From assembly GCF_003351105.1 (NCBI RefSeq), contig NZ_NKRG01000006.1, forward strand, positions 62,001 to 126,000: DNA of 64,000 bases. The letters are read 5' to 3'. The position numbers and the translations under genes are program-made. This document shows, piece after piece, positions 1 through 64,000 of the stretch (the stretch's first letter is position 1; each line of letters opens with the position of its first letter). The notes beneath the pieces were generated by a model. The model searched no databases. It saw only the letters and a program-made list of their open reading frames with translations, and was not told the origin of the DNA. This DNA is from Thermosipho africanus Ob7. GTDB lineage: Bacteria > Thermotogota > Thermotogae > Thermotogales > Fervidobacteriaceae.

Positions 1-66
1 AATATTTTTTATTTATGTTTCAAATTGACAAATCTTGTTTAAAAAAGCGCTTAAGGAGGATTTTTA

Positions 67-75
67 TGGTATAAT
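67..75 (+). promoter_or_regulatory. Extended -10 promoter element for the first gene pair
   Basis: TGG followed by TATAAT (TATAAT at 70-75) lies 18 bases before the ATG at 94, with a GGAG ribosome site at 82-85. No convincing -35 box sits 16-18 bases upstream, so the extended -10 probably carries the promoter. The predicted start near 82 leaves a leader of only about 12 bases. The same TGG-TATAAT form recurs before other genes in this region. Confidence 0.55.
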
Positions 76-93
76 AATATTGGAGATGGTATT

Positions 94-354
94 ATGAATT
101 TTATATGGGATTATTGTTTTGGAACAGAAACAATAATTAGAAAAATGGTATTGGGTAATCTTGAAGATTTTAGTGAGCTTCTAAATAAATATAAAGAAGA
201 TGAGTTGAAGGAGATTTTTTTAAGCAATCTCCATAGGTTTAATGGTAAAGATAGAAGTTTTTGGAAAGTTATTTTGGAGGTTTCTAATGAAGAAATTAGA
301 AGAAAATCAAAAGAAAGTTTTAGAAAAGATTTTGCGCTTAGAAATTTTCCATGA
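94..354 (+). CDS. Small DUF6922-like protein, partner of the AbiEii-like gene
   Basis: An 86-residue protein. It begins with an aromatic-rich FIWDYCFG segment and continues with the pattern I..MVLGNLEDFSELL..Y....L, then a conserved FW. This resembles the small DUF6922-type proteins often encoded just before AbiEii-type nucleotidyltransferases. It has no signal peptide or membrane segment. Its 3' end overlaps the next gene by 68 bases in another frame, which suggests translational coupling. From the arrangement I infer it is the antitoxin-side or accessory partner; the exact biochemical role is unknown. The start at 94 is supported by GGAG at 82-85. Confidence 0.6.
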   Translation: MNFIWDYCFGTETIIRKMVLGNLEDFSELLNKYKEDELKEIFLSNLHRFNGKDRSFWKVILEVSNEEIRRKSKESFRKDFALRNFP

Positions 355-904
355 TTTTTACCTTGCAGGTGGAACTTGCCTTCTGTTAAAGTATGATCAT
401 AGACCATCCCTTGATTTTGACTTCTTTCTTTTTCCAGATAAAGATTTTTCAAATGTATATGAAAACACAATATACAGTAAACTGAACGTAACATTTGTTT
501 ATAAAGATCCTCAGACTCTTATATTTGAGTTAGATGATATTAAGATTTCGTTGTTTGAATATAAATACCCGCTTTTAAAGCAACCTGATAAAGTTGGAAA
601 GCTTTATTTGGCAAGTGATGAAGATATTGCATGTATGAAAATGAGTGCTATAGCTCAAAGAGGACTAAAAAAAGATTTCTATGATCTTTGGTTTTTAATT
701 AATATCCATAAATGGACTATCAAGGAGCTAGTTTCAATGCTTGAGACTAAGTATAAAGGATATAATCCTCTTATTTTTCTTAAAGCTTTAGTTTATTTTG
801 AAGATGCAGAAAAAAATAAAGATTTTAGAGAAGTTGAAGAAAAGTGGGAGGATATAAAGAAATTTTTTAATGATTTTGTTAGGTCTTTTAGAGAATATAT
901 TTAG
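287..904 (+). CDS. AbiEii/DUF1814-type nucleotidyltransferase
   Basis: A 205-residue protein of the nucleotidyltransferase superfamily to which AbiEii toxins belong. The sequence shows LAGGTCLLL near residue 27, then the SLDFDFF motif whose two Asp would bind metal, and a later KDFYDLW segment common in the family. I chose the ATG at 287 rather than an upstream frame start because GGAGG at 276-280 is correctly spaced. In the AbiE family the enzyme modifies a target such as tRNA and is paired with an antitoxin; here the preceding small gene is the obvious partner. Possible functions are abortive infection or an addiction module. The protein looks intact. Confidence 0.75.
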   Translation: MKKLEENQKKVLEKILRLEIFHDFYLAGGTCLLLKYDHRPSLDFDFFLFPDKDFSNVYENTIYSKLNVTFVYKDPQTLIFELDDIKISLFEYKYPLLKQPDKVGKLYLASDEDIACMKMSAIAQRGLKKDFYDLWFLINIHKWTIKELVSMLETKYKGYNPLIFLKALVYFEDAEKNKDFREVEEKWEDIKKFFNDFVRSFREYI

Positions 905-947
905 TTTTAAATTTCAAAAATCGCTAGCTTTTTTACCTTGCTAAATC

Positions 948-2351
948 TTAATTATTTTCGGATAAATCTCCTTCAAAAATAAGTATATTTTTTTCCTTTT
1001 TTACTTTATCTATAAAATTTTTTGTATATCCATTATAGGAAAAGAAAGCAAAATACAAATTATTCTGATTGTTATCTTTTAAAAGTTTTTTTGATTTTTC
1101 TACCAAAGCATAATACACGTCTAAATCTACTGGTTTTTTTGTGTATTTACACTCTCCAAAAAGAATTGGTTTATTTTCTCTGTCTACTCCTACAATATCA
1201 ATTTCTAAGTTTTTGTCCCACCATCTTCCAATTTTTGATAATTTTACTGGTAATTTATCATTTAAATTTAAATCTATCAATTTTTCTTTACTAATATCTT
1301 CGTATATAAAGCTTACATGTCTTTCAATAAAGGATTTTTTTATTATGTTCATAACAAAGTCAATGTTTCCAATTTCTATATAACTTTTATACGGATATAT
1401 AAACTTAAACCAAAAATTTAAAAAATTATCTTTTATTTTATATATCCCTTTTTTACTTGTCTGTGGATTTTTTTCTAAAATTGGAACTTCTCTTTCCAAT
1501 ATATCGAGCTCGATTAGATTGTTTAGGTAATAACTTAGGGATGTTTGCTTTATGCCAAGGCTTGTTGAAATTTTTGAGAGTTTGTTATTTCCGTTTGCGA
1601 TGGCCTTTATTATTGAAAAATATGAGCCTATATCTTTTAACTCTTTTTCTAGCAAAAAATAGGGTTCTTCGAATAGATAAGAATTAACGTTTAAAAAATT
1701 CTCTTTAATAGTGTCATATATATTCTCTTTTGATTCTAATATTTCTACATATTTTGGAATTCCTCCTGTTAAAGAATAGAGTTTTATTAAGTCAATATTT
1801 TTATTTTCAAAAAACTCTTTGAAATATTTAAATTTAATTGGCTTAAGATTCATTTGACCAGTTCTTCTTCCATATAGTGGACTTGAATATGAAAGAACTT
1901 CTCTTTTTATCATAGAAAGTGCTGATCCAGAGATAATTAGCATTATATTTTTATCTTTCAAATATTCATCCCATGATTTTTGCAAAATAGATGAAAAGCC
2001 TTTGTTAGACTTTAATAAATACTGGAATTCATCTATCACTATGATTAGTTTTTTCTCTAATTTTAAGGTTGAAATTATGTAAAAAAGGTCATTCCAGCTT
2101 AATAATTTGTTATTATCAAGCAGTGGAATTTTATATTTTGAATAGAGGATATTTTGGAATGTTTTAATATTTTCTGCTTCACTTTCCTCGGTTGCCAAAA
2201 AATATACACTATCTTTGTTTTTGATAAATTCTTTTATAAGTCTTGTCTTTCCCACTCTTCTTCTGCCATACAATACTATAAAGGAAGAAGTTTTTCTCTT
2301 ATACTCTTTTTCTAAGAATTTTATTTCGTCAATTCTATCAACAAATTTCAT
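948..2351 (-). CDS. Archaeal-type AAA ATPase with DUF234/nuclease-like C-terminus
   Basis: A 467-residue intact protein. The Walker A motif GRRRVGKT is at residues 29-36, Walker B is IVIDEFQYL, sensor 1 is ISGSA, and PLYGRRTGQM follows, as in PF01637 ATPases. A winged-helix segment (KISTSLGIKQTSLSYYL) lies near residue 270. The C-terminus has a PD-(D/E)XK-like pattern, EIDIVGV then GECKYTK, typical of DUF234 tails. The cellular role of these proteins is unsettled; they are abundant in thermophiles and archaea and often sit in accessory islands. The start has GAGGTGAT upstream. Tandem palindromes precede the promoter at 2397-2426, so autoregulation is possible. Confidence 0.85.
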   Translation of the reverse strand: MKFVDRIDEIKFLEKEYKRKTSSFIVLYGRRRVGKTRLIKEFIKNKDSVYFLATEESEAENIKTFQNILYSKYKIPLLDNNKLLSWNDLFYIISTLKLEKKLIIVIDEFQYLLKSNKGFSSILQKSWDEYLKDKNIMLIISGSALSMIKREVLSYSSPLYGRRTGQMNLKPIKFKYFKEFFENKNIDLIKLYSLTGGIPKYVEILESKENIYDTIKENFLNVNSYLFEEPYFLLEKELKDIGSYFSIIKAIANGNNKLSKISTSLGIKQTSLSYYLNNLIELDILEREVPILEKNPQTSKKGIYKIKDNFLNFWFKFIYPYKSYIEIGNIDFVMNIIKKSFIERHVSFIYEDISKEKLIDLNLNDKLPVKLSKIGRWWDKNLEIDIVGVDRENKPILFGECKYTKKPVDLDVYYALVEKSKKLLKDNNQNNLYFAFFSYNGYTKNFIDKVKKEKNILIFEGDLSENN

Positions 2352-2368
2352 AATATCACCTCAAAAAC

Positions 2369-2377
2369 ATTATACCA
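2369..2377 (-). promoter_or_regulatory. Extended -10 promoter for the 948-2351 ATPase
   Basis: On the minus strand, TGG and TATAAT lie 18 bases before the ATG, the same arrangement as at position 67. The -35 position (about 2392-2397) has no recognisable box and touches the nearest palindrome. Confidence 0.55.
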
Positions 2378-2396
2378 TATTATTGTAAAAAATATT

Positions 2397-2426
2397 ATAG
2401 TTTAAACTATTATAGTTTAAACTATA
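2397..2426. promoter_or_regulatory. Tandem palindromic operator candidate, ATAGTTTAAACTAT
   Basis: Two copies of the perfect palindrome ATAGTTTAAACTAT stand side by side at 2397-2410 and 2412-2425; the second extends to a 16-base palindrome. They sit just upstream of the ATPase promoter. Repeated palindromes at a promoter suggest a dimeric DNA-binding regulator. The sequence differs from the palindromes at the other ATPase loci. Confidence 0.55.
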
Positions 2427-2557
2427 ATTATAAAAATACGGCTCTGAAATTTTACGTAATAAGCAAAAACGATTCAATTGGAAGTGCTACAACATTATCC
2501 TTATTACATACAGTATAAGGTAAAGTAATCCTCAATTGTATTTTTCGAACCAGTTCC

Positions 2558-3429
2558 TTAAATTTCGTTATAAAGAGAATTCCAGGTAAAACGTTGACCT
2601 ATTAAATCTGGAATCTTAAAAAGTAATTGATTTAATATTAACCTTGAGCGATTAAATCGTTCAATATTAACATACAAGTAGTTTGTATATGTATTTAAAG
2701 TTTCTTCAGATATAGAGTTATTTTCAAAAAAATCATTAATTACTTTTGGAAACTCTCCAGTATTAATGTATGTTTTAAAATCTTCTTTAAACCTTGTAAG
2801 TTTTAGATTTAATGTTTTTAACTCTTTTTCACTCATTTCAAATAAATCTTCCAATTTGTACTGAAAAAGTCAATGTTATGATTTTGATTAATATACTCCT
2901 TAAAAGAAACTGGTAAATACACTATATCTTTCCCAAATTCCCTTCTTCCAGGAAGCCTTTCAGAAGATTTTTTCAGATTATATGAAGAAGAGCCAGTTAA
3001 TACTACAAATGCATTTTCTAGTCTTCTGTATCATATAAATATTTAATAGATTTCTGCCAATTATTTACACTCGAAATTTCATCAAGGAACAAATACTTTT
3101 TTTCTTTTATGTTGTTTTTAATGGAAAATAATCAATTAGAATTTGCGTAAGTTCATTCTTGCTGCTTATTAAATCAAGGGTTACATAAAGGAGATTGATT
3201 AACATTTTTTTCAATAAAATCTTTGATGAGAAGTTTTAATACTGTTTTTTTCCAATCTGCCTTGGACCTTTTAATATGTAAATACCATTCTTGTAATTTT
3301 TTAATTTTTTCATAAAACAAGGTATGTATTTAAATTTACTTTTTTCAAATTTTCTTATATGCATATCAAGATATATTGATTTGCTATCTTCCCACCATGG
3401 TTTTGGCTATAGACATATGAAAAATCCAT
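2558..3429 (-). pseudogene. Broken AAA_14/DUF4143-type ATPase
   Basis: The remnant starts at an ATG at 3429 with CAGGAGGT upstream, and its translation in shifting frames reads as an ATPase. WWEDSKSIYLDMHIRKF is followed by a Walker A (LKGPRQIGK), then LFLDEISSVNNWQKSIKYLY as Walker B, LTGSSSYNL as sensor 1 and LPGRREFG. The last 98 residues (2558-2854) are still one open frame. Several frameshifts separate these parts and the C-terminal nuclease-like tail is degraded beyond 2558. The gene is almost certainly inactive. It still keeps a ribosome site and a palindromic region upstream. Confidence 0.75.
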
Positions 3430-3473
3430 GTTTTTACCTCCTGAAAAAGTTATATTATGGCATATAGTAAATT

Positions 3474-3516
3474 CACTGACCAAATTGGGCCTAATTTAGT
3501 CAGTGTATTGACTAAA
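3474..3516. promoter_or_regulatory. Overlapping inverted repeats upstream of the broken ATPase
   Basis: Two inverted repeats share a half-site. CACTGAC at 3474-3480 pairs with GTCAGTG at 3499-3505. TTTAGTCA at 3495-3502 pairs with TGACTAAA at 3509-3516. They overlap the expected -35 region for a minus-strand -10-like CATAAT at 3454-3459. I read this as an operator retained after its gene decayed. Confidence 0.45.
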
Positions 3517-3693
3517 AATGAAAAGTTAATTGTAATTCTCTAATTTAATTGATTAATATGATGATAAAAAACATAGAGGGAAAGTTACAAGAAATAAATT
3601 CTTAGACCGGTATGAAAATTGCTATTTTATTAATCTTTGACAATATAACGCTCTTTTATACAATTTTCAAAAGTTTTATTCATACATTAAATA

Positions 3694-3785
3694 ATCGTTC
3701 TATTTTAAAACGTTTTTCGAATTATATCGTTTTATTATAAAACGATATTTAAAATTAAGCCTATATAACGTTTTATTATAAAACG
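3694..3785. promoter_or_regulatory. Triple palindromic operator, CGTTTTATTATAAAACG
   Basis: Two copies of the perfect 17-base palindrome CGTTTTATTATAAAACG lie at 3728-3744 and 3769-3785. The first is part of a longer perfect 25-base palindrome, 3724-3748. A third, imperfect copy lies at about 3694-3713. The last copy covers the -35 position of the extended -10 promoter TGG-TATAAT at 3792-3800, so binding there should repress. The repeats are about 41 and 32 bases apart. Confidence 0.65.
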
Positions 3786-3791
3786 ATAATA

Positions 3792-3800
3792 TGGTATAAT
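3792..3800 (+). promoter_or_regulatory. Extended -10 promoter for the 3837 ATPase
   Basis: TGG plus TATAAT (3795-3800), immediately after the palindrome ending at 3785. Transcription would start near 3807, leaving a leader of about 30 bases with GGGGG as ribosome site. Confidence 0.6.
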
Positions 3801-3836
3801 AGTTTTGTGATAGAACGAATTAATGGGGGTAAAAAT

Positions 3837-5006
3837 ATGAAAAAAGTAGAAATACTTGAAAAATTTGAAGAGAAAAAAGAAAGGATGATTAATTTTCTTC
3901 CTAATAAAAAAAGACTTTATTTTGAAAATATTGAAAAATTTGAAAATGAAAGAGGATTATTAATATATGGTCCAAGGGGCGTAGGTAAGACAACTTATTT
4001 GTTAATGAGTGCAAAAAAAAATAATCTATTTTATGTTTCAGGAGACGATCCACTGTTTTCACAAATTTCACTTTACGATCTTGGTGAAAGTGTTTTTCAA
4101 GAAGGGTTTAACGGATTAATTGTTGATGAAGTCCATTATTTAAACAACTGGAGCATTCAAATAAAATCGTTGTATGATTCTTTCCCAAATAAAAAAATCT
4201 GGATAAGTGATAGTAGTAGCATTATTTTAAGGAAAGGAATTTCTGACCTTTCAAGAAGATTTGTTAAAGTAAAGCTACCATTATTATCTTTTAGAGAGTA
4301 TTTATACTTTGAAACTGAAAAAAAATTTAATAAAATTTCTTCACCATTTGATTTTGACAGAGAATATATTATTTCGATAACAAAGGATGTAGATATTTTG
4401 AAATATTTTAAAAATTATTCAACTTCAGGAACTCGTCCTTTTTATATTGAAGGGAATTTTTCAGAAAAAATGAAAAATGTTCTTGAAAAGACAATTTATA
4501 GTGATATTCCATATTTTCTAGAAACTATTAGAGATAACCATCTAAGATTAATGTGGGCTATTATTAGCTATTTAATTTATTCAAAAATTCCAACGATTAA
4601 TGTTGAATCAATGAGCAAAGAATGGAACGTTGGAAAGCAAAAATTATACGAAATACTATATGTTTTGCAGGAGTCAGGACTTATAAATATAGTGAACAGA
4701 AAGGGGAATTTTAAAGTTAATACAAAAGGGGATAAAATATTTCTTTCTGATCCATCATTTTACCATATTTTTGATGGTGAAATTGGTAATTTTAGAGAAG
4801 CATTTGTGGTTTTTGCTTTAAAAGAAATAGGAAAAATCTATTCAATTAAAAATGAAAGGGATGGGGACTTCATATTCGATAATTATAAAATAGAAGTTGG
4901 TGGTAAAAATAAAAAGCTGAAAAATTCAGATTTTGTGATAAGAGATGATCTTGATATTCCAATCAAAAATAAAATTCCGTTGTGGGTACTTGGCTTTTTG
5001 TGGTAA
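3837..5006 (+). CDS. AAA_14-like ATPase with winged-helix segment
   Basis: A 389-residue protein. Walker A is GPRGVGKT at residues 45-52, Walker B is LIVDEVHYLNNW, and sensor 1 is ISDSSS. LLSFREYL resembles the segment before the DUF4143-like part. A winged-helix region (SMSKEWNVGKQKLYEIL) lies near residue 270. The tail has a basic segment with EVGGKNKK, where family members have a degraded nuclease-like fold. I chose the ATG at 3837, ten codons after the longest frame start, because GGGGGT lies 7 bases upstream. The function is unknown. Repeated palindromes upstream and the internal winged helix make self-regulation plausible. Confidence 0.8.
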   Translation: MKKVEILEKFEEKKERMINFLPNKKRLYFENIEKFENERGLLIYGPRGVGKTTYLLMSAKKNNLFYVSGDDPLFSQISLYDLGESVFQEGFNGLIVDEVHYLNNWSIQIKSLYDSFPNKKIWISDSSSIILRKGISDLSRRFVKVKLPLLSFREYLYFETEKKFNKISSPFDFDREYIISITKDVDILKYFKNYSTSGTRPFYIEGNFSEKMKNVLEKTIYSDIPYFLETIRDNHLRLMWAIISYLIYSKIPTINVESMSKEWNVGKQKLYEILYVLQESGLINIVNRKGNFKVNTKGDKIFLSDPSFYHIFDGEIGNFREAFVVFALKEIGKIYSIKNERDGDFIFDNYKIEVGGKNKKLKNSDFVIRDDLDIPIKNKIPLWVLGFLW

Positions 5007-5330
5007 GATTAATCATTTTAATTTAAGTACATGATAAATCTTAAGATTTGTATCTTCAAAGATAAAATTTTGCATTTTAATGCATTTAAAACTAATATTC
5101 ATCTTCTGTAGCTAAATCTTATTCAATTCTTTTTCATGATTTTCAAAAAGTAAAATTATATATCGTATCAAATATTTCTAATAAATTAGTTTTATAACTT
5201 AAGTTTGATACACGTGCGTTTTTCATTGCACAAAATTGTTAATAAATGCATTTTATTTTCTATTAGTTGATTAAATTTTATTTTATGCAAAATTTATTTT
5301 GAACTTTAAAAAACAAGAATTACTCATATT
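5007..5330. other. Intergenic, no feature recognised
   Basis: AT-rich DNA without a credible open frame, RNA gene or repeat. The following promoter begins at 5331. Confidence 0.5.
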
Positions 5331-5358
5331 TTGATTAAAATATAAAATATGGTATGAC
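5331..5358 (+). promoter_or_regulatory. Promoter of the broken toxin-antitoxin pair
   Basis: TTGATT at 5331-5336 and TGG-TATGAC with -10 at 5353-5358, spacer 16. GAAGGTGAT precedes the ATG at 5386. Confidence 0.45.
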
Positions 5359-5385
5359 CTAAAGTAATATATTGAAGGTGATATT

Positions 5386-5675
5386 ATGAGTAAAATACGC
5401 TATGTAAGAAGCAGAGAAATACGTTCTAACCCCGCTATTTTATGGAAAGAAATGAAACAATTATTACTTCAAATGGGAAGCCAAAAGCAATTGTTATCCG
5501 TATCGAAAATGATATTGAAGATATTGAAAGTACTTTAGCAGCATTTAGACAGGTAAAAGCTATGAGAGCAGTTGAAAAAATGAGACTTATTTCAAAACAA
5601 AAAGGGTTAGATAAAATCAGTGACGAGGAAATAGACAAAGTAATTGATGAGGAGCAAGGTGAAGGTAGTTGTTGA
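5386..5675 (+). pseudogene. Frameshifted Phd/YefM-like antitoxin
   Basis: The ATG at 5386 with GAAGGTGAT begins MSKIRYVRSREIRSNPAILW. After a frameshift near 5440 the protein continues as ERNETIITSNGKPKAIVIRI and runs to a stop at 5673-5675. The first part (replace-or-block style start, then NG-P-A-V-I) matches prevent-host-death type antitoxins of about 95 residues. The second frame could be translated from an ATG at 5442, giving 77 residues without the DNA-binding N-terminus. Its stop overlaps the PIN-type toxin start. Confidence 0.6.
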
Positions 5676-5804
5676 TGCTAATGTAATAGTTTTGGAATAT
5701 TAAAAGCTGAAAGCCCCCTGCTAAAATTTTGAATTTCATTCTTTCAGAAAAAATATTAATATGTGCTGACAGTAGGATAATTAGCGAGTATAGAAATGTT
5801 ATAC
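5659..5804 (+). pseudogene. PIN-domain toxin fragment, frameshifted and cut by an IS
   Basis: A GTG at 5659 begins VKVVVDANVIV, the metal-binding start of PIN-domain ribonucleases (VapC/PIN_3 type). One base is missing near 5690. In the next frame it reads GILKAESPPAKILNFI, then ICADSRIISEYRNV, up to the left end of the IS element at 5805. The remaining two thirds are absent from the right flank of the IS. The toxin must be inactive. The 17-base overlap with the antitoxin frame shows the original operon. Confidence 0.65.
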
Positions 5805-5872
5805 TGCTCCCCTGAAGGATTGGACAGTTAGAAAGTAGAGAGTATAATCATATACGAAGGGGAGTGAAAGAT

Positions 5873-6163
5873 ATGAGAAAGAAGTTTTCTGCTGAAGAAA
5901 AGATGGCGATTGTACTCGAAGGATTAAGAGGTAAAAAAACTATAGCTGAAATTTGCAGAAAGCATAGTATTTCTCAAGGGCAGTATTACAAGTGGAGGGA
6001 TAAGTTTCTTGAAGGTGCAAAGACTGCTCTTGAAACTTCTGGCAATTCTTCTCAAGCAGCACAATATCAAAGAAAGATACAAGAGCTTGAACAAATCATT
6101 GGCAAGCAAGCAATTGTTATTGAGACATTAAAAAAAACAATCATTCATCCTGGAGGGAAATAA
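5873..6163 (+). CDS. IS3-family OrfA, HTH protein
   Basis: A 96-residue protein with the transposase_8/HTH_Tnp_1 pattern: FSAEEKMAIVLEGL, then AEICRKHSISQGQYYKWRD, followed by a leucine-zipper-like coiled coil (KIQELEQIIGKQAIVIETLKK). It binds the IS ends. I prefer the ATG at 5873 over the GTG at 5864 because AAGGGGAG is better placed. Eight A residues at 6130-6137 allow a -1 shift into a frame that stays open into OrfB, so an OrfAB fusion is likely. Confidence 0.85.
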   Translation: MRKKFSAEEKMAIVLEGLRGKKTIAEICRKHSISQGQYYKWRDKFLEGAKTALETSGNSSQAAQYQRKIQELEQIIGKQAIVIETLKKTIIHPGGK

Positions 6164-6171
6164 TAGATAAT

Positions 6172-6993
6172 TTGGTCAAAGAAGGTTTCAGTATATCTGA
6201 AGCTGTAAGATATTTGAAAATAAGTAGGAGTACGTATTATTACAAACCAAAAGAATACAAAAGAAAGAAAAATAATGAAAGTATTCTTAAACTCATACAA
6301 AAGCTAAAGCAAAAACACCCATATTGGGGATATAGACGCATCTATGCGATGTTTAGAAAGCAAGGAAAAAAGATTAATCACAAAAGAGTTTACAGAATAA
6401 TGAAAGAAAATGGATTGTTATTAAAGCAAAAGAAAAAGAAAGCCAGAAGAGTATTTCAAAGCAAAATAATTCCAAGCAGGCCGAGGCAGGTACTGGGAAT
6501 AGACATGACAAAAGTACTGACAAAAGACGGAGGATGGGTAAATTACATAGCAGTAATAGACTGGTATACAAGGGAAGTACTTGGATCACAAATAAGTCTT
6601 AGGGGAAGAACAGAAGAATGGTTAAAAGCATTAAATAATGCATTAAACAAAGGATACAAAGACGGAGTAAGAGGAAGAGAAGTAATACTTGTAAGTGATA
6701 ACGGGACACAACCGACAAGTAGAAGATTTATGGAAGAATGTAAGATATTAGGGATAAAACAAATATTTACAAGTTATAACAATCCAAAAGGAAATGCTAA
6801 TACAGAAAGATACTTTAGGACATACAAAGAAGAGGTAGTATGGCCAGTTGAAGAAATGAGTTATTCAGAGCTAGTAGCAAGAACAAAGGAATACGAGGAA
6901 TTTTATAACAGTAAATATCCACACAGTGCGTTGAAATACAGAAGTCCGCGGGAGGTATATGAAGAATATCTAAGTTTTACAAAAGTTTCGTAA
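6172..6993 (+). CDS. IS3-family OrfB transposase (DDE integrase core)
   Basis: A 273-residue frame with the HTH_21 segment (YWGYRRIYAMFRKQGKKI), then the rve integrase core: Asp in LGIDMTKV, Asp in VSDNGTQPT, and Glu in GNANTERYFRT, forming the DDE triad. The last part, YNSKYPHSALKYRSPREVYEE, is the usual IS3 ending. The frame is open from well before 6172; TTG at 6172 is a possible independent start with GGAGGG at 6152-6157. The active form is more likely the OrfAB fusion made by the -1 shift at the A8 run. Confidence 0.88.
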   Translation: MVKEGFSISEAVRYLKISRSTYYYKPKEYKRKKNNESILKLIQKLKQKHPYWGYRRIYAMFRKQGKKINHKRVYRIMKENGLLLKQKKKKARRVFQSKIIPSRPRQVLGIDMTKVLTKDGGWVNYIAVIDWYTREVLGSQISLRGRTEEWLKALNNALNKGYKDGVRGREVILVSDNGTQPTSRRFMEECKILGIKQIFTSYNNPKGNANTERYFRTYKEEVVWPVEEMSYSELVARTKEYEEFYNSKYPHSALKYRSPREVYEEYLSFTKVS

Positions 6994-7018
6994 TTTCTGT
7001 CCAATTTTTCGGGGTGCA

Positions 7019-7482
7019 TTACACAAATCTGTATCTTTATCTTCCAATCTAGCAATAAAATATGCAAATGCTATGGCTGTTTTTTCACCTTGACTTAGAT
7101 TTTTAGCTTTTTTACCTTCCTTTAAAATTTGAAATTTATTTTTCTCAGTTGGTTTTATTACCAAATAAAAATTTTAAATAACTATTAATTTCTTTAACTG
7201 CCTTAGAAATATCAGATAAACTCTCTTCGATATGGTTAATATTCTTTTTATTTTCCTGAATTTCAACATTTATTTCAGCTATTTTTTGCTGTATCTTTCG
7301 TATTTCTTTCATTTTGGAAAAGAATCATGCTCTTTTGCAAATTCTGCTGCATAATGCTTTTCCAACATTTCAAAAATCTCATATTGTTTTTTCATACGCA
7401 TATTATAAATACTATTATGTTCTTTTATCACTTTATTCATTTCCTCAATTGAAAACTCAATTTTATTAATTATAAGAGTCAT
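7019..7482 (-). pseudogene. AAA_13-type (PrrC/RloC-like) ATPase C-terminal fragment
   Basis: Reading the minus strand from 7482 gives MTLIINKIEFSIEEMNKV and coiled-coil sequence. After frameshifts near 7310 and 7150 it continues with INSYLKFLFGNK, KFQILKEGKKA and KNLSQGEKTAIAFAYF. This last string is the ABC signature of the AAA_13 family (PF13166), which includes anticodon-nuclease-type defence proteins. The Walker B/D-loop part that should follow (DDPISSLD type) is missing, cut off at the IS end. The N-terminal P-loop of the same gene is also not attached. It is clearly inactive. Confidence 0.6.
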
Positions 7483-7576
7483 AATCACCCGCTAGAAGAT
7501 TTGGAGAAGAAATAAGGTGATGGTATCATTAAATTAATAAAAATGGGGTGATTTTTATGAAAAAAAGAAACAAGTA

Positions 7577-7780
7577 TTCCCGTTTGTCTCCAACTCTTCT
7601 TGCTTTTGTTTCATTTACATCACCAGTTAATCCCCATTCAAGAGCTTCAAAAAAACTGGATTTTCCTTTACCATTTTCTCCATACAAGAAGAAATGTTTC
7701 TTGTCTAAACGAATAACGTGAGGAGTTTCATGATACATAAATCCTCTTATTCCATTAATTTTAACTGTTTTTATTTTCAT
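7577..7780 (-). pseudogene. N-terminal fragment of a RecF/SMC-like ATPase
   Basis: From an ATG at 7780 with AAGGATG upstream, the fragment reads MKIKTVKINGIRGF and includes the P-loop FFLYGENGKGKSSFFEALEW, then RRVGDKREYL. The similarity ends near 7577, where a plus-strand-looking ribosome site and start (GGGGTGAT, ATG at 7558, MKKRNK) abuts it. I read this as a rearrangement junction that removed the rest of the gene. It overlaps the end of the small gene 7761-7961 and formed an operon with it and the phosphoesterase. Confidence 0.55.
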
Positions 7781-7961
7781 ATACTTCATCCTTTTTATGG
7801 ATTTTATAAAATTCCTCTATTCCTTTGTATTTATTACTTAAAAAATTTCTTCCTTTGTTAATTCCAAATTCTTCTTCCCTTAAATTCAATAAATATTCTT
7901 TAAAGATTGAATTTTCAATTTTTTCTATTATTTCTTCTAAAATTTTTAATTTTTTAGACAT
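7761..7961 (-). CDS. Small conserved-looking protein between phosphoesterase and ATPase
   Basis: A 66-residue acidic/basic helical protein beginning MSKKLKILEEIIEKIE and containing LREEEFGINKGRNFLSNKY. I do not recognise the family. The start at 7961 has GAAGGAAGTG upstream. The gene lies 34 bases after the phosphoesterase and overlaps the ATPase start at 7780, so the three were probably co-transcribed and co-translated. With the ATPase broken, its partner may be orphaned. Confidence 0.6.
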   Translation of the reverse strand: MSKKLKILEEIIEKIENSIFKEYLLNLREEEFGINKGRNFLSNKYKGIEEFYKIHKKDEVYENKNS

Positions 7962-7995
7962 ATTTTTCACTTCCTTCTCATAAAAAATTTTATAA

Positions 7996-8934
7996 CTATT
8001 CTTTTTTATCAAGTAATATTGATTTGCTGTTATCCCATTCATACAACGATAAAATTTTCTTTTCATCATCAAACACACAGAAAGTTGGAGTTTTTCCAAC
8101 CCAGCTTCCAGAATTTGCATAAACAATATTTTCAGTAACTTTTTCAATCTTTGGTTTGTGTGTATGCCCTAATACAACAAATGCTTTTTCATATCCTTTT
8201 TCAATTAACTTTTCTCCCAAAGTTATTGATCCTTTTTCATCATATTCTTTATAGTTACCTTTATAATCCTTACTTGCAGGTGTGACATAAGATTGAAGAT
8301 TACCAGCTACCTTATAAAATGGAGATGAAAATTTATTTTTTAAACTTCTCCACACATCTTTTACACCATCCATTAGATTTTCTAGTTGTTCATCTATATC
8401 TTTTGCTCCCATCTTTTCAATAATTCCAATTGTTTTTGCGATGAAGTATCCTATTACACCTTTAGAGCCACCTGCAAGTGTGGAAACATCTCTGTTATAT
8501 ATATCAAATCTATGACCATGTTCAACCCATAGATTCCCCTCACGATAATAGGGAAATATCAATTTTCTTTTTTCATCAATATCGTATTTATCTGTTAATT
8601 GGATGGGGCCAAAAGGAAATGGAGCAGCTTTGTAGACTAACTTTGCAAAAGGAAGAGAATCATGATTCCCGGGGATATAAATTATCTTTTTTCCAGTTTC
8701 TTTTAATTTTAGTAAAACTTTCCATAAATCAACATACATTTGTAGAATTTTTTCAACCTTACATTGCCATAGTTCAAACAAATCGCCTGCTATAATTATT
8801 TTTCCTATTTCCTCATCTTTTTCAATATATTCAAGAAAGGCTATAAATTTTTCAAAATTACCGGAGGTATAAAAATCATCGGCATCAGACATGTCACCGA
8901 TGTGTAAATCACTCACAATAACCGATTTACTCAT
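7996..8934 (-). CDS. Calcineurin-like metallophosphoesterase
   Basis: A 312-residue protein with the full set of metallophosphoesterase motifs in order: VSDLHIGD, AGDLFELW, PGNHDSLP, VEHGHRFD and LGHTHKP. These would bind two metals. The layout resembles the UDP-2,3-diacylglucosamine hydrolase/YbbF-like branch, but the length and the central insert (IAKTIGIIEKMGAKDIDEQ) differ and the neighbours are an ATPase remnant rather than lipid A genes. I infer a role tied to the ATPase, perhaps nucleotide or nucleic acid hydrolysis in a defence-type module. No signal peptide. The ribosome site is GGGGGTAGGG. Confidence 0.75.
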   Translation of the reverse strand: MSKSVIVSDLHIGDMSDADDFYTSGNFEKFIAFLEYIEKDEEIGKIIIAGDLFELWQCKVEKILQMYVDLWKVLLKLKETGKKIIYIPGNHDSLPFAKLVYKAAPFPFGPIQLTDKYDIDEKRKLIFPYYREGNLWVEHGHRFDIYNRDVSTLAGGSKGVIGYFIAKTIGIIEKMGAKDIDEQLENLMDGVKDVWRSLKNKFSSPFYKVAGNLQSYVTPASKDYKGNYKEYDEKGSITLGEKLIEKGYEKAFVVLGHTHKPKIEKVTENIVYANSGSWVGKTPTFCVFDDEKKILSLYEWDNSKSILLDKKE

Positions 8935-8972
8935 CCCTACCCCCCTAAAAATAAAGAAATAAATCTAACAAA

Positions 8973-9000
8973 ATACTACCATACTTTTTGTAAAAGTCAA
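8973..9000 (-). promoter_or_regulatory. Promoter of the phosphoesterase operon
   Basis: On the minus strand, TTGACT at 9000-8995 and TGG-TAGTAT with -10 at 8978-8973, spacer 16. The ATG at 8934 follows after about 33 bases of leader. Confidence 0.55.
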
Positions 9001-9116
9001 GTTGTAATAACTAAAATTTCATATATTGTTAAAAAATAGTTTGTATATTATCAAATAAACAGAGTAACTACTATTTGCTTTACTTTATCATATTCTCTGG
9101 AATAATTAAGAGCAGA

Positions 9117-9296
9117 ACATTAATACAAAATAATTCATTTTTAACCCCAGCTTTTGAAAAGAGAATACATTTTTCTTTCTCCCTTCCACAATCCACATAG
9201 CTGCTTCTAATCAACAACTTTTTATAATCCTCCATATCAATTTTTTGTCAGTCCAATTGCAATTACCAAAGCAACATTTTCGGTTGTATGCAACAA
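9117..9296 (-). pseudogene. Duplicated remnant of a DUF234-type ATPase tail
   Basis: This stretch closely repeats 11044-11222. On the minus strand both read VAY, (F)G, then MEDYKKLLIRSSYVD, ILFSKAG. This is the last 60 or so residues of the nuclease-like tail of DUF234 ATPases. No N-terminal part is present here. It lies in the 550-base stretch between 8935 and 9551, which otherwise shows only the promoter of each flanking gene. Confidence 0.6.
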
Positions 9297-9451
9297 ATAG
9301 ACAGAAAAATTGATGAGGTACGAAACGGAGGTAGTCGTTAATAGTTTTTGGTATAATGAAATCGGGAAGACTTCCTCCTAAAATTTTGAATTTATTGCCT
9401 TTTATTTTATTATTTTCCTAAATCACTTCATAAAATATCGGGCTATTCATA

Positions 9452-9495
9452 AAGTATATTTCTAAAAATCTCGTACTAAATTAGAAGTATACTTC
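9452..9495. promoter_or_regulatory. Palindromic operator candidate, GAAGTATACTTC
   Basis: A perfect 12-base palindrome GAAGTATACTTC at 9484-9495 and a near copy AAAGTATATTTC at about 9452-9463, about 32 bases upstream. The perfect copy covers the -35 position of the promoter at 9507-9515. Spacing resembles that at the 3837 ATPase locus, but the sequence is unrelated. Confidence 0.5.
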
Positions 9496-9506
9496 CTAAA
9501 TTTTCG

Positions 9507-9515
9507 TGTTATAAT
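9507..9515 (+). promoter_or_regulatory. Extended -10 promoter for the 9552 ATPase
   Basis: TGT-TATAAT with TATAAT at 9510-9515. AGAGGGTG before the ATG at 9552 is the ribosome site. Confidence 0.5.
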
Positions 9516-9551
9516 TTAAATGAATATATTTTCAAAAAAGAGGGTGAAAAT

Positions 9552-10748
9552 ATGAATCTAATAAAAAGAGAGCTTCTTAAAGAGATAAAAGAACATTTAA
9601 ACAAACCTGAAATTACAGTTATTACCGGTCCGCGACAAAGTGGAAAAACTACATTAATGAAAGTTATTGAAAATGAACTTATTTCATCTGGAGAAAAAAC
9701 TTTGTTCTTGAATCTTGATATAGAAGAAGAAATGAAGTATTTTAAATCACAAGCAGATTTATTAAAAAAAATTGAATTAGAAATTGGAGATTCTAAAGGT
9801 TATGTATTTATCGATGAAATACAGAGAAAAGAAAATGCTGGATTATTTTTAAAGGGAATATATGATATGAATTTACCATATAAGTTCATAGTTTCAGGTT
9901 CAGGAAGTATTAATCTTAAAGAAAAAATTCAGGAATCACTTGCTGGAAGAAAAAGAATTTTTGAACTTCCAACTATAACTTTTGAAGAATTTGTAAATTA
10001 CAAGACAGGTTACAAATACGAGAATAAACTAGAAAAATTTTTTAGTTTAGAAGAAACTAAAACTCTATCTTTTTTAGAAGAATACATGAATTTTGGAGGT
10101 TATCCTCGAGTTATACTTGAAACAAGTTTAAAAGAAAAAAATGAGATAATCAAAGAAATTTATCAAAGTTACATAGAAAAAGATATAGTTAGTCTTTTAA
10201 AAGTTGCCAAAATTAGTGAGTTTAATTTATTAGTTAGAATACTATCACATTTAACTGGTAAAACTCTTAATTTTTCGAATCTTTCATCAGAAACAGGAAT
10301 ATCTACAAAAACTTTAAAAGATTATATCTGGTATCTTCAAAAAACTTATGTAATTGATTCGATCCAACCATTTTTCACAAATAAAGCAAAGGAATTAACA
10401 AAATCACCAGTTTGTTATTTTAAAGATTTGGGTTTAAAAAATTATGCATCTGGTGAATTTGGAAATGTAAATGACTTCAGTTTTTTATTTCAGAATTTTG
10501 TTTATATAAATCTGTATTATTTATCAAAAAAATACGATTTTTCTATTCATTATTGGAGGACAAAAGACAAAGCTGAAGTTGATTTTATTTTAAGAAAAGG
10601 TATAGATTATATTCCTATAGAAGTTAAATATACAAATCTAAAAAAATTTAAAATTACAAGAGCTTTAAGAAGTTTCATTAAAAAGTATCAACCAAAAGAA
10701 GCCATAGTTGTAAATTTGCTATCTAAACATGAAAAAAAAATTGGATAA
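9552..10748 (+). CDS. AAA_14/DUF4143 ATPase
   Basis: A 398-residue protein. Walker A is GPRQSGKT at residues 26-33, Walker B is GYVFIDEIQRKENAG, sensor 1 is IVSGSGS, followed by LAGRKRIFELP. The region FEEFVNY to GGYPRV and a winged-helix-like SSETGISTKTLKDYI precede the DUF4143 nuclease-like tail (HYWRTKDKAEVDFIL, IPIEVKYTNLKKF). The frame ends early in a run of nine A (10732-10740). With eight A it would run 27 codons past the poly-A run, to a stop near 10818, and end in a family-like IIPFYEIKKVV. The present end may therefore be a frameshift or a sequencing error. The cellular role is unknown. Confidence 0.82.
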   Translation: MNLIKRELLKEIKEHLNKPEITVITGPRQSGKTTLMKVIENELISSGEKTLFLNLDIEEEMKYFKSQADLLKKIELEIGDSKGYVFIDEIQRKENAGLFLKGIYDMNLPYKFIVSGSGSINLKEKIQESLAGRKRIFELPTITFEEFVNYKTGYKYENKLEKFFSLEETKTLSFLEEYMNFGGYPRVILETSLKEKNEIIKEIYQSYIEKDIVSLLKVAKISEFNLLVRILSHLTGKTLNFSNLSSETGISTKTLKDYIWYLQKTYVIDSIQPFFTNKAKELTKSPVCYFKDLGLKNYASGEFGNVNDFSFLFQNFVYINLYYLSKKYDFSIHYWRTKDKAEVDFILRKGIDYIPIEVKYTNLKKFKITRALRSFIKKYQPKEAIVVNLLSKHEKKIG

Positions 10749-10985
10749 AACAAAGGTCAAAATAATACCTTTTTATGAAATAAAAAAAGTTGTATCTGAT
10801 AATTTTAAAAGTATTTGAAAAACTAAATCTCGATCCTTAAAGAAAATATTGGATTCTATTTCAAATGTTATAAGTCATATAACTCATGCTATTCGTGCTT
10901 AATAATGATTTACAAAAACAAATTCAAATAAATATTACTCTGATGGTGAAATGACGTAGAAATTGTATCAAAAAATATGAGAATT
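10749..10985. other. Intergenic, with alternative C-terminal extension of the ATPase
   Basis: The first 70 bases would encode KTKVKIIPFYEIKKVVSDN if the A9 run were A8. After that I see no gene or repeat before the broken ATPase tail at 10986. Confidence 0.4.
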
Positions 10986-12051
10986 TTATGGTACGTTTGA
11001 TTTAATTTTTTCTACAATATCTTCAGGGGTTAATAAAATTAAGTCTTTTATACCTAGCAATTCACTTTCAAACCCAGCTTTTGAAAAGAGAATATATTTT
11101 TTCTTTCTCTCTCCAAAATCCACATAGCTGCTTCTAATTAACAATTTTTTATAATCCTCCATACCAACTTTTTGTTAGTCTATTTGCATTCACCAAAAAC
11201 AACATTTTCTGAGTCATATGCAACTATGTCTATATTAAATGATTCATTTTTCTTTCCAGGAACTTTTCCCCACGTATTTCCAATTTTCTCTGGAATAAAT
11301 CCTAAAACTTCTGGTGTTTCTTTCAAAAATCTTTGACAAATTGTTTCAAATTTTAATCCAAAATATTGAGGAAGATTTTTCCATATTAATTCTAGCTTTT
11401 TTTCCGGAGAAAATTCTATGGTTGAAATGTACTTTCGTATAAAATTAAAATAGAAATCAAAATAAAAATCATTTATTTTGTATTTTTTCATTCTCTTTTT
11501 TTGAGGGAAAAGTGGTTCGATAGATTTTACAATTTAATATTCTTCTTCTAATTCTTTTAAATAAAGTGGAAGTGAGGTTTTTTCAATCTTTGATAGTTCT
11601 GAAATTTCGGAAATATTTACTAAATAATCTTTTCTTCCAAAAAGTGGCATTATGTAATCGTAGAATAGTTTTTTCATAAGTCCAACGTATGAACCTAGTA
11701 CAATGAGTTTTGTGTTATAGTTTCAGTATTTAATTTTGTCCCATGCTTTTTGAAGAGAAAAAAGTATGGAAGGGGAAACTTTGTTGAAATTTTGAAATTC
11801 ATCGAAAATGACAAACTCAAATTTTAAAAACAGCTCTTGAAAACGAAAGACTAGTTTTTTCAAGCAAGTTATTTGGCTTTAAAACATCTACAAAATAATA
11901 GAAAACATTTTCTTCTTTTTCAAAAGCTTTTCTTACGAGTGTAGTTTTTCCAATCCTTCTTCTTCCATAAACGACTATAAAAATATTTTTTTGCCTTTGA
12001 GATTTAATTTCATCAAAAAATTTCAATTCTTTTTTTATTATAAAATTCCAT
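10986..12051 (-). pseudogene. Broken archaeal-type AAA ATPase with DUF234 tail
   Basis: From an ATG at 12051 with GGGAGGCGAT upstream, the frame shifts near 12015 into IVVYGRRRIGKTTLVRKAF (Walker A). Then follow FVIFDEFQNF (Walker B), LQKAWDKI, and YDYIMPLFGRK, then a large internal gap. The tail resumes as KINDFYFDFYFNFIRKYI and IDIVAYDSENVVFGECK. A TAG stands where the family has Trp, and a further shift leads to MEDYKKLLIRSSYVDFGER and the true end near 10986. With at least three frameshifts, one in-frame stop and a deletion, it is inactive. It is a relative of 948-2351. Confidence 0.75.
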
Positions 12052-12088
12052 TAAAATCGCCTCCCGACGCAAATATTATATTTCATAT

Positions 12089-12114
12089 AACATTATGTTG
12101 GTCAACATTATGTT
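12089..12114. promoter_or_regulatory. Tandem AACATTATGTT palindromes upstream of the broken ATPase
   Basis: AACATTATGTT occurs at 12089-12099 and again at 12104-12114, 15 bases apart centre to centre. On the minus strand TTGACC (12105-12100) and TATAAT (12080-12075) form a promoter with spacer 19, so the repeats overlap the -35 and spacer. Confidence 0.5.
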
Positions 12115-12203
12115 ATCCAACATATTACAGACATAATAATTTTAAAGAAGATATAAAATCAAAGAATGCTTGAAATTAATCAATCAAAGTTGATATTAAA
12201 AAA

Positions 12204-12220
12204 TCCCCCTTTCGGGGGAT
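12204..12220 (-). terminator. Terminator of the sulfoquinovose operon
   Basis: On the minus strand TCCCCC-GAAA-GGGGGA followed by TTTTTTAA, right after the last gene's stop at 12227. Confidence 0.85.
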
Positions 12221-12226
12221 AATGTA

Positions 12227-13636
12227 TCAATCAGCTTTATACAAAGATTCATATTTGTAACCAGTTACTTTTTCGATAATTTCCTTTGTATTTTCGTCTA
12301 CTTCTGTTTTGCCGTTTCTAAAGTCGTTTAATTTATTCATTAGCAGTTTGTGAATCTCAGGTGTGATTTTGTATTTCAATGAAACAATAATTCCAAGGAT
12401 AAGTAAAATTACTGGGAATAGGAAAAATGAAAGTCTAAGCCACAAAAGAGTTGTTTCAGATTGTGTTGTGTTTGGAACGTATCCAATGAGATCTAAGAAA
12501 ACCCCCAACAAAAACAAAGTTACAGCTTGCACAATCTTCCTTATTAATGTCATCATTCCAGAGTATAACCCCGCTCGTTTTTTGGTAGTTATAAGTTCAT
12601 CAATATCCACTATTGTAGGTATCATAGCCCATGGGATCATAACTCCAGCAGAAAGCCCCATTCCAACTATTGCACTATTGATTATTAGTACAACATTTGA
12701 GGTGCTTTTTGGTAGCAAAAAGAGCAAAGTCATACCCAATACCCAAATCGATAAACCAATTTGATAAGCCCTTGCCTTTCCAAATTTATTGGAAATTTTT
12801 ACGTAGAGAGGAAGAGATATAATCTGGAAAATTAATATACTTCCCATACAAATTGAAAATAGATTTTCTTTTCCAAGGTAATAAGTAAGATAGTAAATAA
12901 AGAGTGCCATTAAAATATCCATTGCGGTATATGCAAATATATACATTAACATATGAAGTCTAAACATTTTGTTTTTAAATATTGTAAACAAGTTACCTGA
13001 GGATTCTTTTTTAGATGAAACCTTAACTTTTTCGAATGTTCCTAAGAAGACAAAGATCCATGGAATTGCGTATAAAATTCCGAATGTTATACCCATCTTT
13101 AGAAAACCTTCAGATTTTGTCTTTGCACTATCTATTATCAATTTTGGTAAAACACCTGAAATAAGAGCTGAAATCTGTGAAAACATTATACGCGAACCAG
13201 TTAATTTAGTTCTTATTTTAAAATCTTCCGTCATTTCAGCATTTAGAGCTGTATATGGAACCATAACCAGTGTATAAACGGTTGAAAAGAGGATATATGC
13301 AAATGAATAATATAGGAATAAACTTAATTGTGAACTTCCTGAAAATGGATACCAAAGTAAAAAAAAGCTTAAGAAGATGGGGAAGATCCCAACAAGAAAG
13401 TATACTCTTCTTCTTCCAAATTTAGACTTGGTATTATCTGAAATATACCCCATTAATGGATCTGAAATTGCATCCCAAATCTTACCTATAACTAAAACAA
13501 GACCTGCATAAGATGGTTTTAGACCTACAACATCAGTTAAAAATAACAAAAACAGAGTGCCTATTACTATAAAAGATCCTCCACCGAAAATATCTCCCAT
13601 ACCGTATAGAATAATGTTTTTTGTCTTAACTTTCAT
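12227..13636 (-). CDS. GPH-family sugar:cation symporter
   Basis: A 469-residue protein with about 12 membrane helices. It begins with the GPH (MelB/YicJ/YihO) signature: LYGMGDIFGG, then KIWDAISDPLMGYISDNT and GRRRVY. The E. coli sulfoquinovose genes yihO and yihP encode transporters of this family, so it fits uptake of sulfoquinovose or its glycosides, or release of a sulfonate product. It is the last gene of the operon; its ATG overlaps the stop of the glycosidase gene by four bases. The ribosome site is GGGGGGAG. Confidence 0.82.
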   Translation of the reverse strand: MKVKTKNIILYGMGDIFGGGSFIVIGTLFLLFLTDVVGLKPSYAGLVLVIGKIWDAISDPLMGYISDNTKSKFGRRRVYFLVGIFPIFLSFFLLWYPFSGSSQLSLFLYYSFAYILFSTVYTLVMVPYTALNAEMTEDFKIRTKLTGSRIMFSQISALISGVLPKLIIDSAKTKSEGFLKMGITFGILYAIPWIFVFLGTFEKVKVSSKKESSGNLFTIFKNKMFRLHMLMYIFAYTAMDILMALFIYYLTYYLGKENLFSICMGSILIFQIISLPLYVKISNKFGKARAYQIGLSIWVLGMTLLFLLPKSTSNVVLIINSAIVGMGLSAGVMIPWAMIPTIVDIDELITTKKRAGLYSGMMTLIRKIVQAVTLFLLGVFLDLIGYVPNTTQSETTLLWLRLSFFLFPVILLILGIIVSLKYKITPEIHKLLMNKLNDFRNGKTEVDENTKEIIEKVTGYKYESLYKAD

Positions 13637-15582
13637 ATACTCCCCCCTCCGATATTTTCAAAGAGCTTTGAAAATTTAGAACCTTTTCTATAAAACACAG
13701 GAGGATAACCTAATTTAGACTCAATTTCATATTCTCCCCCGCTGTATGTTTTGCCGCTCCAAAGATGGACCCATTCATCTTCGGGAAGTTTTACTTTCCT
13801 AGTTTTTTTGCCTTTTTTCAAAACAGGTGCAACTAGTAGATCTCTTCCAAAAAGGTACTCATCAAACACATAAAAATTTTTGTACTCAAAAAATACGGGA
13901 TAAATTAATGGCGTGCCCGTCATTTGATATTCTTCTAAATAAAACTTGATATAACTTTTGAGCTTGCTGTGAATCTCAACCATTCTTGAAAGGTGCTTCA
14001 ATATTTCATCAGATGAATCAAATTGAATGTTTGAATCAGGTCTGTTTGTTTCGTGGGTTCTCATAACCGGAGAAAATGCTGAAAGTTCAACCCACCTCAT
14101 GAATAACTCAGGGGTTCTTTTTACGTTGAATAATGATGTATAACCTCCTATATCACAGTGTGTTACGCCTACACCGGAAATTGCAGAAGAAAGGAAAGCA
14201 GTTACTACAGAGGGAATTCCATCATCTTTTGACCAGTTTACTAGTTGATCACCCGCCCACATAAGAGGAATATATTTTTGAAAACCAGTAAAGCCAGATC
14301 TAACAAAGAATAATATTTCGCCTATTTTTCCAGATTCTTTTAATGCTTCATAGTTTAATTTGGACCAAAGAACTGGCCAGAAGTTGTGTATTTTTTTGGG
14401 ATCACCCTGGTATAGGACGCTATCATATGGTAAATACTCTCCAAAGTCTGCCATCCAACCATCAAGACCAAATTCAATTAAATTCTTTATAATCACTTGC
14501 TTGTACCATTCATATGCTTGGGGATTTGTAAGATCAACAATTCCACCGTAAAATTCCCCAAAGTCAATTAAATAAGGCTCCCTCTTCGAGTTTTTTACTA
14601 AGAAGTTGTTTGTTAATGCTTCTTTGTAAAGAGTTCCTTCACTTACCAAATAAGGATTGATGTATCCCAAAAATCTTATTCCATTTTCTTTTAAATATTT
14701 TATCTTTTCATCAAGGTTTGGATACATTTCTTTATTCCATTTCCAGTCCCAAAATAATCTTTTTCCAAAGGATGTTACTTTCTTTCCAACCCAATCTTGA
14801 CACCATACACCACTGACCTTAATACCGTATTTTTTTGCAATTTCTAACTTCTTAAATAAAGTATCAGTTCCACCTTGAATTCCAAGTATTATACCGTCTA
14901 ATGCCCAATCAGGTAAAATTGGCTGTCTACCAACATAACTTGTAAATTTTTCAGTGATATCTTTATAACTTTCTCCATAGAAAAACTTAATCTTTGGAAA
15001 ATCCCAAAATTCAATTTCGATATAATCATTATTAGTAAAATCAAAGTTCATATACGAACTGCCTTCAACAAGAAGGGAATAACCTTTGCTGCTTAGATAA
15101 TAAGGTTGTGGAAAGTTTGTTGTATAGTAATTTCCTCCTGCTTTTCCTGAGATATCAGCAAGCCATGTTACATAGTATTTTTTATTTCTTCCAACACCCG
15201 GTTCTGAGACCCAGATAGGGAATTTTTTCCCTTTTAGATTAACATAAGAAAATTGCTCGCCAAGTCCAAATATCTTTTCATCTTTCGTTGAATTTATCTT
15301 TATCCACAACCTGTTTAAATCTTTCTTTAGAGGTATAAACTCTAGAGTATCAAAATTTTTTACAACCTTTAATAGATCTTCAGAATCATTTCCAAATACG
15401 TACTCATTATTTTGTATTTTTAATTTATTTAAAGGGATTTTTTTTACTTTCTTTTCTTTAATTGAAAAATTACCACGGTACATATTTACATATTCATTTG
15501 CTCTTCCAACGAAAAAGCAAGGATTATTTATAGAATGCTCTATTAATTTTAGATTTTCTATGCTAAATTCAAAATTAGGCAT
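13633..15582 (-). CDS. yihQ: GH31 sulfoquinovosidase (YihQ-type)
   Basis: A cytoplasmic enzyme of 649 residues that would release sulfoquinovose from its alpha-glycosides such as sulfoquinovosyl glycerol. The sequence matches remembered E. coli YihQ well: ILGIQGGTDT, GVWCQDWVGK, TSFGKRLFWDWKWN, GEFYGGIVDLTNP, GWMADFGEYLP and WAGDQ. The nucleophile would be Asp of ADFGEY (about 379) and the acid Asp of GDQ (about 445). The Gln, Arg and Trp that YihQ uses to bind the sulfonate (Q288, R301, W304) occur here at about 262, 275 and 278 with identical spacing. The N-terminal beta-sandwich is present and there is no signal peptide. I chose the ATG at 15582 over GTG 15591 because AGGGGTG is then correctly spaced. 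Ordinary alpha-xylosidases lack this set of residues. Confidence 0.88.
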   Translation of the reverse strand: MPNFEFSIENLKLIEHSINNPCFFVGRANEYVNMYRGNFSIKEKKVKKIPLNKLKIQNNEYVFGNDSEDLLKVVKNFDTLEFIPLKKDLNRLWIKINSTKDEKIFGLGEQFSYVNLKGKKFPIWVSEPGVGRNKKYYVTWLADISGKAGGNYYTTNFPQPYYLSSKGYSLLVEGSSYMNFDFTNNDYIEIEFWDFPKIKFFYGESYKDITEKFTSYVGRQPILPDWALDGIILGIQGGTDTLFKKLEIAKKYGIKVSGVWCQDWVGKKVTSFGKRLFWDWKWNKEMYPNLDEKIKYLKENGIRFLGYINPYLVSEGTLYKEALTNNFLVKNSKREPYLIDFGEFYGGIVDLTNPQAYEWYKQVIIKNLIEFGLDGWMADFGEYLPYDSVLYQGDPKKIHNFWPVLWSKLNYEALKESGKIGEILFFVRSGFTGFQKYIPLMWAGDQLVNWSKDDGIPSVVTAFLSSAISGVGVTHCDIGGYTSLFNVKRTPELFMRWVELSAFSPVMRTHETNRPDSNIQFDSSDEILKHLSRMVEIHSKLKSYIKFYLEEYQMTGTPLIYPVFFEYKNFYVFDEYLFGRDLLVAPVLKKGKKTRKVKLPEDEWVHLWSGKTYSGGEYEIESKLGYPPVFYRKGSKFSKLFENIGGGSI

Positions 15583-15597
15583 TTTGGTCACCCCTAT

Positions 15598-16899
15598 TTA
15601 TCCAAGAAACTGCCAGTTCATTATCTTTGCAAATATTTTATATGTTCTATAATAATCACCGTAAACCATTGCAACATGGTGTGCAATGCCATTTGTAATT
15701 AATCTATCTAATACATCTTTAACAGGCTTTTCAAACTTTACTTTTGCATATGTTCCCTTTAAGAGTTTTTCCATCTCAAAGGCCTTTCCTTTTTCGGCAA
15801 ACACTCTTGTTTTTCCGCGGGCAGAATCTATCCTGAGAATAGTAATTTCACCTTCTTTTAAAACAAAGTCCGCTGTAACACCTTTTCCGCCTGCAAAGTA
15901 AGTGTCTAAACTTCTATTTGATTTCCCATCCCAGAGGTTTGCAGGGGCAACTCCACAATGCCATAACAGGGTTTCATCTTTTTCTAGATCGACCTGCGAA
16001 AGATCTGCAAGAAATGGAGTTTTATTAGATGCAGCTTTTGCTGCAATCATAGAAAGTGTTCCTTCTAAATCACCTTCGCAGCCTGTTATATATCCCTTTG
16101 CTTGTAAATATGACATGGCTGCACAAGGTGATATTCCATAGTCCCCTGCAAATTCTGGCCAGCATCTAATAGCGACACCTGCTAATTTTTTTTCATCCAA
16201 GAATTTTTTTAGGGCATAAGTTAATTTTGATACTTTTTTTAGCTGTTCTTTTGAAATGCTTGAAACTTCGTATACCTTAGAAATTTCTTCTTCATATACT
16301 TTTTCATCTGCATTTTTTGCCAAATCGTATAATTCATTTAACTGATAGTAGTCTACAATGGTACCAGAATTCCCAAAAAGATTTAATTCATCAACACTTA
16401 AATTGAAAAATCCATGTGCCCTATTGCCAAGGATTCCAATTTTTGAATCCGATATAGCCTTTTTCATATTAATCGCTTTTAGCCAATCTTCATCTACTCT
16501 TTCACCTATTACATAGTGAAAGTTGTCTACACCAGATTTATATAGGTTAGAAGCATTTAGGTTCAAACCGCATACCGAATTTAATCTGATTTTGCCTCCA
16601 TCATATGGAAGCTCATTAAATGCCCATAGAAGAATTGGAACCTTGTATTTCTTTTGCAAGGATATTGCAAGATGACCTAGATGAAATGTACCACTAATTA
16701 TTATCAACCCATCAATTTCTTTTATGTTTTCATATACCCTTTCAAGATCTTCTACATCTATTACAAGTTCATCGTATATTTTAAAATCTACATAATCTAT
16801 CTTTTTTAATTCTTCTACCTTTGATTTGAAAATTTCTTCTGCTGCTTTAAAATCGAAAGTTTTACGTGCAAGGCAAACTACGCCAATTTTAGATTTCAT
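15598..16899 (-). CDS. Fucose/arabinose-isomerase-like sugar isomerase, candidate sulfoquinovose isomerase
   Basis: A 433-residue protein of the L-fucose/L-arabinose isomerase fold. It shows GLIIISGTFHLGH, LLWAFNELPYDGG, IRCWPEFAGDYGISPCAAMSY, ITGCEGDLEGTLSM and IAHHVAMVYGDYY. The Glu/Asp in CEGDLEG and the His in AHHVAM fit the metal and substrate site. In known sulfo-TAL and sulfo-TK pathways an enzyme of this family converts sulfoquinovose to sulfofructose, which is the role I infer. It lies directly before the sulfoquinovosidase gene. The substrate cannot be read from sequence alone. Confidence 0.75.
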   Translation of the reverse strand: MKSKIGVVCLARKTFDFKAAEEIFKSKVEELKKIDYVDFKIYDELVIDVEDLERVYENIKEIDGLIIISGTFHLGHLAISLQKKYKVPILLWAFNELPYDGGKIRLNSVCGLNLNASNLYKSGVDNFHYVIGERVDEDWLKAINMKKAISDSKIGILGNRAHGFFNLSVDELNLFGNSGTIVDYYQLNELYDLAKNADEKVYEEEISKVYEVSSISKEQLKKVSKLTYALKKFLDEKKLAGVAIRCWPEFAGDYGISPCAAMSYLQAKGYITGCEGDLEGTLSMIAAKAASNKTPFLADLSQVDLEKDETLLWHCGVAPANLWDGKSNRSLDTYFAGGKGVTADFVLKEGEITILRIDSARGKTRVFAEKGKAFEMEKLLKGTYAKVKFEKPVKDVLDRLITNGIAHHVAMVYGDYYRTYKIFAKIMNWQFLG

Positions 16900-16911
16900 T
16901 TTTTCACTCCC

Positions 16912-17898
16912 TTATGTTGTTTTTCTTTTAACTAACTCCACGTCAAATACATATTCTTTCTTTTTGTGCCTTTTCTTGTTTATCCTCTGATGCAAAATTT
17001 CAAAAGCCTTTTCACCAATTGCAAATTTGTCAACTTTTACTGTTGAAAGACCTACGATGCTTGAAAATACTATATCGTCATATCCAATGACTGCTACATC
17101 TTGCGGAACTTTTATGCCTTCCTCATTAAAGAATTTCAATACCGCAAGTGCAAATATGTCGTTGTAGCAAAAAATACCATCTATTTTTACATTTTTTCTT
17201 TTCCAAAATTGTTTAAATGTTGAAAACGCTTCTTCAAACCCTTCTTTAGAGAATAATGTATTTTCATTTAAGCCATGCTCTAGTATTGCCTTTTTATACC
17301 CCTCACATCTTTTTCTTGTTGCATATTTAAAGCTTGAGCCTGCAAAAAAGAGAATATTTTTCTTTCCACTTTCTATTAAGTGTTTTGTTGCAAGATAGCC
17401 ACCCTTTAAGTCATCTATATATACCTCATCTATATTTAAATCTTCGTTGTGATATTCGACCAATACCGTTGGAAAATTTATCTCTTGAAGAAATTTCAAA
17501 TCTTCGATTTTTGTTTGCATAGCAGTTATTATTAACCCATCTACCCTTCTTTCAAGGAAGGTGCGAATAGCCTTTTCCTCGATTTCGTATTTTCTATCGG
17601 TATTCATAAAAAGGATTTGGTAATCCTTTTTTCTAGCAGCGTATTCAACACCCTTGAGAATGTCTGAATAAAATGGGTTTTGAGTGTCTACTATAACTAC
17701 GCCTATTGTTTTTGTTTTGTTGTATTTTAAAGATGTTGCAGTAATGTTTTTTACATAGTTGAGTTTTTTTGCAACCTGAAGGATTTTTTCTTTTGCTTCT
17801 TTGCTTACATATCCTTTGTTGTTTAACGCTCTTGAGACGGTTATGACAGAATATCCAGATTCTCTTGCAATATCCTTTAAGGTTACAAATCTTTTCAT
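16912..17898 (-). CDS. LacI-family repressor of the operon
   Basis: A 328-residue regulator. The HTH is at the start (TLKDIARESGYSVITVSRAL), followed by the hinge NYVKNITATSLKYNKT and a periplasmic-binding-like ligand domain (TIGVVIVDTQNPFYSDIL, VAVIGYDDIVFS, STVKVDKFAIGEKA). It is inside the operon, between the RpiB-like and isomerase genes. The tandem GATAACGTTATC palindromes before the first gene are typical LacI-family operators and are its likely target, so induction by sulfoquinovose or an intermediate is inferred. The ribosome site is GGAGGG. Confidence 0.85.
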   Translation of the reverse strand: MKRFVTLKDIARESGYSVITVSRALNNKGYVSKEAKEKILQVAKKLNYVKNITATSLKYNKTKTIGVVIVDTQNPFYSDILKGVEYAARKKDYQILFMNTDRKYEIEEKAIRTFLERRVDGLIITAMQTKIEDLKFLQEINFPTVLVEYHNEDLNIDEVYIDDLKGGYLATKHLIESGKKNILFFAGSSFKYATRKRCEGYKKAILEHGLNENTLFSKEGFEEAFSTFKQFWKRKNVKIDGIFCYNDIFALAVLKFFNEEGIKVPQDVAVIGYDDIVFSSIVGLSTVKVDKFAIGEKAFEILHQRINKKRHKKKEYVFDVELVKRKTT

Positions 17899-17907
17899 AT
17901 TTCCCTC

Positions 17908-18390
17908 CTATTTGAAGTTTTTATCTTCTATTTTTCTAATTTCATTTAGTGCATTTTCTAAAAATTGCTTTCTGTTTTCATCAATGAAGTCAAGGCCCTC
18001 TGCAAACTTTGCGTTTAACCAGTTGTCAATTATTTCCTTTGCCTCAAAAGGAGTAATTAGCCATCCTCCCATAGTTAAAACATTAGAATTGTTTATTATT
18101 TTAGACAATTTTGCGGTAAATGGTCCTTCTACAACAGAAGCATACACTCCTTTGAATTTATTTGCAACTATTGCCATTCCCATTCCCGTGCCACAACACA
18201 AAATGCCTCTTTCATATTCCCCTTTAGAGACTTTTTCCGCAACCATAGCTGCAGATACATAATAAGGTCTTACTTCTTCATTTTCGTACATACCAACATC
18301 TTCAACTTCGATACCTTTTTCTAGAAGATATTTTTTTATTTCTTGTTTTAGTGAAAATCCAGATTTATCAGAGCCGATTACAATTTTCAT
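17908..18390 (-). CDS. RpiB/LacA-family isomerase, candidate sulfoerythrose isomerase (SqwI-like)
   Basis: A 160-residue RpiB-fold protein with GSDKSGFSLK at the start and the active Cys in CCGTGMGM (Cys66). Compared with E. coli RpiB, the substrate/phosphate residue His9 is Lys9, the ring-opening His99 is Ile99, and the phosphate-binding Arg near 133 and 137 (GGRHQQR) are replaced by GLDFIDEN. This fits a substrate that carries a sulfonate instead of a phosphate and that needs no ring opening. In the sulfo-TK pathway an RpiB-family enzyme (SqwI, as I recall) converts 4-deoxy-4-sulfoerythrose to the ketose. Neighbouring transketolase genes support this. The gene overlaps the next by four bases. 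Confidence 0.75.
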   Translation of the reverse strand: MKIVIGSDKSGFSLKQEIKKYLLEKGIEVEDVGMYENEEVRPYYVSAAMVAEKVSKGEYERGILCCGTGMGMAIVANKFKGVYASVVEGPFTAKLSKIINNSNVLTMGGWLITPFEAKEIIDNWLNAKFAEGLDFIDENRKQFLENALNEIRKIEDKNFK

Positions 18391-19313
18391 GCCAATCCCT
18401 CCTTGATGCTTTCATATATTGATTGTGAATCAATTTTGAACTTTTTCATTAAATAATCCGCCTTTCCAACAAAACCATAATGATCCCTAATTCCTATTCT
18501 TTTTACAAAAACTGGATAATGTTCTGAAACAACTTCTGCAACAGCACTACCCCAACCGTTTATAATACTGTGATTTTCTACGACAAATATTTTTCCTGTT
18601 TCTTTTGCAGCCTTTACGATGCTTTCCTCGTCAACAGGTTTTAATGTATGCATATTAAGTACTCTAATGCTGTATCCTTCACTTTCAAGCATATCAACAA
18701 CTTTTTTTACTTCGTATAGCATTATTCCAGAAGTAATAATTGTAAAATCTTTTCCGTCTTTTACTTCAAATATTTTTCCAATTTCAAAGTTGTCGTTTTC
18801 ACTGAAAAATACTCTTTTTTCTTTTCTATTTAATCTTAAATATGAAGGACCTTGATATTCGATTATTTGCGGCAGTAATTTTTTTAGTTGTATAAAATCA
18901 ACTGGTTCGATAACAATAAATCTTGGGAGATTCCTCATGATTCCAGCATCTTCAAAGCTCATATGAGTCTGACCGTTTAATTCTGCCATAACGCCAGGAT
19001 CAGATCCAACGACTTTTACAGGAAGATTTGCAAGTCCAACTGAAATTGCAAGTTGATCGTAAGTTCTTCTTGTGGCAAAGGGTGTAAATGAATGCACAAA
19101 TGGAATTTTTCCCATATTAGAAAGTCCTGCGGCAATGCCAACCATATTTGCTTCTGCAACACCTACGTCAATGTACCTATCTGGAAATTTTTCTTTGAAG
19201 ATATCTGTTCTATGTGCTTTCATAAGGTCGGCATCTAGCACCATTATCCTTGGATCTTTTTCCGCTAATTTTACTAATTCTTTGTTGTATAGAATTCTTA
19301 ATTCTTCATTCAT
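18387..19313 (-). CDS. Transketolase, C-terminal subunit (SqwH/SqwG-like)
   Basis: A 308-residue protein covering the pyrimidine-binding and C-terminal domains of transketolase. The catalytic Glu lies in DVGVAEANMVGIAAGL, and FVHSFTPFATRRTYDQ, YLRLNRKEK and VLNMHTLKPVDEESI follow. It pairs with the N-terminal half encoded just upstream, overlapping by eight bases; such split enzymes are common. In this operon it would transfer the top two carbons of sulfofructose, and then of sulfoerythrulose, to glyceraldehyde 3-phosphate, making xylulose 5-phosphate and finally sulfoacetaldehyde. An ordinary transketolase role cannot be excluded from sequence alone. Confidence 0.82.
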   Translation of the reverse strand: MNEELRILYNKELVKLAEKDPRIMVLDADLMKAHRTDIFKEKFPDRYIDVGVAEANMVGIAAGLSNMGKIPFVHSFTPFATRRTYDQLAISVGLANLPVKVVGSDPGVMAELNGQTHMSFEDAGIMRNLPRFIVIEPVDFIQLKKLLPQIIEYQGPSYLRLNRKEKRVFFSENDNFEIGKIFEVKDGKDFTIITSGIMLYEVKKVVDMLESEGYSIRVLNMHTLKPVDEESIVKAAKETGKIFVVENHSIINGWGSAVAEVVSEHYPVFVKRIGIRDHYGFVGKADYLMKKFKIDSQSIYESIKEGLA

Positions 19314-20145
19314 ATTTTTTCACCTCTTCTTCAAGCAATTGATGCGCCTTTTGCCATTCTTCTTTGCTAACCTTCATGTTGTGGCAAGAAAGTTTACCTT
19401 CTGCAAAATAAGCTCCTTTTCCTTTTATTGTGTTGAGTATAATTACAGATGATTGTTCTTTATTTTCCTTTGCCCTTTTTATAGCCTCATAAATTTGATT
19501 TATATCATGACCATCTATCGATTGTGTGTGCCACTTGAATGCCTTAAGTTTCTCTTCAAGGGGTTCTAAATCGTTAAGTTCTTTAATAGGAGCATCTATC
19601 TGCATTTTATTGTAGTCTATAAAGACTATTAAATTGTCCAGTCTTTTGTTTCCACCAAAGAGCAGAGCCTCCCATACCTGGCCTTCTTGTAGTTCTCCAT
19701 CACCCAAAATACAATATACGTTGATATCTTTTTTGTCTAACTTTGCCGCTATGGCCATACCTATTGCTGCGGAAAGTCCTTGACCTAATGATCCGCTTGT
19801 CATATCAACACCAGGAGTTACGAGTCTATCACAATGACTTGGAAGTTTTGTTTCAGGCTGATTTAGTGTATCAAGGTATTCTTCAGGAATGTATCCTATA
19901 TCTGCAAATATTGCATATAGTGCAGGCCCTGCGTGCCCCTTGGATAAAACAAGTCTGTCTCTATCCTCCCAATTTGGGTTTTTTGGGTCTATTTTCATAA
20001 CCTTGTAATAAAGTACTACCAGTGCCTCAACAATTGACATACTACCACCAATGTGTCCAACACCTAAAGTTCCTATTTCCCTTAGTATGTTTTGCCTAAC
20101 TCTTACCGCTTTTTTCTTTAGATAGATTTCTGTAGCTTTGTCCAT
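19306..20145 (-). CDS. Transketolase, N-terminal (thiamine diphosphate) subunit (SqwG/SqwH-like)
   Basis: A 279-residue protein with the thiamine diphosphate fold: GTLGVGHIGGSMS, DRLVLSKGHAGPALYA, MTSGSLGQGLSAAIGMA, and the TPP motif beginning GDGELQEGQVWEA and ending at the Asn of FIDYNKMQ about 28 residues later. The final TIKGKGAYFAEG is also typical. It forms the transketolase with the next gene. Its place between a Fe-type dehydrogenase and an RpiB-like isomerase, in an operon with a YihQ enzyme, is what points to sulfosugar cleavage. Confidence 0.82.
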   Translation of the reverse strand: MDKATEIYLKKKAVRVRQNILREIGTLGVGHIGGSMSIVEALVVLYYKVMKIDPKNPNWEDRDRLVLSKGHAGPALYAIFADIGYIPEEYLDTLNQPETKLPSHCDRLVTPGVDMTSGSLGQGLSAAIGMAIAAKLDKKDINVYCILGDGELQEGQVWEALLFGGNKRLDNLIVFIDYNKMQIDAPIKELNDLEPLEEKLKAFKWHTQSIDGHDINQIYEAIKRAKENKEQSSVIILNTIKGKGAYFAEGKLSCHNMKVSKEEWQKAHQLLEEEVKKYE

Positions 20146-20159
20146 ACAAAGTCCTCCCT

Positions 20160-21203
20160 CTAAAAAATTTTCTTTAGAATTTGCATTAAATTGTCTTCTG
20201 TGAAATTTGCGGGTGTTAATTTTATAATATTGGCCTTAAATGAATCTTCAACAATTTTAGGTAATTCAGTTTCTTTAACACCATAATCTCTAAGTTTTAA
20301 ACTAAATCCACCTTCTGTTATTGCATTATCTATCCATTCTTTTAAATCTTTAACATCAGTTTTTAGAAAATCTAAAAACTCTTCCAGTATAGATTTATTA
20401 TTTTCGTATACAAATTCTATTAAGTGGCTTAAAGTTAATGCACAAGCAATCCCATGCGGGATTCCATACCTATTTGTTAGTGGAAAACTAATTGCGTGTG
20501 CGGCAGTTGTTCGTGTTTGTGAAAATGCAATTCCTGCAATAAGACTTGCTTTTGACATTTCATCTCTTGCTGAGTAGTCGAAGTTGGCTGATTTTAAAAG
20601 ATTTTCTTTTATTATTTTTGCAGCTTTTAAGGAGAGTGCCTGACTGATATCTTGTGTTGATGTTGCCCAATATGATTCTATGGCGTGGGTAAACGCATCA
20701 AGGCCAGTTGAAATAGTAACGTTTTTGGGCATTGAATAAGTAAGTTCAGGATCAACTATGGAAAGGTCAGGCCAAAAGGCATCTGTTACAACAGGCATTT
20801 TTAATCCACTTGAAAAGGTATAAACTCCAACATTTGTAACTTCGCTTCCAGTACCAGATGTTGTAGGGCAAACAATTAATTTTGTTTTCTTTTCTTTAGG
20901 AACCTCATTTTCAATATTTTCAGCAAAGCAACTTACCGCTTTTGCGGTATCGATTGTACTTCCACCGCCTATTGCAACAATAGTTGTTATGTTTTCTTTT
21001 TTAGCAATTGATACCGCTTTTTTAACCTGCTGCGTTGGCGGGTTAGGAATAATTTCGCTAAAGACAACCTTTCCAAAATCGATTTTATCTTTAAGGAAAG
21101 GATCACAGATTACCATGGTGTTTTCATCGATATACTCCTTTAATTTTTTGAACTCTCCTTTTCCATATATTATTTTTACAGGCATAAAGTAACTAAAATT
21201 CAT
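20160..21203 (-). CDS. Iron-type alcohol dehydrogenase, candidate sulfoacetaldehyde reductase (SqwF-like)
   Basis: A 347-residue Fe-ADH family enzyme. The NAD-binding motif GGGSTIDTAKAV, GTGSEVTNVGV, and the metal ligands Asp and His in GLDAFTHAIESYW, His in AAHAISFPL and His in GIPHGIACAL are all present. Fe-ADH enzymes are known to reduce sulfoacetaldehyde to isethionate (for example SarD of Bilophila). In this pathway the same step would regenerate NAD during fermentation. The product, isethionate, would then be exported. Alternative substrates such as sulfolactaldehyde or simple aldehydes remain possible. Confidence 0.72.
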   Translation of the reverse strand: MNFSYFMPVKIIYGKGEFKKLKEYIDENTMVICDPFLKDKIDFGKVVFSEIIPNPPTQQVKKAVSIAKKENITTIVAIGGGSTIDTAKAVSCFAENIENEVPKEKKTKLIVCPTTSGTGSEVTNVGVYTFSSGLKMPVVTDAFWPDLSIVDPELTYSMPKNVTISTGLDAFTHAIESYWATSTQDISQALSLKAAKIIKENLLKSANFDYSARDEMSKASLIAGIAFSQTRTTAAHAISFPLTNRYGIPHGIACALTLSHLIEFVYENNKSILEEFLDFLKTDVKDLKEWIDNAITEGGFSLKLRDYGVKETELPKIVEDSFKANIIKLTPANFTEDNLMQILKKIF

Positions 21204-22057
21204 AAATTTGCCTCCTTTCTTTTTTGTGAAAATATGATAAAGAATACACCAATTAAGATAGCAGCAACACCAAAGACTTGATTGATATTGAGTTTTTCTT
21301 GAAACAAAAACATACTAACTATAATTACGTATATGGGCATAGATAGCAAAAAAGTCCTTATGATCCATATTTGGAATAACTCCATAGCTTTGTAGTAAAC
21401 AATGTAAATAAGAACTTGAAATACACCAGCTATGAATAGTGATAAAAATGATTCGATGTTTACTATCTTTAAAGAAGAACCACTAAATATTGTTAGAGCT
21501 GAAAAAGATACCAAAGCAAACAAATTGTTGTAAAAACCTATAGATAAATTACTTAAATTGTATTTTTCCTTTACATTTTTAATTAAAAACGCATTTAGTG
21601 ATACAAAAAATGCGCTCAAAATGAAGAATAAATCGCCGACATTTACGCTAAAGCTTTTAATATTAAACACAAATGCTATACCGATAAACATCATTAAAGT
21701 TCCAAGCCAATCAAAGATCAAAAATTTGATACCAAGAAATATAGAAATTAGGTTTGTAAAAAAGACATCAGTTCTCAGCAGCAGTACTCCATTTGAGGCA
21801 GTAGAGTATTTTAGACCCAAAAAAGCAAAAAAATCCAATAAAAAGCCTACAATACCAATTAAAATCAGACTAAAGGGAGCATTTTTTATAGAAGATAATT
21901 CTTTTTTTCTTGTAAAAATTAACATAACTGCTAATGCAAATAATCTTACATAAAAGCCTACGACCAATACATCTTGATACGAAGTTGCTATTTTATTTGC
22001 TATGTAATAACTTCCCCAGATGATAGAAAGTAATACTAGAAATAAGTAGTTTTTCAT
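21200..22057 (-). CDS. EamA/DMT-family permease, candidate sulfonate exporter
   Basis: A 285-residue protein with ten predicted membrane helices in two EamA repeats. The first repeat starts LLSIIWGSYYIANKIA; the second ends with FLFQEKLNINQVFGVAAILIG, the usual EamA signature. EamA proteins mostly export metabolites. In the operon it sits right after the ABC permeases and before the reductase, so release of isethionate is the inferred job. Both ends overlap neighbouring genes by four bases. Confidence 0.72.
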   Translation of the reverse strand: MKNYLFLVLLSIIWGSYYIANKIATSYQDVLVVGFYVRLFALAVMLIFTRKKELSSIKNAPFSLILIGIVGFLLDFFAFLGLKYSTASNGVLLLRTDVFFTNLISIFLGIKFLIFDWLGTLMMFIGIAFVFNIKSFSVNVGDLFFILSAFFVSLNAFLIKNVKEKYNLSNLSIGFYNNLFALVSFSALTIFSGSSLKIVNIESFLSLFIAGVFQVLIYIVYYKAMELFQIWIIRTFLLSMPIYVIIVSMFLFQEKLNINQVFGVAAILIGVFFIIFSQKRKEANL

Positions 22058-22872
22058 CCTTTAACTCCACCAGCCATTAAACCTTTTATAATGTATTTTT
22101 GAAGTGTTAAAGTAATGACGAACGCGGGTATTAACATCAAAGTACCTGCTGCAGATAGCTTACCCCACATTGGTGCGTATTGACCAAGATAGGCGTTAAC
22201 TACTAAAGGAGCAGTTTTTGCTCTTATGTTTGTTAATATAAGTGCGTATAAAAATTCATTCCAAGACATTATGAAAGAAAAAACAAATGATACAACAAGT
22301 CCGGGGGATACTAATGGAATGAAGATAACCCAAAAGATTTTCTTTTCACCGCATCCATCAACCTTTGCTGCTTCTTCAAATTCTTTTGGAATAGCTGCAA
22401 AAAATGGAAGAAGGAGCCAGATAACATAAGGAATATTAAAACTTATATGTGCAAGTGTTAAACTAAAAACATTGTCTAGTAAGTTTAAACTTCTAAACAG
22501 CATGTACATAGGAACGGCAAGAGAAATTTGAGGAATCATTCTTGATGTTAAAAATGAGTAAGCGACAAATTTTTTTCCTTTAAATTTGTACCTGGTTATT
22601 CCATATGAAGCCATTGCACCTACTATAACTGAAAATGCAGAGGATATTAAAGCAACAATAAGACTATTTTTAATACCTCTTAAAAAAGTTCTATCTTTTA
22701 AAACGGAAATATAGCTTTTTAAAGTAAAATTTGTGGAAAAAGGAGTAGAAGAAAAAATATCGATATCTCTTTTAAAACTATTTGAGATAACTACCAATAT
22801 TGGAATCATCTCTATTATTACTATCAAGAAAGCTAAAATTATTAATATTACATTTTTTGCTTTTTTATTCAT
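22054..22872 (-). CDS. ABC sugar importer permease, MalG type
   Basis: A 272-residue inner membrane permease with six helices and the EAA loop EEAAKVDGCGEKKIFWVIFIPL. It ends with TLMLIPAFVITL and the typical KYIIKGLMAGGVKG. I chose the ATG at 22872, which overlaps the end of the previous permease gene and follows GGTGAGAG, rather than the TTG at 22890. Its partners are the MalF-type permease and the binding protein. No ATPase gene lies in the operon, so a shared MsmK/UgpC-type ATPase encoded elsewhere must energise it. Confidence 0.85.
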   Translation of the reverse strand: MNKKAKNVILIILAFLIVIIEMIPILVVISNSFKRDIDIFSSTPFSTNFTLKSYISVLKDRTFLRGIKNSLIVALISSAFSVIVGAMASYGITRYKFKGKKFVAYSFLTSRMIPQISLAVPMYMLFRSLNLLDNVFSLTLAHISFNIPYVIWLLLPFFAAIPKEFEEAAKVDGCGEKKIFWVIFIPLVSPGLVVSFVFSFIMSWNEFLYALILTNIRAKTAPLVVNAYLGQYAPMWGKLSAAGTLMLIPAFVITLTLQKYIIKGLMAGGVKG

Positions 22873-23755
22873 AACTCTCACCCAAGTCAAAACTGTTTTT
22901 TATGAGGAATCTTGTAAGTATTAAGGAAGATATAATAAGTATTATTGCCATAGCAGATGCGTATCCAATGTTGAAATATTCAAATGCTTGCTTGTTTATG
23001 TACAAAGAAAGAAGTAATGTTCCATTACCGGGGCCGCCACCTGTCATTACATATACTTCTGAAAAAATTCTTAAAGCATCTATTGTTCTAAGCAATATAG
23101 CCATAACTATAGTTGGTTTAAGATACGGCACTATAACATAATATAGTTTTTCAAAAAAATTTGCGCCGTCTATTATCGCAGCTTCTTCCAGCTCTTTTGG
23201 CATTGTAGAAAGACCTGCATAAAGCAGAATAAACATAAATGGCCACATTCTCCATATATCTTGAATAACAACAGCTGCATAGGCTGAGCCTGGGTATGCT
23301 AGAAATGCCTTTTGCTTTAAACCAATCAAAGAAAGAAAGTAGTTGATAGTTCCATACTCTGGTTGAAGCATAAAACTCCAAGTTAAACCAGATAATATTG
23401 GAAGGATGAACACTGGTAAAAGTAATAGAGACCTTAATATGTTAACACCCTTAAATTGTCTATTCATTAATATTGCAACGAAAAAGCCTATAACAAGTTC
23501 TATAGGAATAGCTATAAATATAAAACCAAACTGTTTTAGTAGAGCGCTCCAAAATATTTTATCTTTGAATAAATTAATGTAGTTTTTCAAAAAGACAAAA
23601 GCTCTATTTTGAGTGCTAACTAGATTCCACTCAAAAAAAGAAAGGCCTGTGGCATAGACAATTGGAAAAATAAGAACAACAAAAGCTGATAAGATGGCTG
23701 GCATTAGGAAAAAGAGGGGAAAGTTACCCCTCTTTTTTTTATTTTTCAACGACAT
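22865..23755 (-). CDS. ABC sugar importer permease, MalF type
   Basis: A 296-residue inner membrane permease with six helices. It has LRSLLLLPVFILPILSGL and the EAA loop EEAAIIDGANFFEKLYYVIVPYL, then VMTGGGPGNGTLLLS as in MalF/UgpA proteins. The start overlaps the end of the binding-protein gene by 17 bases. Codons 6 to 15 also form a strong terminator-like hairpin (23709-23741), which probably lowers permease expression relative to the binding protein. Confidence 0.85.
   Translation of the reverse strand: MSLKNKKKRGNFPLFFLMPAILSAFVVLIFPIVYATGLSFFEWNLVSTQNRAFVFLKNYINLFKDKIFWSALLKQFGFIFIAIPIELVIGFFVAILMNRQFKGVNILRSLLLLPVFILPILSGLTWSFMLQPEYGTINYFLSLIGLKQKAFLAYPGSAYAAVVIQDIWRMWPFMFILLYAGLSTMPKELEEAAIIDGANFFEKLYYVIVPYLKPTIVMAILLRTIDALRIFSEVYVMTGGGPGNGTLLLSLYINKQAFEYFNIGYASAMAIILIISSLILTRFLIKNSFDLGESYE
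23709..23741 (-). terminator. Attenuator-like hairpin inside the permease gene
   Basis: On the minus strand an A run, then AAGAGGGG, loop TAACTTT, CCCCTCTT and three more T. The hairpin begins right after the binding-protein stop at 23739 and lies inside the permease coding frame. It fits a partial terminator or an RNA-stabilising 3' end for the binding-protein message. Confidence 0.65.
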
Positions 23756-24998
23756 TTTTTAATTCCTCCACCATTTTATCTAAGGCTTCATCGATTGACA
23801 TTTGTCCTGTTACACCAGCAAGCCAGTAAGTTCTAATCACATTTGAAACTTCTGGATAATTTTCGATTCTAGGTCTGCTTATAGCATATTTCATAGATTC
23901 GAATATTCCTTCAAACCATGGTCTATCTTTTGCAAGTTCAGGATCTTTTAGTAAATCTACTCTTGCTGGAGTCATTCCTACTTTAACTAATTCTTTTCCA
24001 GCCTTATACGATGACCACCAGTATGCAAATTCTGCAGCTGCTTCTTTGTTTTTAGAAGCTTTTGGAATTCCAAGAACCCAGGCGCCTCTAACTGCTGCTC
24101 TTCTAATATCACCAGATGGTGGAGCTGAATAAATGATATTACCAACAACCATAGACTTATCAGGATTTTCATGATCAGGAATTATTGCTGGCCATTGGAA
24201 CATTGAAAAGACTTTACCTTGGTTAAATGCGGCAATTCTTTCTGAGTGACCATAGTTATTTGCGCCTTCAGGAGCGTACTTTAATAATTCTTTATACATT
24301 TCCATTGCCTTTTTTGCTCTTTCTTTGTTTAGAACAACACGATATTTTCCGGTTTCCTTGTCAAACATAATAGGTGTGGTACCATATGCTTCAAACATCA
24401 TCATAGCTTCACAAGTAGAACCTTCTGTTGATTTTGTAAATGGAGCAAATCCATATATCCCTTTTTTCTTTAAAAATTTTGCCATATCAAGCAGTGCTTC
24501 AAATGTCTGTGGAACCATCATTTCGTATCCATATTCTTTCATAAATTCATCTTTGTACTTTTCTATTATGTCTTTTCTTGTCATCCATACATAGACGTTA
24601 CCATTAATTGGAAGCCCAACAATTACATCTCTTAATACAGCTGCTTTAAACGTTTCTTCCAGAATAACGTTTAAATCTGGTTTTTCATAATACTTTCCTT
24701 TTGGCCATTTGTCATATGGTTCAAGTAATTTACCAATTTGTGGAACGTAAGGTTCATCAACGGCAACTATATCATACTGTGTAGAATTGCTAGATACACC
24801 AACTGCAATTTTTTGAAGGACATTTCCGGAAGGTACTAATTCCATTTCCACTCTAATTCCAGTTGCTTTTTCAAATTCTGGAAGTTTTTCAAGAACGGCT
24901 CTGGTCAATGCATCATCCCAAACTAAAACCCTTATTGTAGGCCCTGCAAAAAGACTTACGACTAATACGAGCAGCGTTAAAAACAACACCTTTTTCAC
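23739..24998 (-). CDS. ABC importer solute-binding protein (family 1), candidate sulfoquinovose binder
   Basis: A 419-residue secreted protein. The signal peptide is MKKVLFLTLLVLVVSLFAGP. The mature part starts TIRVLVWDDALTRAVLEKL and has the family 1 pattern with YDIVAVDEPYVPQIG and ADEVGKEL-like C-terminal helices (GMTPARVDLLKDPELAKDRP). It would capture the sugar outside the cytoplasmic membrane and pass it to the two permeases. First gene of the operon, GTG start with AAGGGGGG ribosome site, behind tandem LacI-type operators. The ligand is inferred only from the operon content. Confidence 0.8.
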   Translation of the reverse strand: MKKVLFLTLLVLVVSLFAGPTIRVLVWDDALTRAVLEKLPEFEKATGIRVEMELVPSGNVLQKIAVGVSSNSTQYDIVAVDEPYVPQIGKLLEPYDKWPKGKYYEKPDLNVILEETFKAAVLRDVIVGLPINGNVYVWMTRKDIIEKYKDEFMKEYGYEMMVPQTFEALLDMAKFLKKKGIYGFAPFTKSTEGSTCEAMMMFEAYGTTPIMFDKETGKYRVVLNKERAKKAMEMYKELLKYAPEGANNYGHSERIAAFNQGKVFSMFQWPAIIPDHENPDKSMVVGNIIYSAPPSGDIRRAAVRGAWVLGIPKASKNKEAAAEFAYWWSSYKAGKELVKVGMTPARVDLLKDPELAKDRPWFEGIFESMKYAISRPRIENYPEVSNVIRTYWLAGVTGQMSIDEALDKMVEELKNVVEK

Positions 24999-25021
24999 AA
25001 CAATCCCCCCTTAAAATGGTA

Positions 25022-25048
25022 TGATAACGTTATCTGATAACGTTATCA
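25022..25048. promoter_or_regulatory. Tandem LacI-type operators, GATAACGTTATC
   Basis: Two perfect 12-base palindromes GATAACGTTATC at 25023-25034 and 25036-25047, with 13 bases between centres, lie 24 bases before the start of the first operon gene. The central CG and overall form match LacI/GalR-family sites. I did not see further copies in the window. Confidence 0.8.
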
Positions 25049-25162
25049 CACATATATTAACACTTTTATAAAATATTTTTTAAATGTAATTTTATACCAA
25101 TGAAGATAATTTTTTATAGATATTCTTAAATGTTTGAAAAAATCTTTTGGTTTTGGAATGAT

Positions 25163-25193
25163 AAAAAAGAAAGCTCCGGATTGCGGGGCTTTT
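25163..25193 (-). terminator. Terminator of the aldo/keto reductase gene
   Basis: On the minus strand AAAGCCCCG, loop, CGGAGCTTT and then CTTTTTTAT. It begins at the stop codon of the upstream gene and separates it from the sulfoquinovose operon. Confidence 0.75.
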
Positions 25194-26131
25194 CACCAAG
25201 GAAGTGGATTAGGGGCTATTTCATTGTCATATAATTCTTCATACTTTTTCACTTTCTCTATATCCATTTTAATATCGCTTGCTTTTAGATTTTCTTTTAA
25301 TTGTTCAATATTTTTACTGCCAACAGCTATAGTTGAAATTGCATCGTAAGATAGAATAAAACTTAAAGCCTCATGGACCATTGAAACATTTTCACCTTTT
25401 ATTTTTCTTACTTTTTCAACTAACATTGCACGCCTTTCTATATCATTTACACTCCATCTACTTCTTATGCCTGTAAAACGACTGTTTTTGTTGTGCTTTC
25501 CAGTTAACCACCCTGAATCAAGGGGAACTTTTACAATTACTGCATACTCTTTTTCCTTCAACTTATTAAATGATTTTCTTACATCTTGAAAGAAAATATT
25601 AAAAAGAATTTCTACAACTTCGCTATAGGTTCTTTCTATTAACCTATCAACTTCTTTTGAAAAATCGAGAGATGCACCATATGCTTTAATTAGACCTTCG
25701 GATTTCATCTTTTCTAACACTTTAAATTGCTCGCTTTTTTGATCAAGTAATTCTAATGGCGGATTGTGCAATATAACAGAATCAAGATAATCTGTTTTTA
25801 GTTTTTTTAAACTATTTTCTATTGTTTTTTGAATTACATAAGGGTCGAAGCCATTTTCTAACCCTGGTACATGTCCAACTTTTGTGTTAATCACTATTTT
25901 TTCTCTGTTAAAATCTTTTAAGGCTTCGCCTAAAATCATTTCACTTTTTCCTTCTGCATAATTTGGAGCAGTATCAAAAAAATTACAACCTAGTTCAACT
26001 GCGGTATGAACTAAATTTATAGCCTCTTCATATTTTGGGCCATCCCAGTCTTTTTCATTACCAAGTTGCCATGCTCCAAATCCAATTTCAGATACTAATT
26101 TTTCACTTTTTCCATATTTTCTATAATTCAT
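25193..26131 (-). CDS. Aldo/keto reductase
   Basis: A 312-residue NADPH-dependent reductase of the AKR fold. The catalytic set is visible: Asp and Tyr in FFDTAPNYAEG, Lys in VINTKVGH, His in SVILHNPP. The cofactor end is ISTIAVGSKNIEQL. The start at 26131 is chosen for its GGAGATGAT. The gene has its own terminator and a gap before the sulfoquinovose operon, so a role there is possible but not shown. The substrate is unknown; sugar or keto-acid reduction is common in the family. Confidence 0.82.
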   Translation of the reverse strand: MNYRKYGKSEKLVSEIGFGAWQLGNEKDWDGPKYEEAINLVHTAVELGCNFFDTAPNYAEGKSEMILGEALKDFNREKIVINTKVGHVPGLENGFDPYVIQKTIENSLKKLKTDYLDSVILHNPPLELLDQKSEQFKVLEKMKSEGLIKAYGASLDFSKEVDRLIERTYSEVVEILFNIFFQDVRKSFNKLKEKEYAVIVKVPLDSGWLTGKHNKNSRFTGIRSRWSVNDIERRAMLVEKVRKIKGENVSMVHEALSFILSYDAISTIAVGSKNIEQLKENLKASDIKMDIEKVKKYEELYDNEIAPNPLPW

Positions 26132-26330
26132 AATATCATCTCCTTCTGTTTTCTTTTTAAGTTTCTTACAAAATATTATCATATCAACTATATAAATATT
26201 ATTTCTCATATTCTTAGTTATAAACAGTAAGCAAAAGTATTTTTCATTTATTTGTATTTATATTTAAAAAATTGAGTTTCAAAACTTTTTTTTATGTAAA
26301 TAATTACATTGATATAGTTAAATTGTGTTA

Positions 26331-26357
26331 AGAAATAAAGATTTTGTCTTTATTTCT
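26331..26357. promoter_or_regulatory. Inverted repeat before the oligosaccharide ABC operon
   Basis: AGAAATAAAGA at 26331-26341 and TCTTTATTTCT at 26347-26357 form perfect 11-base arms around TTTTG, ending 22 bases before the ATG at 26380. It could be an operator for the LacI protein encoded at the operon end, or a leader hairpin. A second weak inverted repeat, ATGTAA/TTACAT, lies at 26294-26309. The rest of 26132-26330 shows nothing else. Confidence 0.45.
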
Positions 26358-26379
26358 AGAAAATCAAGGAGGTGAAAGG

Positions 26380-28197
26380 ATGAAAAAGCTTTTTGGGATT
26401 TTATTAGTTTTTATTATTTCTTTATCAGTATTTTCTCAAGTTCCTCTTCCAAGAAATGAAACTATTTACGTTGCAGGAGGTCTTTGGGGACCGGCAACAA
26501 CTTGGAATTTGTATGCGCCACAGAGTACTTGGGGAACCCAACAATTTTTGTATTTGCCCCCATATCTTTATGATCTTGGAAAAGACGCATGGCTACCTTT
26601 AATTGCCGAAAGTTATGAATTTGTAGATTCAAAGACACTTAGATTGAAGATAAGAGATGAGGCAAGGTGGAGCGACGGAAGGCCAATAGATGCACAAGAT
26701 TTTATTTACACATTTGAACTTACCAAGAAAATGGGAGTTGGACCAGGTCTTGCTTGGGAGAATTACATTGAATCTATTAAGGCTATAAATGCCAAGGTTG
26801 TAGAATTCAAGATTAAAGAAGATAATGTAAATTATTTCCAATTTATTAACTATGCTTTGACAACAATTCCTGTACCAGAACATGTTTACAAAAAAATTGA
26901 AGAAAGTGGAGAAAGTATAAAGGATTGGATAAATAATAATCCAGAACAGCAAGTTGTTTCAGGTCCATACAAACTTTATCATTCAGATCCTAATATAGTT
27001 GTCTATGAAAGAATAGATGATTGGTGGGGTAAAGATATATTTGGACTACCAGCTCCAAAATATATAGCACATGTTATTTACAAAGATAATCCTGTTGCAA
27101 GTCTTGCTCTTGAAAGAGGAGAAGTTGACTGGGCAGGACTATTTATTCCAAGTGTATGGGATCTTTGGGAAAAGAAAAAATTACCAATTGGTACATGGTA
27201 TAAGAAAGAACCATATTTCTTACCTGATGGAGTTGGATTCCTTTATATAAACAATACGAAAGAACCTCTTAACAATCCTGCTGTTAAAAAAGCCATTGCA
27301 TTTGCAATTCCATACAATGATATGTTAAAGAAAGCATATTTTGGATATGGAAAACAAGCACATCCATCAATGGTTATTGATTTGTTTGAACCAAACAAAC
27401 AATACATTGATTATGATCTTGCAAGAAAAGTATGGGGAACTGAAGATGGTAGAGTGCCAACAGATTTAAAGATGGCAGAAAAGATTCTGGATGAAGCTGG
27501 ATTTAAGAAAGGTCCAGATGGAATAAGAGTTTCCCCAGATGGAAAAAAACTAGGAACATATACAATATCTGTTCCATATGGTTGGTCGGACTGGATGATG
27601 ATGTGTGAAATGATTGCAAAGAATTTAAGAGAAATTGGAATTGATGTTAGAACAGAATTTCCAGACTTTTCAGTTTGGGCAGATAAAATGACAAAAGGTA
27701 CTTTTGATCTTATAATTTCCTGGAGTGTTGGACCAGGATTTGATCACCCATACAACATTTACAGATTTGTTGGTGATTACAGACTTACAAGCCCTGTTGG
27801 AGTTTCAAATTGGGCAGGAGACTGGGAAAGGTATAAAAACGAAGAAGTTATGGAATTGTTAGATACCGCTGTAAGAACTCTTGATCCAGAACAAAGGAAA
27901 CAAGCATACTTTAAGATTCAAAAGATTTTCTATGAAAATATGCCAAGTATACCAGCATTCTATACTGCACACTGGTATGAATTCTCAAATAAATATTGGG
28001 CAAATTGGCCAACAGAAGATAATCCATACTGGTACAGACCTTCTCCATTCCATGTAAATACATTACCAACATTGTTTGGTATTTCTCCAGCAAACAACCC
28101 AAAACCAGTACCAACCTGGTTTAATACTACCGAAAATGGAGGATATCTTGTTCCAACTAAAGAAATATTTGAAGATTTACAAAATGCATCTAAGTAA
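26380..28197 (+). CDS. ABC importer solute-binding protein, family 5
   Basis: A 605-residue secreted protein with signal peptide MKKLFGILLVFIISLSVFSQ. It has the family 5 (OppA/DppA) layout: LRLKIRDEARWSDGRPIDAQDFIYTFEL, VVSGPYKL and a long C-terminal lobe ending KYWANWPTEDNPYW. In Thermotogales such proteins often bind cello-, manno- or xylo-oligosaccharides rather than peptides. The GH1 glycosidase downstream makes an oligosaccharide ligand likely. I chose the ATG at 26380 because AAGGAGGTG precedes it. A hairpin follows the stop. Confidence 0.85.
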   Translation: MKKLFGILLVFIISLSVFSQVPLPRNETIYVAGGLWGPATTWNLYAPQSTWGTQQFLYLPPYLYDLGKDAWLPLIAESYEFVDSKTLRLKIRDEARWSDGRPIDAQDFIYTFELTKKMGVGPGLAWENYIESIKAINAKVVEFKIKEDNVNYFQFINYALTTIPVPEHVYKKIEESGESIKDWINNNPEQQVVSGPYKLYHSDPNIVVYERIDDWWGKDIFGLPAPKYIAHVIYKDNPVASLALERGEVDWAGLFIPSVWDLWEKKKLPIGTWYKKEPYFLPDGVGFLYINNTKEPLNNPAVKKAIAFAIPYNDMLKKAYFGYGKQAHPSMVIDLFEPNKQYIDYDLARKVWGTEDGRVPTDLKMAEKILDEAGFKKGPDGIRVSPDGKKLGTYTISVPYGWSDWMMMCEMIAKNLREIGIDVRTEFPDFSVWADKMTKGTFDLIISWSVGPGFDHPYNIYRFVGDYRLTSPVGVSNWAGDWERYKNEEVMELLDTAVRTLDPEQRKQAYFKIQKIFYENMPSIPAFYTAHWYEFSNKYWANWPTEDNPYWYRPSPFHVNTLPTLFGISPANNPKPVPTWFNTTENGGYLVPTKEIFEDLQNASK

Positions 28198-28240
28198 TAT
28201 AATTTCCACCCCTGCTTTGTCAGGGGTGGATTATATCCAG
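28194..28240 (+). other. Intercistronic hairpin after the binding-protein gene
   Basis: CCACCCCTG, loop CTTTGT, CAGGGGTGG, extended by TATAAT/ATTATA with a two-base bulge. No T run follows, so it is more likely an mRNA-protecting 3' stem than a strong terminator. It would allow more binding protein than permease. Confidence 0.6.
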
Positions 28241-28260
28241 AAGTGAGGAGTGGTAGATAG

Positions 28261-29277
28261 ATGTTTTCAAAGCAAATGTGGAAGTACCTTTTTAGGAAAT
28301 TGATTTTTCTTTTAATAACTTACATAATTGCTACTACAATTGTCTTTTTGCTTCCAAGGATAATTCCTGGAAATCCTCTCTCACAAATACTTTCTAGGTT
28401 ATCACAAGTTGCTCAAGCAAACCCTGAATCTATTAGAGCAGCTGAGAAAAATTTAATGGAAGAATTTGGATTTGGCAAGCCATGGTATATTCAATACTTT
28501 GATTTTATTATAAAAGCATTGAGTGGAGATTTAGGAACATCTATTTCATATTATCCTAGAAAGGTTTTGGACCTAATTATACCAGTATTACCTTGGACTT
28601 TGATTTTGCTTCTTCCAGCAACAATAACTGCTTGGTTTTTGGGGAATAGTCTTGGTGCAAAGGCAGGTTATCGAAGAAATAGTTGGATTGATAAAGGAGT
28701 TTTAACGACTTCGTTGATTGTTTCTCAAATACCATATTATTGGCTTGGAATGATTTTGATTTACTTTTTCGGAGTACAACTTGGTATTTTACCAGTTGGA
28801 GGAGCTTATACTCAAGGACATTTTCCAAGCTTTACATGGAGTTTCTTCTTTGATGCTTTAAAACATTATATTTTGCCATTTTCATCAATTGTTATATCTG
28901 CAATGGGTGGCTGGGCGATTGGTATGAGATTAATGGTAATTTATGAACTTGGAAACGATTACGTTAGATTTTCTGAAGCACTTGGTATGAAAGATAAAAG
29001 AATCTATAGATACGTTTTTAGGAATTCACTTTTACCTCAAATTACTGGACTTGCTTTAAGCTTAGGCGGTGCATTAGGTGGAGCACTTATAACTGAAATT
29101 ATTTTTAATTATCCTGGTACAGGCTTTTTATTGTTTAAAGCTTTAACGACACTTGATTATCCCCTTATTCAAGGTATATTTGTGATTTTAATAGCCGCTA
29201 TTTATCTAGCAAATTTTGTTGTTGATTTTGTTTATGCCTTAATTGATCCAAGAATAAGATTAGGTCAGGAGGAATGA
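28261..29277 (+). CDS. ABC importer permease, DppB/OppB type
   Basis: A 338-residue inner membrane protein with six main helices. It shows the N-terminal ATTIVFLLPRIIPGNPLSQ of this family, the loop EALGMKDKRIYRYVFRNSLLPQITGLALSLGG and the end DFVYALIDPRIRLG. It forms the channel with the next gene product. The gene follows the binding protein after 63 bases that hold a hairpin. Confidence 0.88.
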   Translation: MFSKQMWKYLFRKLIFLLITYIIATTIVFLLPRIIPGNPLSQILSRLSQVAQANPESIRAAEKNLMEEFGFGKPWYIQYFDFIIKALSGDLGTSISYYPRKVLDLIIPVLPWTLILLLPATITAWFLGNSLGAKAGYRRNSWIDKGVLTTSLIVSQIPYYWLGMILIYFFGVQLGILPVGGAYTQGHFPSFTWSFFFDALKHYILPFSSIVISAMGGWAIGMRLMVIYELGNDYVRFSEALGMKDKRIYRYVFRNSLLPQITGLALSLGGALGGALITEIIFNYPGTGFLLFKALTTLDYPLIQGIFVILIAAIYLANFVVDFVYALIDPRIRLGQEE

Positions 29278-29280
29278 GAA

Positions 29281-30123
29281 ATGTTTAAAACTATGTTTAA
29301 ACCTCTTTTTAAAAGTAAGAAATTCATAATCGGCCTTATAATATTTTTCATTTTCCTTGCTTTGGGGATTTTAGGGCCAGTTATATATAGAGTTGATCCA
29401 ACTGAAATGACGTGGGATTTTGAACAACCACCATCAAGTGTTCATCCTCTAGGTACAGATACATATGGAAGAGATATATTAGCACAATTGCTACATGGAA
29501 TACGTGCTTCTTTATATGTAGGATTTTTAGCGTCTATAATTTCGCTAGTTATAGGAACGATTGTAGGAACTTTTTCAGCCGTAAAAAGAGGAATAGTAGA
29601 TGATCTTTTAATGTCATTTACTAATATTGTACTTACCACGCCATCAGTATTAATAGCAATTTTGATTGCAAGTTACTTAAATGTTAGAAGTCTAGAAGTA
29701 ATTGCACTTATCTTAGGTTTATTCCAGTGGCCGTGGTTTGCAAGGGCAATAAGGGCACAGCTTATGAGTGTTTTGTCAAGGGAGTATGTATACCTTTCAA
29801 GAATGGCAGGATATTCAGATTTTAGACTGATAATTGAGGATTTAATTCCAACTATTGCAACATATGCGTTTATGTCTTTTGTTCTATTTATAAATGGAGG
29901 AATTATGGGAGAGGCAAGTTTAAGTCTTATTGGGCTTGGACCAACTCAAGGAATCTCCCTCGGAATAATGCTGCAATGGGCAGTTATGATGGATGCGATG
30001 AGACGTGGTCTTTGGTGGTGGTTTGTTCCACCTGGAATTGCAATTGTTGCTGTAACAACTTCATTGTTGATTATTAGTACTGCCATGGATGAGGTATTTA
30101 ATCCAAGGTTGAGGGAGGAATGA
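29281..30123 (+). CDS. ABC importer permease, DppC/OppC type
   Basis: A 280-residue inner membrane protein. HPLGTDTYGRDILAQLLHGIRASLYVGF is the DppC hallmark, and SRMAGYSDFRLIIEDLIPT is the ATPase-coupling loop. It ends DEVFNPRLREE. It starts three bases after the previous gene and overlaps the next by four bases. Confidence 0.88.
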   Translation: MFKTMFKPLFKSKKFIIGLIIFFIFLALGILGPVIYRVDPTEMTWDFEQPPSSVHPLGTDTYGRDILAQLLHGIRASLYVGFLASIISLVIGTIVGTFSAVKRGIVDDLLMSFTNIVLTTPSVLIAILIASYLNVRSLEVIALILGLFQWPWFARAIRAQLMSVLSREYVYLSRMAGYSDFRLIIEDLIPTIATYAFMSFVLFINGGIMGEASLSLIGLGPTQGISLGIMLQWAVMMDAMRRGLWWWFVPPGIAIVAVTTSLLIISTAMDEVFNPRLREE

Positions 30124-31118
30124 TGATGTCTGATTCATTAGTTAAAATAGAAAATGTAAAAGCATATTACATGTTGAAGGACAAATATGTAAAAGCAGTT
30201 GATAATGTTTCTTTTGAGATAAAAGAAAATGAAGTTATTGGTGTTGTTGGAGAATCAGGTTGTGGTAAATCTACTCTTTCTAATATTTTGATGATGAATA
30301 TTATTAAACCACTTACGTTAATTGATGGAAAGATTCTTTTTAAAGTTGGTAATGATTATAAAGAGATTTCTTCAATGGAACGTGAACAGGTAAAGAAAGA
30401 GTTTTGGGGGAAAAAGATTGCACTGATACCGCAGGCAGCCATGAATGCCCTCATGCCAACTATTAAAATAGAAAAGTATATAGAACATCTTGCAGATGCT
30501 CATAACATTCCGAAAAAAGAATTTTTAAAAAAAGCCAAGGAGAGATTTGAAAAAGTTGATTTAGATCCAATGTGGTTAAAGAGATTTCCTTTTGAGCTAA
30601 GTGGTGGTATGAAACAACGTGCAGTTATTGCAATTGCAACCTTGTTAGATCCTGATTTATTAATTGCGGATGAACCTACATCTGCTTTGGATGTAGTAAA
30701 TCAAAAAATGTTTTTAAAAATTTTAATGGAAATGAAAAGACAAGGAATTGTAAAGAGTATTATTTTTGTTACACATGATATTGCTACAATAAGGCAAATT
30801 GCAGATAGAATGCTTGTTATGTATGCTGGAAAGATTATGGAAATTTCTCCTATTGATCAAATTGTTGAAAAACCTTTAAATCCATATACACAGGGACTTT
30901 TAAATTCTGTTTTAACACCTGAACCGGAGATAAAAAAGAGGGGCATTTCAACAATTCCAGGTGCTCCTCCAAATTTAATTGAGCCTCCAAAGGGCTGTAG
31001 ATTTCATCCAAGGTGTCCACATGCAATGGATATATGTAGAGAAAAAGAACCTCAATTTAAAGAAATAGAGCCCGGAAGAAAAGTTGCTTGCTTTTTATAT
31101 TCGGAGGAGAGAGCATGA
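30120..31118 (+). CDS. ABC importer ATPase, DppD/OppD type
   Basis: A 332-residue ATPase. Walker A is GESGCGKS, the signature is LSGGMKQRAVIA, Walker B is LLIADEPTSALD, and the switch His is in FVTHDIA. The C-terminal oligopeptide-transporter tail (PPKGCRFHPRCPHAMDICREKEP) carries four Cys-type residues that in related proteins bind an iron-sulfur cluster. It forms a heterodimer with the next ATPase. Confidence 0.9.
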   Translation: MMMSDSLVKIENVKAYYMLKDKYVKAVDNVSFEIKENEVIGVVGESGCGKSTLSNILMMNIIKPLTLIDGKILFKVGNDYKEISSMEREQVKKEFWGKKIALIPQAAMNALMPTIKIEKYIEHLADAHNIPKKEFLKKAKERFEKVDLDPMWLKRFPFELSGGMKQRAVIAIATLLDPDLLIADEPTSALDVVNQKMFLKILMEMKRQGIVKSIIFVTHDIATIRQIADRMLVMYAGKIMEISPIDQIVEKPLNPYTQGLLNSVLTPEPEIKKRGISTIPGAPPNLIEPPKGCRFHPRCPHAMDICREKEPQFKEIEPGRKVACFLYSEERA

Positions 31119-31918
31119 GTAGACTTGTTGTAAAAAACTTATCGAAAACATTCTTAGTAGGTTTTTTTTCAAAAAGAAAAGTTGAAGCAGTAAAAAATGT
31201 ATCTTTTGAAGTAAAAGAAAATGAAATTGTTTCACTTGTTGGTGAAAGTGGTTCTGGAAAAAGTACAACTGCAAAGATGTTATTAAGATTAATGCCTCCA
31301 ACAGAGGGAGAAATTATTTTTGAAGGGAAAGAAATCTGGAAAGATATAAAAAATAATGATGAAGTAATAAATTTCAGGCGAAATTTGCATGCGGTTTTTC
31401 AGGATCCTTTTGCAAGTTATAATCCTTTTTATCCAGTTGAGAGAACCCTCTGGCAAGTTTTAAGACTAAAGGATAAAAACATTTCCAAAAAAGAAGGGCT
31501 TGAATTAATTAAAGAATCATTATTTAAAGTCGGCCTTGATCCCAAAGATGTTCTTGGAAAGTTTCCTCATCAAATCTCAGGTGGTCAAAAACAAAGGATT
31601 ATGATAGCAAGGTGTTGGTTGTTGAGACCAAGTTTTATAATAGCTGATGAACCGACATCTATGGTTGATGCTTCTTCAAGGGGAGGAATAATAAAGCTTT
31701 TAACAAAATTAAGAGATGAAGAAGGAACATCTATAATGTTTATAACCCATGACCTGGGACTTGCATATTATGTTTCAGACAGAATCTTTGTTATGAAAAG
31801 CGGTGAAATTGTTGAACAAGGAACACCAGATGAAGTTGTTTTAAATCCTAAGCATGAATATACGAAGCAGTTAATAGGAAGTATTCCAAAGCTTTACAAG
31901 AAGATGGAGGATATATAA
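31115..31918 (+). CDS. ABC importer ATPase, DppF/OppF type
   Basis: A 267-residue ATPase with Walker A GESGSGKS, HAVFQDPFASYNPFYPV as Q-loop, signature ISGGQKQRIMIA, Walker B FIIADEPTSMVD and switch ITHDLG. It lacks the Cys-rich tail of its partner. I chose the ATG at 31115, which overlaps the previous stop by four bases and has GGAGGAG before it. Confidence 0.9.
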   Translation: MSRLVVKNLSKTFLVGFFSKRKVEAVKNVSFEVKENEIVSLVGESGSGKSTTAKMLLRLMPPTEGEIIFEGKEIWKDIKNNDEVINFRRNLHAVFQDPFASYNPFYPVERTLWQVLRLKDKNISKKEGLELIKESLFKVGLDPKDVLGKFPHQISGGQKQRIMIARCWLLRPSFIIADEPTSMVDASSRGGIIKLLTKLRDEEGTSIMFITHDLGLAYYVSDRIFVMKSGEIVEQGTPDEVVLNPKHEYTKQLIGSIPKLYKKMEDI

Positions 31919-32118
31919 TGTTTTTTAAGTCTCTTATAACAATTTTTGTATGGGCTTTTATTTTAGAGCTCTTAACTTTAATTTATTATCTTTCAAATGG
32001 TCAGAGACCTTTTGAATTTTATTTAAATTTGTTTCTGCTTATTTTTACTTCTATATTTTTATTTTTCTTCGTTTTAAAAGAAAGGAAAAAGATGAAAGAT
32101 ATTGAAAAGGATGAGTAA
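31918..32118 (+). CDS. Small two-helix membrane protein
   Basis: A 66-residue protein with two hydrophobic segments (residues 3-23 and 35-54) and a charged tail KERKKMKDIEKDE. The ATG overlaps the stop of the ATPase gene and GGAGG lies just upstream, so it is part of the operon. I do not recognise a family. It might modify the transporter, but this is only from its place. Confidence 0.6.
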   Translation: MFFKSLITIFVWAFILELLTLIYYLSNGQRPFEFYLNLFLLIFTSIFLFFFVLKERKKMKDIEKDE

Positions 32119-32149
32119 TTGTTCCTTACGAGTGAATGGAGGTGAAAAA

Positions 32150-33532
32150 ATGTTTCCAAAAGATTTTTTGTTTGGTGCATCTCTTTCTGGATTTCAATTT
32201 GAAATGGGAATGAATGATGTAGATGAAAATACAGATTGGTATCATTGGGTAAGAGATATGAGGAATGTTTTAAATGGTGTTGTGAGTGGTGATCTTCCAG
32301 AAAATGGAGCAGATTACTGGAATAAATATGAAAAAGTTCATTCTCTTGCTAAAGATTTTGACATGAATGTATTAAGGATTGGTATAGAATGGTCTAGAAT
32401 ATTTCCCGAAAGCACTGAAAAAGTAGATTATGGTTCGGGAAATATGCTTCAGGAGTTAGATGAATTGGCGAATCATGATGCGTTGGAACACTACAGAAAA
32501 ATTATGGAAGATATTAAAGAAAAAGGGTTAAAGTTATTTTTAAACCTTAACCATTTTACTTTGCCTATATGGCTTCATGACCCAATAAAAGTTCTCAAAG
32601 GTGAAGAAAAGGAAAAGATAGGATGGGTAAAAGATAATGCTCCAATAGAATTTGCTAAATTTGCAGAATATGTAGCATGGAAGTTTTCAGACATTGTTGA
32701 TTTGTGGTCAACAATGAATGAACCTAACATCGTTGGATGGCTTGGATATTTAAGTATTAACGCAGGATTCCCACCAAGCTATTTTTCTCCTGATTGGTTT
32801 GTAAGAAGTTTTAAAAATCAAGCAAAAGCTCATAATTTAGGATATGATGCAATAAAGAAATATACAGATAAACCGGTTGGAATTATATACTCATTTTCCT
32901 GGGTTGACACGTTAAAAGATGATGAAGAAATATTCGAAAAAGCTATGTATTATGAAAATTGGTATTTCATGGATATGGTCAAAGAAAGACTTGACTTTAT
33001 TGGTGTAAATTATTACACTAGAAAGGTAGTGGATAAAATTCCAGGTTTTGAATTAGCAGGTTTTAAAGTTGATTGGAGGATTCTTCCTGGTTACGGATAT
33101 GGATGTCCGGAAAAAGGTTTTTCAAAAATTGGTAGACCTGCAAGCGATTTTGGCTGGGAAATTTATCCAGAGGGTTTGTACAAAATGCTTAAGCATCTCT
33201 ATGGTCGATATTCAAGGCCTTTGATTGTAACTGAGAATGGAATAGCTGATGAAAGTGATAGATACAGATCACAATATTTAATTTCGCATCTATACGCGGT
33301 TGAAAAAGCATTGGATGAAAATGTAGAGCTTTGGGGATACCTACACTGGTCAATTATAGATAATTATGAATGGGCAAAAGGATATTCAAAAAGGTTTGGA
33401 CTTGCTTATACAGATTTTGAAAGAAAAGAGTATATTCCAAAACCATCAATGTACATATATAAAGATATTATTAGAAAAAAGACAACCGAGCATTTTAGAA
33501 AATTTGATCCATTTGGTATTATGAATTTTTAA
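32150..33532 (+). CDS. GH1 glycosidase, archaeal beta-glycosidase-like
   Basis: A 460-residue cytoplasmic glycosidase. The start MFPKDFLFGASLSGFQFEMG resembles Sulfolobus and Pyrococcus beta-glycosidases rather than bacterial BglA. The acid/base Glu is in STMNEPNIVGW and the nucleophile Glu in IVTENGIAD; LHWSIIDNYEWAKGY near the end is typical. It would split imported disaccharides or oligosaccharides with beta links (glucoside, galactoside or mannoside not decidable). I chose the ATG at 32150 because GGAGGTG precedes it. Confidence 0.86.
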   Translation: MFPKDFLFGASLSGFQFEMGMNDVDENTDWYHWVRDMRNVLNGVVSGDLPENGADYWNKYEKVHSLAKDFDMNVLRIGIEWSRIFPESTEKVDYGSGNMLQELDELANHDALEHYRKIMEDIKEKGLKLFLNLNHFTLPIWLHDPIKVLKGEEKEKIGWVKDNAPIEFAKFAEYVAWKFSDIVDLWSTMNEPNIVGWLGYLSINAGFPPSYFSPDWFVRSFKNQAKAHNLGYDAIKKYTDKPVGIIYSFSWVDTLKDDEEIFEKAMYYENWYFMDMVKERLDFIGVNYYTRKVVDKIPGFELAGFKVDWRILPGYGYGCPEKGFSKIGRPASDFGWEIYPEGLYKMLKHLYGRYSRPLIVTENGIADESDRYRSQYLISHLYAVEKALDENVELWGYLHWSIIDNYEWAKGYSKRFGLAYTDFERKEYIPKPSMYIYKDIIRKKTTEHFRKFDPFGIMNF

Positions 33533-33546
33533 TCGAGGTGAATCAT

Positions 33547-34551
33547 TTGAAAGTTAACATTAAAAGAGTAGCAGAGGAAGCCGGTGTTTCAACTGCTACA
33601 GTTTCAAGGGTAATAAATGGTTCAGATAGGGTTAAAGAAGAAACACGCAAAAAAGTTTTGCGTGTTATTAAGAAGTTAGGCTATAAGCCTATGCCGGCTC
33701 TGAGAAAAATTGCTGATTTAAATTATACTATTGGGGTTTTAGTACCTAACCTTGTAGGAGATCATTACAATGAAATGGTAATGGCCATAGAAGATTATGC
33801 AAGTAAAAATGGTTTTGAGCTTATTGTTTCTATACCAAAGATGCTTCCCGAATCTGAAAGGTATGTTTTAGACCAGTTTTTTAAAAGAAAAATAGATGGT
33901 GTAATATTATGCGAGTTGTACACCGGTGTTACATACCTTGAGCCATTCTTGAAAAGTGGGGTTCCAATAGTTGCTCTTGATTACAATATAGAGGATATAA
34001 CCTGTGATTCAGTAAACGTTAATAATAAACAAGGAGCATTTATTGCAATGAATCATTTATACGAAAATGGGCATAGAAAGATTTTATTTATTAGAGGGCC
34101 TCATCTTTCGCCTGCTGCTTTAGAAAGAGAAAAAGGAGTTTTAAAGTTTCTGAAAAAACATGATGATGTGGAAGTTTTTTATAGTGAGTTTGAAGGATAT
34201 GAACCAGAGATTGGCTATGAATCTGTTATAGCACACTTAGAAAAGTATGGAAAGAACTTTACAGCTATTTTTACAATTAACGACTGGACAGCTACCGGAG
34301 CTTTGAGTGCACTGTATGAAAAAGGTTTAAAGGTCCCTGAAGATATATCTTTAGTAGGATTTGATGATGCACCTTACGTTAAATATATTGTTCCACCTTT
34401 AACAACGATAAAGCAGCCTAGATGGGAAATGGGACAAACTGCGGCGCAATTGTTGATTGAAAGGATACAAAATAAAGGTTCGAATATACCAAAGAATGTA
34501 ATTCTTCAACCGCAACTTATAGTTAGAAAATCAGTTAAAAAAATTGGATAA
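33547..34551 (+). CDS. LacI-family regulator of the oligosaccharide operon
   Basis: A 334-residue regulator. The HTH is IKRVAEEAGVSTATVSRVIN, the hinge follows, and the ligand domain has IGVLVPNLVGDHYNEM, ISLVGFDDAPYV and PLTTIKQPRWEMGQ. The TTG at 33547 is the likely start, with GAGGTG six bases upstream; a GTG at 33538 overlaps that ribosome site. It is the last gene of the operon and probably represses it in response to the imported sugar. Confidence 0.85.
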   Translation: MKVNIKRVAEEAGVSTATVSRVINGSDRVKEETRKKVLRVIKKLGYKPMPALRKIADLNYTIGVLVPNLVGDHYNEMVMAIEDYASKNGFELIVSIPKMLPESERYVLDQFFKRKIDGVILCELYTGVTYLEPFLKSGVPIVALDYNIEDITCDSVNVNNKQGAFIAMNHLYENGHRKILFIRGPHLSPAALEREKGVLKFLKKHDDVEVFYSEFEGYEPEIGYESVIAHLEKYGKNFTAIFTINDWTATGALSALYEKGLKVPEDISLVGFDDAPYVKYIVPPLTTIKQPRWEMGQTAAQLLIERIQNKGSNIPKNVILQPQLIVRKSVKKIG

Positions 34552-34564
34552 ACTTAAAGAAATT

Positions 34565-34600
34565 CCCCCGGACTTTTTAATTAACATCCGGGGGTTTTAT
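34565..34600 (+). terminator. Terminator of the oligosaccharide operon
   Basis: CCCCCGGA and TCCGGGGG around a 14-base loop, followed by TTTT. It lies between convergent genes. Confidence 0.85.
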
Positions 34601-34603
34601 TAG

Positions 34604-36289
34604 TTAAATTTCTTCTTCCACAGGTACGATTTCTTTATTAGACTTAAAGATAACTATAAATCCTTCTATCATTATCCATAGAGCAATTACAAGTGTTGAA
34701 ATAGTTACGAATATTAATAGACCATTTCCGCTGCTTATAAATTTTTTGAGATTTAATACTGTTGCATACAGTGTTATTATAAACATAAATATCATTGGTA
34801 TTCCTGTAATCCATATTGGTTTTTTCTTTTTTGCTAAATAGACCGTACCAATTAATAGGGCTAGAGCAGCAAGTAATTGATTTAATGCACCAAATACTGG
34901 CCACAATGTTAAAGCACCTTTACCATCTCCTGTTGATAATGCTAGTGCTAAAGCTGCTAGTATTACTATTGCAGTAGCAATAAATCTGTTTTTTAAAGGT
35001 TTGACTACTACTTCACCTTTTTTGTTGGAGAATAACTCTTGCAATGCAAATCTTTGAATTCTTGTTGAAGAGTCCATGGTTGTTCCTGCAAAAGAAACTA
35101 TAAAGACTGCCATTATTGTTTTTGCTAAATCTAGTGGTATTCCATATGAATGCATCAAGTTTGCCGAGCCATTGATTACGGCTGCTAGTTTTGCGCCCAA
35201 ACCACTTGCTGTCGCCCATGATGCATAATGTGATGTAAATGCTTGTACTCCTCCACCATTCATTCCAAGCCCTGCGGTAACAGCAATAATTATTATTGTA
35301 GCTAAAACACCTTCAAGGATCATTCCACCGTAGCCAATTAAATGAGCATCTGTTTCTTTTTCCATTTGCTTAACTGTTGTACCAGAAGCTGCCAAACTAT
35401 GGAAACCTGAGATAGCACCACATGCTATTGTAATGAATAAAATTGGAAATAGTGGAGGTGCATCTGGAACTGTTTGGAATGCTGGAGCAACTATTTTAGG
35501 ATGTCCAATTATAACGCCTAGTACTAATAGTGACATAGCAATTAAAAGTTCGTGAGAGTTTATATAATCTCTTGGTTGTAGTAACTTATGAACTGGCATA
35601 GTAGAGGCTATAAATACATAAATCATTAAAATGTATATCCAGCCAAGAAGTGATATACCACTAATTGGGAACACTACGCCAATAGCAATTGTTACATACA
35701 TTAATATAATTGCAATTATGGAATATAACGTATCATTTTTTCCTTTGTTGTAAACCATGTAACTTAACCACATAGCAATTGGAATTTCCATCCATACTGG
35801 AAATACAGATTGTGGGTACATAATAAATAGTAAAGCTACTATCATAGCAAAGACAGCTAATACTATCCATAGCAAAAATTGTATTAGCACTAAAAATATT
35901 TTAGCTGTTCTTTCATTTATAAGATTTCCTGTTAATTCACCAATGGTTTTACCTTGATGTCTTGCAGAAATTACAAGAGAAGTAAAGTCATGAACTGCAC
36001 CCATGAATATTGAGCCAAAAAACACCCAGATAAATGCCGGAACCCATCCCCAAATAACACCTATTGCAGGACCTACAATAGGGCCTGTACCTGCTATTGT
36101 AGTAAAGTGGTGACCAAGTAAAATATGTTTTTTTGTTGGAACAAAATCAACTCCGTCTTCAAACTCTTTTGCTGGAACAGGGTTTTTATCATTTAGACCA
36201 AAAATCTTCTTTGATATCCACTTTCCATATGTGTTATATGCCACCCAGTATCCAACGAATGCTAGTATAGCCAGTATCAAAGAATTCAT
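34604..36289 (-). CDS. cstA: CstA-family carbon starvation/pyruvate or peptide transporter
   Basis: A 561-residue membrane protein with many helices. It has the family start KKIFGLNDKNPVPAKEFEDGVDFVPTKK, split here into recognisable pieces, LLGHHFTTIAGTGPIVGPAIG, and FHSLAASGTTVKQM. CstA and its relatives BtsT/YjiY take up peptides or pyruvate. The LytS/LytT pair next to it parallels BtsSR, which senses pyruvate and controls btsT in E. coli, so pyruvate uptake is the favoured reading. The ribosome site is GAGAGGAGGG. Confidence 0.85.
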   Translation of the reverse strand: MNSLILAILAFVGYWVAYNTYGKWISKKIFGLNDKNPVPAKEFEDGVDFVPTKKHILLGHHFTTIAGTGPIVGPAIGVIWGWVPAFIWVFFGSIFMGAVHDFTSLVISARHQGKTIGELTGNLINERTAKIFLVLIQFLLWIVLAVFAMIVALLFIMYPQSVFPVWMEIPIAMWLSYMVYNKGKNDTLYSIIAIILMYVTIAIGVVFPISGISLLGWIYILMIYVFIASTMPVHKLLQPRDYINSHELLIAMSLLVLGVIIGHPKIVAPAFQTVPDAPPLFPILFITIACGAISGFHSLAASGTTVKQMEKETDAHLIGYGGMILEGVLATIIIIAVTAGLGMNGGGVQAFTSHYASWATASGLGAKLAAVINGSANLMHSYGIPLDLAKTIMAVFIVSFAGTTMDSSTRIQRFALQELFSNKKGEVVVKPLKNRFIATAIVILAALALALSTGDGKGALTLWPVFGALNQLLAALALLIGTVYLAKKKKPIWITGIPMIFMFIITLYATVLNLKKFISSGNGLLIFVTISTLVIALWIMIEGFIVIFKSNKEIVPVEEEI

Positions 36290-36363
36290 AAAAATTTCCC
36301 TCCTCTCTAATGGTTTTCCAAAATCTAATTTATCATTAGAATAGGCGGTTTAATCTTATACGT

Positions 36364-36392
36364 TAAAAAAATGGCCTAAACGGCCATTTTTT
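36364..36392 (-). terminator. Terminator after the response regulator gene
   Basis: ATGGCC, loop TAAAC, GGCCAT with A runs before and T runs after. It lies between lytT-like and cstA genes and can work in either direction. Confidence 0.7.
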
Positions 36393-36426
36393 AGGAGCAA
36401 AAGATATTGATTTTTCTTGACAAAGG

Positions 36427-37110
36427 TTATATTTTTAGGATTTTTTTAACTTCTTTTAGGTGAGTTTTTCCTATAGGAAGTAATTTTTTGTTTTTCATTT
36501 CAAGAGAGATAGGTTCTTTAATAAATTTTTCAATGAAGTTGAGATTTATGATATATGATTTGTGGATTCTAACAAAGTTTTGTGGAAGATCTTTTTCTAA
36601 ACTTCCAAGACTTTTGTAATGCTTAATTACAAATTCATTATCTTCTGTAATTGCGATGATATTTTTTTCAAAATATTCGAAATATAGTATATCATCAAAG
36701 CTTAAAAAAATTATTTCATTGTTGTTTTCTGCTGCAATCGTATTAATAATTTTTTTTGTACATAATTTTTCTTCTATTCTTTTTATAGTTTCAAGAAATC
36801 TTATTTCTGACACAGGTTTTGTTAAATAATCAAGGGCATTAACCTCAAAAGCGTCAACGGCGTACTCTGAATAGGCAGTAACAAAAACTATTTCGTACTT
36901 ATCAAGGTACTTTGCAGCTTTAATGCCGTTTATAGATGGCATTTCAATGTCCAAAAAAATAACATCAGGTTTTTTATTTTTTTTATTTTTTAAAAATTCT
37001 TCAACGCTTTCAAAGCAACCTATTATTTCAAAATCTGTCATTTCGTTTATTAGATCTTTTAAACTTTCCCTTGCATAGTATTCATCATCTATAATAGCTA
37101 CTTTTAGCAT
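36427..37110 (-). CDS. LytTR-family response regulator
   Basis: A 227-residue regulator. The receiver domain has acidic IIDDE at the start, phospho-acceptor Asp54 in IFLDIEMP and Lys in YLTKPVSE. The C-terminal LytTR DNA-binding domain has ILYFEYFEKNIIAITED, HKSYIINLNFIEKF and LPIGKTHLKEVKKI. Phosphorylation by the kinase encoded just upstream (overlap seven bases) would activate target genes, probably cstA. Confidence 0.87.
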   Translation of the reverse strand: MLKVAIIDDEYYARESLKDLINEMTDFEIIGCFESVEEFLKNKKNKKPDVIFLDIEMPSINGIKAAKYLDKYEIVFVTAYSEYAVDAFEVNALDYLTKPVSEIRFLETIKRIEEKLCTKKIINTIAAENNNEIIFLSFDDILYFEYFEKNIIAITEDNEFVIKHYKSLGSLEKDLPQNFVRIHKSYIINLNFIEKFIKEPISLEMKNKKLLPIGKTHLKEVKKILKI

Positions 37111-38771
37111 ACAGCTTCACCGACCTTTATACTAATGCTTTTTATTTTTATCTCAACTGTTGTTCCACCAAAGATTCCGTTTTTTATAGAAAAATTATAA
37201 TCTTCACCGTATATTGATTTTAATCTTTTTTGTATTAGCTCAAGCCCTTTTCCTTTTTTATTTGAAGATTTAAAACCTTTACCATTATCTTCAACAGAAA
37301 TTTTTACATAGTTATCGATGCTCTCAACCTTTACTTTTATTATCAACTCATCTTCCTTCATTCCGTGTTTTATAGAGTTTTCAACAAGGGGTTGTAGTAT
37401 AAAAGGTGGAATTTTTATTGTATTTTCAACGTTTACCGTTATTTCATAACTTAATTTATCTTTGTACCTTAATTTCATTAATTCTAAATAGTTAGTTGTG
37501 AATTTTATTTCGTCTTTTAAAGAAACAAATTTTTTGTTTTCATATAGGGTATATCTTAATAGTTCTGAGATGTTGTCAATAAAATAATTTACTTTATCAG
37601 GTTCCTTTTTTGAGATATATTTTATGGCATTTAGTGTGTTAAATAGAAAGTGAGGGCTTAAGTTAGACATTAATTCTCTTAGTTTTTCTTCAGTTGCTAG
37701 CTTTAAACTTTCATTAACTCTAGCCAATGAAATAATTAGTGATAATGTCTGAGCAAGTTTTTTTCCAAAGATTATGTCAGAATTTTTAATTTCGCCTTTT
37801 TTTGAATAATATAATTTCAAGGTTCCAATTAATTCATTATTTAAATCCGTTAGAGGGATTATTATTCCAGAATAAAGCGGACAATTGTAAGCAGAGCAAC
37901 TGATCCCTTTTTTTCCAACAACCTTTAAACCATGTCCGCTTTCAATTACTTTTTTTGTTGCATTGGTTTGTATGTTCATTCCAGTAACGTGGTGATCACT
38001 ACCAATGCCTACATGAGTCAATATTTTATTTTTATCCGTAATGGCTACGGCATCAAAATTTGTGTTGTTTAATATTGTCTCTGCTATTAATTTTGCGTTT
38101 TTTTCGTTAAAACCTTCTTCAATAGAACTTAAACTTTTTTCCATTATGACAAATATAGAGTTTATTGTATTTTCTGCTGTTTGCTCCAATTGTTCTTCTA
38201 TATTTTTAATCATGTAATTTAAAAAAGAAACACCAAGAGAATTTGTTATTACCATTGGGAAAAGTATTTTAAATGTTATATCAAAGGCAAGAGAATATGG
38301 TTTTACCATAACCAAAACGTATGTAAGGTGTATGATTTCAATTAATACAGTATAAAGGAGTGTTCTAACGAATGTAAAGTGTTTTCTTCCATAAAGATGT
38401 GAGATAAAGCCACTTATAATTCCTGCGGTTATTGTTCCAAGAAAACATGGAATAACGGTTATACCACCTAAAAAGAGTCTAAAAATTGAAGATATTAAAG
38501 CAGCAATTAAACCGGCAGGTATTCCTCCTAGCATTCCTGCAAAAATAACTCCAATATCTCTGTAATTGACTATGGCACCATTATATCTGATTCCAAAAAC
38601 TGTTCCTAAGATTCCTAAAAATCCTCCGATAATACCTAAAACAAGTCTATTTTTTGCAACTAAGGTTTTACCAAAAATATTTTTGATAAAATAACTTTGA
38701 AAAGTTATATATGTAATTACCAATATTAAGGAAACCCTTTCAAGTAAAATTAAACTTATATTTTCTAGCAT
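37104..38771 (-). CDS. LytS-family sensor histidine kinase
   Basis: A 555-residue kinase. The N-terminus is a 5TMR-LYT membrane sensor with DIGVIFAGMLGGIPAGLIAALIS and IPCFLGTITAGIISGFISH. A GAF-like part follows (AVAITDKNKILTHVGIGSDHH, CPLYSGIIIPL), then the His_kinase box SPHFLFNTLNAIKYI and an HATPase domain (LQPLVENSIKHGM, DNGKGF). YehU/BtsS-type kinases share this layout and sense pyruvate. It overlaps the regulator gene. Confidence 0.87.
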   Translation of the reverse strand: MLENISLILLERVSLILVITYITFQSYFIKNIFGKTLVAKNRLVLGIIGGFLGILGTVFGIRYNGAIVNYRDIGVIFAGMLGGIPAGLIAALISSIFRLFLGGITVIPCFLGTITAGIISGFISHLYGRKHFTFVRTLLYTVLIEIIHLTYVLVMVKPYSLAFDITFKILFPMVITNSLGVSFLNYMIKNIEEQLEQTAENTINSIFVIMEKSLSSIEEGFNEKNAKLIAETILNNTNFDAVAITDKNKILTHVGIGSDHHVTGMNIQTNATKKVIESGHGLKVVGKKGISCSAYNCPLYSGIIIPLTDLNNELIGTLKLYYSKKGEIKNSDIIFGKKLAQTLSLIISLARVNESLKLATEEKLRELMSNLSPHFLFNTLNAIKYISKKEPDKVNYFIDNISELLRYTLYENKKFVSLKDEIKFTTNYLELMKLRYKDKLSYEITVNVENTIKIPPFILQPLVENSIKHGMKEDELIIKVKVESIDNYVKISVEDNGKGFKSSNKKGKGLELIQKRLKSIYGEDYNFSIKNGIFGGTTVEIKIKSISIKVGEAVC

Positions 38772-39040
38772 GGATCTCTCATCATCGCCCTTTCACCAAA
38801 ATCTCCTAAATCTTTTAACTCGCAATTGCCAAGTTTTTTTGCTTTCACCTTTGCATCTTTGTAAAAGTTTAAAGTTATGAACACTTCAACATTTTTAAGG
38901 TCTTTAAGCATTTCTTTAGCTTTTCCTTGCGGTTCTTTAGCTGTATATATTAAAACTTTTTCATACATGTTCAAAACTTTCTTAATGCCCCTTATATCGA
39001 TAACCCCTAAAGCAGTACCGTATAAAATGAGAGTTTTAAT
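38765..39040 (-). CDS. Small protein of unknown function with apparent ATT start
   Basis: The coding frame runs without a stop from before 39040 and reads IKTLILYGTALGVIDIRG then KKVLNMYEKVLIYTAKEP, ending RAMMRDPC. The only well-placed ribosome site, AAGGATGTGAT, lies 3 bases before an ATT at 39040. No ATG, GTG or TTG in frame is near it. The first ATG in frame (38968) has no good ribosome site and would remove a strand that looks structured. The gene overlaps the LytS start by seven bases. I do not recognise a family; it may tune the sensor kinase. Confidence 0.5.
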   Translation of the reverse strand: MKTLILYGTALGVIDIRGIKKVLNMYEKVLIYTAKEPQGKAKEMLKDLKNVEVFITLNFYKDAKVKAKKLGNCELKDLGDFGERAMMRDPC

Positions 39041-39176
39041 GTTATCACATCCTTTTTGTTTTTATTTCCAGCTTATATTGTATCAAATAAAAAACATTAA
39101 AGGAAATTCCTGTATTTTACAGGAATTTCCATTATTTGTAAATATTTTCCTTTTATTATCTTTGATAAGGTATAAA

Positions 39177-40010
39177 TTAGCCTTTTAGACCGCTGCTAAC
39201 AAGGCTTTTAACGAATAGATTTTGAATGAGGAAGAATACTAAAAGGGTAGGTGCAAGAACAATCATAGTACCTGCCATAATTGTTCCCCAGTTGTTTGCA
39301 GCTTCTGCATCAATTAACATTTTTACTCCGATTTGTGCTGTTTTCATTTTATCATCCATTGTAACAACAAGAGGCCACAGATACATGTTCCAGGCATATA
39401 CAAAGTTGATTAATGCAGCTCCTCCGATCATAGCTTTTGATAATGGAAGTAAAACTTTGAAAAGGTATTGCATTGGACTTGCGCCATCTATTCTTGCTGC
39501 GTCACTTAATTCCATAGGAATGGTTCTAAAGTGTTGCCTCATTAAAAATGTATTTGTAGCACTTGCAGTAAATGGGATTATTAAAGCATAATAAGTATTT
39601 ACCCATCCCAGAGATTTCATTAACAAGAAAAGAGGAACAATCATTACTGTTTCAGCTGGAAGAAATAGTGTAATAAACAAGGTAGCAAAAGCGACTTTCT
39701 TGCCTTTAAAGTTAAAATTTGCAAAAGCATAACCTGCTAAAATCCCGGTTATTAGCTTTCCAAGGGTTATAAACAAAGCTACTATAGCAGAATTAATTAT
39801 CATTCTTCCTAGTGGCACAAGTCTTAATGCTTCTTTATAGTTTTGCCAATATAAGCTTTTTGGTATTATTTTTGGAGGAAAGCTAAATACTTCAGCAGGA
39901 GTCATAAAACTCATCATAAAAGCAAGGAAAATTGGAGAAAACATAATAATTGTAACCAAGATTAAAATGATTTCTGAAATAATAAAGGAAACTTTATTTT
40001 TTCTATTCAC
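39177..40010 (-). CDS. ugpE: Glycerol-3-phosphate-type ABC permease UgpE
   Basis: A 277-residue inner membrane permease with six helices. It has LFITLFLPAETVMIVPLFLLM, the EAA loop LSDAARIDGASPMQYLFKVLLPLSKAMI and ends LFVKSLVSSGLKG, as in UgpE. I chose the GTG at 40010, preceded by GAGGTGAT that overlaps the ugpA stop; the longest frame would start inside ugpA. Confidence 0.82.
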   Translation of the reverse strand: MNRKNKVSFIISEIILILVTIIMFSPIFLAFMMSFMTPAEVFSFPPKIIPKSLYWQNYKEALRLVPLGRMIINSAIVALFITLGKLITGILAGYAFANFNFKGKKVAFATLFITLFLPAETVMIVPLFLLMKSLGWVNTYYALIIPFTASATNTFLMRQHFRTIPMELSDAARIDGASPMQYLFKVLLPLSKAMIGGAALINFVYAWNMYLWPLVVTMDDKMKTAQIGVKMLIDAEAANNWGTIMAGTMIVLAPTLLVFFLIQNLFVKSLVSSGLKG

Positions 40011-40020
40011 AATTATCACC

Positions 40021-40887
40021 TCACTGATAATGTACACCTTTTTCAACAAATCTAAAGTAAAGATATGTAATTATTGACATTACACCAAACATTACTACTG
40101 ATTCAGCAGCTGCAAGGCCGTTGTCTTGGAAAGCAAATCCATCCAGATATAACCTGTAAATCATTGTAGTTGTACTTCCCAATGGGCCTCCTCGAGTCAT
40201 AATATCTATAATTCCAAAAGAGGAAAACATGGTTGTGGTAAAGTTCATTATAAATAGATAAAAGGTAATAGGAGTTACAAGTGGGAATTTAATTTTCCAC
40301 ATTCTAGTCCAAGAGCTTGCCCCATCGATGAGGGAAGATTCTAAGATTGAATCTGGAATATTTTGGAGAGCAGCTATGTAAAAGATCAGATCAAATGGTA
40401 GCATTTTCCACACGGTTGCTGCTATTAATGCGATCATAGCATATGGCACAGTTGTTAACCAGTCAACGTCTATATGGAAGATAACTTGAAAAAGATAGCT
40501 CAAAAGACCTGCAGTTGGAGTAAACATCATTGACCAAAGGGTTGCAGAAATTGCTGGTGAAACTGCATATGGTGAGAACATTAAAGTTCTAAAAATTCTA
40601 GTACCAGGTAAGTTTTTAACTAATAGTTGTGCTATTAGAAATGCAAGAAATATAGTAATACCAACACTAGAAAGTGAGTAGATAAAAGTTGTTCTTAAAA
40701 CTTTATAATACTCACTATCGGTAAATAAATCAATATAATTGTCTAGTCCAACAAAAATAGATTTATCACCAAAGAAAGATTCTTGAAAGAAGCTCAATTT
40801 AAAAGAATTAAAGGCTGGAAAATAAATAAAAAGAATGATTATTAAAAAGGTTGGAACTAACAAAAGATATGGTGTTAGTTTTCTCAA
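40021..40887 (-). CDS. ugpA: Glycerol-3-phosphate-type ABC permease UgpA
   Basis: A 288-residue inner membrane permease. It has LMFSPYAVSPAISATLWSMMF, the EAA loop LESSLIDGASSWTRMWKIKFPLVTPIT and DIMTRGGPLGSTTTMIYRLYLDGF, all UgpA-like. The TTG at 40887 with AGGAGGTG is the likely start. A strong hairpin separates the gene from ugpB upstream. Confidence 0.82.
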   Translation of the reverse strand: MRKLTPYLLLVPTFLIIILFIYFPAFNSFKLSFFQESFFGDKSIFVGLDNYIDLFTDSEYYKVLRTTFIYSLSSVGITIFLAFLIAQLLVKNLPGTRIFRTLMFSPYAVSPAISATLWSMMFTPTAGLLSYLFQVIFHIDVDWLTTVPYAMIALIAATVWKMLPFDLIFYIAALQNIPDSILESSLIDGASSWTRMWKIKFPLVTPITFYLFIMNFTTTMFSSFGIIDIMTRGGPLGSTTTMIYRLYLDGFAFQDNGLAAAESVVMFGVMSIITYLYFRFVEKGVHYQ

Positions 40888-40908
40888 GACAACACCTCCT
40901 ATTTCTAT

Positions 40909-40935
40909 AAAAGCGCCTCCAAAAAGGAGGCGCAA
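40909..40935 (-). terminator. Partial terminator between ugpB and ugpA
   Basis: On the minus strand GCGCCTCC, loop TTTTT, GGAGGCGC, then TTTTAT. It follows the ugpB stop (40959) and precedes ugpA by about 20 bases, so read-through is needed for the permeases. Confidence 0.75.
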
Positions 40936-40958
40936 CTAAAAATTAATAAAAGAACTTA

Positions 40959-42272
40959 TTATTCATATAGCCTATTGTATTTCTTCAATGCTCTTGTAAC
41001 TTGATCAGCTGCCCAATTGAGAGCTTGGTCAACTGTCATTTCACCGTTTATAACTTTCTCGTATGCTGTTTCTATAATTTCTCTTGTTTCTGGGAACACT
41101 CCAATAATTGCACCGTTTGTATTAGGTGTTTGTTTTGAAAGAAGGAGTTGGAATATTGCTGTTAAGTAATTTGGATGATCAGCGTAGAATCCTTCCATTA
41201 AAAGTTGTTCTAATGCATCTTTCCTTACAGGGAAGTAACCAGTTTCAAGGTGCCACTTAATTTGTTGTGCAGGTTCTGTCATCCATTTTACAAATTCCCA
41301 TGCAGCATCGATTTCTTCTTTTGGATGGTTCTTAAGAATCCAGAGTGAACCTCCACCTATTACAACACCACCCTGGATAGAAAGGCTTGGTTTTGGCAAG
41401 AATGCAGTGCCAACTTCCCAACCATTTTCTTTTGCGGTATCAGTTATGAATTTAACATCTGAAGTTGAGTAAAGTAACATAGCAGCTTTACCGGAGAGGA
41501 ATATCTGTCTTGCCCCGCTCCAATCTTCTCTCTTTGTGTTTATTAATAATCCTTCTTTAGTCATCTTTGCTAATAGTTCGAAAATATTTTTACCTGCTTG
41601 ACTGTTGAATACAGCCTCGGTAGGTCTTTTGTCTCCTCTACCATTGTCATAGTTTACTAGTGGTGCATCTTGAACTGCCATAAGTTGTTCAAAGAACCAA
41701 GAGTGTGTTGGCCAAGTTAAACCATATCTTATAATATTTCCATCTTTATCCTTTTTGACCAGTTTTCTGCTATATTCGATTAATTCATCGAAGGTTCTTG
41801 GTGGTCTATTTGGATCTAACCCTGCTTCTTTAAAGAAAGTTTTGTTGTAGAATAAAATTGCATTTGAAGAATTAAATGGCATAGAATAGAGTTTTCCGTT
41901 AACTGTGTAATAATTTAGAACTTGAGGTAAGAAAGCTCCTAAATCAATACTTGGATCTTTGGCAATAAGATCTCCTATTGGGACAGCTATGTTTCCATCG
42001 ATCATAGCTCTTGTTCCTATATCGTATATTTGTACAACGTGCGGTGCATTCCCAGCTTTTACAGCTGCAATTGTTTTGTTGAATGTATCTCTGTAAGATC
42101 CTGTGTACTGAACGTTTACTTGGATATCTGGGTGAGTTGCCATAAATTCTTTGGCCATGTTTTCAAGAAGTTCAATTCTCCAACCACTCATAGCATGCCA
42201 AAATTCAATAGTTACTTTTGAAAAGCTGAGTATACTTATAACAACAAGAATTAAAACCAACAGCTTTTTCAT
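40959..42272 (-). CDS. ugpB: Glycerol-3-phosphate-type solute-binding protein UgpB
   Basis: A 437-residue secreted protein with signal peptide MKKLLVLILVVISILSFS. It aligns by memory with E. coli UgpB along its length: IEFWHAMSG, TGSYRDTFNKTIAAVKAGNAPHVVQIYDIGT, MPFNSSNAILFYNKTFFKEAGLDP, VVIGGGSLWIL and ETGYFPVRKDA. UgpB binds glycerol 3-phosphate or its diesters. No UgpC ATPase gene is present here. I chose the ATG at 42272, well spaced from GGAGGGGAT, over TTG 42278. Confidence 0.85.
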   Translation of the reverse strand: MKKLLVLILVVISILSFSKVTIEFWHAMSGWRIELLENMAKEFMATHPDIQVNVQYTGSYRDTFNKTIAAVKAGNAPHVVQIYDIGTRAMIDGNIAVPIGDLIAKDPSIDLGAFLPQVLNYYTVNGKLYSMPFNSSNAILFYNKTFFKEAGLDPNRPPRTFDELIEYSRKLVKKDKDGNIIRYGLTWPTHSWFFEQLMAVQDAPLVNYDNGRGDKRPTEAVFNSQAGKNIFELLAKMTKEGLLINTKREDWSGARQIFLSGKAAMLLYSTSDVKFITDTAKENGWEVGTAFLPKPSLSIQGGVVIGGGSLWILKNHPKEEIDAAWEFVKWMTEPAQQIKWHLETGYFPVRKDALEQLLMEGFYADHPNYLTAIFQLLLSKQTPNTNGAIIGVFPETREIIETAYEKVINGEMTVDQALNWAADQVTRALKKYNRLYE

Positions 42273-42305
42273 TTTCAATCCCCTCCTTTTTTAAGTTGCG
42301 GATTA

Positions 42306-42311
42306 ATTATA
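42306..42311 (-). promoter_or_regulatory. -10 box for ugpB
   Basis: TATAAT on the minus strand, 34 bases before the start; the -35 region (TTTCTT) is weak. The rest of the 42,273-42,607 gap holds only this and two TATAAT boxes for the plus-strand gene (42568-42573 and 42581-42586). Confidence 0.45.
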
Positions 42312-42567
42312 CAATAATTTAAATTAATAAGAAAAAGTATGAATTTTACAGAAACTAAAAGTTATAAAAACAATATTGATAATAATAAACTATAATTAAA
42401 AGAGAGCAACAATATCTAATTTACATAAAAATTAATCTGGTTTTAAATATATAAAGTAACTAGATTTGAACTTCTCAAAAAGATTTTATTAAATGTATAT
42501 TTAATTTGTTTTTGGAAATATTAAGATATATTAAGGTACAAAATTAATTTTTTCTATTAAAGTGATG

Positions 42568-42586
42568 TATAATTGTTTTGTATAAT
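42568..42586 (+). promoter_or_regulatory. Two overlapping -10 boxes for the macroglobulin operon
   Basis: TATAAT occurs at 42568-42573 and 42581-42586, each with an upstream TG. The second would give a leader of about 15 bases. No clear -35 boxes. Confidence 0.4.
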
Positions 42587-42607
42587 CACATTAGTGGGGG
42601 TAATAAT

Positions 42608-45600
42608 ATGAAAAAATTTTTTGTGTTTTTCTTATTAACAACCATAGTACTTTCTTTTTCTTTTAGCTACTTTAGAACACCAGATGTTTTACTTTATCCA
42701 AATAGAACTATATCGTTTTATTCAGATGAGCCTGTTTCAGTAAGAGTATACAAGTTTGATATAACTAAAGAGATATTTGAAAAGAATTTAAAAGATGGAA
42801 AATCAGTAAGATTTTTGCTTGAAAAGTCTGATGAAAAAGTGTTTTCAATAATTCTTCCACAAAGTCCAGGGGCATATTATGTTGTTTTGGAGGGAAAAGA
42901 TAAATATGTCTCCAATTTATTTTTTCTTACAAACTATGAAGCCTTTGTAGCAAGCAATGATAAGGAATTTTATTTTTCGGTGTATGATTTAAAAGAAGGA
43001 AAATTTGTAAGTAAACTTTTTTACTTTGATGATGATTATTTAAGGATGGTTTCAGTGCCTGTTTTTAAAGCTGATATAGAAAAATACAAAGGAAAAGTCT
43101 TTTTTTATGAAAACAACGTAGTCTTTATCTCAAGGTATTCTGCATACAATCCTTATTCAGAAAAAAAGGTTTTGGTGTTCTCAGATAAGCCTATTTATAA
43201 ACCTGGTGATGTGTTAAGGTTTAGGGTTAATTTATTTAAAAGAGAAGGTAGTAAATACGTTCCATATTCGTCGAAAATATTAGTCCATTTAAGAGATCCA
43301 TTTTCAAATGAGATTTTTTCTCAAGAGTTTAATACGGATGATTTTGGAGGAGTATCATTTGAATATAAGACAACAGATGAGATAATAACTGGAAATTATG
43401 TATTAACAATAGAAGAGAAGGGAAAAGCTTTAGGTTATCACTACTTTTTATTGCAAGATTATGTAAAACCTACTTACACAATAGAGCTTACCCCTTCTGC
43501 CACACAATCTATTGTAGGACAAACTGTTAACGTAAAACTTTCTGCAAGGTATTTAAATGGAGATCCAGTAAAAATGGCTCAAGTTCTTTTTTATGCGTTT
43601 AGAGATGGTAGGTTGATTAATAAAACTAAAGCAGTAACAGATGAAAATGGACAGGCAGTGTACGGATTATATCTAAAAGAAGGTGGATATTATCGTATAC
43701 AGTCTCTTGTAGTGGATGATTCAGGAAGACAATATGAAAAACAAGTTTTTATAGATGCAAAAAAAGATAATGTAAGTATAGATGCAAAGATAAACAACAA
43801 TAAGTTGAATTTGTACATAACTGATCTTTCAGGCACGCCACTAAATGGAGTTGCTTTGATTAAAATAAACGAGAAAGAAGAATATGTAACAGTTTTAGAT
43901 GGAAAAAGTTTCTTGAATTTGCCAAAAGATACATGGTATGTTGAAGTTCAATTTGGAAAGGAAAGAAAGTTAGTATTTAAAAGATACAGAGAAAGCAATG
44001 CAGGAATATTAACTGTTGATAGAGATAGTATAGAACCAGGAGGAAAGGTAAAAATAACGGTAGAGCCGAAAGACGATGTTGGAGTGTTAGTTGCCGGTGG
44101 TACAAATATTGATGTGTTTGAGATCATAGATAATAAGCTGGAAAGTGTAGAGGTTAGTATTCCAAAAGAAGAAATATCAGATGGATATTTTATCTCTTAT
44201 TATGGATTAAAATTTAATGATAATATAAAGATAAATATTTTGCATGATAGGGTAAGAAAATTAGAAATAAAGACAAATAAGGATGTTTATAAACCAGGTG
44301 AAATTGCTAAAGTTTCTTTTAAAGATTCAAAATCATTAAAAGTGGTAAGCATTGTCGATGAAGGCCTCTATCTTTTGTCTGATAGGGGTTCTGTTATAAA
44401 TGACTTATATCCAAGACTTTATTATTCAACTTTTGAAGTCTATAAATCTTCGAAATATATTTATTTAGACTATCTAAGTCGATTTGAAAATGAAAAAGAA
44501 AAGCATATATTTGCAAGTTCGAAGGAATCGGAAGAAAAAAACATTAGAGAGTATTTCCCAGAAACTTTGTACTGGAGTCCTAATCTTTTTGAAGAAAATT
44601 TAACCTTGAAAGTACCAGATAGTATAACAAAATGGAGAGTTCTAGCATATGAAATCTCAAGTGACTACATTTCAGAAGGAAGTGCAACGTTTGTAGTTAC
44701 AAAGCAATTTGAGGTGAAATTATTTGTTCCAGAATTTTTAACAAATAATGATCAACCAGATTGTGTAATTTATGTAAAAAATTATACTGGAAAATCAGGA
44801 AAAGTTGAGGTGAAATTGAGTGTTAAAAATGCAACTTCAACTTTTGAAAGTGGTGTTTTTAATATAGAACGTGATTTAAGAATACCATTTTCACTTAAGG
44901 GTGTTAGTGGAAAAAATGTAGATCTTATTTTGGAAGCATCTTTGAATGATGAACATGATGCTATAAAGATTAAAGTGCCTGTGAATGCAGCTTATATTGA
45001 AAAAGTATCAAGCAAAGTTTTAAGAATAAAAGGTAAAATGGAGTTTGAAAAAGATGTAGATATAAAGGTTATAAATAATTTAAAAGATTTACTTGCTGAA
45101 TCTATTGAGAATTTGATAACTTATCCTTACGGTTGTACTGAACAGACTATGAGTTCTTTTTATCCAGCTTTGGTTGCAAAGAAAATATTGGAAAGAAAAG
45201 ACATTGATGACATAGTTTTAAAAGGGTTTCAGAGAATTTTAAAACTGCAGCAAAGAGATGGTGGTTGGGGTTGGTGGTCTAATGATAAAAGTGACGTTTA
45301 TATGACTAGCTATGTTTTAGAAGGATTATATTATGCAAAACAGAATGGATATTACTTTCCACAAGTTTCTTTGGATGAAGCAATAGGTTATCTAAAAAAA
45401 CAAGAGTTAAATGGATATGCAATTTTTGTGTTAAAGTTATACGGAGAAGAAGTAGACTTTAAATCAAAAAATATTATTGATGAAATATTTACCACTCCAG
45501 AAAAAGTTTTGAAATATGCAAAAGTTGGAGAAAATTTTGCATATATAGAGTCGAATGGATTTTATTCTTCGGTATATCTAACAAGCTATGCGTTAAGACT

Positions 45601-46522
45601 TCTGTCTTTGGAAGAAAAATATCCGGATTTAAGAGAAAAAATGGTAAATTATCTTCTTTCGAAAAAGGACGGTCCCTTCTGGTATTCGACGAAAGATACA
45701 GCTGCTTCTGTTCTTGCAATTCTTGAGAGTGATAGTTTTAAAGACATAAAGAGTGATATAGCAGTTAAAAGTGAAGGCGGAAAAGTAATTGTAAATGGTG
45801 AAGGGTTCATTGAAGTAAAACAAACTGAGAGAATTGAAAAAGAAGATCAATACCATGGAATAAAGTTAAAAACAGAAATTTTTAAAAGGTATGAATTTTT
45901 ATTCGATGGAGAGTATATTGATGCGTTTTTACCAGTGAAAAGTAGTTGGATCCCAATTAGTATGGAATTAGTCGATTCAACACCTGTGCAGATTTCAAAA
46001 GTGACTAAAGAAATCTCAGTATTATTGAAAGAGGGCACTCCACTTTCTTTTGAAAACGGGAGATTAGCTGTAGAAGGACCGTTTAAATTTGTGGGAAATG
46101 AGTATAGTTTTGGTAAAGGATACTATGAAATTCAATTTGTAGAAAATGATAATTTTGAAATTCAAAAAGGAGACTTTTTAAAGACGCAAATTACCATTGA
46201 TGGTACCGGAGAATATTTAGTGGTTGAAGAATATCTTCCTGCATGTGCACAGGTTAATAAATATTACTATGAAAAAACACCGGAGTATTACAGTAAATTT
46301 TCGTATAGATGGTATGAAGATAGTAATATATGGTACAGCTATAGAGAGGTAAAAAAAGATAGGGTAGCATTTTTTATTAGATACCTTACTCCCGGAAAAC
46401 TTACATATTACTGGAGAGTGACTTCTAGTGGAAAATATATTAAAAAGCCTACGTACGTTTACAATATGTACTACGAGGATACTTACGCTATCTCTCATAT
46501 TGATACCTTTGTTATTAAATAG
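42608..46522 (+). CDS. Bacterial alpha-2-macroglobulin (YfaS-like) with thioester
   Basis: A 1304-residue exported protein. The signal segment is MKKFFVFFLLTTIVLSFSFS, without a lipobox Cys. VLVFSDKPIYKPGDVLRFRV is the MG2 domain, YWSPNLFEENLTLKVPDSITKWRV lies before the thioester domain, and the thioester motif GCTEQ has Cys843 and Gln846 in TYPYGCTEQTMSSFYP. LKLQQRDGGWGWW follows as in complement-like domains. Such proteins trap proteases in the envelope. The two genes downstream resemble the partners of E. coli yfaS. I chose the ATG at 42608 with GTGGGGG upstream. Confidence 0.88.
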   Translation: MKKFFVFFLLTTIVLSFSFSYFRTPDVLLYPNRTISFYSDEPVSVRVYKFDITKEIFEKNLKDGKSVRFLLEKSDEKVFSIILPQSPGAYYVVLEGKDKYVSNLFFLTNYEAFVASNDKEFYFSVYDLKEGKFVSKLFYFDDDYLRMVSVPVFKADIEKYKGKVFFYENNVVFISRYSAYNPYSEKKVLVFSDKPIYKPGDVLRFRVNLFKREGSKYVPYSSKILVHLRDPFSNEIFSQEFNTDDFGGVSFEYKTTDEIITGNYVLTIEEKGKALGYHYFLLQDYVKPTYTIELTPSATQSIVGQTVNVKLSARYLNGDPVKMAQVLFYAFRDGRLINKTKAVTDENGQAVYGLYLKEGGYYRIQSLVVDDSGRQYEKQVFIDAKKDNVSIDAKINNNKLNLYITDLSGTPLNGVALIKINEKEEYVTVLDGKSFLNLPKDTWYVEVQFGKERKLVFKRYRESNAGILTVDRDSIEPGGKVKITVEPKDDVGVLVAGGTNIDVFEIIDNKLESVEVSIPKEEISDGYFISYYGLKFNDNIKINILHDRVRKLEIKTNKDVYKPGEIAKVSFKDSKSLKVVSIVDEGLYLLSDRGSVINDLYPRLYYSTFEVYKSSKYIYLDYLSRFENEKEKHIFASSKESEEKNIREYFPETLYWSPNLFEENLTLKVPDSITKWRVLAYEISSDYISEGSATFVVTKQFEVKLFVPEFLTNNDQPDCVIYVKNYTGKSGKVEVKLSVKNATSTFESGVFNIERDLRIPFSLKGVSGKNVDLILEASLNDEHDAIKIKVPVNAAYIEKVSSKVLRIKGKMEFEKDVDIKVINNLKDLLAESIENLITYPYGCTEQTMSSFYPALVAKKILERKDIDDIVLKGFQRILKLQQRDGGWGWWSNDKSDVYMTSYVLEGLYYAKQNGYYFPQVSLDEAIGYLKKQELNGYAIFVLKLYGEEVDFKSKNIIDEIFTTPEKVLKYAKVGENFAYIESNGFYSSVYLTSYALRLLSLEEKYPDLREKMVNYLLSKKDGPFWYSTKDTAASVLAILESDSFKDIKSDIAVKSEGGKVIVNGEGFIEVKQTERIEKEDQYHGIKLKTEIFKRYEFLFDGEYIDAFLPVKSSWIPISMELVDSTPVQISKVTKEISVLLKEGTPLSFENGRLAVEGPFKFVGNEYSFGKGYYEIQFVENDNFEIQKGDFLKTQITIDGTGEYLVVEEYLPACAQVNKYYYEKTPEYYSKFSYRWYEDSNIWYSYREVKKDRVAFFIRYLTPGKLTYYWRVTSSGKYIKKPTYVYNMYYEDTYAISHIDTFVIK

Positions 46523-46928
46523 TCAAATTTTGTTTGAAAAACAAATTCCAGATTTGGTATTAATAAAGTTAGATGAATTTTTAAGCCAGGCAAGTATTAC
46601 AATTCCTAAAAGACCTGTTGTTATATTTGAAAGTAGGTCGTTGCAGGAATTTAACAAAATTACAGGAATGCCTTATAGCATTGGAGGAGTATATTTTGAT
46701 TTTAAGATAATTTTGCAACCGATAAATATCTTGACGAAAAAAGGAGTATATGAGAAAGTATTACTTCATGAGTTATTGCATTGGGTATTATATGGTTTAG
46801 ATGAAAAATACCAGGAAGGTTTGATATATTGGTGGTTGAGAGAATATGATAGAAAAGAAGTTGAAGATTTTCTTAATGTTTTTGATGGCAATTTGCACAA
46901 CTTTATTATTTCCCATTGGAATGAATGA
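46428..46928 (+). CDS. Exported HELLH metallopeptidase-like protein
   Basis: A 166-residue protein with a hydrophobic signal-like segment (ILTLSLILIPLLL) and HELLHWVLYGLDEKYQEG at about residues 114-131. HELLH with a Glu downstream fits a zinc metallopeptidase site. The start is uncertain: a GTG at 46428 with GGAGAG overlaps the macroglobulin end by 95 bases; a TTG near 46500 would be shorter. It lies between the macroglobulin and DUF1175 genes, so a joint role in the envelope is likely. I know no exact family. Confidence 0.6.
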   Translation: MENILKSLRTFTICTTRILTLSLILIPLLLNSQILFEKQIPDLVLIKLDEFLSQASITIPKRPVVIFESRSLQEFNKITGMPYSIGGVYFDFKIILQPINILTKKGVYEKVLLHELLHWVLYGLDEKYQEGLIYWWLREYDRKEVEDFLNVFDGNLHNFIISHWNE

Positions 46929-47502
46929 AGGATTTTCAAAGCTTGCATTAGACTTGAATGATAGTTTAAATTTTAGACTCTGGTTTGTCTCGATTGCCCT
47001 TGACAACGTAGATAATGAGCACCCCTCGTTCAAAACAAAAGATTGTGCTGGTTTTGTATTTTATTCATTAAAAGAGGCATTAAAAAAGCATGACATGAAC
47101 TGGATAAAAAAAACAGGATACAGGGGGCCGATTTTTGAGGATGTTAAAAAATACAACTATCCTGATACTCCACTTTCAGTTAATATCTTTTTTGACGGAA
47201 AAGATTTTGTGCCGTATGTTACAGCTTACAATCTTTTAATGTATAACGTTGAATTTGTTTCTTTTGAAAAAAAGCATGCAAAAGTTGGCGACCTAGTTTT
47301 CTTTTTTCACCCAGAAGATCCAGACTTTCCATTTCATGTAATGATTTATACAACAAATGGTTTTGTTTACCATACAGGACCAGGTGGAGAGATAAGATAT
47401 GTAAGGTTTGAAGATATGATGCTTGGGGATATGACATGGCGGCCAATAAGGCTTAATAAGGCGTTTTTGGGATATTTTAGGCTAAAATTTTTAAATGATT
47501 GA
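46846..47502 (+). CDS. DUF1175/YfaT-like exported protein
   Basis: A 218-residue protein. The signal segment is FLMFLMAICTTLLFPIG. Cys67 in TKDCAGFVFYSLKEAL and His in FPFHVMIYTT resemble the NlpC/P60-like Cys-His arrangement of DUF1175 proteins. In E. coli, yfaT (DUF1175) lies beside yfaS (macroglobulin), so the pair is conserved across phyla. It may act on cell wall or on the macroglobulin thioester; this is inference. The start overlaps the previous gene by 83 bases. Confidence 0.7.
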   Translation: MIEKKLKIFLMFLMAICTTLLFPIGMNEGFSKLALDLNDSLNFRLWFVSIALDNVDNEHPSFKTKDCAGFVFYSLKEALKKHDMNWIKKTGYRGPIFEDVKKYNYPDTPLSVNIFFDGKDFVPYVTAYNLLMYNVEFVSFEKKHAKVGDLVFFFHPEDPDFPFHVMIYTTNGFVYHTGPGGEIRYVRFEDMMLGDMTWRPIRLNKAFLGYFRLKFLND

Positions 47503-47506
47503 TTGT

Positions 47507-47540
47507 AAAAAAAGAGTGATGCGAATGCATCACTCTTTTA
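47507..47540. terminator. Bidirectional terminator
   Basis: AAAAGAGTGATGC and GCATCACTCTTTT form a 13-base stem with loop GAAT, with A run before and T run after. It serves the convergent macroglobulin operon and S9 peptidase gene, whose last codons lie in the stem. Confidence 0.85.
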
Positions 47541-49470
47541 GATATTTGTTAAACCAATTTGTTATTTCTCTTAGGCGTGTTATTCTGTTTTTTGGTTTTC
47601 CACTTCTGCTAAGATCGTGATTTTCGCCTTTTAAAATAACAAGACGACTTTCAACTCCAAAATATTTGAGAGAAGTAAACATTTGAATTGCTTCTGCAAT
47701 CCAGCATCTATAATCTTCATCTGAGTGAATGAAAAGTGTAGGAGTTTTAACTTTATCTGCATATTTCATAGGAGAATGCCACCAGAGCTTTTCAAAATTG
47801 TCCCATGGGGTAGCTGATTGCTGATCTGCTACAAAGTAGTAACCTATGTCTGTTGTTGCAAATTTAGATATCCAATTAGAAATACTTCTTTGAGATACAG
47901 CAGCTTTGAATTTATCTGTATGACCTATTATCCAATTTGTCATAAACCCACCGTATGAACCACCAGTTACTCCTAACCTTTCTTTATCGATAAATGGATA
48001 TCTTTTTAATGCTTCATCTACAAAGCTCATTAGATCTTCATAGTCTACTGTGCCGTATTTGCCTCTAATATCTGCAAATTTATTGCCTCTTCCGTCGCTT
48101 CCTCTTGGGTTTGTAAACATAACTACATAGCCTTCACTTGCCCATATTTGCATTTCGTGAAAGAAAACTTCTCCATATACAGTCTTTGGACCACCATGAA
48201 TATCTAATATTGCAGGATATTTTTTTCCTTCTTCAAAATCTACTGGTTTAATAATCCAACCTTCTAGTTCAATTCCATCTTTGTTAGTGAATGTAAACTT
48301 TTCTGGTTTTGATATTTTTCTTTCATTTACAAGCCGTTCATTAAAGAACGTTACTTGTTTTTCTGCTTTTTCAAGCTTGTATATTTCTTGCAATTTAAAA
48401 TTTTTTAGGCCAATGAAATAAATTTCTCCATTTTTTACGTCAAATCCATCGATTGAGCCACCATTTACTGTAAGTTTTTCTATTTTACCAGTTTTATCTA
48501 TTCTATTTAAGTAGGAACTACTATATTCAGTGGTTACAAAATAAAGGTAATTTTCGTCGACAGCAGCATTATTGTAACTACCATATCTGCAATCTGAACC
48601 GACACTGTTTCTTATACTTAAATCAAAATTAGGAGTTAATAATGTGACTTTTTTTGATTTTGGATCAAGAAGATAAAATTTTGGATTTTCATTTACTCCA
48701 AAATTTTTCATGTCACTTCCAGCAAATATAATTGAATCATCTAAAAAGTAAGCGTATGCATATCTAAATGGATCATCATGAGTTAGCTTTTCTTTTCCTT
48801 TGGTTTCTAGGTTATATATAAACAAGTCTGAGCGTATCTCCATTTTATCTTTATATTCATTTGAAATAAATAATATATTTTTTCCATTTTTTGCAATATC
48901 AAAATGTGAAACATTTTCATACTCTCCAGATATTGGAATAATTTCTTTATTTTTTAAATTGAAAAGATATAACCTGGTTCTTTTTTTGTTTGTAAAACCT
49001 GCACCATTAGACCAAAATGGTATTTCATCTAAGATAATGTAATCTTTGTCGTTGTCATATATATTATATTCACCAAGAATTACAAAATTTTCACTGTCGA
49101 GCTTTTTAATTTTTTTAACAATTAGTGGTATTTCAAAATATTTTTCAGCTTCTCCTCCATCAACGCTTATTTTATAAAATGAAGAAAATTTTTCTCCATT
49201 TTGCTTTCTCTGCTTTTCATCATCTTCTCGAATACTTTGAAAGAGTATTGTTTTGTTATCTAGCCATATAAAATTGCTTTCGTTTCCGTATGTTGTTAGC
49301 TTTTTTAATTTGCTATCCGTTGTATGAAGAAGCCAAATATTTGATGTATAGTTGTTTTTTTCTTCATTTGCTTTGCTTACTACAAAGGCAAGATACTTTC
49401 CATCATCTGATAATGAAATCCCTGACAAAAAATTAAAATTAAATAAATCTTCAATTTTTATTTTTTCCAT
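47530..49470 (-). CDS. S9 family peptidase (acylaminoacyl peptidase-like)
   Basis: A 646-residue cytoplasmic serine peptidase. The N-terminal beta-propeller has repeats such as SPDGKYLAFV-like LSDDGKYLAFVVS, and the C-terminal alpha/beta hydrolase has ILDIHGGP, catalytic Ser in GVTGGSYGGFMTNW, Asp in FIHSDEDYRC and His in KGENHDLSR. It would release N-terminal acylated or short peptide residues. The ATG at 49470 has GGAGGTG. The stop lies inside a bidirectional terminator. Confidence 0.87.
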   Translation of the reverse strand: MEKIKIEDLFNFNFLSGISLSDDGKYLAFVVSKANEEKNNYTSNIWLLHTTDSKLKKLTTYGNESNFIWLDNKTILFQSIREDDEKQRKQNGEKFSSFYKISVDGGEAEKYFEIPLIVKKIKKLDSENFVILGEYNIYDNDKDYIILDEIPFWSNGAGFTNKKRTRLYLFNLKNKEIIPISGEYENVSHFDIAKNGKNILFISNEYKDKMEIRSDLFIYNLETKGKEKLTHDDPFRYAYAYFLDDSIIFAGSDMKNFGVNENPKFYLLDPKSKKVTLLTPNFDLSIRNSVGSDCRYGSYNNAAVDENYLYFVTTEYSSSYLNRIDKTGKIEKLTVNGGSIDGFDVKNGEIYFIGLKNFKLQEIYKLEKAEKQVTFFNERLVNERKISKPEKFTFTNKDGIELEGWIIKPVDFEEGKKYPAILDIHGGPKTVYGEVFFHEMQIWASEGYVVMFTNPRGSDGRGNKFADIRGKYGTVDYEDLMSFVDEALKRYPFIDKERLGVTGGSYGGFMTNWIIGHTDKFKAAVSQRSISNWISKFATTDIGYYFVADQQSATPWDNFEKLWWHSPMKYADKVKTPTLFIHSDEDYRCWIAEAIQMFTSLKYFGVESRLVILKGENHDLSRSGKPKNRITRLREITNWFNKYLKE

Positions 49471-49529
49471 TTTTTCACCTCCGTTTATATTATACATCTT
49501 TTTAGTTAGTTTTGCGAATTAATGTATAT

Positions 49530-49562
49530 AAAAAATCCCCCATCCAAAAAAGGATGGGGGAT
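49530..49562 (-). terminator. Terminator of the NSS transporter operon
   Basis: On the minus strand CCCCCATCC, loop TTTTTT, GGATGGGGG, then ATTTTTTAT. It follows the small MetS-like gene. Confidence 0.85.
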
Positions 49563-49578
49563 ATAGATAAATGTTATA

Positions 49579-49680
49579 TTACTTTTTTTGAGATTTTGCA
49601 GCGATACCAAGTGCCCAGAAAAGCCCACCGAACAAGACAACACCTGCTAAAATTAAGAATATAATAGCACTTACACTCAT
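49579..49680 (-). CDS. MetS-like small subunit of the NSS transporter
   Basis: A 33-residue membrane peptide reading MSVSAIIFLILAGVVLFGG, then LFWALGIAAKSQKK. One hydrophobic helix and a basic end. MetS-type peptides are encoded next to NSS amino acid transporters (MetP/MetS in Corynebacterium) and are needed for function. Here it begins two bases after the transporter stop, with GGAAAC upstream, and is followed by a terminator. Confidence 0.75.
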   Translation of the reverse strand: MSVSAIIFLILAGVVLFGGLFWALGIAAKSQKK

Positions 49681-49682
49681 GA

Positions 49683-51203
49683 TTAGTTTCCTCCTTCCGT
49701 AAGATCAATTTCTACTTTTTTGTAATAATCTTTATCTTTTGGAGGAATCTTTGAAAGTATAATTGCAATTATTGGGGTTATAATAAGCATTGAAAATCCG
49801 GTCCACAATGCCCATGATGGATAATCACCGTATGGTTTTTTAAGTTCATCAAAGAAATTGAGCCCTAAAATTATAATTAGTACAGCAGGTATAAGGAACT
49901 TTATTGAGAAATTAAACCATTTTCCAATTTTAATTTCAGAGACTTCATTGATGTATTTTCTAAGTTTTTCTGCACCAAACAACCAACCTATTATTATTGA
50001 TTCCAAAATTCCAGCAATTAAAAGTCCATAAACGCTTACAAAGTGGTCGATGATGTCAAGCCAGTAAAGTCCTCCTTGTGTTGAGAACAAAAGGCCTGCT
50101 AGGAATCCAAAGATTGAAAAGCCTATCAAAAATGCCTTTTTATTTACCTTAAATTTGTCTGATGCAGCAGCTTCGACTGCTTCGACAAGGGAAAATGCAG
50201 AGTCAATACCTAGTGTTAAAAGCATTAAGAAGAATAAAAGACCGATAATTGATTGTACAACAACTCCACCTGGGAAGAGAGAAATAGCTTGTGGATAAAC
50301 TACAAATGCAAGGCCTATTCCACCACTGACTACTTTATCAACTGGAACGGATAACTGAGTTGCCATATAGCCAAGAACAGAAAATACTGCAATACCTGCA
50401 AGGTAAGATGTTGCACTATTTCCAAGAGCGGTTATAATAGCGTTGTTTGCAATATCTTCTTCTTTTTTGTTATAACTACCATATGCGATCATGATTCCAA
50501 ATGCAAGACTCAAGGTGAAGAATATCTGGCCAAATGCATTTGCCCAAACTCTTGGATCAGCAAGTTTTGCAAAGTTTGGTTCAAACAAGAAATTCAATCC
50601 TTTTGCAGCACCATCTAACGTGATTCCCCTGATTCCAAGGATTAAAAGAAGTACAACTGGAAGTGGTACTGTCCATGCAACTGTTTTTCCGACTGAAGTT
50701 GTACCTTTTCTTAGTATAAAGTATATCCATAGCCAGGTTAGAGCAAGACCAATAACAATTGGCCATCTAATTGAACCAAGCTCACCAGGTCCACTTGAAA
50801 CTTGTAAAAATTTTCCAAAGAAGAAACCATTTGGATCATCTTTCCAGGCAACTCCAAAGGAGTAGTAAAGATAGTTGAAAATATAAGCCATAATGACGTT
50901 ATAGTAGAAAGTAATGATTGCACCGCCAATAACGGCAAACCAACCAATGAACTCTGCGTTCTTTCTTATTATTGCCATTGACTTTGGAGCACTACTTTGA
51001 AGCCCTTGACCGATTGCAAATTCGGCCATAAGTAGTGGAATACCTACCAAAAATAGAGCAATAAAATATGGAACATAGAAAGCACCACCACCGTTTGAAT
51101 ATGCCATGTAAGGGAATCTCCAAGCATTACCAAGACCAGCAGCTGACCCTACTGCCGCAAGAACAAAAGCCCATCTAGATCCCCACTTTTGCCTAGCCAC
51201 CAT
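49683..51203 (-). CDS. NSS-family sodium-dependent amino acid transporter
   Basis: A 506-residue membrane protein with about 12 helices. The start KWGSRWAFVLAAVGSAAGLGNAWRFPYMAYSNGGGAF is the sodium/neurotransmitter symporter signature, read here in pieces; unwound helix 1 (AAVGSAAGLGNAWRFPY) binds sodium and substrate. LGIDSAFSLVEAVEAA is in helix 8. It imports an amino acid with sodium. I chose the ATG at 51203 with GAGGGGAT rather than 51218. Confidence 0.88.
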   Translation of the reverse strand: MVARQKWGSRWAFVLAAVGSAAGLGNAWRFPYMAYSNGGGAFYVPYFIALFLVGIPLLMAEFAIGQGLQSSAPKSMAIIRKNAEFIGWFAVIGGAIITFYYNVIMAYIFNYLYYSFGVAWKDDPNGFFFGKFLQVSSGPGELGSIRWPIVIGLALTWLWIYFILRKGTTSVGKTVAWTVPLPVVLLLILGIRGITLDGAAKGLNFLFEPNFAKLADPRVWANAFGQIFFTLSLAFGIMIAYGSYNKKEEDIANNAIITALGNSATSYLAGIAVFSVLGYMATQLSVPVDKVVSGGIGLAFVVYPQAISLFPGGVVVQSIIGLLFFLMLLTLGIDSAFSLVEAVEAAASDKFKVNKKAFLIGFSIFGFLAGLLFSTQGGLYWLDIIDHFVSVYGLLIAGILESIIIGWLFGAEKLRKYINEVSEIKIGKWFNFSIKFLIPAVLIIILGLNFFDELKKPYGDYPSWALWTGFSMLIITPIIAIILSKIPPKDKDYYKKVEIDLTEGGN

Positions 51204-51341
51204 ATCCCCTCCTCTCAAAAATGTAATGCTTGGTTAATATTATATCAAAAAACATAAAAGTTAGTCAAATAAAATTTACTTTGTTAATTTAAAAACAATA
51301 CAGGCAATTTAAACGTAACAAAAGGCGGGTAAGGAGGGAGG

Positions 51342-52793
51342 TTACTTCTTTAGCTTCTTTTTTTCATTCTTCATAGTGTATAACCTTTTATCTGCAACAC
51401 TGTATGCTTTATCAAAGTTAAAATTGTTGGAAATACCATATGAAAAATCTAATTTTAGTTTCTTAATTGAATTTTTCCTGATCCTATTAACCAATTGTTC
51501 TGGATTTTCTGTGTCAGTAACTATGGCAAATTCATCGCCGCCAAGTCTTATAACATAATCTGTTGATCTTGTGTTTTCTTTTAAAATATCTGCAAATTCT
51601 TTTAAAATTTTATCTCCAAATTGATGGCCGAGGGTGTCGTTTAATTCTTTAAAATTGTCTAAATCTATTAAAATTAATTTTCCCTTGTTTGGGATGTTTT
51701 CAATTATATTGCGATTAAAAAGTTGTGTCATAGGATCTACGAATGTAAGATCCTTGAGGTTTTCTTTTTCTTTTACAATCTCTTCAAACTTTTTTATTAA
51801 AATTAAGCTTATTCCAGTTCTAAAGATTACAATACCATATGGAAGCATAATTTCACTGGATGCTTTTGTAAAAAGAAGATATATTGTTTGCAAAATTGAT
51901 AAAATAAGAAAGTTTGTGCTAAAATAAAATATTTTAAGTTTGTTTTTGTATACCAAATAAAAAATAGAAGAAGATAGAATTATTATGTAAACATTTAAAA
52001 TACTACTTAAAAGATTGAATGAACTTAAAGAATTAAATGCAAAGAAAATGGACAATAATATAAGTGTTGGAAGAAGAAAGATTTTTTTGTTTTTGTTTAA
52101 AAGCGAACTAAAGCCTATAACGTTAAAGCATTGGGCAAGTACCGCAGAAGATATAAAGATTTTTCTAAAGAATATAAATGTTGAGATATCTCCTGAATAA
52201 GCTCTAAATTGAAAATCAAATAGCATTAAAAATGTAAAAATTGAAGAAAGACCGGTGTAGAAAATAGATTTTTCGATATTTTTTTCAAATTTTAAAGAGG
52301 ACAATATTAGAATTATTCCAACAATAAATGTTATACCTTGTGAAAAGATATAAAAATCTTGTCTGAATACTTTAATTAATGTTGCATGGAGGTTAGCAGC
52401 TTTTTGGTCAGTCAAAACTGGAGTATAATGTATGCCGATATCGTAAACTCCAAATAAAATGACTTTTAAATTTACCTTTTTATTGTAAAATTTTTCTGGG
52501 ATCTTTACAACAATTGCTTTGGGCCATAGGTTTCCAGAAACTGTTCCAAGCTCAAATATTTCATCATTTTCTACAAGAATTTTAATCTTGCTTGCGGAAA
52601 CCTTTCCAAAAAAGAGATAACTATAAAACTTGTCAACTTTAATAGTAGTTGACAAAGTAATTGTTGAAGGTTTGCTAAGTGTAGTATATGGTAGGTTAAT
52701 ATCGTTTAATGGGATACCGTCTACTTTGACTAATTGGTTTAGAAACAGGAATAATAGTATAAATATAAGAATAGAGAAGCCGAGTTTTTTCAT
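51342..52793 (-). CDS. Membrane diguanylate cyclase (7TM sensor plus GGDEF)
   Basis: A 483-residue protein. A signal/anchor helix and an extracytoplasmic domain (residues 20-150) are followed by about seven membrane helices in 7TMR-DISM style, a short coiled coil (KKFEEIVKEKENLKDL), and a GGDEF domain. The active site is RLGGDEFAIV and the product-inhibition site RSTD lies five residues before it, so it probably makes c-di-GMP and is feedback inhibited. The ligand sensed is unknown. Start ATG at 52793 with GGGGGAA. Confidence 0.83.
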   Translation of the reverse strand: MKKLGFSILIFILLFLFLNQLVKVDGIPLNDINLPYTTLSKPSTITLSTTIKVDKFYSYLFFGKVSASKIKILVENDEIFELGTVSGNLWPKAIVVKIPEKFYNKKVNLKVILFGVYDIGIHYTPVLTDQKAANLHATLIKVFRQDFYIFSQGITFIVGIILILSSLKFEKNIEKSIFYTGLSSIFTFLMLFDFQFRAYSGDISTFIFFRKIFISSAVLAQCFNVIGFSSLLNKNKKIFLLPTLILLSIFFAFNSLSSFNLLSSILNVYIIILSSSIFYLVYKNKLKIFYFSTNFLILSILQTIYLLFTKASSEIMLPYGIVIFRTGISLILIKKFEEIVKEKENLKDLTFVDPMTQLFNRNIIENIPNKGKLILIDLDNFKELNDTLGHQFGDKILKEFADILKENTRSTDYVIRLGGDEFAIVTDTENPEQLVNRIRKNSIKKLKLDFSYGISNNFNFDKAYSVADKRLYTMKNEKKKLKK

Positions 52794-52889
52794 TTTTTCC
52801 CCCACATATATTTTAATAAAAAAATAATATTTTAATCAAAATTATATTATCATTATTATAGAAAAATGGCAACTATTATGTAAAGATTT

Positions 52890-53378
52890 TCATTGTAATT
52901 TTGAATATTCTAGGAGAATGGTTCCTTTTTCATTTAAAATATTAGTTGAAATTAACTTGAATTGTTGATATGGAAAAGAAAGTTTTTCTGCATTTTCAAG
53001 AGTAATTGGTTCAATTGTAATATAAATTTTATCAATATATGGAAAAAATTGCTTGAAAACTGATTTACCACCAATAACTGCAGCTTCATTAATTTTATTT
53101 TTTTCCAAAAATCTTATTACTTGAATTGGTGATTCATTTAAAAAAATAAGATTTTCTGAATTTTTGTAATTTTTACTTGTAAGAACAATATTTAAGCGGT
53201 CTTTTAGAGGAAAACCAATACTTTCGTACGTTTTTCGCCCCATTATTACTGTTCCGATCTTTGTTGTAAGTTCTCTAAAGTGCGCTTTATCTTCTTTAGA
53301 TCCCCACTCTATTTTATCGTATTCAGAAATGGCAAAACCTCCAAATATGTCTGTAACAACAATCATAGATAAATGCAT
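52890..53378 (-). CDS. Dihydrofolate reductase-like protein
   Basis: A 162-residue protein of the DHFR/RibD-C fold. GTVIMGRKTYESIGFPLKDRLNIVLTS is the cofactor region, and AAVIGGKSVFKQFFPYIDKIYIT the second nucleotide-binding strand. The substrate end (MIVVTDIFGGFAISEYDKI) differs from common FolA, with no clear catalytic acid in the usual place. It may be a true DHFR of the Thermotoga type or a related pyrimidine reductase. Single gene, divergent from the GNAT gene. Confidence 0.7.
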   Translation of the reverse strand: MHLSMIVVTDIFGGFAISEYDKIEWGSKEDKAHFRELTTKIGTVIMGRKTYESIGFPLKDRLNIVLTSKNYKNSENLIFLNESPIQVIRFLEKNKINEAAVIGGKSVFKQFFPYIDKIYITIEPITLENAEKLSFPYQQFKLISTNILNEKGTILLEYSKLQ

Positions 53379-53460
53379 ATTAATTCCCCCTTTTTTTTGT
53401 CATTTTTTTAATTTTAACATAATTTGTTATATAATATGAATATAGAAATGAGGTGAAAAC

Positions 53461-53925
53461 ATGTCGGATTTAATTGTCAAATTATATGATTTAGATTTTA
53501 GTTACGATTTATCAGAAAATATTCTTATAAAAAGACCTATTGGTCCTGAAAAGATTCATGTTGTCGAGTGGACTTTAAAAAATTTTGGAAAACTTTGGGC
53601 AAGTGAAGTTGATGTCGCGTTTTCAAACAATCCAATATCCGTTTTTATTGCATATGAAAAAGAAAGTAAAGATATTGTTGGTTTTGCATGCTATGACACG
53701 ACATCAAGAGGTTTTTTTGGACCAACCGGTGTTTTAAAAGAATATAGAAAGAAAGGTATTGGTAAAGCTTTGCTTTTAAGAGCGTTACAGGATATGCTTA
53801 ATGTAGGATATGCATACGCTATAATTGGAGATGCGGGACCTGTTGAATATTATAAGAAAGCAGTTGGAGCAATTGAAATTCCAGATTCTAGTCCAGGAGT
53901 ATATAAAGATTTGTTAGATAAATAA
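53461..53925 (+). CDS. GNAT-family N-acetyltransferase
   Basis: A 154-residue protein. GVLKEYRKKGIGKALLLRAL is the acetyl-CoA pyrophosphate loop, with FACYDTTSRGFFGPTG before it and YAIIGDAGPVEYYKKAVGA after. The acceptor is not known. GAGGTG precedes the ATG. TATAAT at 53430-53435 is a likely -10 box. Confidence 0.8.
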   Translation: MSDLIVKLYDLDFSYDLSENILIKRPIGPEKIHVVEWTLKNFGKLWASEVDVAFSNNPISVFIAYEKESKDIVGFACYDTTSRGFFGPTGVLKEYRKKGIGKALLLRALQDMLNVGYAYAIIGDAGPVEYYKKAVGAIEIPDSSPGVYKDLLDK

Positions 53926-53939
53926 AAAGGAGTAAAAAA

Positions 53940-54992
53940 ATGATATATTTTGTTTTTATTTTAGCATTTTTTTTGCTAATTTTATTTCTCTATTTTTGGA
54001 GAAACTTAAAAGTTTTGAAAAAAGTCGGTTGTTTTGATTTTTCATGCAAAAAGGCTTTTGAAAAGAATTTTTTGTATAGAGTGTATAAGATTTTTAATAA
54101 ATATGACGATAAAGATGATACTATAGATACTTTAAAGGAAATATTTGAGTTTATAGTTGAGATTTTAGAAGCTCAAGCTTGGTCTCTTCTTTTAACTCCA
54201 AAAGAAAAAATGTGGAGATTTATTGTTTGGAACTATAATTTGGATGATAAACCACTTGAGATTTTGGGAGAATTTTTACAAAATAATACACCGTATAATC
54301 TCAGCCAAATTATTTCCAAAAAACGCTATTACTTTATTTCTGATGTTTTGAAAACTAAGTATTGGAAAGAAGTTAAAGGTATAGATACAAGATCGTGGTG
54401 CGGTATTCCATTAGTTTATAACGGAGAGGTCTATGCAATATTAAATGTTGATTGGTATAGAAAGAAAAGACTGAAAAAGATTGATAAAATTCTTTTTGAT
54501 ATAATCACTGAAGAATTATCAAAACCAATTTTGAATATTTTAAGAGTTAAAGAAAGATTAGAAGAAAAAAATATTGATTTATTGACAGGTTTATACAATA
54601 GAGCAGTTTTAGATTATATTGATAACAGTAAGTATAATTATTTGATTTTTTTGGATTTGGATAATTTTAAAGAAGTTAATGATAGTTTTGGGCATCTTGT
54701 TGGCGATGAAGTATTAAGAATAATTTCAAGGAGATTAAAAAATACAGTAAAAAGTGATGATCTAATAATAAGGTATGGCGGAGATGAGTTTATAATATTA
54801 GTAAATTCAACTAGAGAAGGTCTAGAAAAATTAATTCAAAGAATTAAAGAACATGTATCAAGAAATATTAATGTAGAAGATAAAGATGTGAATGTTGGGG
54901 TATCAATTGGCTACTGTATGTTGGATAAAGGGTTTGAAGATGCTATTAGAATAGCAGATGAAATGATGTACAAAGATAAAAACAAAAATTAA
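53940..54992 (+). CDS. GAF-GGDEF diguanylate cyclase
   Basis: A 350-residue protein with one N-terminal membrane helix (residues 2-22), a GAF-like sensor (LEAQAWSLLLTPKEKMWRF to WCGIPLVYNGEVYAILNVD) and a GGDEF domain with active site RYGGDEFIILV. At the usual inhibitory RxxD place the sequence is KSDD, so feedback by c-di-GMP may be weak. LLTGLYNRAVLDY marks the domain start. It follows the GNAT gene by 14 bases with AAAAGGAG upstream. Confidence 0.82.
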   Translation: MIYFVFILAFFLLILFLYFWRNLKVLKKVGCFDFSCKKAFEKNFLYRVYKIFNKYDDKDDTIDTLKEIFEFIVEILEAQAWSLLLTPKEKMWRFIVWNYNLDDKPLEILGEFLQNNTPYNLSQIISKKRYYFISDVLKTKYWKEVKGIDTRSWCGIPLVYNGEVYAILNVDWYRKKRLKKIDKILFDIITEELSKPILNILRVKERLEEKNIDLLTGLYNRAVLDYIDNSKYNYLIFLDLDNFKEVNDSFGHLVGDEVLRIISRRLKNTVKSDDLIIRYGGDEFIILVNSTREGLEKLIQRIKEHVSRNINVEDKDVNVGVSIGYCMLDKGFEDAIRIADEMMYKDKNKN

Positions 54993-55024
54993 AGAATAAT
55001 TTACTTTTGTAGTTTTGTAGAAAC

Positions 55025-55053
55025 TTGACAGAACATAAAGTATATGGTATTAT
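55025..55053 (+). promoter_or_regulatory. Promoter of the tRNA Lys-Leu-Gly cluster
   Basis: TTGACA at 55025-55030 and TATTAT at 55048-55053 with a 17-base spacer, plus TGG just before the -10. It is the clearest consensus promoter in the window. Confidence 0.85.
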
Positions 55054-55074
55054 TTTAATCGGCTTGTGACGGTT

Positions 55075-55150
55075 GACCTGGTAGCTCAGCAGGTAGAGCA
55101 CCTGACTTTTAATCAGGGGGCCGCGGGTTCGAATCCCGCCCGGGTCACCA
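55075..55150 (+). tRNA. tRNA-Lys (anticodon TTT)
   Basis: The acceptor GACCTGG pairs with CCGGGTC before A-CCA. The anticodon loop CTTTTAA gives TTT. The T arm GCGGGTTCGAATCCCGC is standard. CCA is encoded. Confidence 0.95.
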
Positions 55151-55155
55151 GAGGG

Positions 55156-55242
<87 letters not shown>

Positions 55243-55254
55243 AGAAGAAAGTAT

Positions 55255-55329
55255 GCGGGTGTAGCTCAGTGGTAGAGCGCCTGCTTGCCAAGCAGGAGGT
55301 CGCGGGTTCAAATCCCGTCGCCCGCTCCA
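55255..55329 (+). tRNA. tRNA-Gly (anticodon GCC)
   Basis: The acceptor GCGGGTG pairs with CGCCCGC before T-CCA. The anticodon loop TTGCCAA gives GCC. CCA is encoded. Confidence 0.95.
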
Positions 55330-55359
55330 AGGTAAAAGATAAATATTAATGTATAAAAA

Positions 55360-55390
55360 ATGCTCCATCTTGGGTGGAGCATTTTTTTTT
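55360..55390 (+). terminator. Terminator of the tRNA cluster
   Basis: ATGCTCCA and TGGAGCAT around a seven-base loop, followed by a T run. Confidence 0.85.
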
Positions 55391-55454
55391 GCATAGTAAA
55401 AAAATTATATAAAGATACTAAAATAATCATTTTTGGCGAAGATCTTTAATTTAA

Positions 55455-55494
55455 TAAAAAATCTCCCTTTCAAAGTTGAAAGGGAGATTTTATT
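55455..55494 (-). terminator. Terminator of the rplK-rplA operon
   Basis: On the minus strand AATCTCCCTTTC and GAAAGGGAGATT with a short loop, then TTTTTT. It begins just after the rplA stop at 55498. Confidence 0.85.
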
Positions 55495-55497
55495 ACT

Positions 55498-56196
55498 TTA
55501 TTGTGTTAATGTTGCAGGATCAACTTTTATACCAGGTCCCATTGTTGTTGAAAGGACAACTTTCTTTATAAAGTTACCTTTAACTCCTGCTGGTTTTAAA
55601 TTCAATATTTGCTCGTATGCTGACTTTATATTTTCTTTTAACTTTTCGTTGTCAAATGATGCTTTACCAACTGGAATATGTAAGTTTCCTGTTTTATCGG
55701 TTCTGACTTCCATTCTACCTTTTTTGAATTCTTTAACTGCTGAAGCAACATCATTTGTGACTGTGCCAGCTTTAGGATTTGGCATTAAGCCTCTTGGACC
55801 AAGAATTTTACCTAGTTTACCTATTACTCTCATCATATCTGGTGTTGCTATTGCAACGTCAAAATCCAAGAAGTTTTCTTTTTGTATCTTTTCAGCTAAA
55901 TCTTCTGCTCCAACATAATCTGCGCCTGCTGCTTTTGCTTCTTCAGCCTTTTCACCAGTTGCAAATACCAAAACCTTAACTTCTTTACCAGTACCATGTG
56001 GCAATGAAATAGTACTTCTAATTTGTTGGTCAGATTTTCTGTAATCGATGTTTGTTTTTATGTGTAGTTCAACTGTTTCATCAAATTTAGCTGTTGCAAC
56101 TTTTTTAGCAAGATCGATTGCTTCGTTTAAGTCATAGTCTTTGTTTCTGTCTACAAGTTTTCTTACCTCATTATACCTTTTGGAGTGCTTCGGCAT
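55498..56196 (-). CDS. rplA: 50S ribosomal protein L1
   Basis: A 232-residue protein with the L1 pattern: [50 protein letters not shown] in pieces, and [17 protein letters not shown] at the end. L1 forms the L1 stalk of the large subunit and, in many bacteria, represses its own rplK-rplA message. It lies 25 bases after rplK. Full length for the family. Confidence 0.97.
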
Positions 56197-56221
56197 TTTG
56201 CCTCCTCCTTCCTAAAATTTA

Positions 56222-56647
56222 TTAGTCTACAACCTCAATTCCCATACTTTTTGCGGTTCCTTCAATTATCTTCATGGCCGCTTCAATATCATTTGCATTT
56301 AAATCTTTCATTTTGATTTCTGCAATTTCTTTAATTTGGTCTCTTGTAACTTTTCCTACCATTTTTCTCTTTGGTTCTTGAGAACCAGAGTTTAATTTTG
56401 CTGCTTTTTTCAACAAGAATGATGCTGGTGGTGTTTTTGTAATAAATGTAAATGACCTATCTTCGTATACTGTGATAATTACTGGAATTATCATACCTGC
56501 TTTATCAGCAGTCGCTGCGTTAAACTTCTTACAGAATTCCATTAAGTTTACACCACGTTGACCTAATGCAGGACCAACTGGTGGTGCAGGAGTAGCTTTT
56601 CCTGCTTCAAGTTGCAATCTTACCTGTGCAACTACCTTTTTTGCCAT
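56222..56647 (-). CDS. rplK: 50S ribosomal protein L11
   Basis: A 141-residue protein. [26 protein letters not shown] is the conserved N-terminal domain, and [13 protein letters not shown] the rRNA-binding part. It forms the GTPase-associated centre. A candidate L1-binding leader precedes it at 56663-56697. Confidence 0.97.
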
Positions 56648-56662
56648 AATACAACCTCCTTC

Positions 56663-56697
56663 TTGTGGTTATAGGGTTAACCCTCCCACTTGGTAAC
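56663..56697 (-). promoter_or_regulatory. Candidate L1-binding mRNA leader of rplK
   Basis: On the minus strand GTGG-GA-GGG, loop TTAA, CCC-TATAA-CCAC folds as two short stems around an asymmetric internal loop, in the place where L1 binding sites are found before rplK. The match to the L1 consensus is from memory. Confidence 0.4.
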
Positions 56698-56704
56698 AAG
56701 TATA

Positions 56705-57769
56705 TCAAACTTTTTCAACTTCACTGGTATGAACAGTGACTGGTGTCTCTCTACCAAAAATGGTAACAGAAACTTTCAATTCATTGTGCTCAGGGTTAAT
56801 TTCTTTTACGCTACCAACAAAACCTTCAAATGGTCCTGAAACAATTTTTACAGAGTCTCCTACTTCGAAATCAAATTCAATCTTTATTTCCTTTTCTTTT
56901 TCTACCTGTGGTGTTTCTTCAACACCAGCAAGTCTCAATAGAACTTTTGCTTCTTTATCATTAATTGGAATTGGTCTACCGCCTGAGGAAACAAAATCTA
57001 TAATTCCAGGAACGGTTCTAACAAAATGCCAAAATTCGTCATTCATGATCATTTCAACAAAGAGATAACCCGGGAAAAGCTTTCTAACCTTTACTTTTTG
57101 AACCTTTATTTCTTTTTTTGTTGGAAAATCTATGATTTCAATTCTCCCAGAACTTTTTGCGGTAACCTTTTTTGGCTCAGCTAGTATCTGCCCAGTTTTT
57201 ACCTGTGTTCCTTTCTTAATGGTAGAAACAAATGTTTCATTTGGAACAACATATACATCTATTTCACTAATTGAATTTCTTACAACAATTCTTTTCATAT
57301 TTTCGGTTTGAATAATTTTTCCATCTATTTCACAAATAATTTCTTCATCACTGGAAAGTGGCATTCCTTGCTTTACGTGTCCACCAATTTTAAGTCCTGT
57401 AATTGGTTTATTTTTCTGAGGAATAACATATGTTTTGGTAAATTTCTTATCTTCAGTTTCTATAACAACCTTTTTGGCATTTCTTACATCAGTTACAATG
57501 CCATCTCTTCTAACCCTTATAGCTGGCTCTTCAGCTAAAACGTCACCTTTTTTAACTAAAGTACCATTTGATACAAGAATTTTAGCATTTAAGGAGACGA
57601 TGTGTCTTTCAGATGATTTTGAAGAAGCATCAATAACAACTTCTTCGGGTAAAAGTACCCTAGAAATAACATGCTCAAGTCCTTGAGCTTTTATTTTCGC
57701 TTCCAAATTCTCTTTGGCGGTAGCTTCATACCCCGCCAATGTTTGTAAAATATACCATCTTTTTTTCAT
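56705..57769 (-). CDS. nusG: Transcription factor NusG with Thermotogales-type insertion
   Basis: A 354-residue protein, about twice the usual 180. The NGN domain starts KKRWYILQTLAGYE and is split near residue 45 by an inserted domain of about 180 residues (KILVSNGTLVKKGDVL and similar beta repeats). NGN resumes at RKLFPGYLFVEMIMNDEFWHFVR, and the KOW domain is VGDSVKIVSGPFEGFVGSV. The insertion is known from Thermotoga maritima NusG (domain DII). It lies between secE and rplK, the usual order. Confidence 0.95.
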   Translation of the reverse strand: MKKRWYILQTLAGYEATAKENLEAKIKAQGLEHVISRVLLPEEVVIDASSKSSERHIVSLNAKILVSNGTLVKKGDVLAEEPAIRVRRDGIVTDVRNAKKVVIETEDKKFTKTYVIPQKNKPITGLKIGGHVKQGMPLSSDEEIICEIDGKIIQTENMKRIVVRNSISEIDVYVVPNETFVSTIKKGTQVKTGQILAEPKKVTAKSSGRIEIIDFPTKKEIKVQKVKVRKLFPGYLFVEMIMNDEFWHFVRTVPGIIDFVSSGGRPIPINDKEAKVLLRLAGVEETPQVEKEKEIKIEFDFEVGDSVKIVSGPFEGFVGSVKEINPEHNELKVSVTIFGRETPVTVHTSEVEKV

Positions 57770-57786
57770 TTATACCACCTCAAAAA

Positions 57787-57975
57787 TTAAAAAAACTTAA
57801 ATAAAGCACTCAATGCGCCTGAGAAAATCAAGTCAAGAGCAAAGAAGTAAACACCGGTAACCAACAAAATAACCAGAACAACACCTGTTGCTCCCCAAAG
57901 CTCTTTTCTATTTGGCCAATGTGTCTTTTTAATTTCAGTCTTTACTTCTCTAAAAAATTTTTTTAATTTTTCCAT
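57787..57975 (-). CDS. secE: Preprotein translocase subunit SecE
   Basis: A 62-residue protein. MEKLKKFFREVKTEIKKTHWPNRKEL is the conserved amphipathic part, and one helix (VVLVILLVTGVYFFALDLIF) anchors it. It stabilises SecY. GGGGGAGATG precedes the ATG and nusG follows after 17 bases. Confidence 0.94.
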   Translation of the reverse strand: MEKLKKFFREVKTEIKKTHWPNRKELWGATGVVLVILLVTGVYFFALDLIFSGALSALFKFF

Positions 57976-58000
57976 CTGGCATCTCCCCCATAAAAAAATT

Positions 58001-58076
58001 TGGCAGGGGCGGCAGGACTTGAACCCGCAACACCCGATTTTGGAGACCGGTGCTCTGCCAGTTGAGCTACGCCCCT
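58001..58076 (-). tRNA. tRNA-Trp (anticodon CCA)
   Basis: The acceptor AGGGGCG pairs with CGCCCCT before G-CCA. The anticodon loop CTCCAAA gives CCA. It sits between rpmG and secE, an order common in bacteria. Confidence 0.95.
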
Positions 58077-58082
58077 GCGTTT

Positions 58083-58232
58083 TTATGCTTTAGTCTCTAC
58101 ATGCTTCGTGTGTTTATTACATTTTGGACAATATTTTCTAAGTTCTAACTTTTCCTTCTTGTTTTTTTCTCGAGTCGTATAATAATTTTTATTTCCACAT
58201 TCAGAACATTTCAAAGCGACTTGCATTCTCAT
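58083..58232 (-). CDS. rpmG: 50S ribosomal protein L33
   Basis: A 49-residue protein, [20 protein letters not shown] to the end. Two CxxC motifs (CSEC and CPKC) form a zinc ribbon. The ATG at 58232 has GGAGGGAAG. The longer frame upstream runs through the tRNA-Tyr gene and is not coding. Confidence 0.95.
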
Positions 58233-58257
58233 CGTCTTCCCTCCTATTAAAAAAATC

Positions 58258-58344
58258 TGGTGGTGAGGGAAGGATTCGAACCTTCGAAGGCATTCTGCCA
58301 GCGGATTTACAGTCCGCCCCCTTTGGCCGCTCGGGCACCTCACC
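58258..58344 (-). tRNA. tRNA-Tyr (anticodon GTA)
   Basis: The acceptor GGTGAGG pairs with CCTCACC before A-CCA. The anticodon loop CTGTAAA gives GTA. The long variable arm is typical of bacterial tRNA-Tyr. Confidence 0.95.
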
Positions 58345-58353
58345 ACCTATACT

Positions 58354-58429
58354 TGGAGCCAGCGGAGGGACTCGAACCCTCAACCTATTGATTACAAATC
58401 AATCGCTCTGCCAATTGAGCTACGCTGGC
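58354..58429 (-). tRNA. tRNA-Thr (anticodon TGT)
   Basis: The acceptor GCCAGCG pairs with CGCTGGC before T-CCA. The anticodon loop TTTGTAA gives TGT. Confidence 0.95.
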
Positions 58430-58468
58430 TCGCTGCGGTTTCTATTATACCTTATATCAAAGAACCTG

Positions 58469-58693
58469 TCAATACTTTACATAGGGTAAAAGTGCCATTT
58501 GTCTTGCTCTCTTAATTGCAATTTTAACCATTCTTTGGTGTTTTGCACAATTTCCGGTAATTCTTCTTGGAATTATCTTTTCTTTTTCTGTTAAAAATTC
58601 TCTTAGAAGTTTGACATCTTTGTAGTCAACATATTCTACCTTTGATTGGCATAACTTACATACTTTTGGTTTTCTCTTTCTTCTATATCTCAT
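58469..58693 (-). CDS. rpsR: 30S ribosomal protein S18
   Basis: A 74-residue protein. [40 protein letters not shown] and [23 protein letters not shown] are the S18 core. It has Cys pairs (CKLC) as in zinc-binding S18 forms. It pairs with S6, encoded two genes upstream. Confidence 0.97.
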
Positions 58694-58718
58694 TTATATT
58701 ACCTCCTTTTTTCAAAGA

Positions 58719-59123
58719 TCAAAATGGCGGTTCATCATTATCATTGTTATCAAACAACTCGTCATATTCAATTTCATTTTCAGCTTCCGGTACTATTGGA
58801 ACATCATCTTTCTTGTCCATAAACGTAACTTGATCTGCCCAAATTTCTGGAGTAGTCCTGTTTTGTCCGTCACTTGTCTGCCATCTATTTATTCTTAGTT
58901 TTCCTTCAACAAGGACTAGTCTACCTTTGGTCAAATAATTTTGAACGAATTCCGCTAATCTGCTGAATGTAACTATTCTTATAAAATCTACTTCATCATT
59001 GTCCCTTCTGTTGCTTCTATTTACTGCTATTGTAAATGTCGCAACTATTGTCCCATTTATTGTTTGTTTAACTTCTGGATCCCTCGTCAGCCGCCCAACC
59101 AGGACGACCTTATTATAGTTCAC
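58719..59123 (-). CDS. ssb: Single-stranded DNA-binding protein
   Basis: A 134-residue OB-fold protein: MNYNKVVLVGRLTRDPEVKQ, VDFIRIVTFSRLAEFVQNYLTKG, LVLVEGKLRINRWQ. The acidic tail ends DNDNDEPPF, the tip that binds partner proteins. It lies between rpsF and rpsR and overlaps rpsF by four bases. Confidence 0.96.
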   Translation of the reverse strand: MNYNKVVLVGRLTRDPEVKQTINGTIVATFTIAVNRSNRRDNDEVDFIRIVTFSRLAEFVQNYLTKGRLVLVEGKLRINRWQTSDGQNRTTPEIWADQVTFMDKKDDVPIVPEAENEIEYDELFDNNDNDEPPF

Positions 59124-59479
59124 TCTTCCACCTTCTCGGTATTTTCAACCGTCTCCACTTTTTTTGCTGTTTTTCTTTCTTTCTTTTCTAGGTCGATTCT
59201 TCTAAATGTTTGCCATCTTAAAAATTCTGGTCTGACTTTAAAATACATTTCAAGCTCGTTAAGATTTTCTCCAGTTGCCCTGAAATATACCACCGTGTAA
59301 TCTGCTTCGTTGTATTTCTTAAGTGGATATGCTGTTTTTCTTATTCCCCATCTGTCTACATTGTCTATTTGTGCATTTAACTTTTCTTTCAAAAATTCTA
59401 CAACACCGTTTGCAATTTTTTCTCTTTCTTCTTCTGCAATGTCTGGTTTGATGATAAACATTGTTTCGTATATTCTCAT
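59120..59479 (-). CDS. rpsF: 30S ribosomal protein S6
   Basis: A 119-residue protein. MRIYETMFIIKPDIAEEE, DRWGIRKTAYPLKKYNEADYTVVYF and FLRWQTFRRI are the S6 core; a charged Glu/Lys-rich tail follows. GGAGGAGGTG precedes the ATG. A candidate S6:S18 leader lies at 59505-59535. Confidence 0.96.
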   Translation of the reverse strand: MRIYETMFIIKPDIAEEEREKIANGVVEFLKEKLNAQIDNVDRWGIRKTAYPLKKYNEADYTVVYFRATGENLNELEMYFKVRPEFLRWQTFRRIDLEKKERKTAKKVETVENTEKVEE

Positions 59480-59504
59480 TCTTGCACCTCCTCCCTCGGT
59501 CTTT

Positions 59505-59535
59505 TGGTCCCACCTTTTTTAGATGGAACGGGTTT
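59505..59535 (-). promoter_or_regulatory. Candidate S6:S18-binding leader of rpsF
   Basis: On the minus strand ACCCG leads into the stem GTTCCATC, loop TAAAAAA, GGTGGGAC, eight pairs including G-U. A CCG next to such a stem just before rpsF resembles the S6:S18 autoregulatory motif. The match is from memory and only partial. Confidence 0.4.
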
Positions 59536-59540
59536 TCAGA

Positions 59541-59564
59541 ATAAAAGGGAGCTATTGCTCCCTT
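59541..59564 (-). terminator. Terminator after tRNA-Cys and tRNA-Met
   Basis: On the minus strand AAGGGAGC, loop AATA, GCTCCCTT, then TTAT. It separates the tRNA pair from rpsF. Confidence 0.75.
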
Positions 59565-59565
59565 C

Positions 59566-59641
59566 TGGTGGGCTCGGGAGGAATCGAACCCCCGACCATC
59601 CGGTTATGAGCCGGACGCTCTGCCAACTGAGCTACGAGCCC
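59566..59641 (-). tRNA. tRNA with anticodon CAT (Met, or Ile with modified C)
   Basis: The acceptor GGGCTCG pairs with CGAGCCC before A-CCA. The anticodon loop CTCATAA gives CAT. The first pair is a normal G-C, so it is not initiator tRNA-fMet. Elongator Met and Ile(CAT) cannot be separated by eye. Confidence 0.9.
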
Positions 59642-59650
59642 ACTTTACTT

Positions 59651-59727
59651 TGGAGGCGACGGTGGGATTTGAACCCACGAATAGGGATTTTGCAGACCCC
59701 CGCCTTTGACCGCTTGGCCACGTCGCC
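59651..59727 (-). tRNA. tRNA-Cys (anticodon GCA)
   Basis: The acceptor GGCGACG pairs with CGTCGCC before T-CCA. The anticodon loop CTGCAAA gives GCA. Confidence 0.94.
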
Positions 59728-59816
59728 TCGCAAGTCAGATTTTAACATAATATATTTCTTCTGTCAATAAGTCTTTTATTAAAAGAATGTTAAATATATA
59801 CATTTTATAATTTATG

Positions 59817-59822
59817 ATATAA
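59817..59822 (+). promoter_or_regulatory. -10 box of the rodA-glyQS operon
   Basis: TATAAT 17 bases before the ATG at 59840; the -35 region is weak. The leader would be about 10 bases, with GGTG as a poor ribosome site. Confidence 0.45.
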
Positions 59823-59839
59823 TTTCTTTGGTGAATAAA

Positions 59840-60907
59840 ATGAAAGAGAACAAAAAATTTGATTTTATAATTTTAATTTCGGTTATATTTTTAATTGTTT
59901 TTGGACTTTTGAATTTATATAGCGTATCTAAATATTTGGTTGTTAAACAATTTTTCTGGGACTTGCTGGCAATAGGAGCAGCAATTTTTATTTATTTTCT
60001 TAAAGAAAATTTGATTAAGAAATTAGTGATACCTTTATATATAATTTCTGTAGTTTTACTGGCTGCTGTGTTGATTTTTGGAACTAGGATATATGGTTCT
60101 ATAAGATGGTTTAGATTTTTTGGACTTTCTTTTCAACCTTCAGAACTTTCAAAATTATCGTTAATACTTATGCTATCAATTATCTTTGTAAAAAAAGATT
60201 TAAGATCTTTGTTTTTCTCGATTCTTGTTTTAGCAGTTCCAGTATTTTTGATATTAAGGGAACCGGATTTAGGAATGTCGGTGTTACATATCTTTGTATG
60301 GTTTACAATGCTTTTGTTTTCAGGGGTATCTTTTAAGTATATCCTACCTATAGTTGGAAGTGGAATAGGTGCTATTCCAATAATATACTTTTTCTTTTTG
60401 AAAGACTATCAGCGCGCAAGGATATTATCGTTTTTAAACCCAGAAAAATATGCACAAGGAGCTGCCTACAATGTTATAATGTCGAAAAATGCAGTTGGTT
60501 CTGGCGGACTTCTTGGAAGAGGGTATTTAATTTCTCCGGCTGTAAATGGTAAATATGTTCCAAAAATGGAAACAGATTTTATTTTTTCGGCAATTGGCGA
60601 ACAATTTGGATTTTTAGGAAGTATACTAGTCCTTGCAGCATATCTAGTTATTATAATTAGAGCGTTTAGTAAGATGAAAGATTTTAAAGACGATTTTTGG
60701 AGACTTGTTTCTGTCGGAATTCTATCAGCATTTGTATTTCATGTTTTTGAAAATATTGGAATGAATATAGGTATAATGCCAGTAACAGGAATTCCGCTTC
60801 CATTTTTAAGCTATGGTGGAACATCGACATTTATATTTGGGATTATGATTGGTTTTCTTTTTAAGTCTTTAGCACTTGTTGATAAATCAAGGAAGGTGAT
60901 TTTATGA
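59840..60907 (+). CDS. rodA: RodA/FtsW-family peptidoglycan polymerase
   Basis: A 355-residue membrane protein with about ten helices. WFRFFGLSFQPSELSKLSLI, ILREPDLGMSVLH, and IMPVTGIPLPFLSYGGTS are SEDS signatures; the last is closest to RodA. It polymerises glycan strands for cell elongation with a class B PBP. The start is uncertain: TTG 59828, GTG 59831 and ATG 59840 are in frame. Confidence 0.88.
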   Translation: MKENKKFDFIILISVIFLIVFGLLNLYSVSKYLVVKQFFWDLLAIGAAIFIYFLKENLIKKLVIPLYIISVVLLAAVLIFGTRIYGSIRWFRFFGLSFQPSELSKLSLILMLSIIFVKKDLRSLFFSILVLAVPVFLILREPDLGMSVLHIFVWFTMLLFSGVSFKYILPIVGSGIGAIPIIYFFFLKDYQRARILSFLNPEKYAQGAAYNVIMSKNAVGSGGLLGRGYLISPAVNGKYVPKMETDFIFSAIGEQFGFLGSILVLAAYLVIIIRAFSKMKDFKDDFWRLVSVGILSAFVFHVFENIGMNIGIMPVTGIPLPFLSYGGTSTFIFGIMIGFLFKSLALVDKSRKVIL

Positions 60908-61539
60908 TTCACAAAAGAAGACGGGAGCGTATTTGGCCTTATGTTTTAGTATTTGGGGTAATAATACTTTTTATAATCACAGTCTTTTTTGCTTTTGGTA
61001 ATTTTTTCAGGTATAGAAAAATTTTAGATGAGTATAATTCTTTGAAAAAATTTGTTGAGAACAAATTAAATGGTTACGAAGTTAAACTAAAAGATCTTGA
61101 AAGCAAATTTGGACCAAACTCGGTTTTGGATAAATACATACTTTCGGTTAATTATTTAAAAAATTTTGGAGCTGATCTAGAATACATTTTAAATAATATT
61201 GAAGATGAGCCAGGAACTGGATATTTCATGGTTTTTGTAGTTGGCAATGAACCTAGCTGGGTTACGGTTAAAGATGACAAAAAGACGTATTTTTCAAGAG
61301 AAATTTACCCTGGACTTTCAAAGTATAAGTTTTATTACTTTAAAAGTCCAAAGATTATGACGGATTACGATATAATAGTTCCACCAGATGCTGATATTGT
61401 TGTAGGAAAGGCTGGCAAAGTATATCTTTTATTTTATGGTGTAGGCTCATCATTTCACCCAACAAAGATTGTTCATATAGAGGATATGAAGGTAGATAAT
61501 TTGATGAAAACATTTAGTTTATATGTTCCTGGAAGATAA
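60904..61539 (+). CDS. Single-pass membrane protein of unknown function
   Basis: A 211-residue protein. A basic start (HKRRRER) precedes one membrane helix (YVLVFGVIILFIITVFFAF), then a coiled-coil segment (LDEYNSLKKFVENKLNGYEVKLKDLESKF) and an outer domain. Topology is bitopic, outside C-terminus, as in some cell division or wall proteins. It overlaps the rodA stop by four bases, which suggests a wall role. I do not recognise a family. Confidence 0.65.
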   Translation: MIHKRRRERIWPYVLVFGVIILFIITVFFAFGNFFRYRKILDEYNSLKKFVENKLNGYEVKLKDLESKFGPNSVLDKYILSVNYLKNFGADLEYILNNIEDEPGTGYFMVFVVGNEPSWVTVKDDKKTYFSREIYPGLSKYKFYYFKSPKIMTDYDIIVPPDADIVVGKAGKVYLLFYGVGSSFHPTKIVHIEDMKVDNLMKTFSLYVPGR

Positions 61540-61554
61540 AGGAGGAGATATACG

Positions 61555-62406
61555 GTGTATTTGCAAGATGTGATAAAAAAATTAGATGAGTTTTGGGCTC
61601 AAAATGGCTGTTTTATAGACCTACCATATGATATGGAAATGGGTGCAGGAACATTCCATACATCAACCTTTTTTGGAGTCTTAAGAAGCAGAGATTGGAG
61701 AGTTGCATTTGTTCAACCAAGTAGAAGGCCAACAGATGGAAGGTATGGGGAAAATCCGAATAGAATGCAAAGATTTTTGCAGTATCAGGTGATTATAAAG
61801 CCAAACCCTGAAAATTCTCAGGAACTTTATTTAAAATCACTAGAAGCATTGGGAATTAATCCTAGAGAGCATGATATAAGATTTGTTGAGGATAACTGGG
61901 AATCACCTACACTTGGTGCGTGGGGTGTTGGTTGGGAAGTTTGGCTCGATGGAATGGAAATTACACAGTTTACTTATTTTCAACAAGTTGGAGGCATATC
62001 TTTGAAAAAGATACCACTTGAAATTACATACGGTTTAGAAAGAATAGCAATGTATCTTCAAGGTGTAGATAACGTTTATGATGTTATGTGGAATAAGGAT
62101 GTAAAATATGGGGAGCTCTTTTTAGAAAACGAAAAACAATTTTCAATTTATAACTTTGAAATGGCTGATGTTGAAAAGTTATTTAAATTATACGAATTAT
62201 ACAGGGAAGAGTTTAATAGATTGATAGAAAATAATCTATTTCTTCCAGCATATGAGCAATTAGTCAAGTGTTCTCATACCTTTAACCTTCTTGATGCAAG
62301 AAATGCAATTAGTGTTGCACAAAGACAGAATTATATTAGAGATATAAGAAGTATGGCTATGCAATGTGCAAAAAGATTTTTAGAAATTGAGGAAGGTGAA
62401 AATTAA
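61555..62406 (+). CDS. glyQ: Glycyl-tRNA synthetase alpha subunit
   Basis: A 283-residue protein, [19 protein letters not shown], then the class II motif region [21 protein letters not shown] and [28 protein letters not shown] start with AAGGAGGAGAT. It forms the alpha2beta2 enzyme with GlyS. Confidence 0.96.
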
Positions 62407-64000
62407 TGGCTGAGTACATTTTTGAAATAGGTGTTGAAGAACTTCCAACCACAGAAGTTGAGAACATATTGGTTCAATTGAATGAAAAGATTTCAAAACT
62501 TTTGGAAGATGAAGGCTTATCATATGGTGAATTGAAAGTTTTTTATGCTCCAAGGCGTTTTGGATTTTATATAAAAGATCTCGATGAAAAACAAGGTGAT
62601 AAAATTGTCCAAAAGAGGGGGCCTTCTGTAAATATTGCATATGATGAAAACAAGCAGGCTACAAGAGCGCTTGAAGGTTTCTTAAAATCAAATGGGGCTT
62701 CTTTAGAAGATATTGTAATAAAAGATAACTATGTATATATAGAAAAAAAGATAGAAGGAAAAAGTTCAGACGTTATTTTGAAAGAAAACATTCCAAGTAT
62801 TATTTCAAAATTAAGTTTTAGAAAACCGATGAGGTGGGGTAATGGAACTTATTCTTTTGTTAGAATTCCTCACTGGATTTTGTCATTATATAATGGAAAA
62901 GTTTTGGATTTTGAAATTTTTGATTTAAAAGCGGACAATAAGACGTTTGGTCATAGATTTGTTAAAGACGAGCCTATAGAAATATATGGAATAGATGATT
63001 ATTTTAAAAAGCTCAAAGATACAAATGTTATTGCTCTACACGATGAGAGAAAAAAAGTGGTAGAAGATATTCTTTCAAATTACAGTGTTTTAAAAGATGA
63101 AGATTTAATAGATGAAGTAGTAACACTTTGTGAGTATCCACAAGTAGTTGAGGGAAGTTTTTCTAAAGAGTATTTAAAATTGCCTGAGGAATTAATTACT
63201 ACAACTATTAAACATCACCAGAGGTCATTTACAGTATATGAGGGTGAAAAGATAACCAATAAATTTCTTTCATTTATTGACTCACCAACTGGTAATATAG
63301 ATATTATAAAGAAAGGTTACGAGAAAGTTGTAAATGCAAGATTGGAAGATGCAAGGTATTACTATGAAAAAGATTTGAAAATACCATTGGAGAAATTTAA
63401 TGAATCTTTAAAGGATATAATTTTCCAGAAGGATCTTGGAACTTTAATGGATAAAGTTGAAAGAATTGAAAAAATTTCAGAAAAGTTGTGCGATGATTTA
63501 AGCATTGGATATTCAGATAAGGTAAGGATTTTAAGAATAGCCCATCTTTGTAAGGCAGATATTGCATCGAATGTTGTGTATGAATTTCCTGAGCTTCAAG
63601 GAACTATGGGAAGAATATATGCACTAAAAGATGGAGAAGATTATAAAGTTGCAATTGGAATAGAAGAACACTATAAAGATGTTCCAGAAAGTTTAACAGG
63701 TGCAGTTGTCGCAATAGCTGATAGAATTGATACTATTGTAGGAAACTTTTTAGTAGGAAATATTCCAACTGGTTCAAAAGATCCATTTGGACTTAGGAAA
63801 AAAACTGATACCATATTTGAAATTATAGTCAAATATAGTTTCAATATTGACCTTGAAAATCTTTCAAAGTTTGCTGCAAGTTTATTTTCAAAAGATATTC
63901 CAAATGAACTTATTGAATTTTTTGAAACAAGGTATGAGTTATTTAATCAAAATACAAGGTACGATATAGCAAGGGCTGTAAGAAGATTTTGGAAAAAACC
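62406..64000 (+). CDS. glyS: Glycyl-tRNA synthetase beta subunit (5' part)
   Basis: The gene starts with ATG overlapping the glyQ stop and continues past the window end. It reads [68 protein letters not shown] and then LEDARYYYEKDL, all GlyS signatures. About 531 of the usual 660 to 690 residues are visible. Confidence 0.95.
   Translation, partial: MAEYIFEIGVEELPTTEVENILVQLNEKISKLLEDEGLSYGELKVFYAPRRFGFYIKDLDEKQGDKIVQKRGPSVNIAYDENKQATRALEGFLKSNGASLEDIVIKDNYVYIEKKIEGKSSDVILKENIPSIISKLSFRKPMRWGNGTYSFVRIPHWILSLYNGKVLDFEIFDLKADNKTFGHRFVKDEPIEIYGIDDYFKKLKDTNVIALHDERKKVVEDILSNYSVLKDEDLIDEVVTLCEYPQVVEGSFSKEYLKLPEELITTTIKHHQRSFTVYEGEKITNKFLSFIDSPTGNIDIIKKGYEKVVNARLEDARYYYEKDLKIPLEKFNESLKDIIFQKDLGTLMDKVERIEKISEKLCDDLSIGYSDKVRILRIAHLCKADIASNVVYEFPELQGTMGRIYALKDGEDYKVAIGIEEHYKDVPESLTGAVVAIADRIDTIVGNFLVGNIPTGSKDPFGLRKKTDTIFEIIVKYSFNIDLENLSKFAASLFSKDIPNELIEFFETRYELFNQNTRYDIARAVRRFWKK

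Follow-up and report, generated by a model that had tools for sequence, protein, structure and literature searches.

A predicted sulfo-transketolase operon for sulfoquinovose use in Thermosipho africanus Ob7

Introduction

The sulfo-transketolase (sulfo-TK) pathway for sulfoquinovose (SQ), the sulfonated sugar in membrane lipids of plants and algae, was defined by Liu et al. (2021; reviewed in PMC9594981 and PMC12890257) in Clostridium sp. MSTE9, and a 2026 review, citing Liu et al. 2021, places it in Clostridia, Spirochaetes and Thermotogae on the basis of genome mining (PMC12890257). An SQ-induced cluster is also described in Faecalicatena sp. DSM 22707, which makes isethionate (PMC11659671). 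In the sulfo-TAL clusters of Thermotogota and Chloroflexi, a transaldolase replaces transketolase (TK) and SqwI, and the product is a C3 sulfonate (PMC9594981, PMC12890257). The literature searched held no experimental demonstration of sulfo-TK in a thermophile, and no paper joining Petrotoga or Thermosipho with sulfoquinovose.

Here we analyse a twelve-gene locus of Thermosipho africanus Ob7, found within a 64-kb window (the whole stretch of DNA under analysis, 64,000 nucleotides). An initial annotation had proposed sulfoquinovose use by the sulfo-TK route, naming Clostridium and Acholeplasma as precedents and leaving its status in Thermotogota open. Two points need correcting: sulfoacetate is the end product of the Acholeplasma variant, and genome mining had already placed sulfo-TK in Thermotogae (PMC12890257). 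The locus is thus a well-supported further example of a pathway known from gut bacteria and already credited to that group. What it adds is a conserved operator, a candidate EamA exporter, two unlike isomerase types and the absence of DUF4867 in the phylum. It is also a clean predicted example of a thermophilic lineage fermenting the sugar of sulfolipids, with a patchy, apparently transferred spread across Thermotogota.

The gene content can be compared directly with the described systems. In common with Clostridium sp. MSTE9, the locus has a predicted FucI-like SQ isomerase, a split transketolase (SqwGH), an RpiB-family SqwI, an iron-type alcohol dehydrogenase (Fe-ADH, candidate SqwF), YihQ, and isethionate as the predicted product. 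It differs in lacking DUF4867 (SqvB), in having an EamA protein, a putative SqwE counterpart, in the exporter position, in carrying both ABC and GPH importers, and in having a LacI regulator with a defined double operator. The isomerase probably belongs to a different subfamily, being 24% identical to that of locus L108, which is presumed to be MSTE9-like. With Faecalicatena sp. DSM 22707 (PMC11659671) it shares a predicted isomerase, the two TK halves, SqwI, a candidate sulfoacetaldehyde reductase, a DMT permease and an ABC importer; the Faecalicatena cluster differs by an added transaldolase branch and DUF4867-type protein, and by using an NAD-dependent SQase where this operon has YihQ. A YihQ-type GH31, an ABC importer and an isomerase are common to this operon and other Thermotogota SQ-type loci.

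Results

Operon layout and regulation

Twelve open reading frames, all open and all on the minus strand, lie at 12227-24998, as the initial annotation had described; seven of the eleven junctions are overlaps and the other four are gaps of 6-14 nt. Gene families were assigned with Pfam and NCBIfam models, and all of the families named in the annotation were recovered. The features are as follows.

12203..12220, minus: intrinsic terminator, about 7 nt past the final gene's stop codon; 7-pair stem with 5 G-C pairs, then a T run
12227..13636, minus: sugar symporter of the GPH family (MFS_2), which may import SQ or its glycoside; by family
13633..15591, minus: predicted YihQ-type GH31 sulfoquinovosidase
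15598..16899, minus: predicted sulfoquinovose isomerase (SqvD/SftI type) with arabinose/fucose isomerase fold; SQ to sulfofructose
16912..17898, minus: LacI-family predicted repressor of the operon, by family match and conserved operator
17908..18390, minus: predicted SqwI-type isomerase (RpiB family); 4-deoxy-4-sulfoerythrose to 4-deoxy-4-sulfoerythrulose; by profile, tree and residues
18387..19313, minus: transketolase C-terminal half, one predicted SqwGH subunit, by family and tree
19306..20145, minus: transketolase N-terminal half, ThDP-binding, the other predicted SqwGH subunit, by family and tree
20160..21203, minus: Fe-type alcohol dehydrogenase (PF00465), predicted SqwF type; sulfoacetaldehyde to isethionate
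21200..22057, minus: EamA/DMT transporter, candidate isethionate exporter, by family and by its link to Fe-ADH in SqwI loci
22054..22890, minus: ABC sugar permease 2, by family
22865..23755, minus: ABC sugar permease 1, by family
23739..24998, minus: ABC solute-binding protein, the first gene of the operon, by family
25022..25048, minus: double LacI-type operator TGATAACGTTATCAGATAACGTTATCA, palindromic, 23 nt before the first gene
25193..26131, minus: aldo/keto reductase, adjoining the operon and apparently outside its transcription unit

The limits set in the initial annotation coincide with the terminator and the double operator, so these coordinates would describe one transcription unit. 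Genes, family placements, key residues, operator and terminator can all be read directly from the DNA, and the twelve genes are, as predicted from that layout, a single operon with the operator at one end and the terminator at the other. The exact 14-bp operator palindrome occurs once in the 1.93-Mb genome, and the operator is conserved upstream in five other Thermotogota genomes. In one of these, G039, the matching operon (L217) is preceded by the same double site; in the other four (G068, G071, G072 and G075), single TGATAACGTTACCA/ATCA sites lie upstream of the binding-protein gene.

The claim that every step is encoded holds for the core carbon pathway alone; the operon has no ABC ATPase, no DUF4867 or YihR-type mutarotase, and no sulfolipase. 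Several ABC ATPases of MalK length are encoded elsewhere in the genome. The aldo/keto reductase was considered as a thirteenth pathway gene and rejected. It is 80% identical to one within the G039 cluster. However, close homologues (76-82%) are found in G045 and G084, neither of which has SqwI, and a terminator-like stem and the operator separate the reductase from the operon. We found no operator in its own promoter region.

Sulfoquinovosidase and isomerase

The profile check confirmed the GH31 assignment, with 890 bits on the YihQ model NF007746 (cut-off 553), compared to 207 bits on the alpha-xylosidase model (cut-off 606). The top six PDB sequences matched are all YihQ or sulfoquinovosidase-type enzymes and their variants. 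Full-length matches were obtained to E. coli YihQ (5AED, 721 bits) and E. rectale SftG (770 bits), taking PDB entry 8R56 to be the latter. In the GH31 tree the protein groups with E. coli YihQ, apart from the alpha-xylosidase YicI and from the other GH31 of the genome, with 100% support. Its identity to E. coli YihQ is about 47%, and unlike that enzyme it sits in a TK operon. Residues Q265, R278, W281, D382, D448 and Y484 correspond to the E. coli YihQ positions Q288, R301, W304, D405, D472 and Y508, which include the catalytic Asp pair and the sulfonate-binding Arg, Trp and Tyr. The catalytic and sulfonate-binding residues are common to E. coli YihQ, E. rectale SftG and the operon's enzyme. 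The Arg301 position is Gln in the other Thermotogota YihQ copies compared, with the exception of that in G039. By its profile, tree and residues, the GH31 is a predicted YihQ sulfoquinovosidase.

The isomerase is a more divergent protein. It scores 232 bits (7.8e-69) on the NCBI sulfoquinovose isomerase model NF048012, below the curated cut-off of 700, and is about 24-27% identical to the likely isomerases of L108 and of the Faecalicatena contorta locus L114. No sequence relatives were found in the PDB. An AlphaFold model (pLDDT 92.6) was matched by Foldseek to L-arabinose and L-fucose isomerases, as expected since the SqvD-type isomerase is described as a FucI homologue (PMC9594981). Two unlike isomerases, 25-27% identical to each other, are paired with the same sulfo-TK core in Thermotogota: one type occurs in the present genome, G039/G042, G029 and G005; the g2 genomes, which belong to the same family as the source, carry the other.

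Split transketolase and SqwI

Both TK halves fall in a clade of halves that adjoin SqwI in Clostridia and Spirochaetes, with the genome's fused TK outside it, and they are 52-59% identical to the L114 halves. The same wider clade includes the inositol-cluster type (G022 and G040) and three split TKs from genomes lacking SqwI, so this placement is supportive but not decisive. Residues of the substrate site gave no usable signature: many but not all sulfo-TK enzymes have Ala in place of Ser385, and the change of His461 to Asp also occurs in inositol-cluster TKs and is therefore not diagnostic.

The SqwI-type protein is a member of the PF02502 family. With a SqwI profile (A1), proteins of 13 Thermotogota genomes scored 283-314 bits, and no other RpiB-family protein exceeded 132 bits. 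In the tree the operon's protein groups with sulfo-TK SqwI of other phyla, split from RpiB with 100/100 support. The operon's copy is 49% identical to that of L114. SqwI is not an infallible marker, as some MAGs (Hydrogenedentes, Armatimonadetes) have SqwI-like genes with no TK close by.

In E. coli RpiB, His99 is responsible for furanose ring opening and a set of Arg and His residues binds the phosphate (PMC3755991). SqwI shares the fold of RpiB and LacAB, and all SqwI retain the catalytic Asp, Cys66 and Asn100. However, the His99 position is Ile or Val, His10 is mostly Lys, Arg133 is Leu, Phe or Met, His134 is lost, Trp replaces the Arg that follows the conserved Gly pair (GS/GG), and the C-terminus is longer. 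SqwI is thus without the ring-opening His and most of the phosphate ligands of RpiB. With no C4 hydroxyl, the proposed substrate 4-deoxy-4-sulfoerythrose cannot form a furanose ring, and the observed losses would for that reason suit an acyclic sulfonated C4 sugar rather than ribose 5-phosphate.

Direct measurement of SqwI has been hampered by spontaneous isomerisation of its substrate (PMC9594981). Given that difficulty, and since no PDB entry is related in sequence to the isomerase, heat-stable versions of all the core enzymes would be an aid to structural work.

Transport and the end of the pathway

The metal ligands of the Fe-ADH (D169, H173, H236 and H250) are invariant among the Thermotogota copies, and the protein is 38-42% identical to Fe-ADHs adjoining SqwI in several Clostridia. 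It scores under every curated-model cut-off, and none of these models identifies it as an NADH-dependent sulfoacetaldehyde reductase (SqwF). Among the twelve genes there is no SqwD or SqwKL (the oxidative, sulfoacetate variant), no CoA-acylating aldehyde dehydrogenase or CoA ligase, and no sulfofructose transaldolase. We found no PFL-like glycyl radical enzyme in the genome, which argues against an isethionate lyase route of the IseG type. The reductive branch proposed initially is consistent with the presence of Fe-ADH and the absence of SqwD and SqwKL from the operon. Lacking both a glycyl radical enzyme and an oxidative branch, the cell would be expected to release isethionate, which should be the exported sulfonate product. 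Export is probably via the EamA protein. In SqwI+TK loci outside Thermotogota, EamA was present in 39/52 loci with Fe-ADH compared to 1/12 without (p = 3e-5, an optimistic value as related and truncated loci were each counted). In hot sediments or oil reservoirs, the released isethionate would feed sulfite-reducing partners.

For import, the symporter was compared with three GPH relatives from E. coli, of which YihO is the closest (28%). A binding protein of the same type (52-62% identical; 75% in G039) lies beside Thermotogota YihQ wherever the flank is long enough. It was considered as a SmoF homologue, but this was not supported, as SmoF (7nbz) is a weak match ranked behind maltose-binding proteins.

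Proposed pathway and alternative explanations

From these data, the operon very probably serves LacI-controlled anaerobic use of SQ glycosides by the reductive variant of the sulfo-TK route; the substrates, fluxes and transport directions of the following scheme are all those that we infer. SQ or SQ-glycerol would be imported by the ABC transporter, the GPH transporter or both, SQ would be freed by the YihQ-type enzyme, and the isomerase would then make sulfofructose. The split TK would move C1-C2 of sulfofructose to glyceraldehyde 3-phosphate. The products would be xylulose 5-phosphate and 4-deoxy-4-sulfoerythrose, the latter of which the SqwI-type isomerase would convert to the ketose. The same TK would take a second C2 unit from this ketose, leaving sulfoacetaldehyde for reduction to isethionate by the Fe-ADH, with regeneration of NAD+, and isethionate would leave the cell, probably through the EamA protein.

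Since the GH31, TK, RpiB, Fe-ADH and ABC families all occur in ordinary sugar metabolism, the locus could in principle combine an alpha-xylosidase or alpha-glucosidase with pentose phosphate enzymes acting on non-sulfonated sugars. We consider this extremely unlikely, and reject it on trees and residues: the GH31 scores above the YihQ cut-off, falls in the YihQ clade rather than with alpha-xylosidases and has the sulfonate-binding residues, the split TK and SqwI are placed apart from the genome's own TK and RpiB, the SqwI-type protein lacks the phosphate ligands and ring-opening His of RpiB, and separate housekeeping TK and RpiB genes are present elsewhere in the genome. The same evidence upholds the sulfo-TK reading of the initial annotation, and the phylogeny that the annotation had named as refuting, with the GH31 among alpha-xylosidases and the TK and RpiB-like genes among ordinary pentose phosphate enzymes, is not what the trees gave. 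A different sulfonated sugar, such as sulfofucose or another 6-sulfo-hexose glycoside, might instead be degraded by the same chemistry, as could be suggested by the divergence of the isomerase within the SQ isomerase family and by the pairing of two unlike isomerases with one core in Thermotogota. However, all six key YihQ residues are present, and the literature examined names no other substrate for these genes, making such a sugar very improbable.

A further option keeps the sulfo-TK route and changes its end, to sulfoacetate by oxidation or to another product of the Fe-ADH or aldo/keto reductase. An oxidative variant is known, and the Fe-ADH falls below every curated cut-off. Against this, the twelve genes lack a CoA-acylating aldehyde dehydrogenase or CoA ligase, the Fe-ADH is conserved in every Thermotogota cluster in which a TK N half adjoins YihQ, and EamA is associated with Fe-ADH. 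An end product other than isethionate is thus unlikely, and the reductive sulfo-TK route is the reading that we adopt below.

Absence of DUF4867

The function of DUF4867 (SqvB/SftX) is not yet settled (PMC11968277); the protein was found in 0/103 Thermotogota genomes. Among sulfo-TK genomes of other phyla, 17/20 have a match and 16/20 one above the cut-off, compared to none of the 13 Thermotogota with SqwI (16/20 vs 0/13, p = 5e-6). In phosphate buffer at 26 °C, SQ mutarotates without a catalyst with a half-life of 50 min (PMC5902678), and heat could therefore stand in for an enzyme. One generic aldose epimerase gene is found elsewhere in the genome, at G000:C1:323635-324585. We offer, as a tentative proposal that is more doubtful than not, that Thermotogota sulfoglycolysis runs without DUF4867, its step (ring opening or mutarotation of SQ or sulfofructose) being fast without catalysis in hot cells or carried out by another protein, and that SqwI, which has lost the ring-opening histidine of RpiB, now isomerises an acyclic sulfonated C4 sugar. 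The case for heat as the only cause is weakened by G026 and G029, which are Mesotoga-like by size and GC (46-47%) and probably mesophilic yet also without DUF4867, so lineage may explain the absence as well. The missing protein makes the function of DUF4867 directly testable, and if the proposal is true the Thermotogota operons are a natural test of it.

Distribution and transfer

A SqwI-type protein is found in 13/103 Thermotogota genomes, in a patchy pattern. All 13 also have an above-cutoff YihQ, compared to 15 of the 90 others (Fisher p = 3.5e-9, which is optimistic as related genomes were counted separately). The SqwI-adjacent sulfo-TK module also occurs in Clostridia and Spirochaetes, including Faecalicatena, and in 63 of 79 SqwI loci outside Thermotogota the TK N half lies within 4 kb. 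Within the source genus, one of four genomes has the operon. In all three trees (GH31, SqwI and TK) the present copy groups with G039, which comes from a different family, rather than with the g2 genomes, which share the family of the source, and on that basis transfer of the operon between families would be the simplest reading. Elsewhere in the 64-kb window, the block at 36031-39053 matches DNA adjoining the G039 operon (73.5%).

Neighbourhood of the operon and relatives of its genes

The region common to the window and G039, a Thermotogota genome of another family with a matching sulfo-TK operon, may be larger than the operon itself, since a regulator and transporter block of the window (36031-39053) gives a 73.5% nucleotide match to positions 1-3011 of L217, the DNA read at the G039 operon, where the counterpart lies immediately upstream of that operon. 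An aldo/keto reductase is found within or adjoining the operon in two lineages, with 76-82% conservation across families, and is also present in two other genomes from which the operon is absent. The left flank (948-10748) is possibly a mobile region adjoining the operon; it has a low GC content of 27%, and AAA/DUF4143-like ATPases were recognised there by eye.

Features of the window and matching regions
5864-6993: IS3-like transposase pair, assigned by eye
25193-26131: aldo/keto reductase (also L038 11053-11985, L252 7475-8497 and L253 6980-7918)
36031-39053: LytS/LytR-type regulator pair adjoining a CstA-like transporter

The YihQ-type GH31 enzymes of the window and G039 keep Arg at the position of the sulfonate-binding Arg301 of E. 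coli YihQ, and Gln occupies this position in those of the other Thermotogota compared (L039, L042, L050, L054).

Split transketolases were also seen in inositol-catabolism-like clusters of G040 (L221 2940-12837) and G022 (L223 452-10458). IolB, IolD, IolE and IolG-like proteins, assigned by eye, lie there beside GAPDH-like and PGK-like ones, and this combination suggests an inositol route linked to transketolase. Three Thermotogota genomes without SqwI (G055, G007, G006) have split transketolases near the sulfo-TK clade (L184, L187, L188). The SqwI family may have uses other than sulfo-TK. SqwI-like genes occur in Hydrogenedentes and Armatimonadetes MAGs with no recognisable transketolase nearby (L087, L096, L109, L141).

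Follow-up and report, generated by a model that had tools for sequence, protein, structure and literature searches.

Genes of the sulfosugar operon

The isomerase gene described here lies on the minus strand of a 64,000-nucleotide stretch of the Thermosipho africanus Ob7 genome (NZ_NKRG01000006.1, positions 62,001 to 126,000), termed the window, to which coordinates refer unless another locus is named. The sulfosugar genes share one strand and are closely packed with several short overlaps:

12227–13636, minus strand: GPH-family sugar symporter (TIGR00792, 253.3 bits, above cut-off)
13633–15591, minus strand: GH31 sulfoquinovosidase of the YihQ type (NF007746, 889.6 bits, cut-off 553)
15598–16899, minus strand: fucose-isomerase-fold sulfoquinovose (SQ) isomerase of the SqvD/SftI type (sole NCBIfam match NF048012, 232.5 bits, cut-off 700)
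16912–17898, minus strand: LacI-family regulator (Pfam, NCBIfam)
17908–18390, minus strand: RpiB-fold isomerase of the SqwI type, predicted 4-deoxy-4-sulfoerythrose isomerase (Pfam, NCBIfam, alignment, tree, model)
18387–19313, minus strand: transketolase C-terminal subunit of the SqwH type (Pfam), overlapping the isomerase gene by 4 bases
19306–20145, minus strand: transketolase N-terminal, thiamine diphosphate subunit of the SqwG type (Pfam; conserved in relatives)
20160–21203, minus strand: iron-containing alcohol dehydrogenase, likely sulfoacetaldehyde reductase of the SqwF type (Pfam Fe-ADH; NCBIfam SarD, 158 bits, cut-off 700)
21200–22057, minus strand: EamA transporter, likely isethionate exporter of the SqwE type (Pfam; conserved position in relatives)
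22054–24998, minus strand: ABC sugar importer (permeases 22054–22890 and 22865–23755; binding protein 23739–24998)

The isomerase reading frame begins with ATG, encodes 160 amino acids and lies where the original prediction had placed it. In the ABC importer, which is conserved in relatives, the binding protein is assigned by Pfam and the permeases by sequence character and position. The GH31 enzyme keeps Gln288, Arg301, Trp304, Asp405, Asp472 and Tyr508 of YihQ, a set that includes its sulfoquinovose-recognition residues, among them Arg301 and Trp304 at the sulfonate site. Six of the seven other Thermotogota GH31 proteins compared (L067, L068, L070, L071, L076 and L078) have glutamine at the Arg301 position, and arginine is found in the window and in L064.

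The isomerase is encoded together with a split transketolase (SqwGH), an SQ isomerase, and homologs of SqwF and SqwE, a content that matches the published step order of the sulfo-transketolase (sulfo-TK) pathway (PMC12890257, PMC9594981). In the accessible text of PMC12890257, the SQ isomerase is followed by SqwGH yielding sulfoerythrose, SqwI converting this to sulfoerythrulose, SqwGH again releasing sulfoacetaldehyde, SqwF forming isethionate and SqwE exporting it; the same text already lists Thermotogae for sulfo-TK. The window isomerase resembles SqwI of Clostridium sp. MSTE9 and Faecalicatena sp. DSM22707 in belonging to PF02502, in its place right behind the split transketolase, and in its association with an SQ isomerase, an iron-containing alcohol dehydrogenase and an exporter. 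It differs in coming from another phylum, in being followed by a LacI gene and in the addition of a GPH symporter to the operon; residues were compared with those SqwI proteins through a Faecalicatena contorta copy (L135). The nearest operon to that at 12227–24998 is found in two genomes of another family (G039/G042, loci L063 and L064), with 72% identity for the isomerase and 66% for the SQ isomerase. The sulfo-TK operons of L063/L064 also contain an aldo-keto reductase; a window gene at 25193–26209, upstream of the importer, encodes an aldo-keto reductase with 80% identity to it, which may be part of sulfosugar use.

Fold and active site of the isomerase

The protein matches Pfam LacAB_rpiB (PF02502) with 149.8 bits against a cut-off of 24.7 and clears the NCBIfam cut-off for the RpiB/LacA/LacB subfamily. 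It falls below the narrower models, with 123.6 bits for the rpiB equivalog TIGR01120 (cut-off 138.65), 102.7 bits for the EryI model NF051858 (cut-off 240), and 73.8 and 65.5 bits for lacB and lacA (cut-offs 312.55 and 181.1), and it is encoded by a single gene and not by a LacAB pair. No sulfoerythrose-isomerase model occurs among its Pfam and NCBIfam matches. Among the 25 PDB sequences matched, the nearest, scoring about 100 bits, belong to ordinary RpiBs, and none is named as a sulfoerythrose isomerase. The AlphaFold2 model of the monomer, built from a 48-sequence alignment, has a mean pLDDT of 95.7 for a fold whose active site in RpiB lies between two subunits, and its top Foldseek match is the Clostridium thermocellum RpiB 3he8 (TM 0.87 by query, 0.94 by target). 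The RpiB fold proposed from the first inspection of the sequence is upheld by these profile matches and by the predicted structure, and the catalytic Cys66 is present within it.

Residue equivalences were taken from E. coli K-12 RpiB (from NC_000913). E. coli Asp9, Cys66, Thr68 and Asn100 correspond to Asp8, Cys66, Thr68 and Asn100 of the window protein, so that with Gly71 the catalytic core is kept. His10 corresponds to Lys9, His99 to Ile99, Arg110 to Trp110, Arg133 to Leu133 and Arg137 to Arg140, and His134 faces Asp137, a residue other than histidine at the edge of an insertion. This insertion of three residues near the C terminus (GLDFIDENR, compared with, for example, GFPEDR in relatives) displaces the last arginine. 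At the position four residues past that of Arg133, the 11 nearest relatives compared have, ungapped, arginine in 10 cases and lysine in one, and this conservation of the E. coli spacing indicates that the second C-terminal arginine is retained as Arg140 behind the insertion; its loss is ruled out.

According to published work, E. coli His99 (His102 of the M. tuberculosis enzyme) serves furanose ring opening and M. tuberculosis Arg113 binds phosphate (PMC3755991), and the phosphate anchors are given as His10/His11, Arg137 and Arg141, the arginines in Leishmania numbering, with Cys69 as the base (PMC4783025). Arg113 is equated with E. coli Arg110 from the offset of three between His99 and His102. 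Five of the six phosphate and ring side chains (His10, His99, Arg110, Arg133 and His134) are replaced in the window protein. Of the set His10, His99, Arg110, Arg133 and Arg137 that characterizes RpiB, it keeps the last alone, as Arg140.

The original prediction was right in that Cys66 is kept and that isoleucine takes the place of His99. Its Lys9 is also correct, although the E. coli residue replaced is His10 and not His9. It had further described two C-terminal arginines as lost, which applies to the first (Leu133) and not to the second. Loss of the phosphate-handling residues is accordingly too strong a description, because Arg137 is kept and a lysine replaces His10, even though five of the six residues are changed. 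Replacement of Arg110, the third phosphate arginine, by Trp110 had not been mentioned.

The solved RpiB structures from E. coli (1nn4/2vvr), C. thermocellum (3he8) and T. maritima (1o1x) have in common with the window protein the fold, the Cys66 base, Asp9, Thr68, Gly71, Asn100 and Arg137, and differ from it at His10, His99, Arg110, Arg133 and His134, with 38–41% identity in structural alignments. The galactose-6-phosphate isomerase LacAB has the same fold, with the cysteine in LacB. Unlike the window protein it is a heteromer, which in the accessible text of PMC3755991 grips phosphate with three arginines and one histidine and uses His96 for ring opening. An RpiB-like fold acting on a phosphate-free substrate is represented by 4u8f, which differs in its length of about 213 residues, its 24% identity and its uronate substrate.

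The EryI-type proteins separate two of the changes. Rhizobium leguminosarum L164, from an apparent erythritol region, has serine at positions 10 and 99 and keeps Arg110 and Arg133, and its close relative in the PDB, Brucella 5ifz, has the same letters at those positions. We take L164 to be an EryI-type D-erythrose-4-phosphate isomerase, with an acyclic tetrose phosphate as its substrate. Like the window protein, EryI-type enzymes have lost His99 and His10; unlike it, they keep Arg110 and Arg133, lose Arg137 and lack Trp110. Retention of both arginines without His99 suggests that loss of His99 fits a substrate with no ring to open, as the original prediction had reasoned, and that loss of Arg110 and Arg133 fits the absence of phosphate. 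Other members of the family show that positions 110 and 133 also vary elsewhere, with Arg110 kept and proline at 133 in Rhizobium L163, and with glutamine at 110, glutamate at 133 and His99 kept in homologs from Mesobacillus and Sinorhizobium. Trp110 occurs in none of the nine comparison proteins and, judged from these alignments, the SqwI clade is the only one of the families compared to show the joint change of Arg110 and Arg133 to tryptophan and leucine or phenylalanine. A further EryI-like RpiB homolog (Asp, Ser, Arg, Arg) is encoded on a Klebsiella variicola plasmid (L168:3998–4477) beside genes of the transaldolase, transketolase, triose-phosphate-isomerase and dihydroxyacetone-kinase families, a region that looks like a tetrose-phosphate pathway.

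Conservation of the residue pattern and gene neighborhood

RpiB-family genes are present in 100 of 103 Thermotogota genomes. Proteins of the window type occur in 13 of the 103, scoring 188–346 bits and, with the window itself set aside, sharing 57–72% identity with the window protein over nearly all 160 residues; all other RpiB-family matches score at most 115 bits. Of the 100 other loci, 98 supplied the ordinary RpiBs; the remaining two, C21 and C49, are fragments from genome G022 and were left out. At E. coli positions 9, 10, 66, 99, 100, 110, 133, 134 and 137 the residues are DHCHNRRHR in 96 of these 98 proteins; one exception has aspartate at 99 and the other is cut by a contig end. Each of the 13 SqwI-type proteins has lysine at 10, isoleucine or valine at 99, tryptophan at 110, phenylalanine or leucine at 133, and arginine or lysine at 137.

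A search of GTDB species genomes gave 431 relatives, of which the best 80 were also compared, a non-random sample picked as top matches to the clade. Among these 80, isoleucine or valine at 99 is invariant, Trp110 is found in 75, lysine at 10 in 64, and Arg137 in 65 with lysine in seven more; arginine at 133 occurs in none of the 79 readable sequences, and Cys66 and Asn100 are present in all 80. Over the 13 Thermotogota proteins and the best 80 relatives together, Cys66, Thr68, Gly71 and Asn100 are conserved throughout the 93 sequences and Asp9 in 92 of them; at most 92 of the sequences are distinct, since L092 and L071 are identical. A maximum likelihood tree of 120 rows (midpoint root, bootstrap not fully settled), from which L063 was omitted because it nearly duplicates L064, groups the window type with all 80 relatives in a single clade (support 100/100, branch length 1.02) that is set apart from ordinary RpiBs, EryI-type proteins and LacAB. 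The clade and its residue pattern are shared with copies from published sulfo-TK lineages (Faecalicatena, Clostridia and Spirochaetes); the F. contorta copy, 49% identical, has the same K-I-W-L-R pattern as the window protein. With the replaced positions fixed or nearly so in one cross-phylum clade and the canonical states fixed in ordinary RpiBs, the replacements mark a clade and are far beyond chance.

The gene neighborhood is conserved to a similar extent. A YihQ-type GH31 gene lies beside the SqwI-type gene in all 13 Thermotogota genomes and a split transketolase in 11, the contigs of the other two ending before that position; SqwH-type partners with 58–72% identity adjoin it in 10 genomes besides the window. 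Five SQ clusters of the phylum that have no transketolase (L076–L080) also lack an RpiB-family gene, and in L076, the cluster scanned with NCBIfam, the place of the transketolase is taken by an aldehyde dehydrogenase and two other enzymes. Taken with the 13 genomes, these clusters indicate that the isomerase goes with transketolase and not merely with sulfoquinovose.

The neighbors of the best 80 relatives were scanned by tblastn, as a longest-ORF scan overlooks genes where contigs are rich in GC; as a context marker, a ROK-family regulator (X412) proved unspecific and was dropped. Linkage to a transketolase homolog (36% identity or more) was seen for 69 of the 80, a set from which L088 (a 26% match) was dropped and to which Massiliimalia L156 was added. 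L156 had been a candidate sulfosugar-free case, which its split transketolase upstream, within about 13 kb, rules out. Across the 69 linked relatives Trp110, isoleucine or valine at 99 and a hydrophobic residue at 133 are each invariant. Lys9 is found in 60, the remainder having leucine (four, in Spirochaetes), glycine (three) or arginine (two), and because it is missing from the Spirochaete and some Lachnospiraceae copies Lys9 is ruled out as a strict marker.

The 11 relatives with no transketolase link include several on short contigs. No sulfosugar genes were seen near L108, L117, L130, L155 and L162 (tblastn only for L117, L130 and L162), and these isomerases may act on something else. Three Hydrogenedentes copies (L108, L117 and L130) and one from Armatimonadota (L162) have proline or asparagine in place of Lys9 and leucine or phenylalanine in place of Trp110, with no transketolase nearby, and possibly use another non-phosphate substrate. 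Two copies from Clostridia MAGs, L132 (on a short contig) and L155 (adjoining an α-L-fucosidase-family gene), have the K, I, W, V, R pattern with no sulfosugar or transketolase genes visible, and the pattern may therefore extend beyond sulfosugar isomerases.

Within the family of the window, genus g2 (L068:10302–11753, L070, L072, L073, L074 and L075) has a sulfo-TK operon with an SQ isomerase only 25–27% identical to that of the window. These distant fucose-isomerase homologs are ruled out as a sign of another pathway, because the operon is otherwise unchanged and the L068 protein, the one examined, matches no model but that for sulfoquinovose isomerase (125.6 bits); within this operon one SQ isomerase seems to have been swapped for another. 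No SqwI-type isomerase was found in the three other species of the window's genus that were searched (G078–G080). The distribution of the operon suggests horizontal transfer or repeated loss. The window genome itself also encodes an ordinary RpiB (L001) with all canonical residues and an ordinary full-length transketolase, which would leave the SqwI-type copy free for a special task.

Predicted function and the sulfonate pocket

The gene very probably encodes SqwI, the predicted 4-deoxy-4-sulfoerythrose isomerase of a sulfo-TK operon for sulfoquinovose. As a sequence-based assignment this is well supported by the fold, the catalytic core, the replaced pocket residues, the clade-wide conservation and the operon context, and the pathway reading of the original prediction is likewise well supported by operon content, co-occurrence and the clade-wide residue pattern. 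The sulfonate end that it had also proposed for the substrate is suggested by the operon; the residues themselves do not show a sulfonate. Direct assay of SqwI is reported to be hampered by spontaneous isomerization of sulfoerythrose (PMC9594981), and Faecalicatena is reported to express on SQ an orthologous gene that has 58% identity to the MSTE9 archetype (PMC11659671).

Among other explanations, the one with the most remaining weight, itself slight, is that the clade is a wider group acting on acyclic or non-phosphorylated sugars, with sulfosugars as just one of several applications, and that the pattern signifies the absence of phosphate, not the presence of sulfonate. This bears more on the pocket model described below than on the SqwI assignment of the window gene. 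The five relatives with no visible transketolase or sulfosugar genes, and the phosphate-free uronate substrate of 4u8f, are consistent with it. It is opposed by the presence of Trp110 in every transketolase-linked relative, by the divergence of the unlinked Hydrogenedentes and Armatimonadota copies at Lys9, Trp110 and Arg137 in a subclade of their own, and by the split transketolase of L156, at first counted as unlinked.

It is highly improbable that the protein is an ordinary ribose-5-phosphate isomerase B processing xylulose 5-phosphate from transketolase. The fold and Cys66 would suit such an enzyme and the operon itself makes sugar phosphates, but the 13 Thermotogota copies without exception differ at five of the six phosphate and ring positions, all six of which are kept in 96 of 98 ordinary RpiBs, the genome already has an RpiB, and the score lies under the rpiB equivalog cut-off. 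A decayed, inactive copy beside a substrate that isomerizes unaided is just as improbable; the residue losses and the spontaneous reaction reported in the accessible text of PMC9594981 speak for decay, against which stand the near-invariant catalytic core of the SqwI-type set, an intact frame overlapping the transketolase gene and maintenance across phyla. Least probable of all is a tetrose-phosphate isomerase interconverting erythrose 4-phosphate and erythrulose 4-phosphate, which would account for the loss of His99 and His10 as in the Rhizobium EryI-type protein but not for tryptophan and leucine or phenylalanine where EryI keeps Arg110 and Arg133, for an operon with no erythritol genes, or for the position of EryI-type enzymes outside the 100/100 clade.

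For SqwI, the first transketolase step on sulfofructose would leave 4-deoxy-4-sulfoerythrose, which the isomerase is predicted to interconvert with 4-deoxy-4-sulfoerythrulose, the donor of the second transketolase step. Thr68, Asp8 and Asn100 would hold the polyol end of the substrate, while Cys66, as in RpiB, would take the C2 proton and return it to C1 via a cis-enediol(ate). Since C4 would carry the sulfonate no furanose could form, and His99 would be unneeded, hence isoleucine or valine. The sulfonate would sit on a shorter chain, and the arginines that enclose phosphate (Arg110 and Arg133) may accordingly have given way to Trp110 and Leu/Phe133, while Arg140 (E. coli Arg137) and usually Lys9 could provide the counter-charge. 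The product would re-enter the two-subunit transketolase to give sulfoacetaldehyde, which the iron-containing alcohol dehydrogenase would reduce to isethionate for export.

By analogy with other sulfosugar enzymes, a more tentative proposal, which we hold to be possible but somewhat unlikely, is that a sulfonate pocket arose from the phosphate pocket through the change of Arg110 to Trp110, with Arg140 retained and usually Lys9, and that it represents a Trp-plus-Arg grip reached convergently in unrelated folds. The Trp-near-Arg pair of YihQ (Arg301 and Trp304) is kept in the GH31 protein of the window operon. In PMC11659671, the SF-transaldolase is described with a sulfonate-orienting Trp138, a position occupied by arginine in a paralog for which fructose 6-phosphate is a possible substrate. 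This parallel supports the Trp110 proposal; altered head-group residues of SqwGH are linked to sulfonate acceptance in the same paper. The phosphate residues of transketolase are uninformative as an internal control, because the organism's ordinary transketolase itself deviates from TktA, at Ser385 and His461 in the alignment.

The sulfo-TK pathway and its occurrence in Thermotogae are already known, as is the family to which SqwI belongs. The corrected residue list and the clade-wide signature, of which Trp110 is the sharpest marker, are a modest extension; no analysis of SqwI active-site residues was found in the accessible parts of the sulfosugar literature searched, a body that did not extend to the original 2021 and 2023 papers. 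The pattern of the SqwI clade, absent from ordinary RpiBs, gives specific residues for testing a step that is hard to measure, for which the Thermotogota protein could suit crystallization, and serves as a marker against annotating SqwI genes as ribose-5-phosphate isomerase. If the Trp110 sulfonate pocket is real, a single residue would distinguish sulfosugar from sugar-phosphate isomerases in genomes. The comparison of RpiB, EryI and SqwI separates ring opening from head-group binding within one fold.
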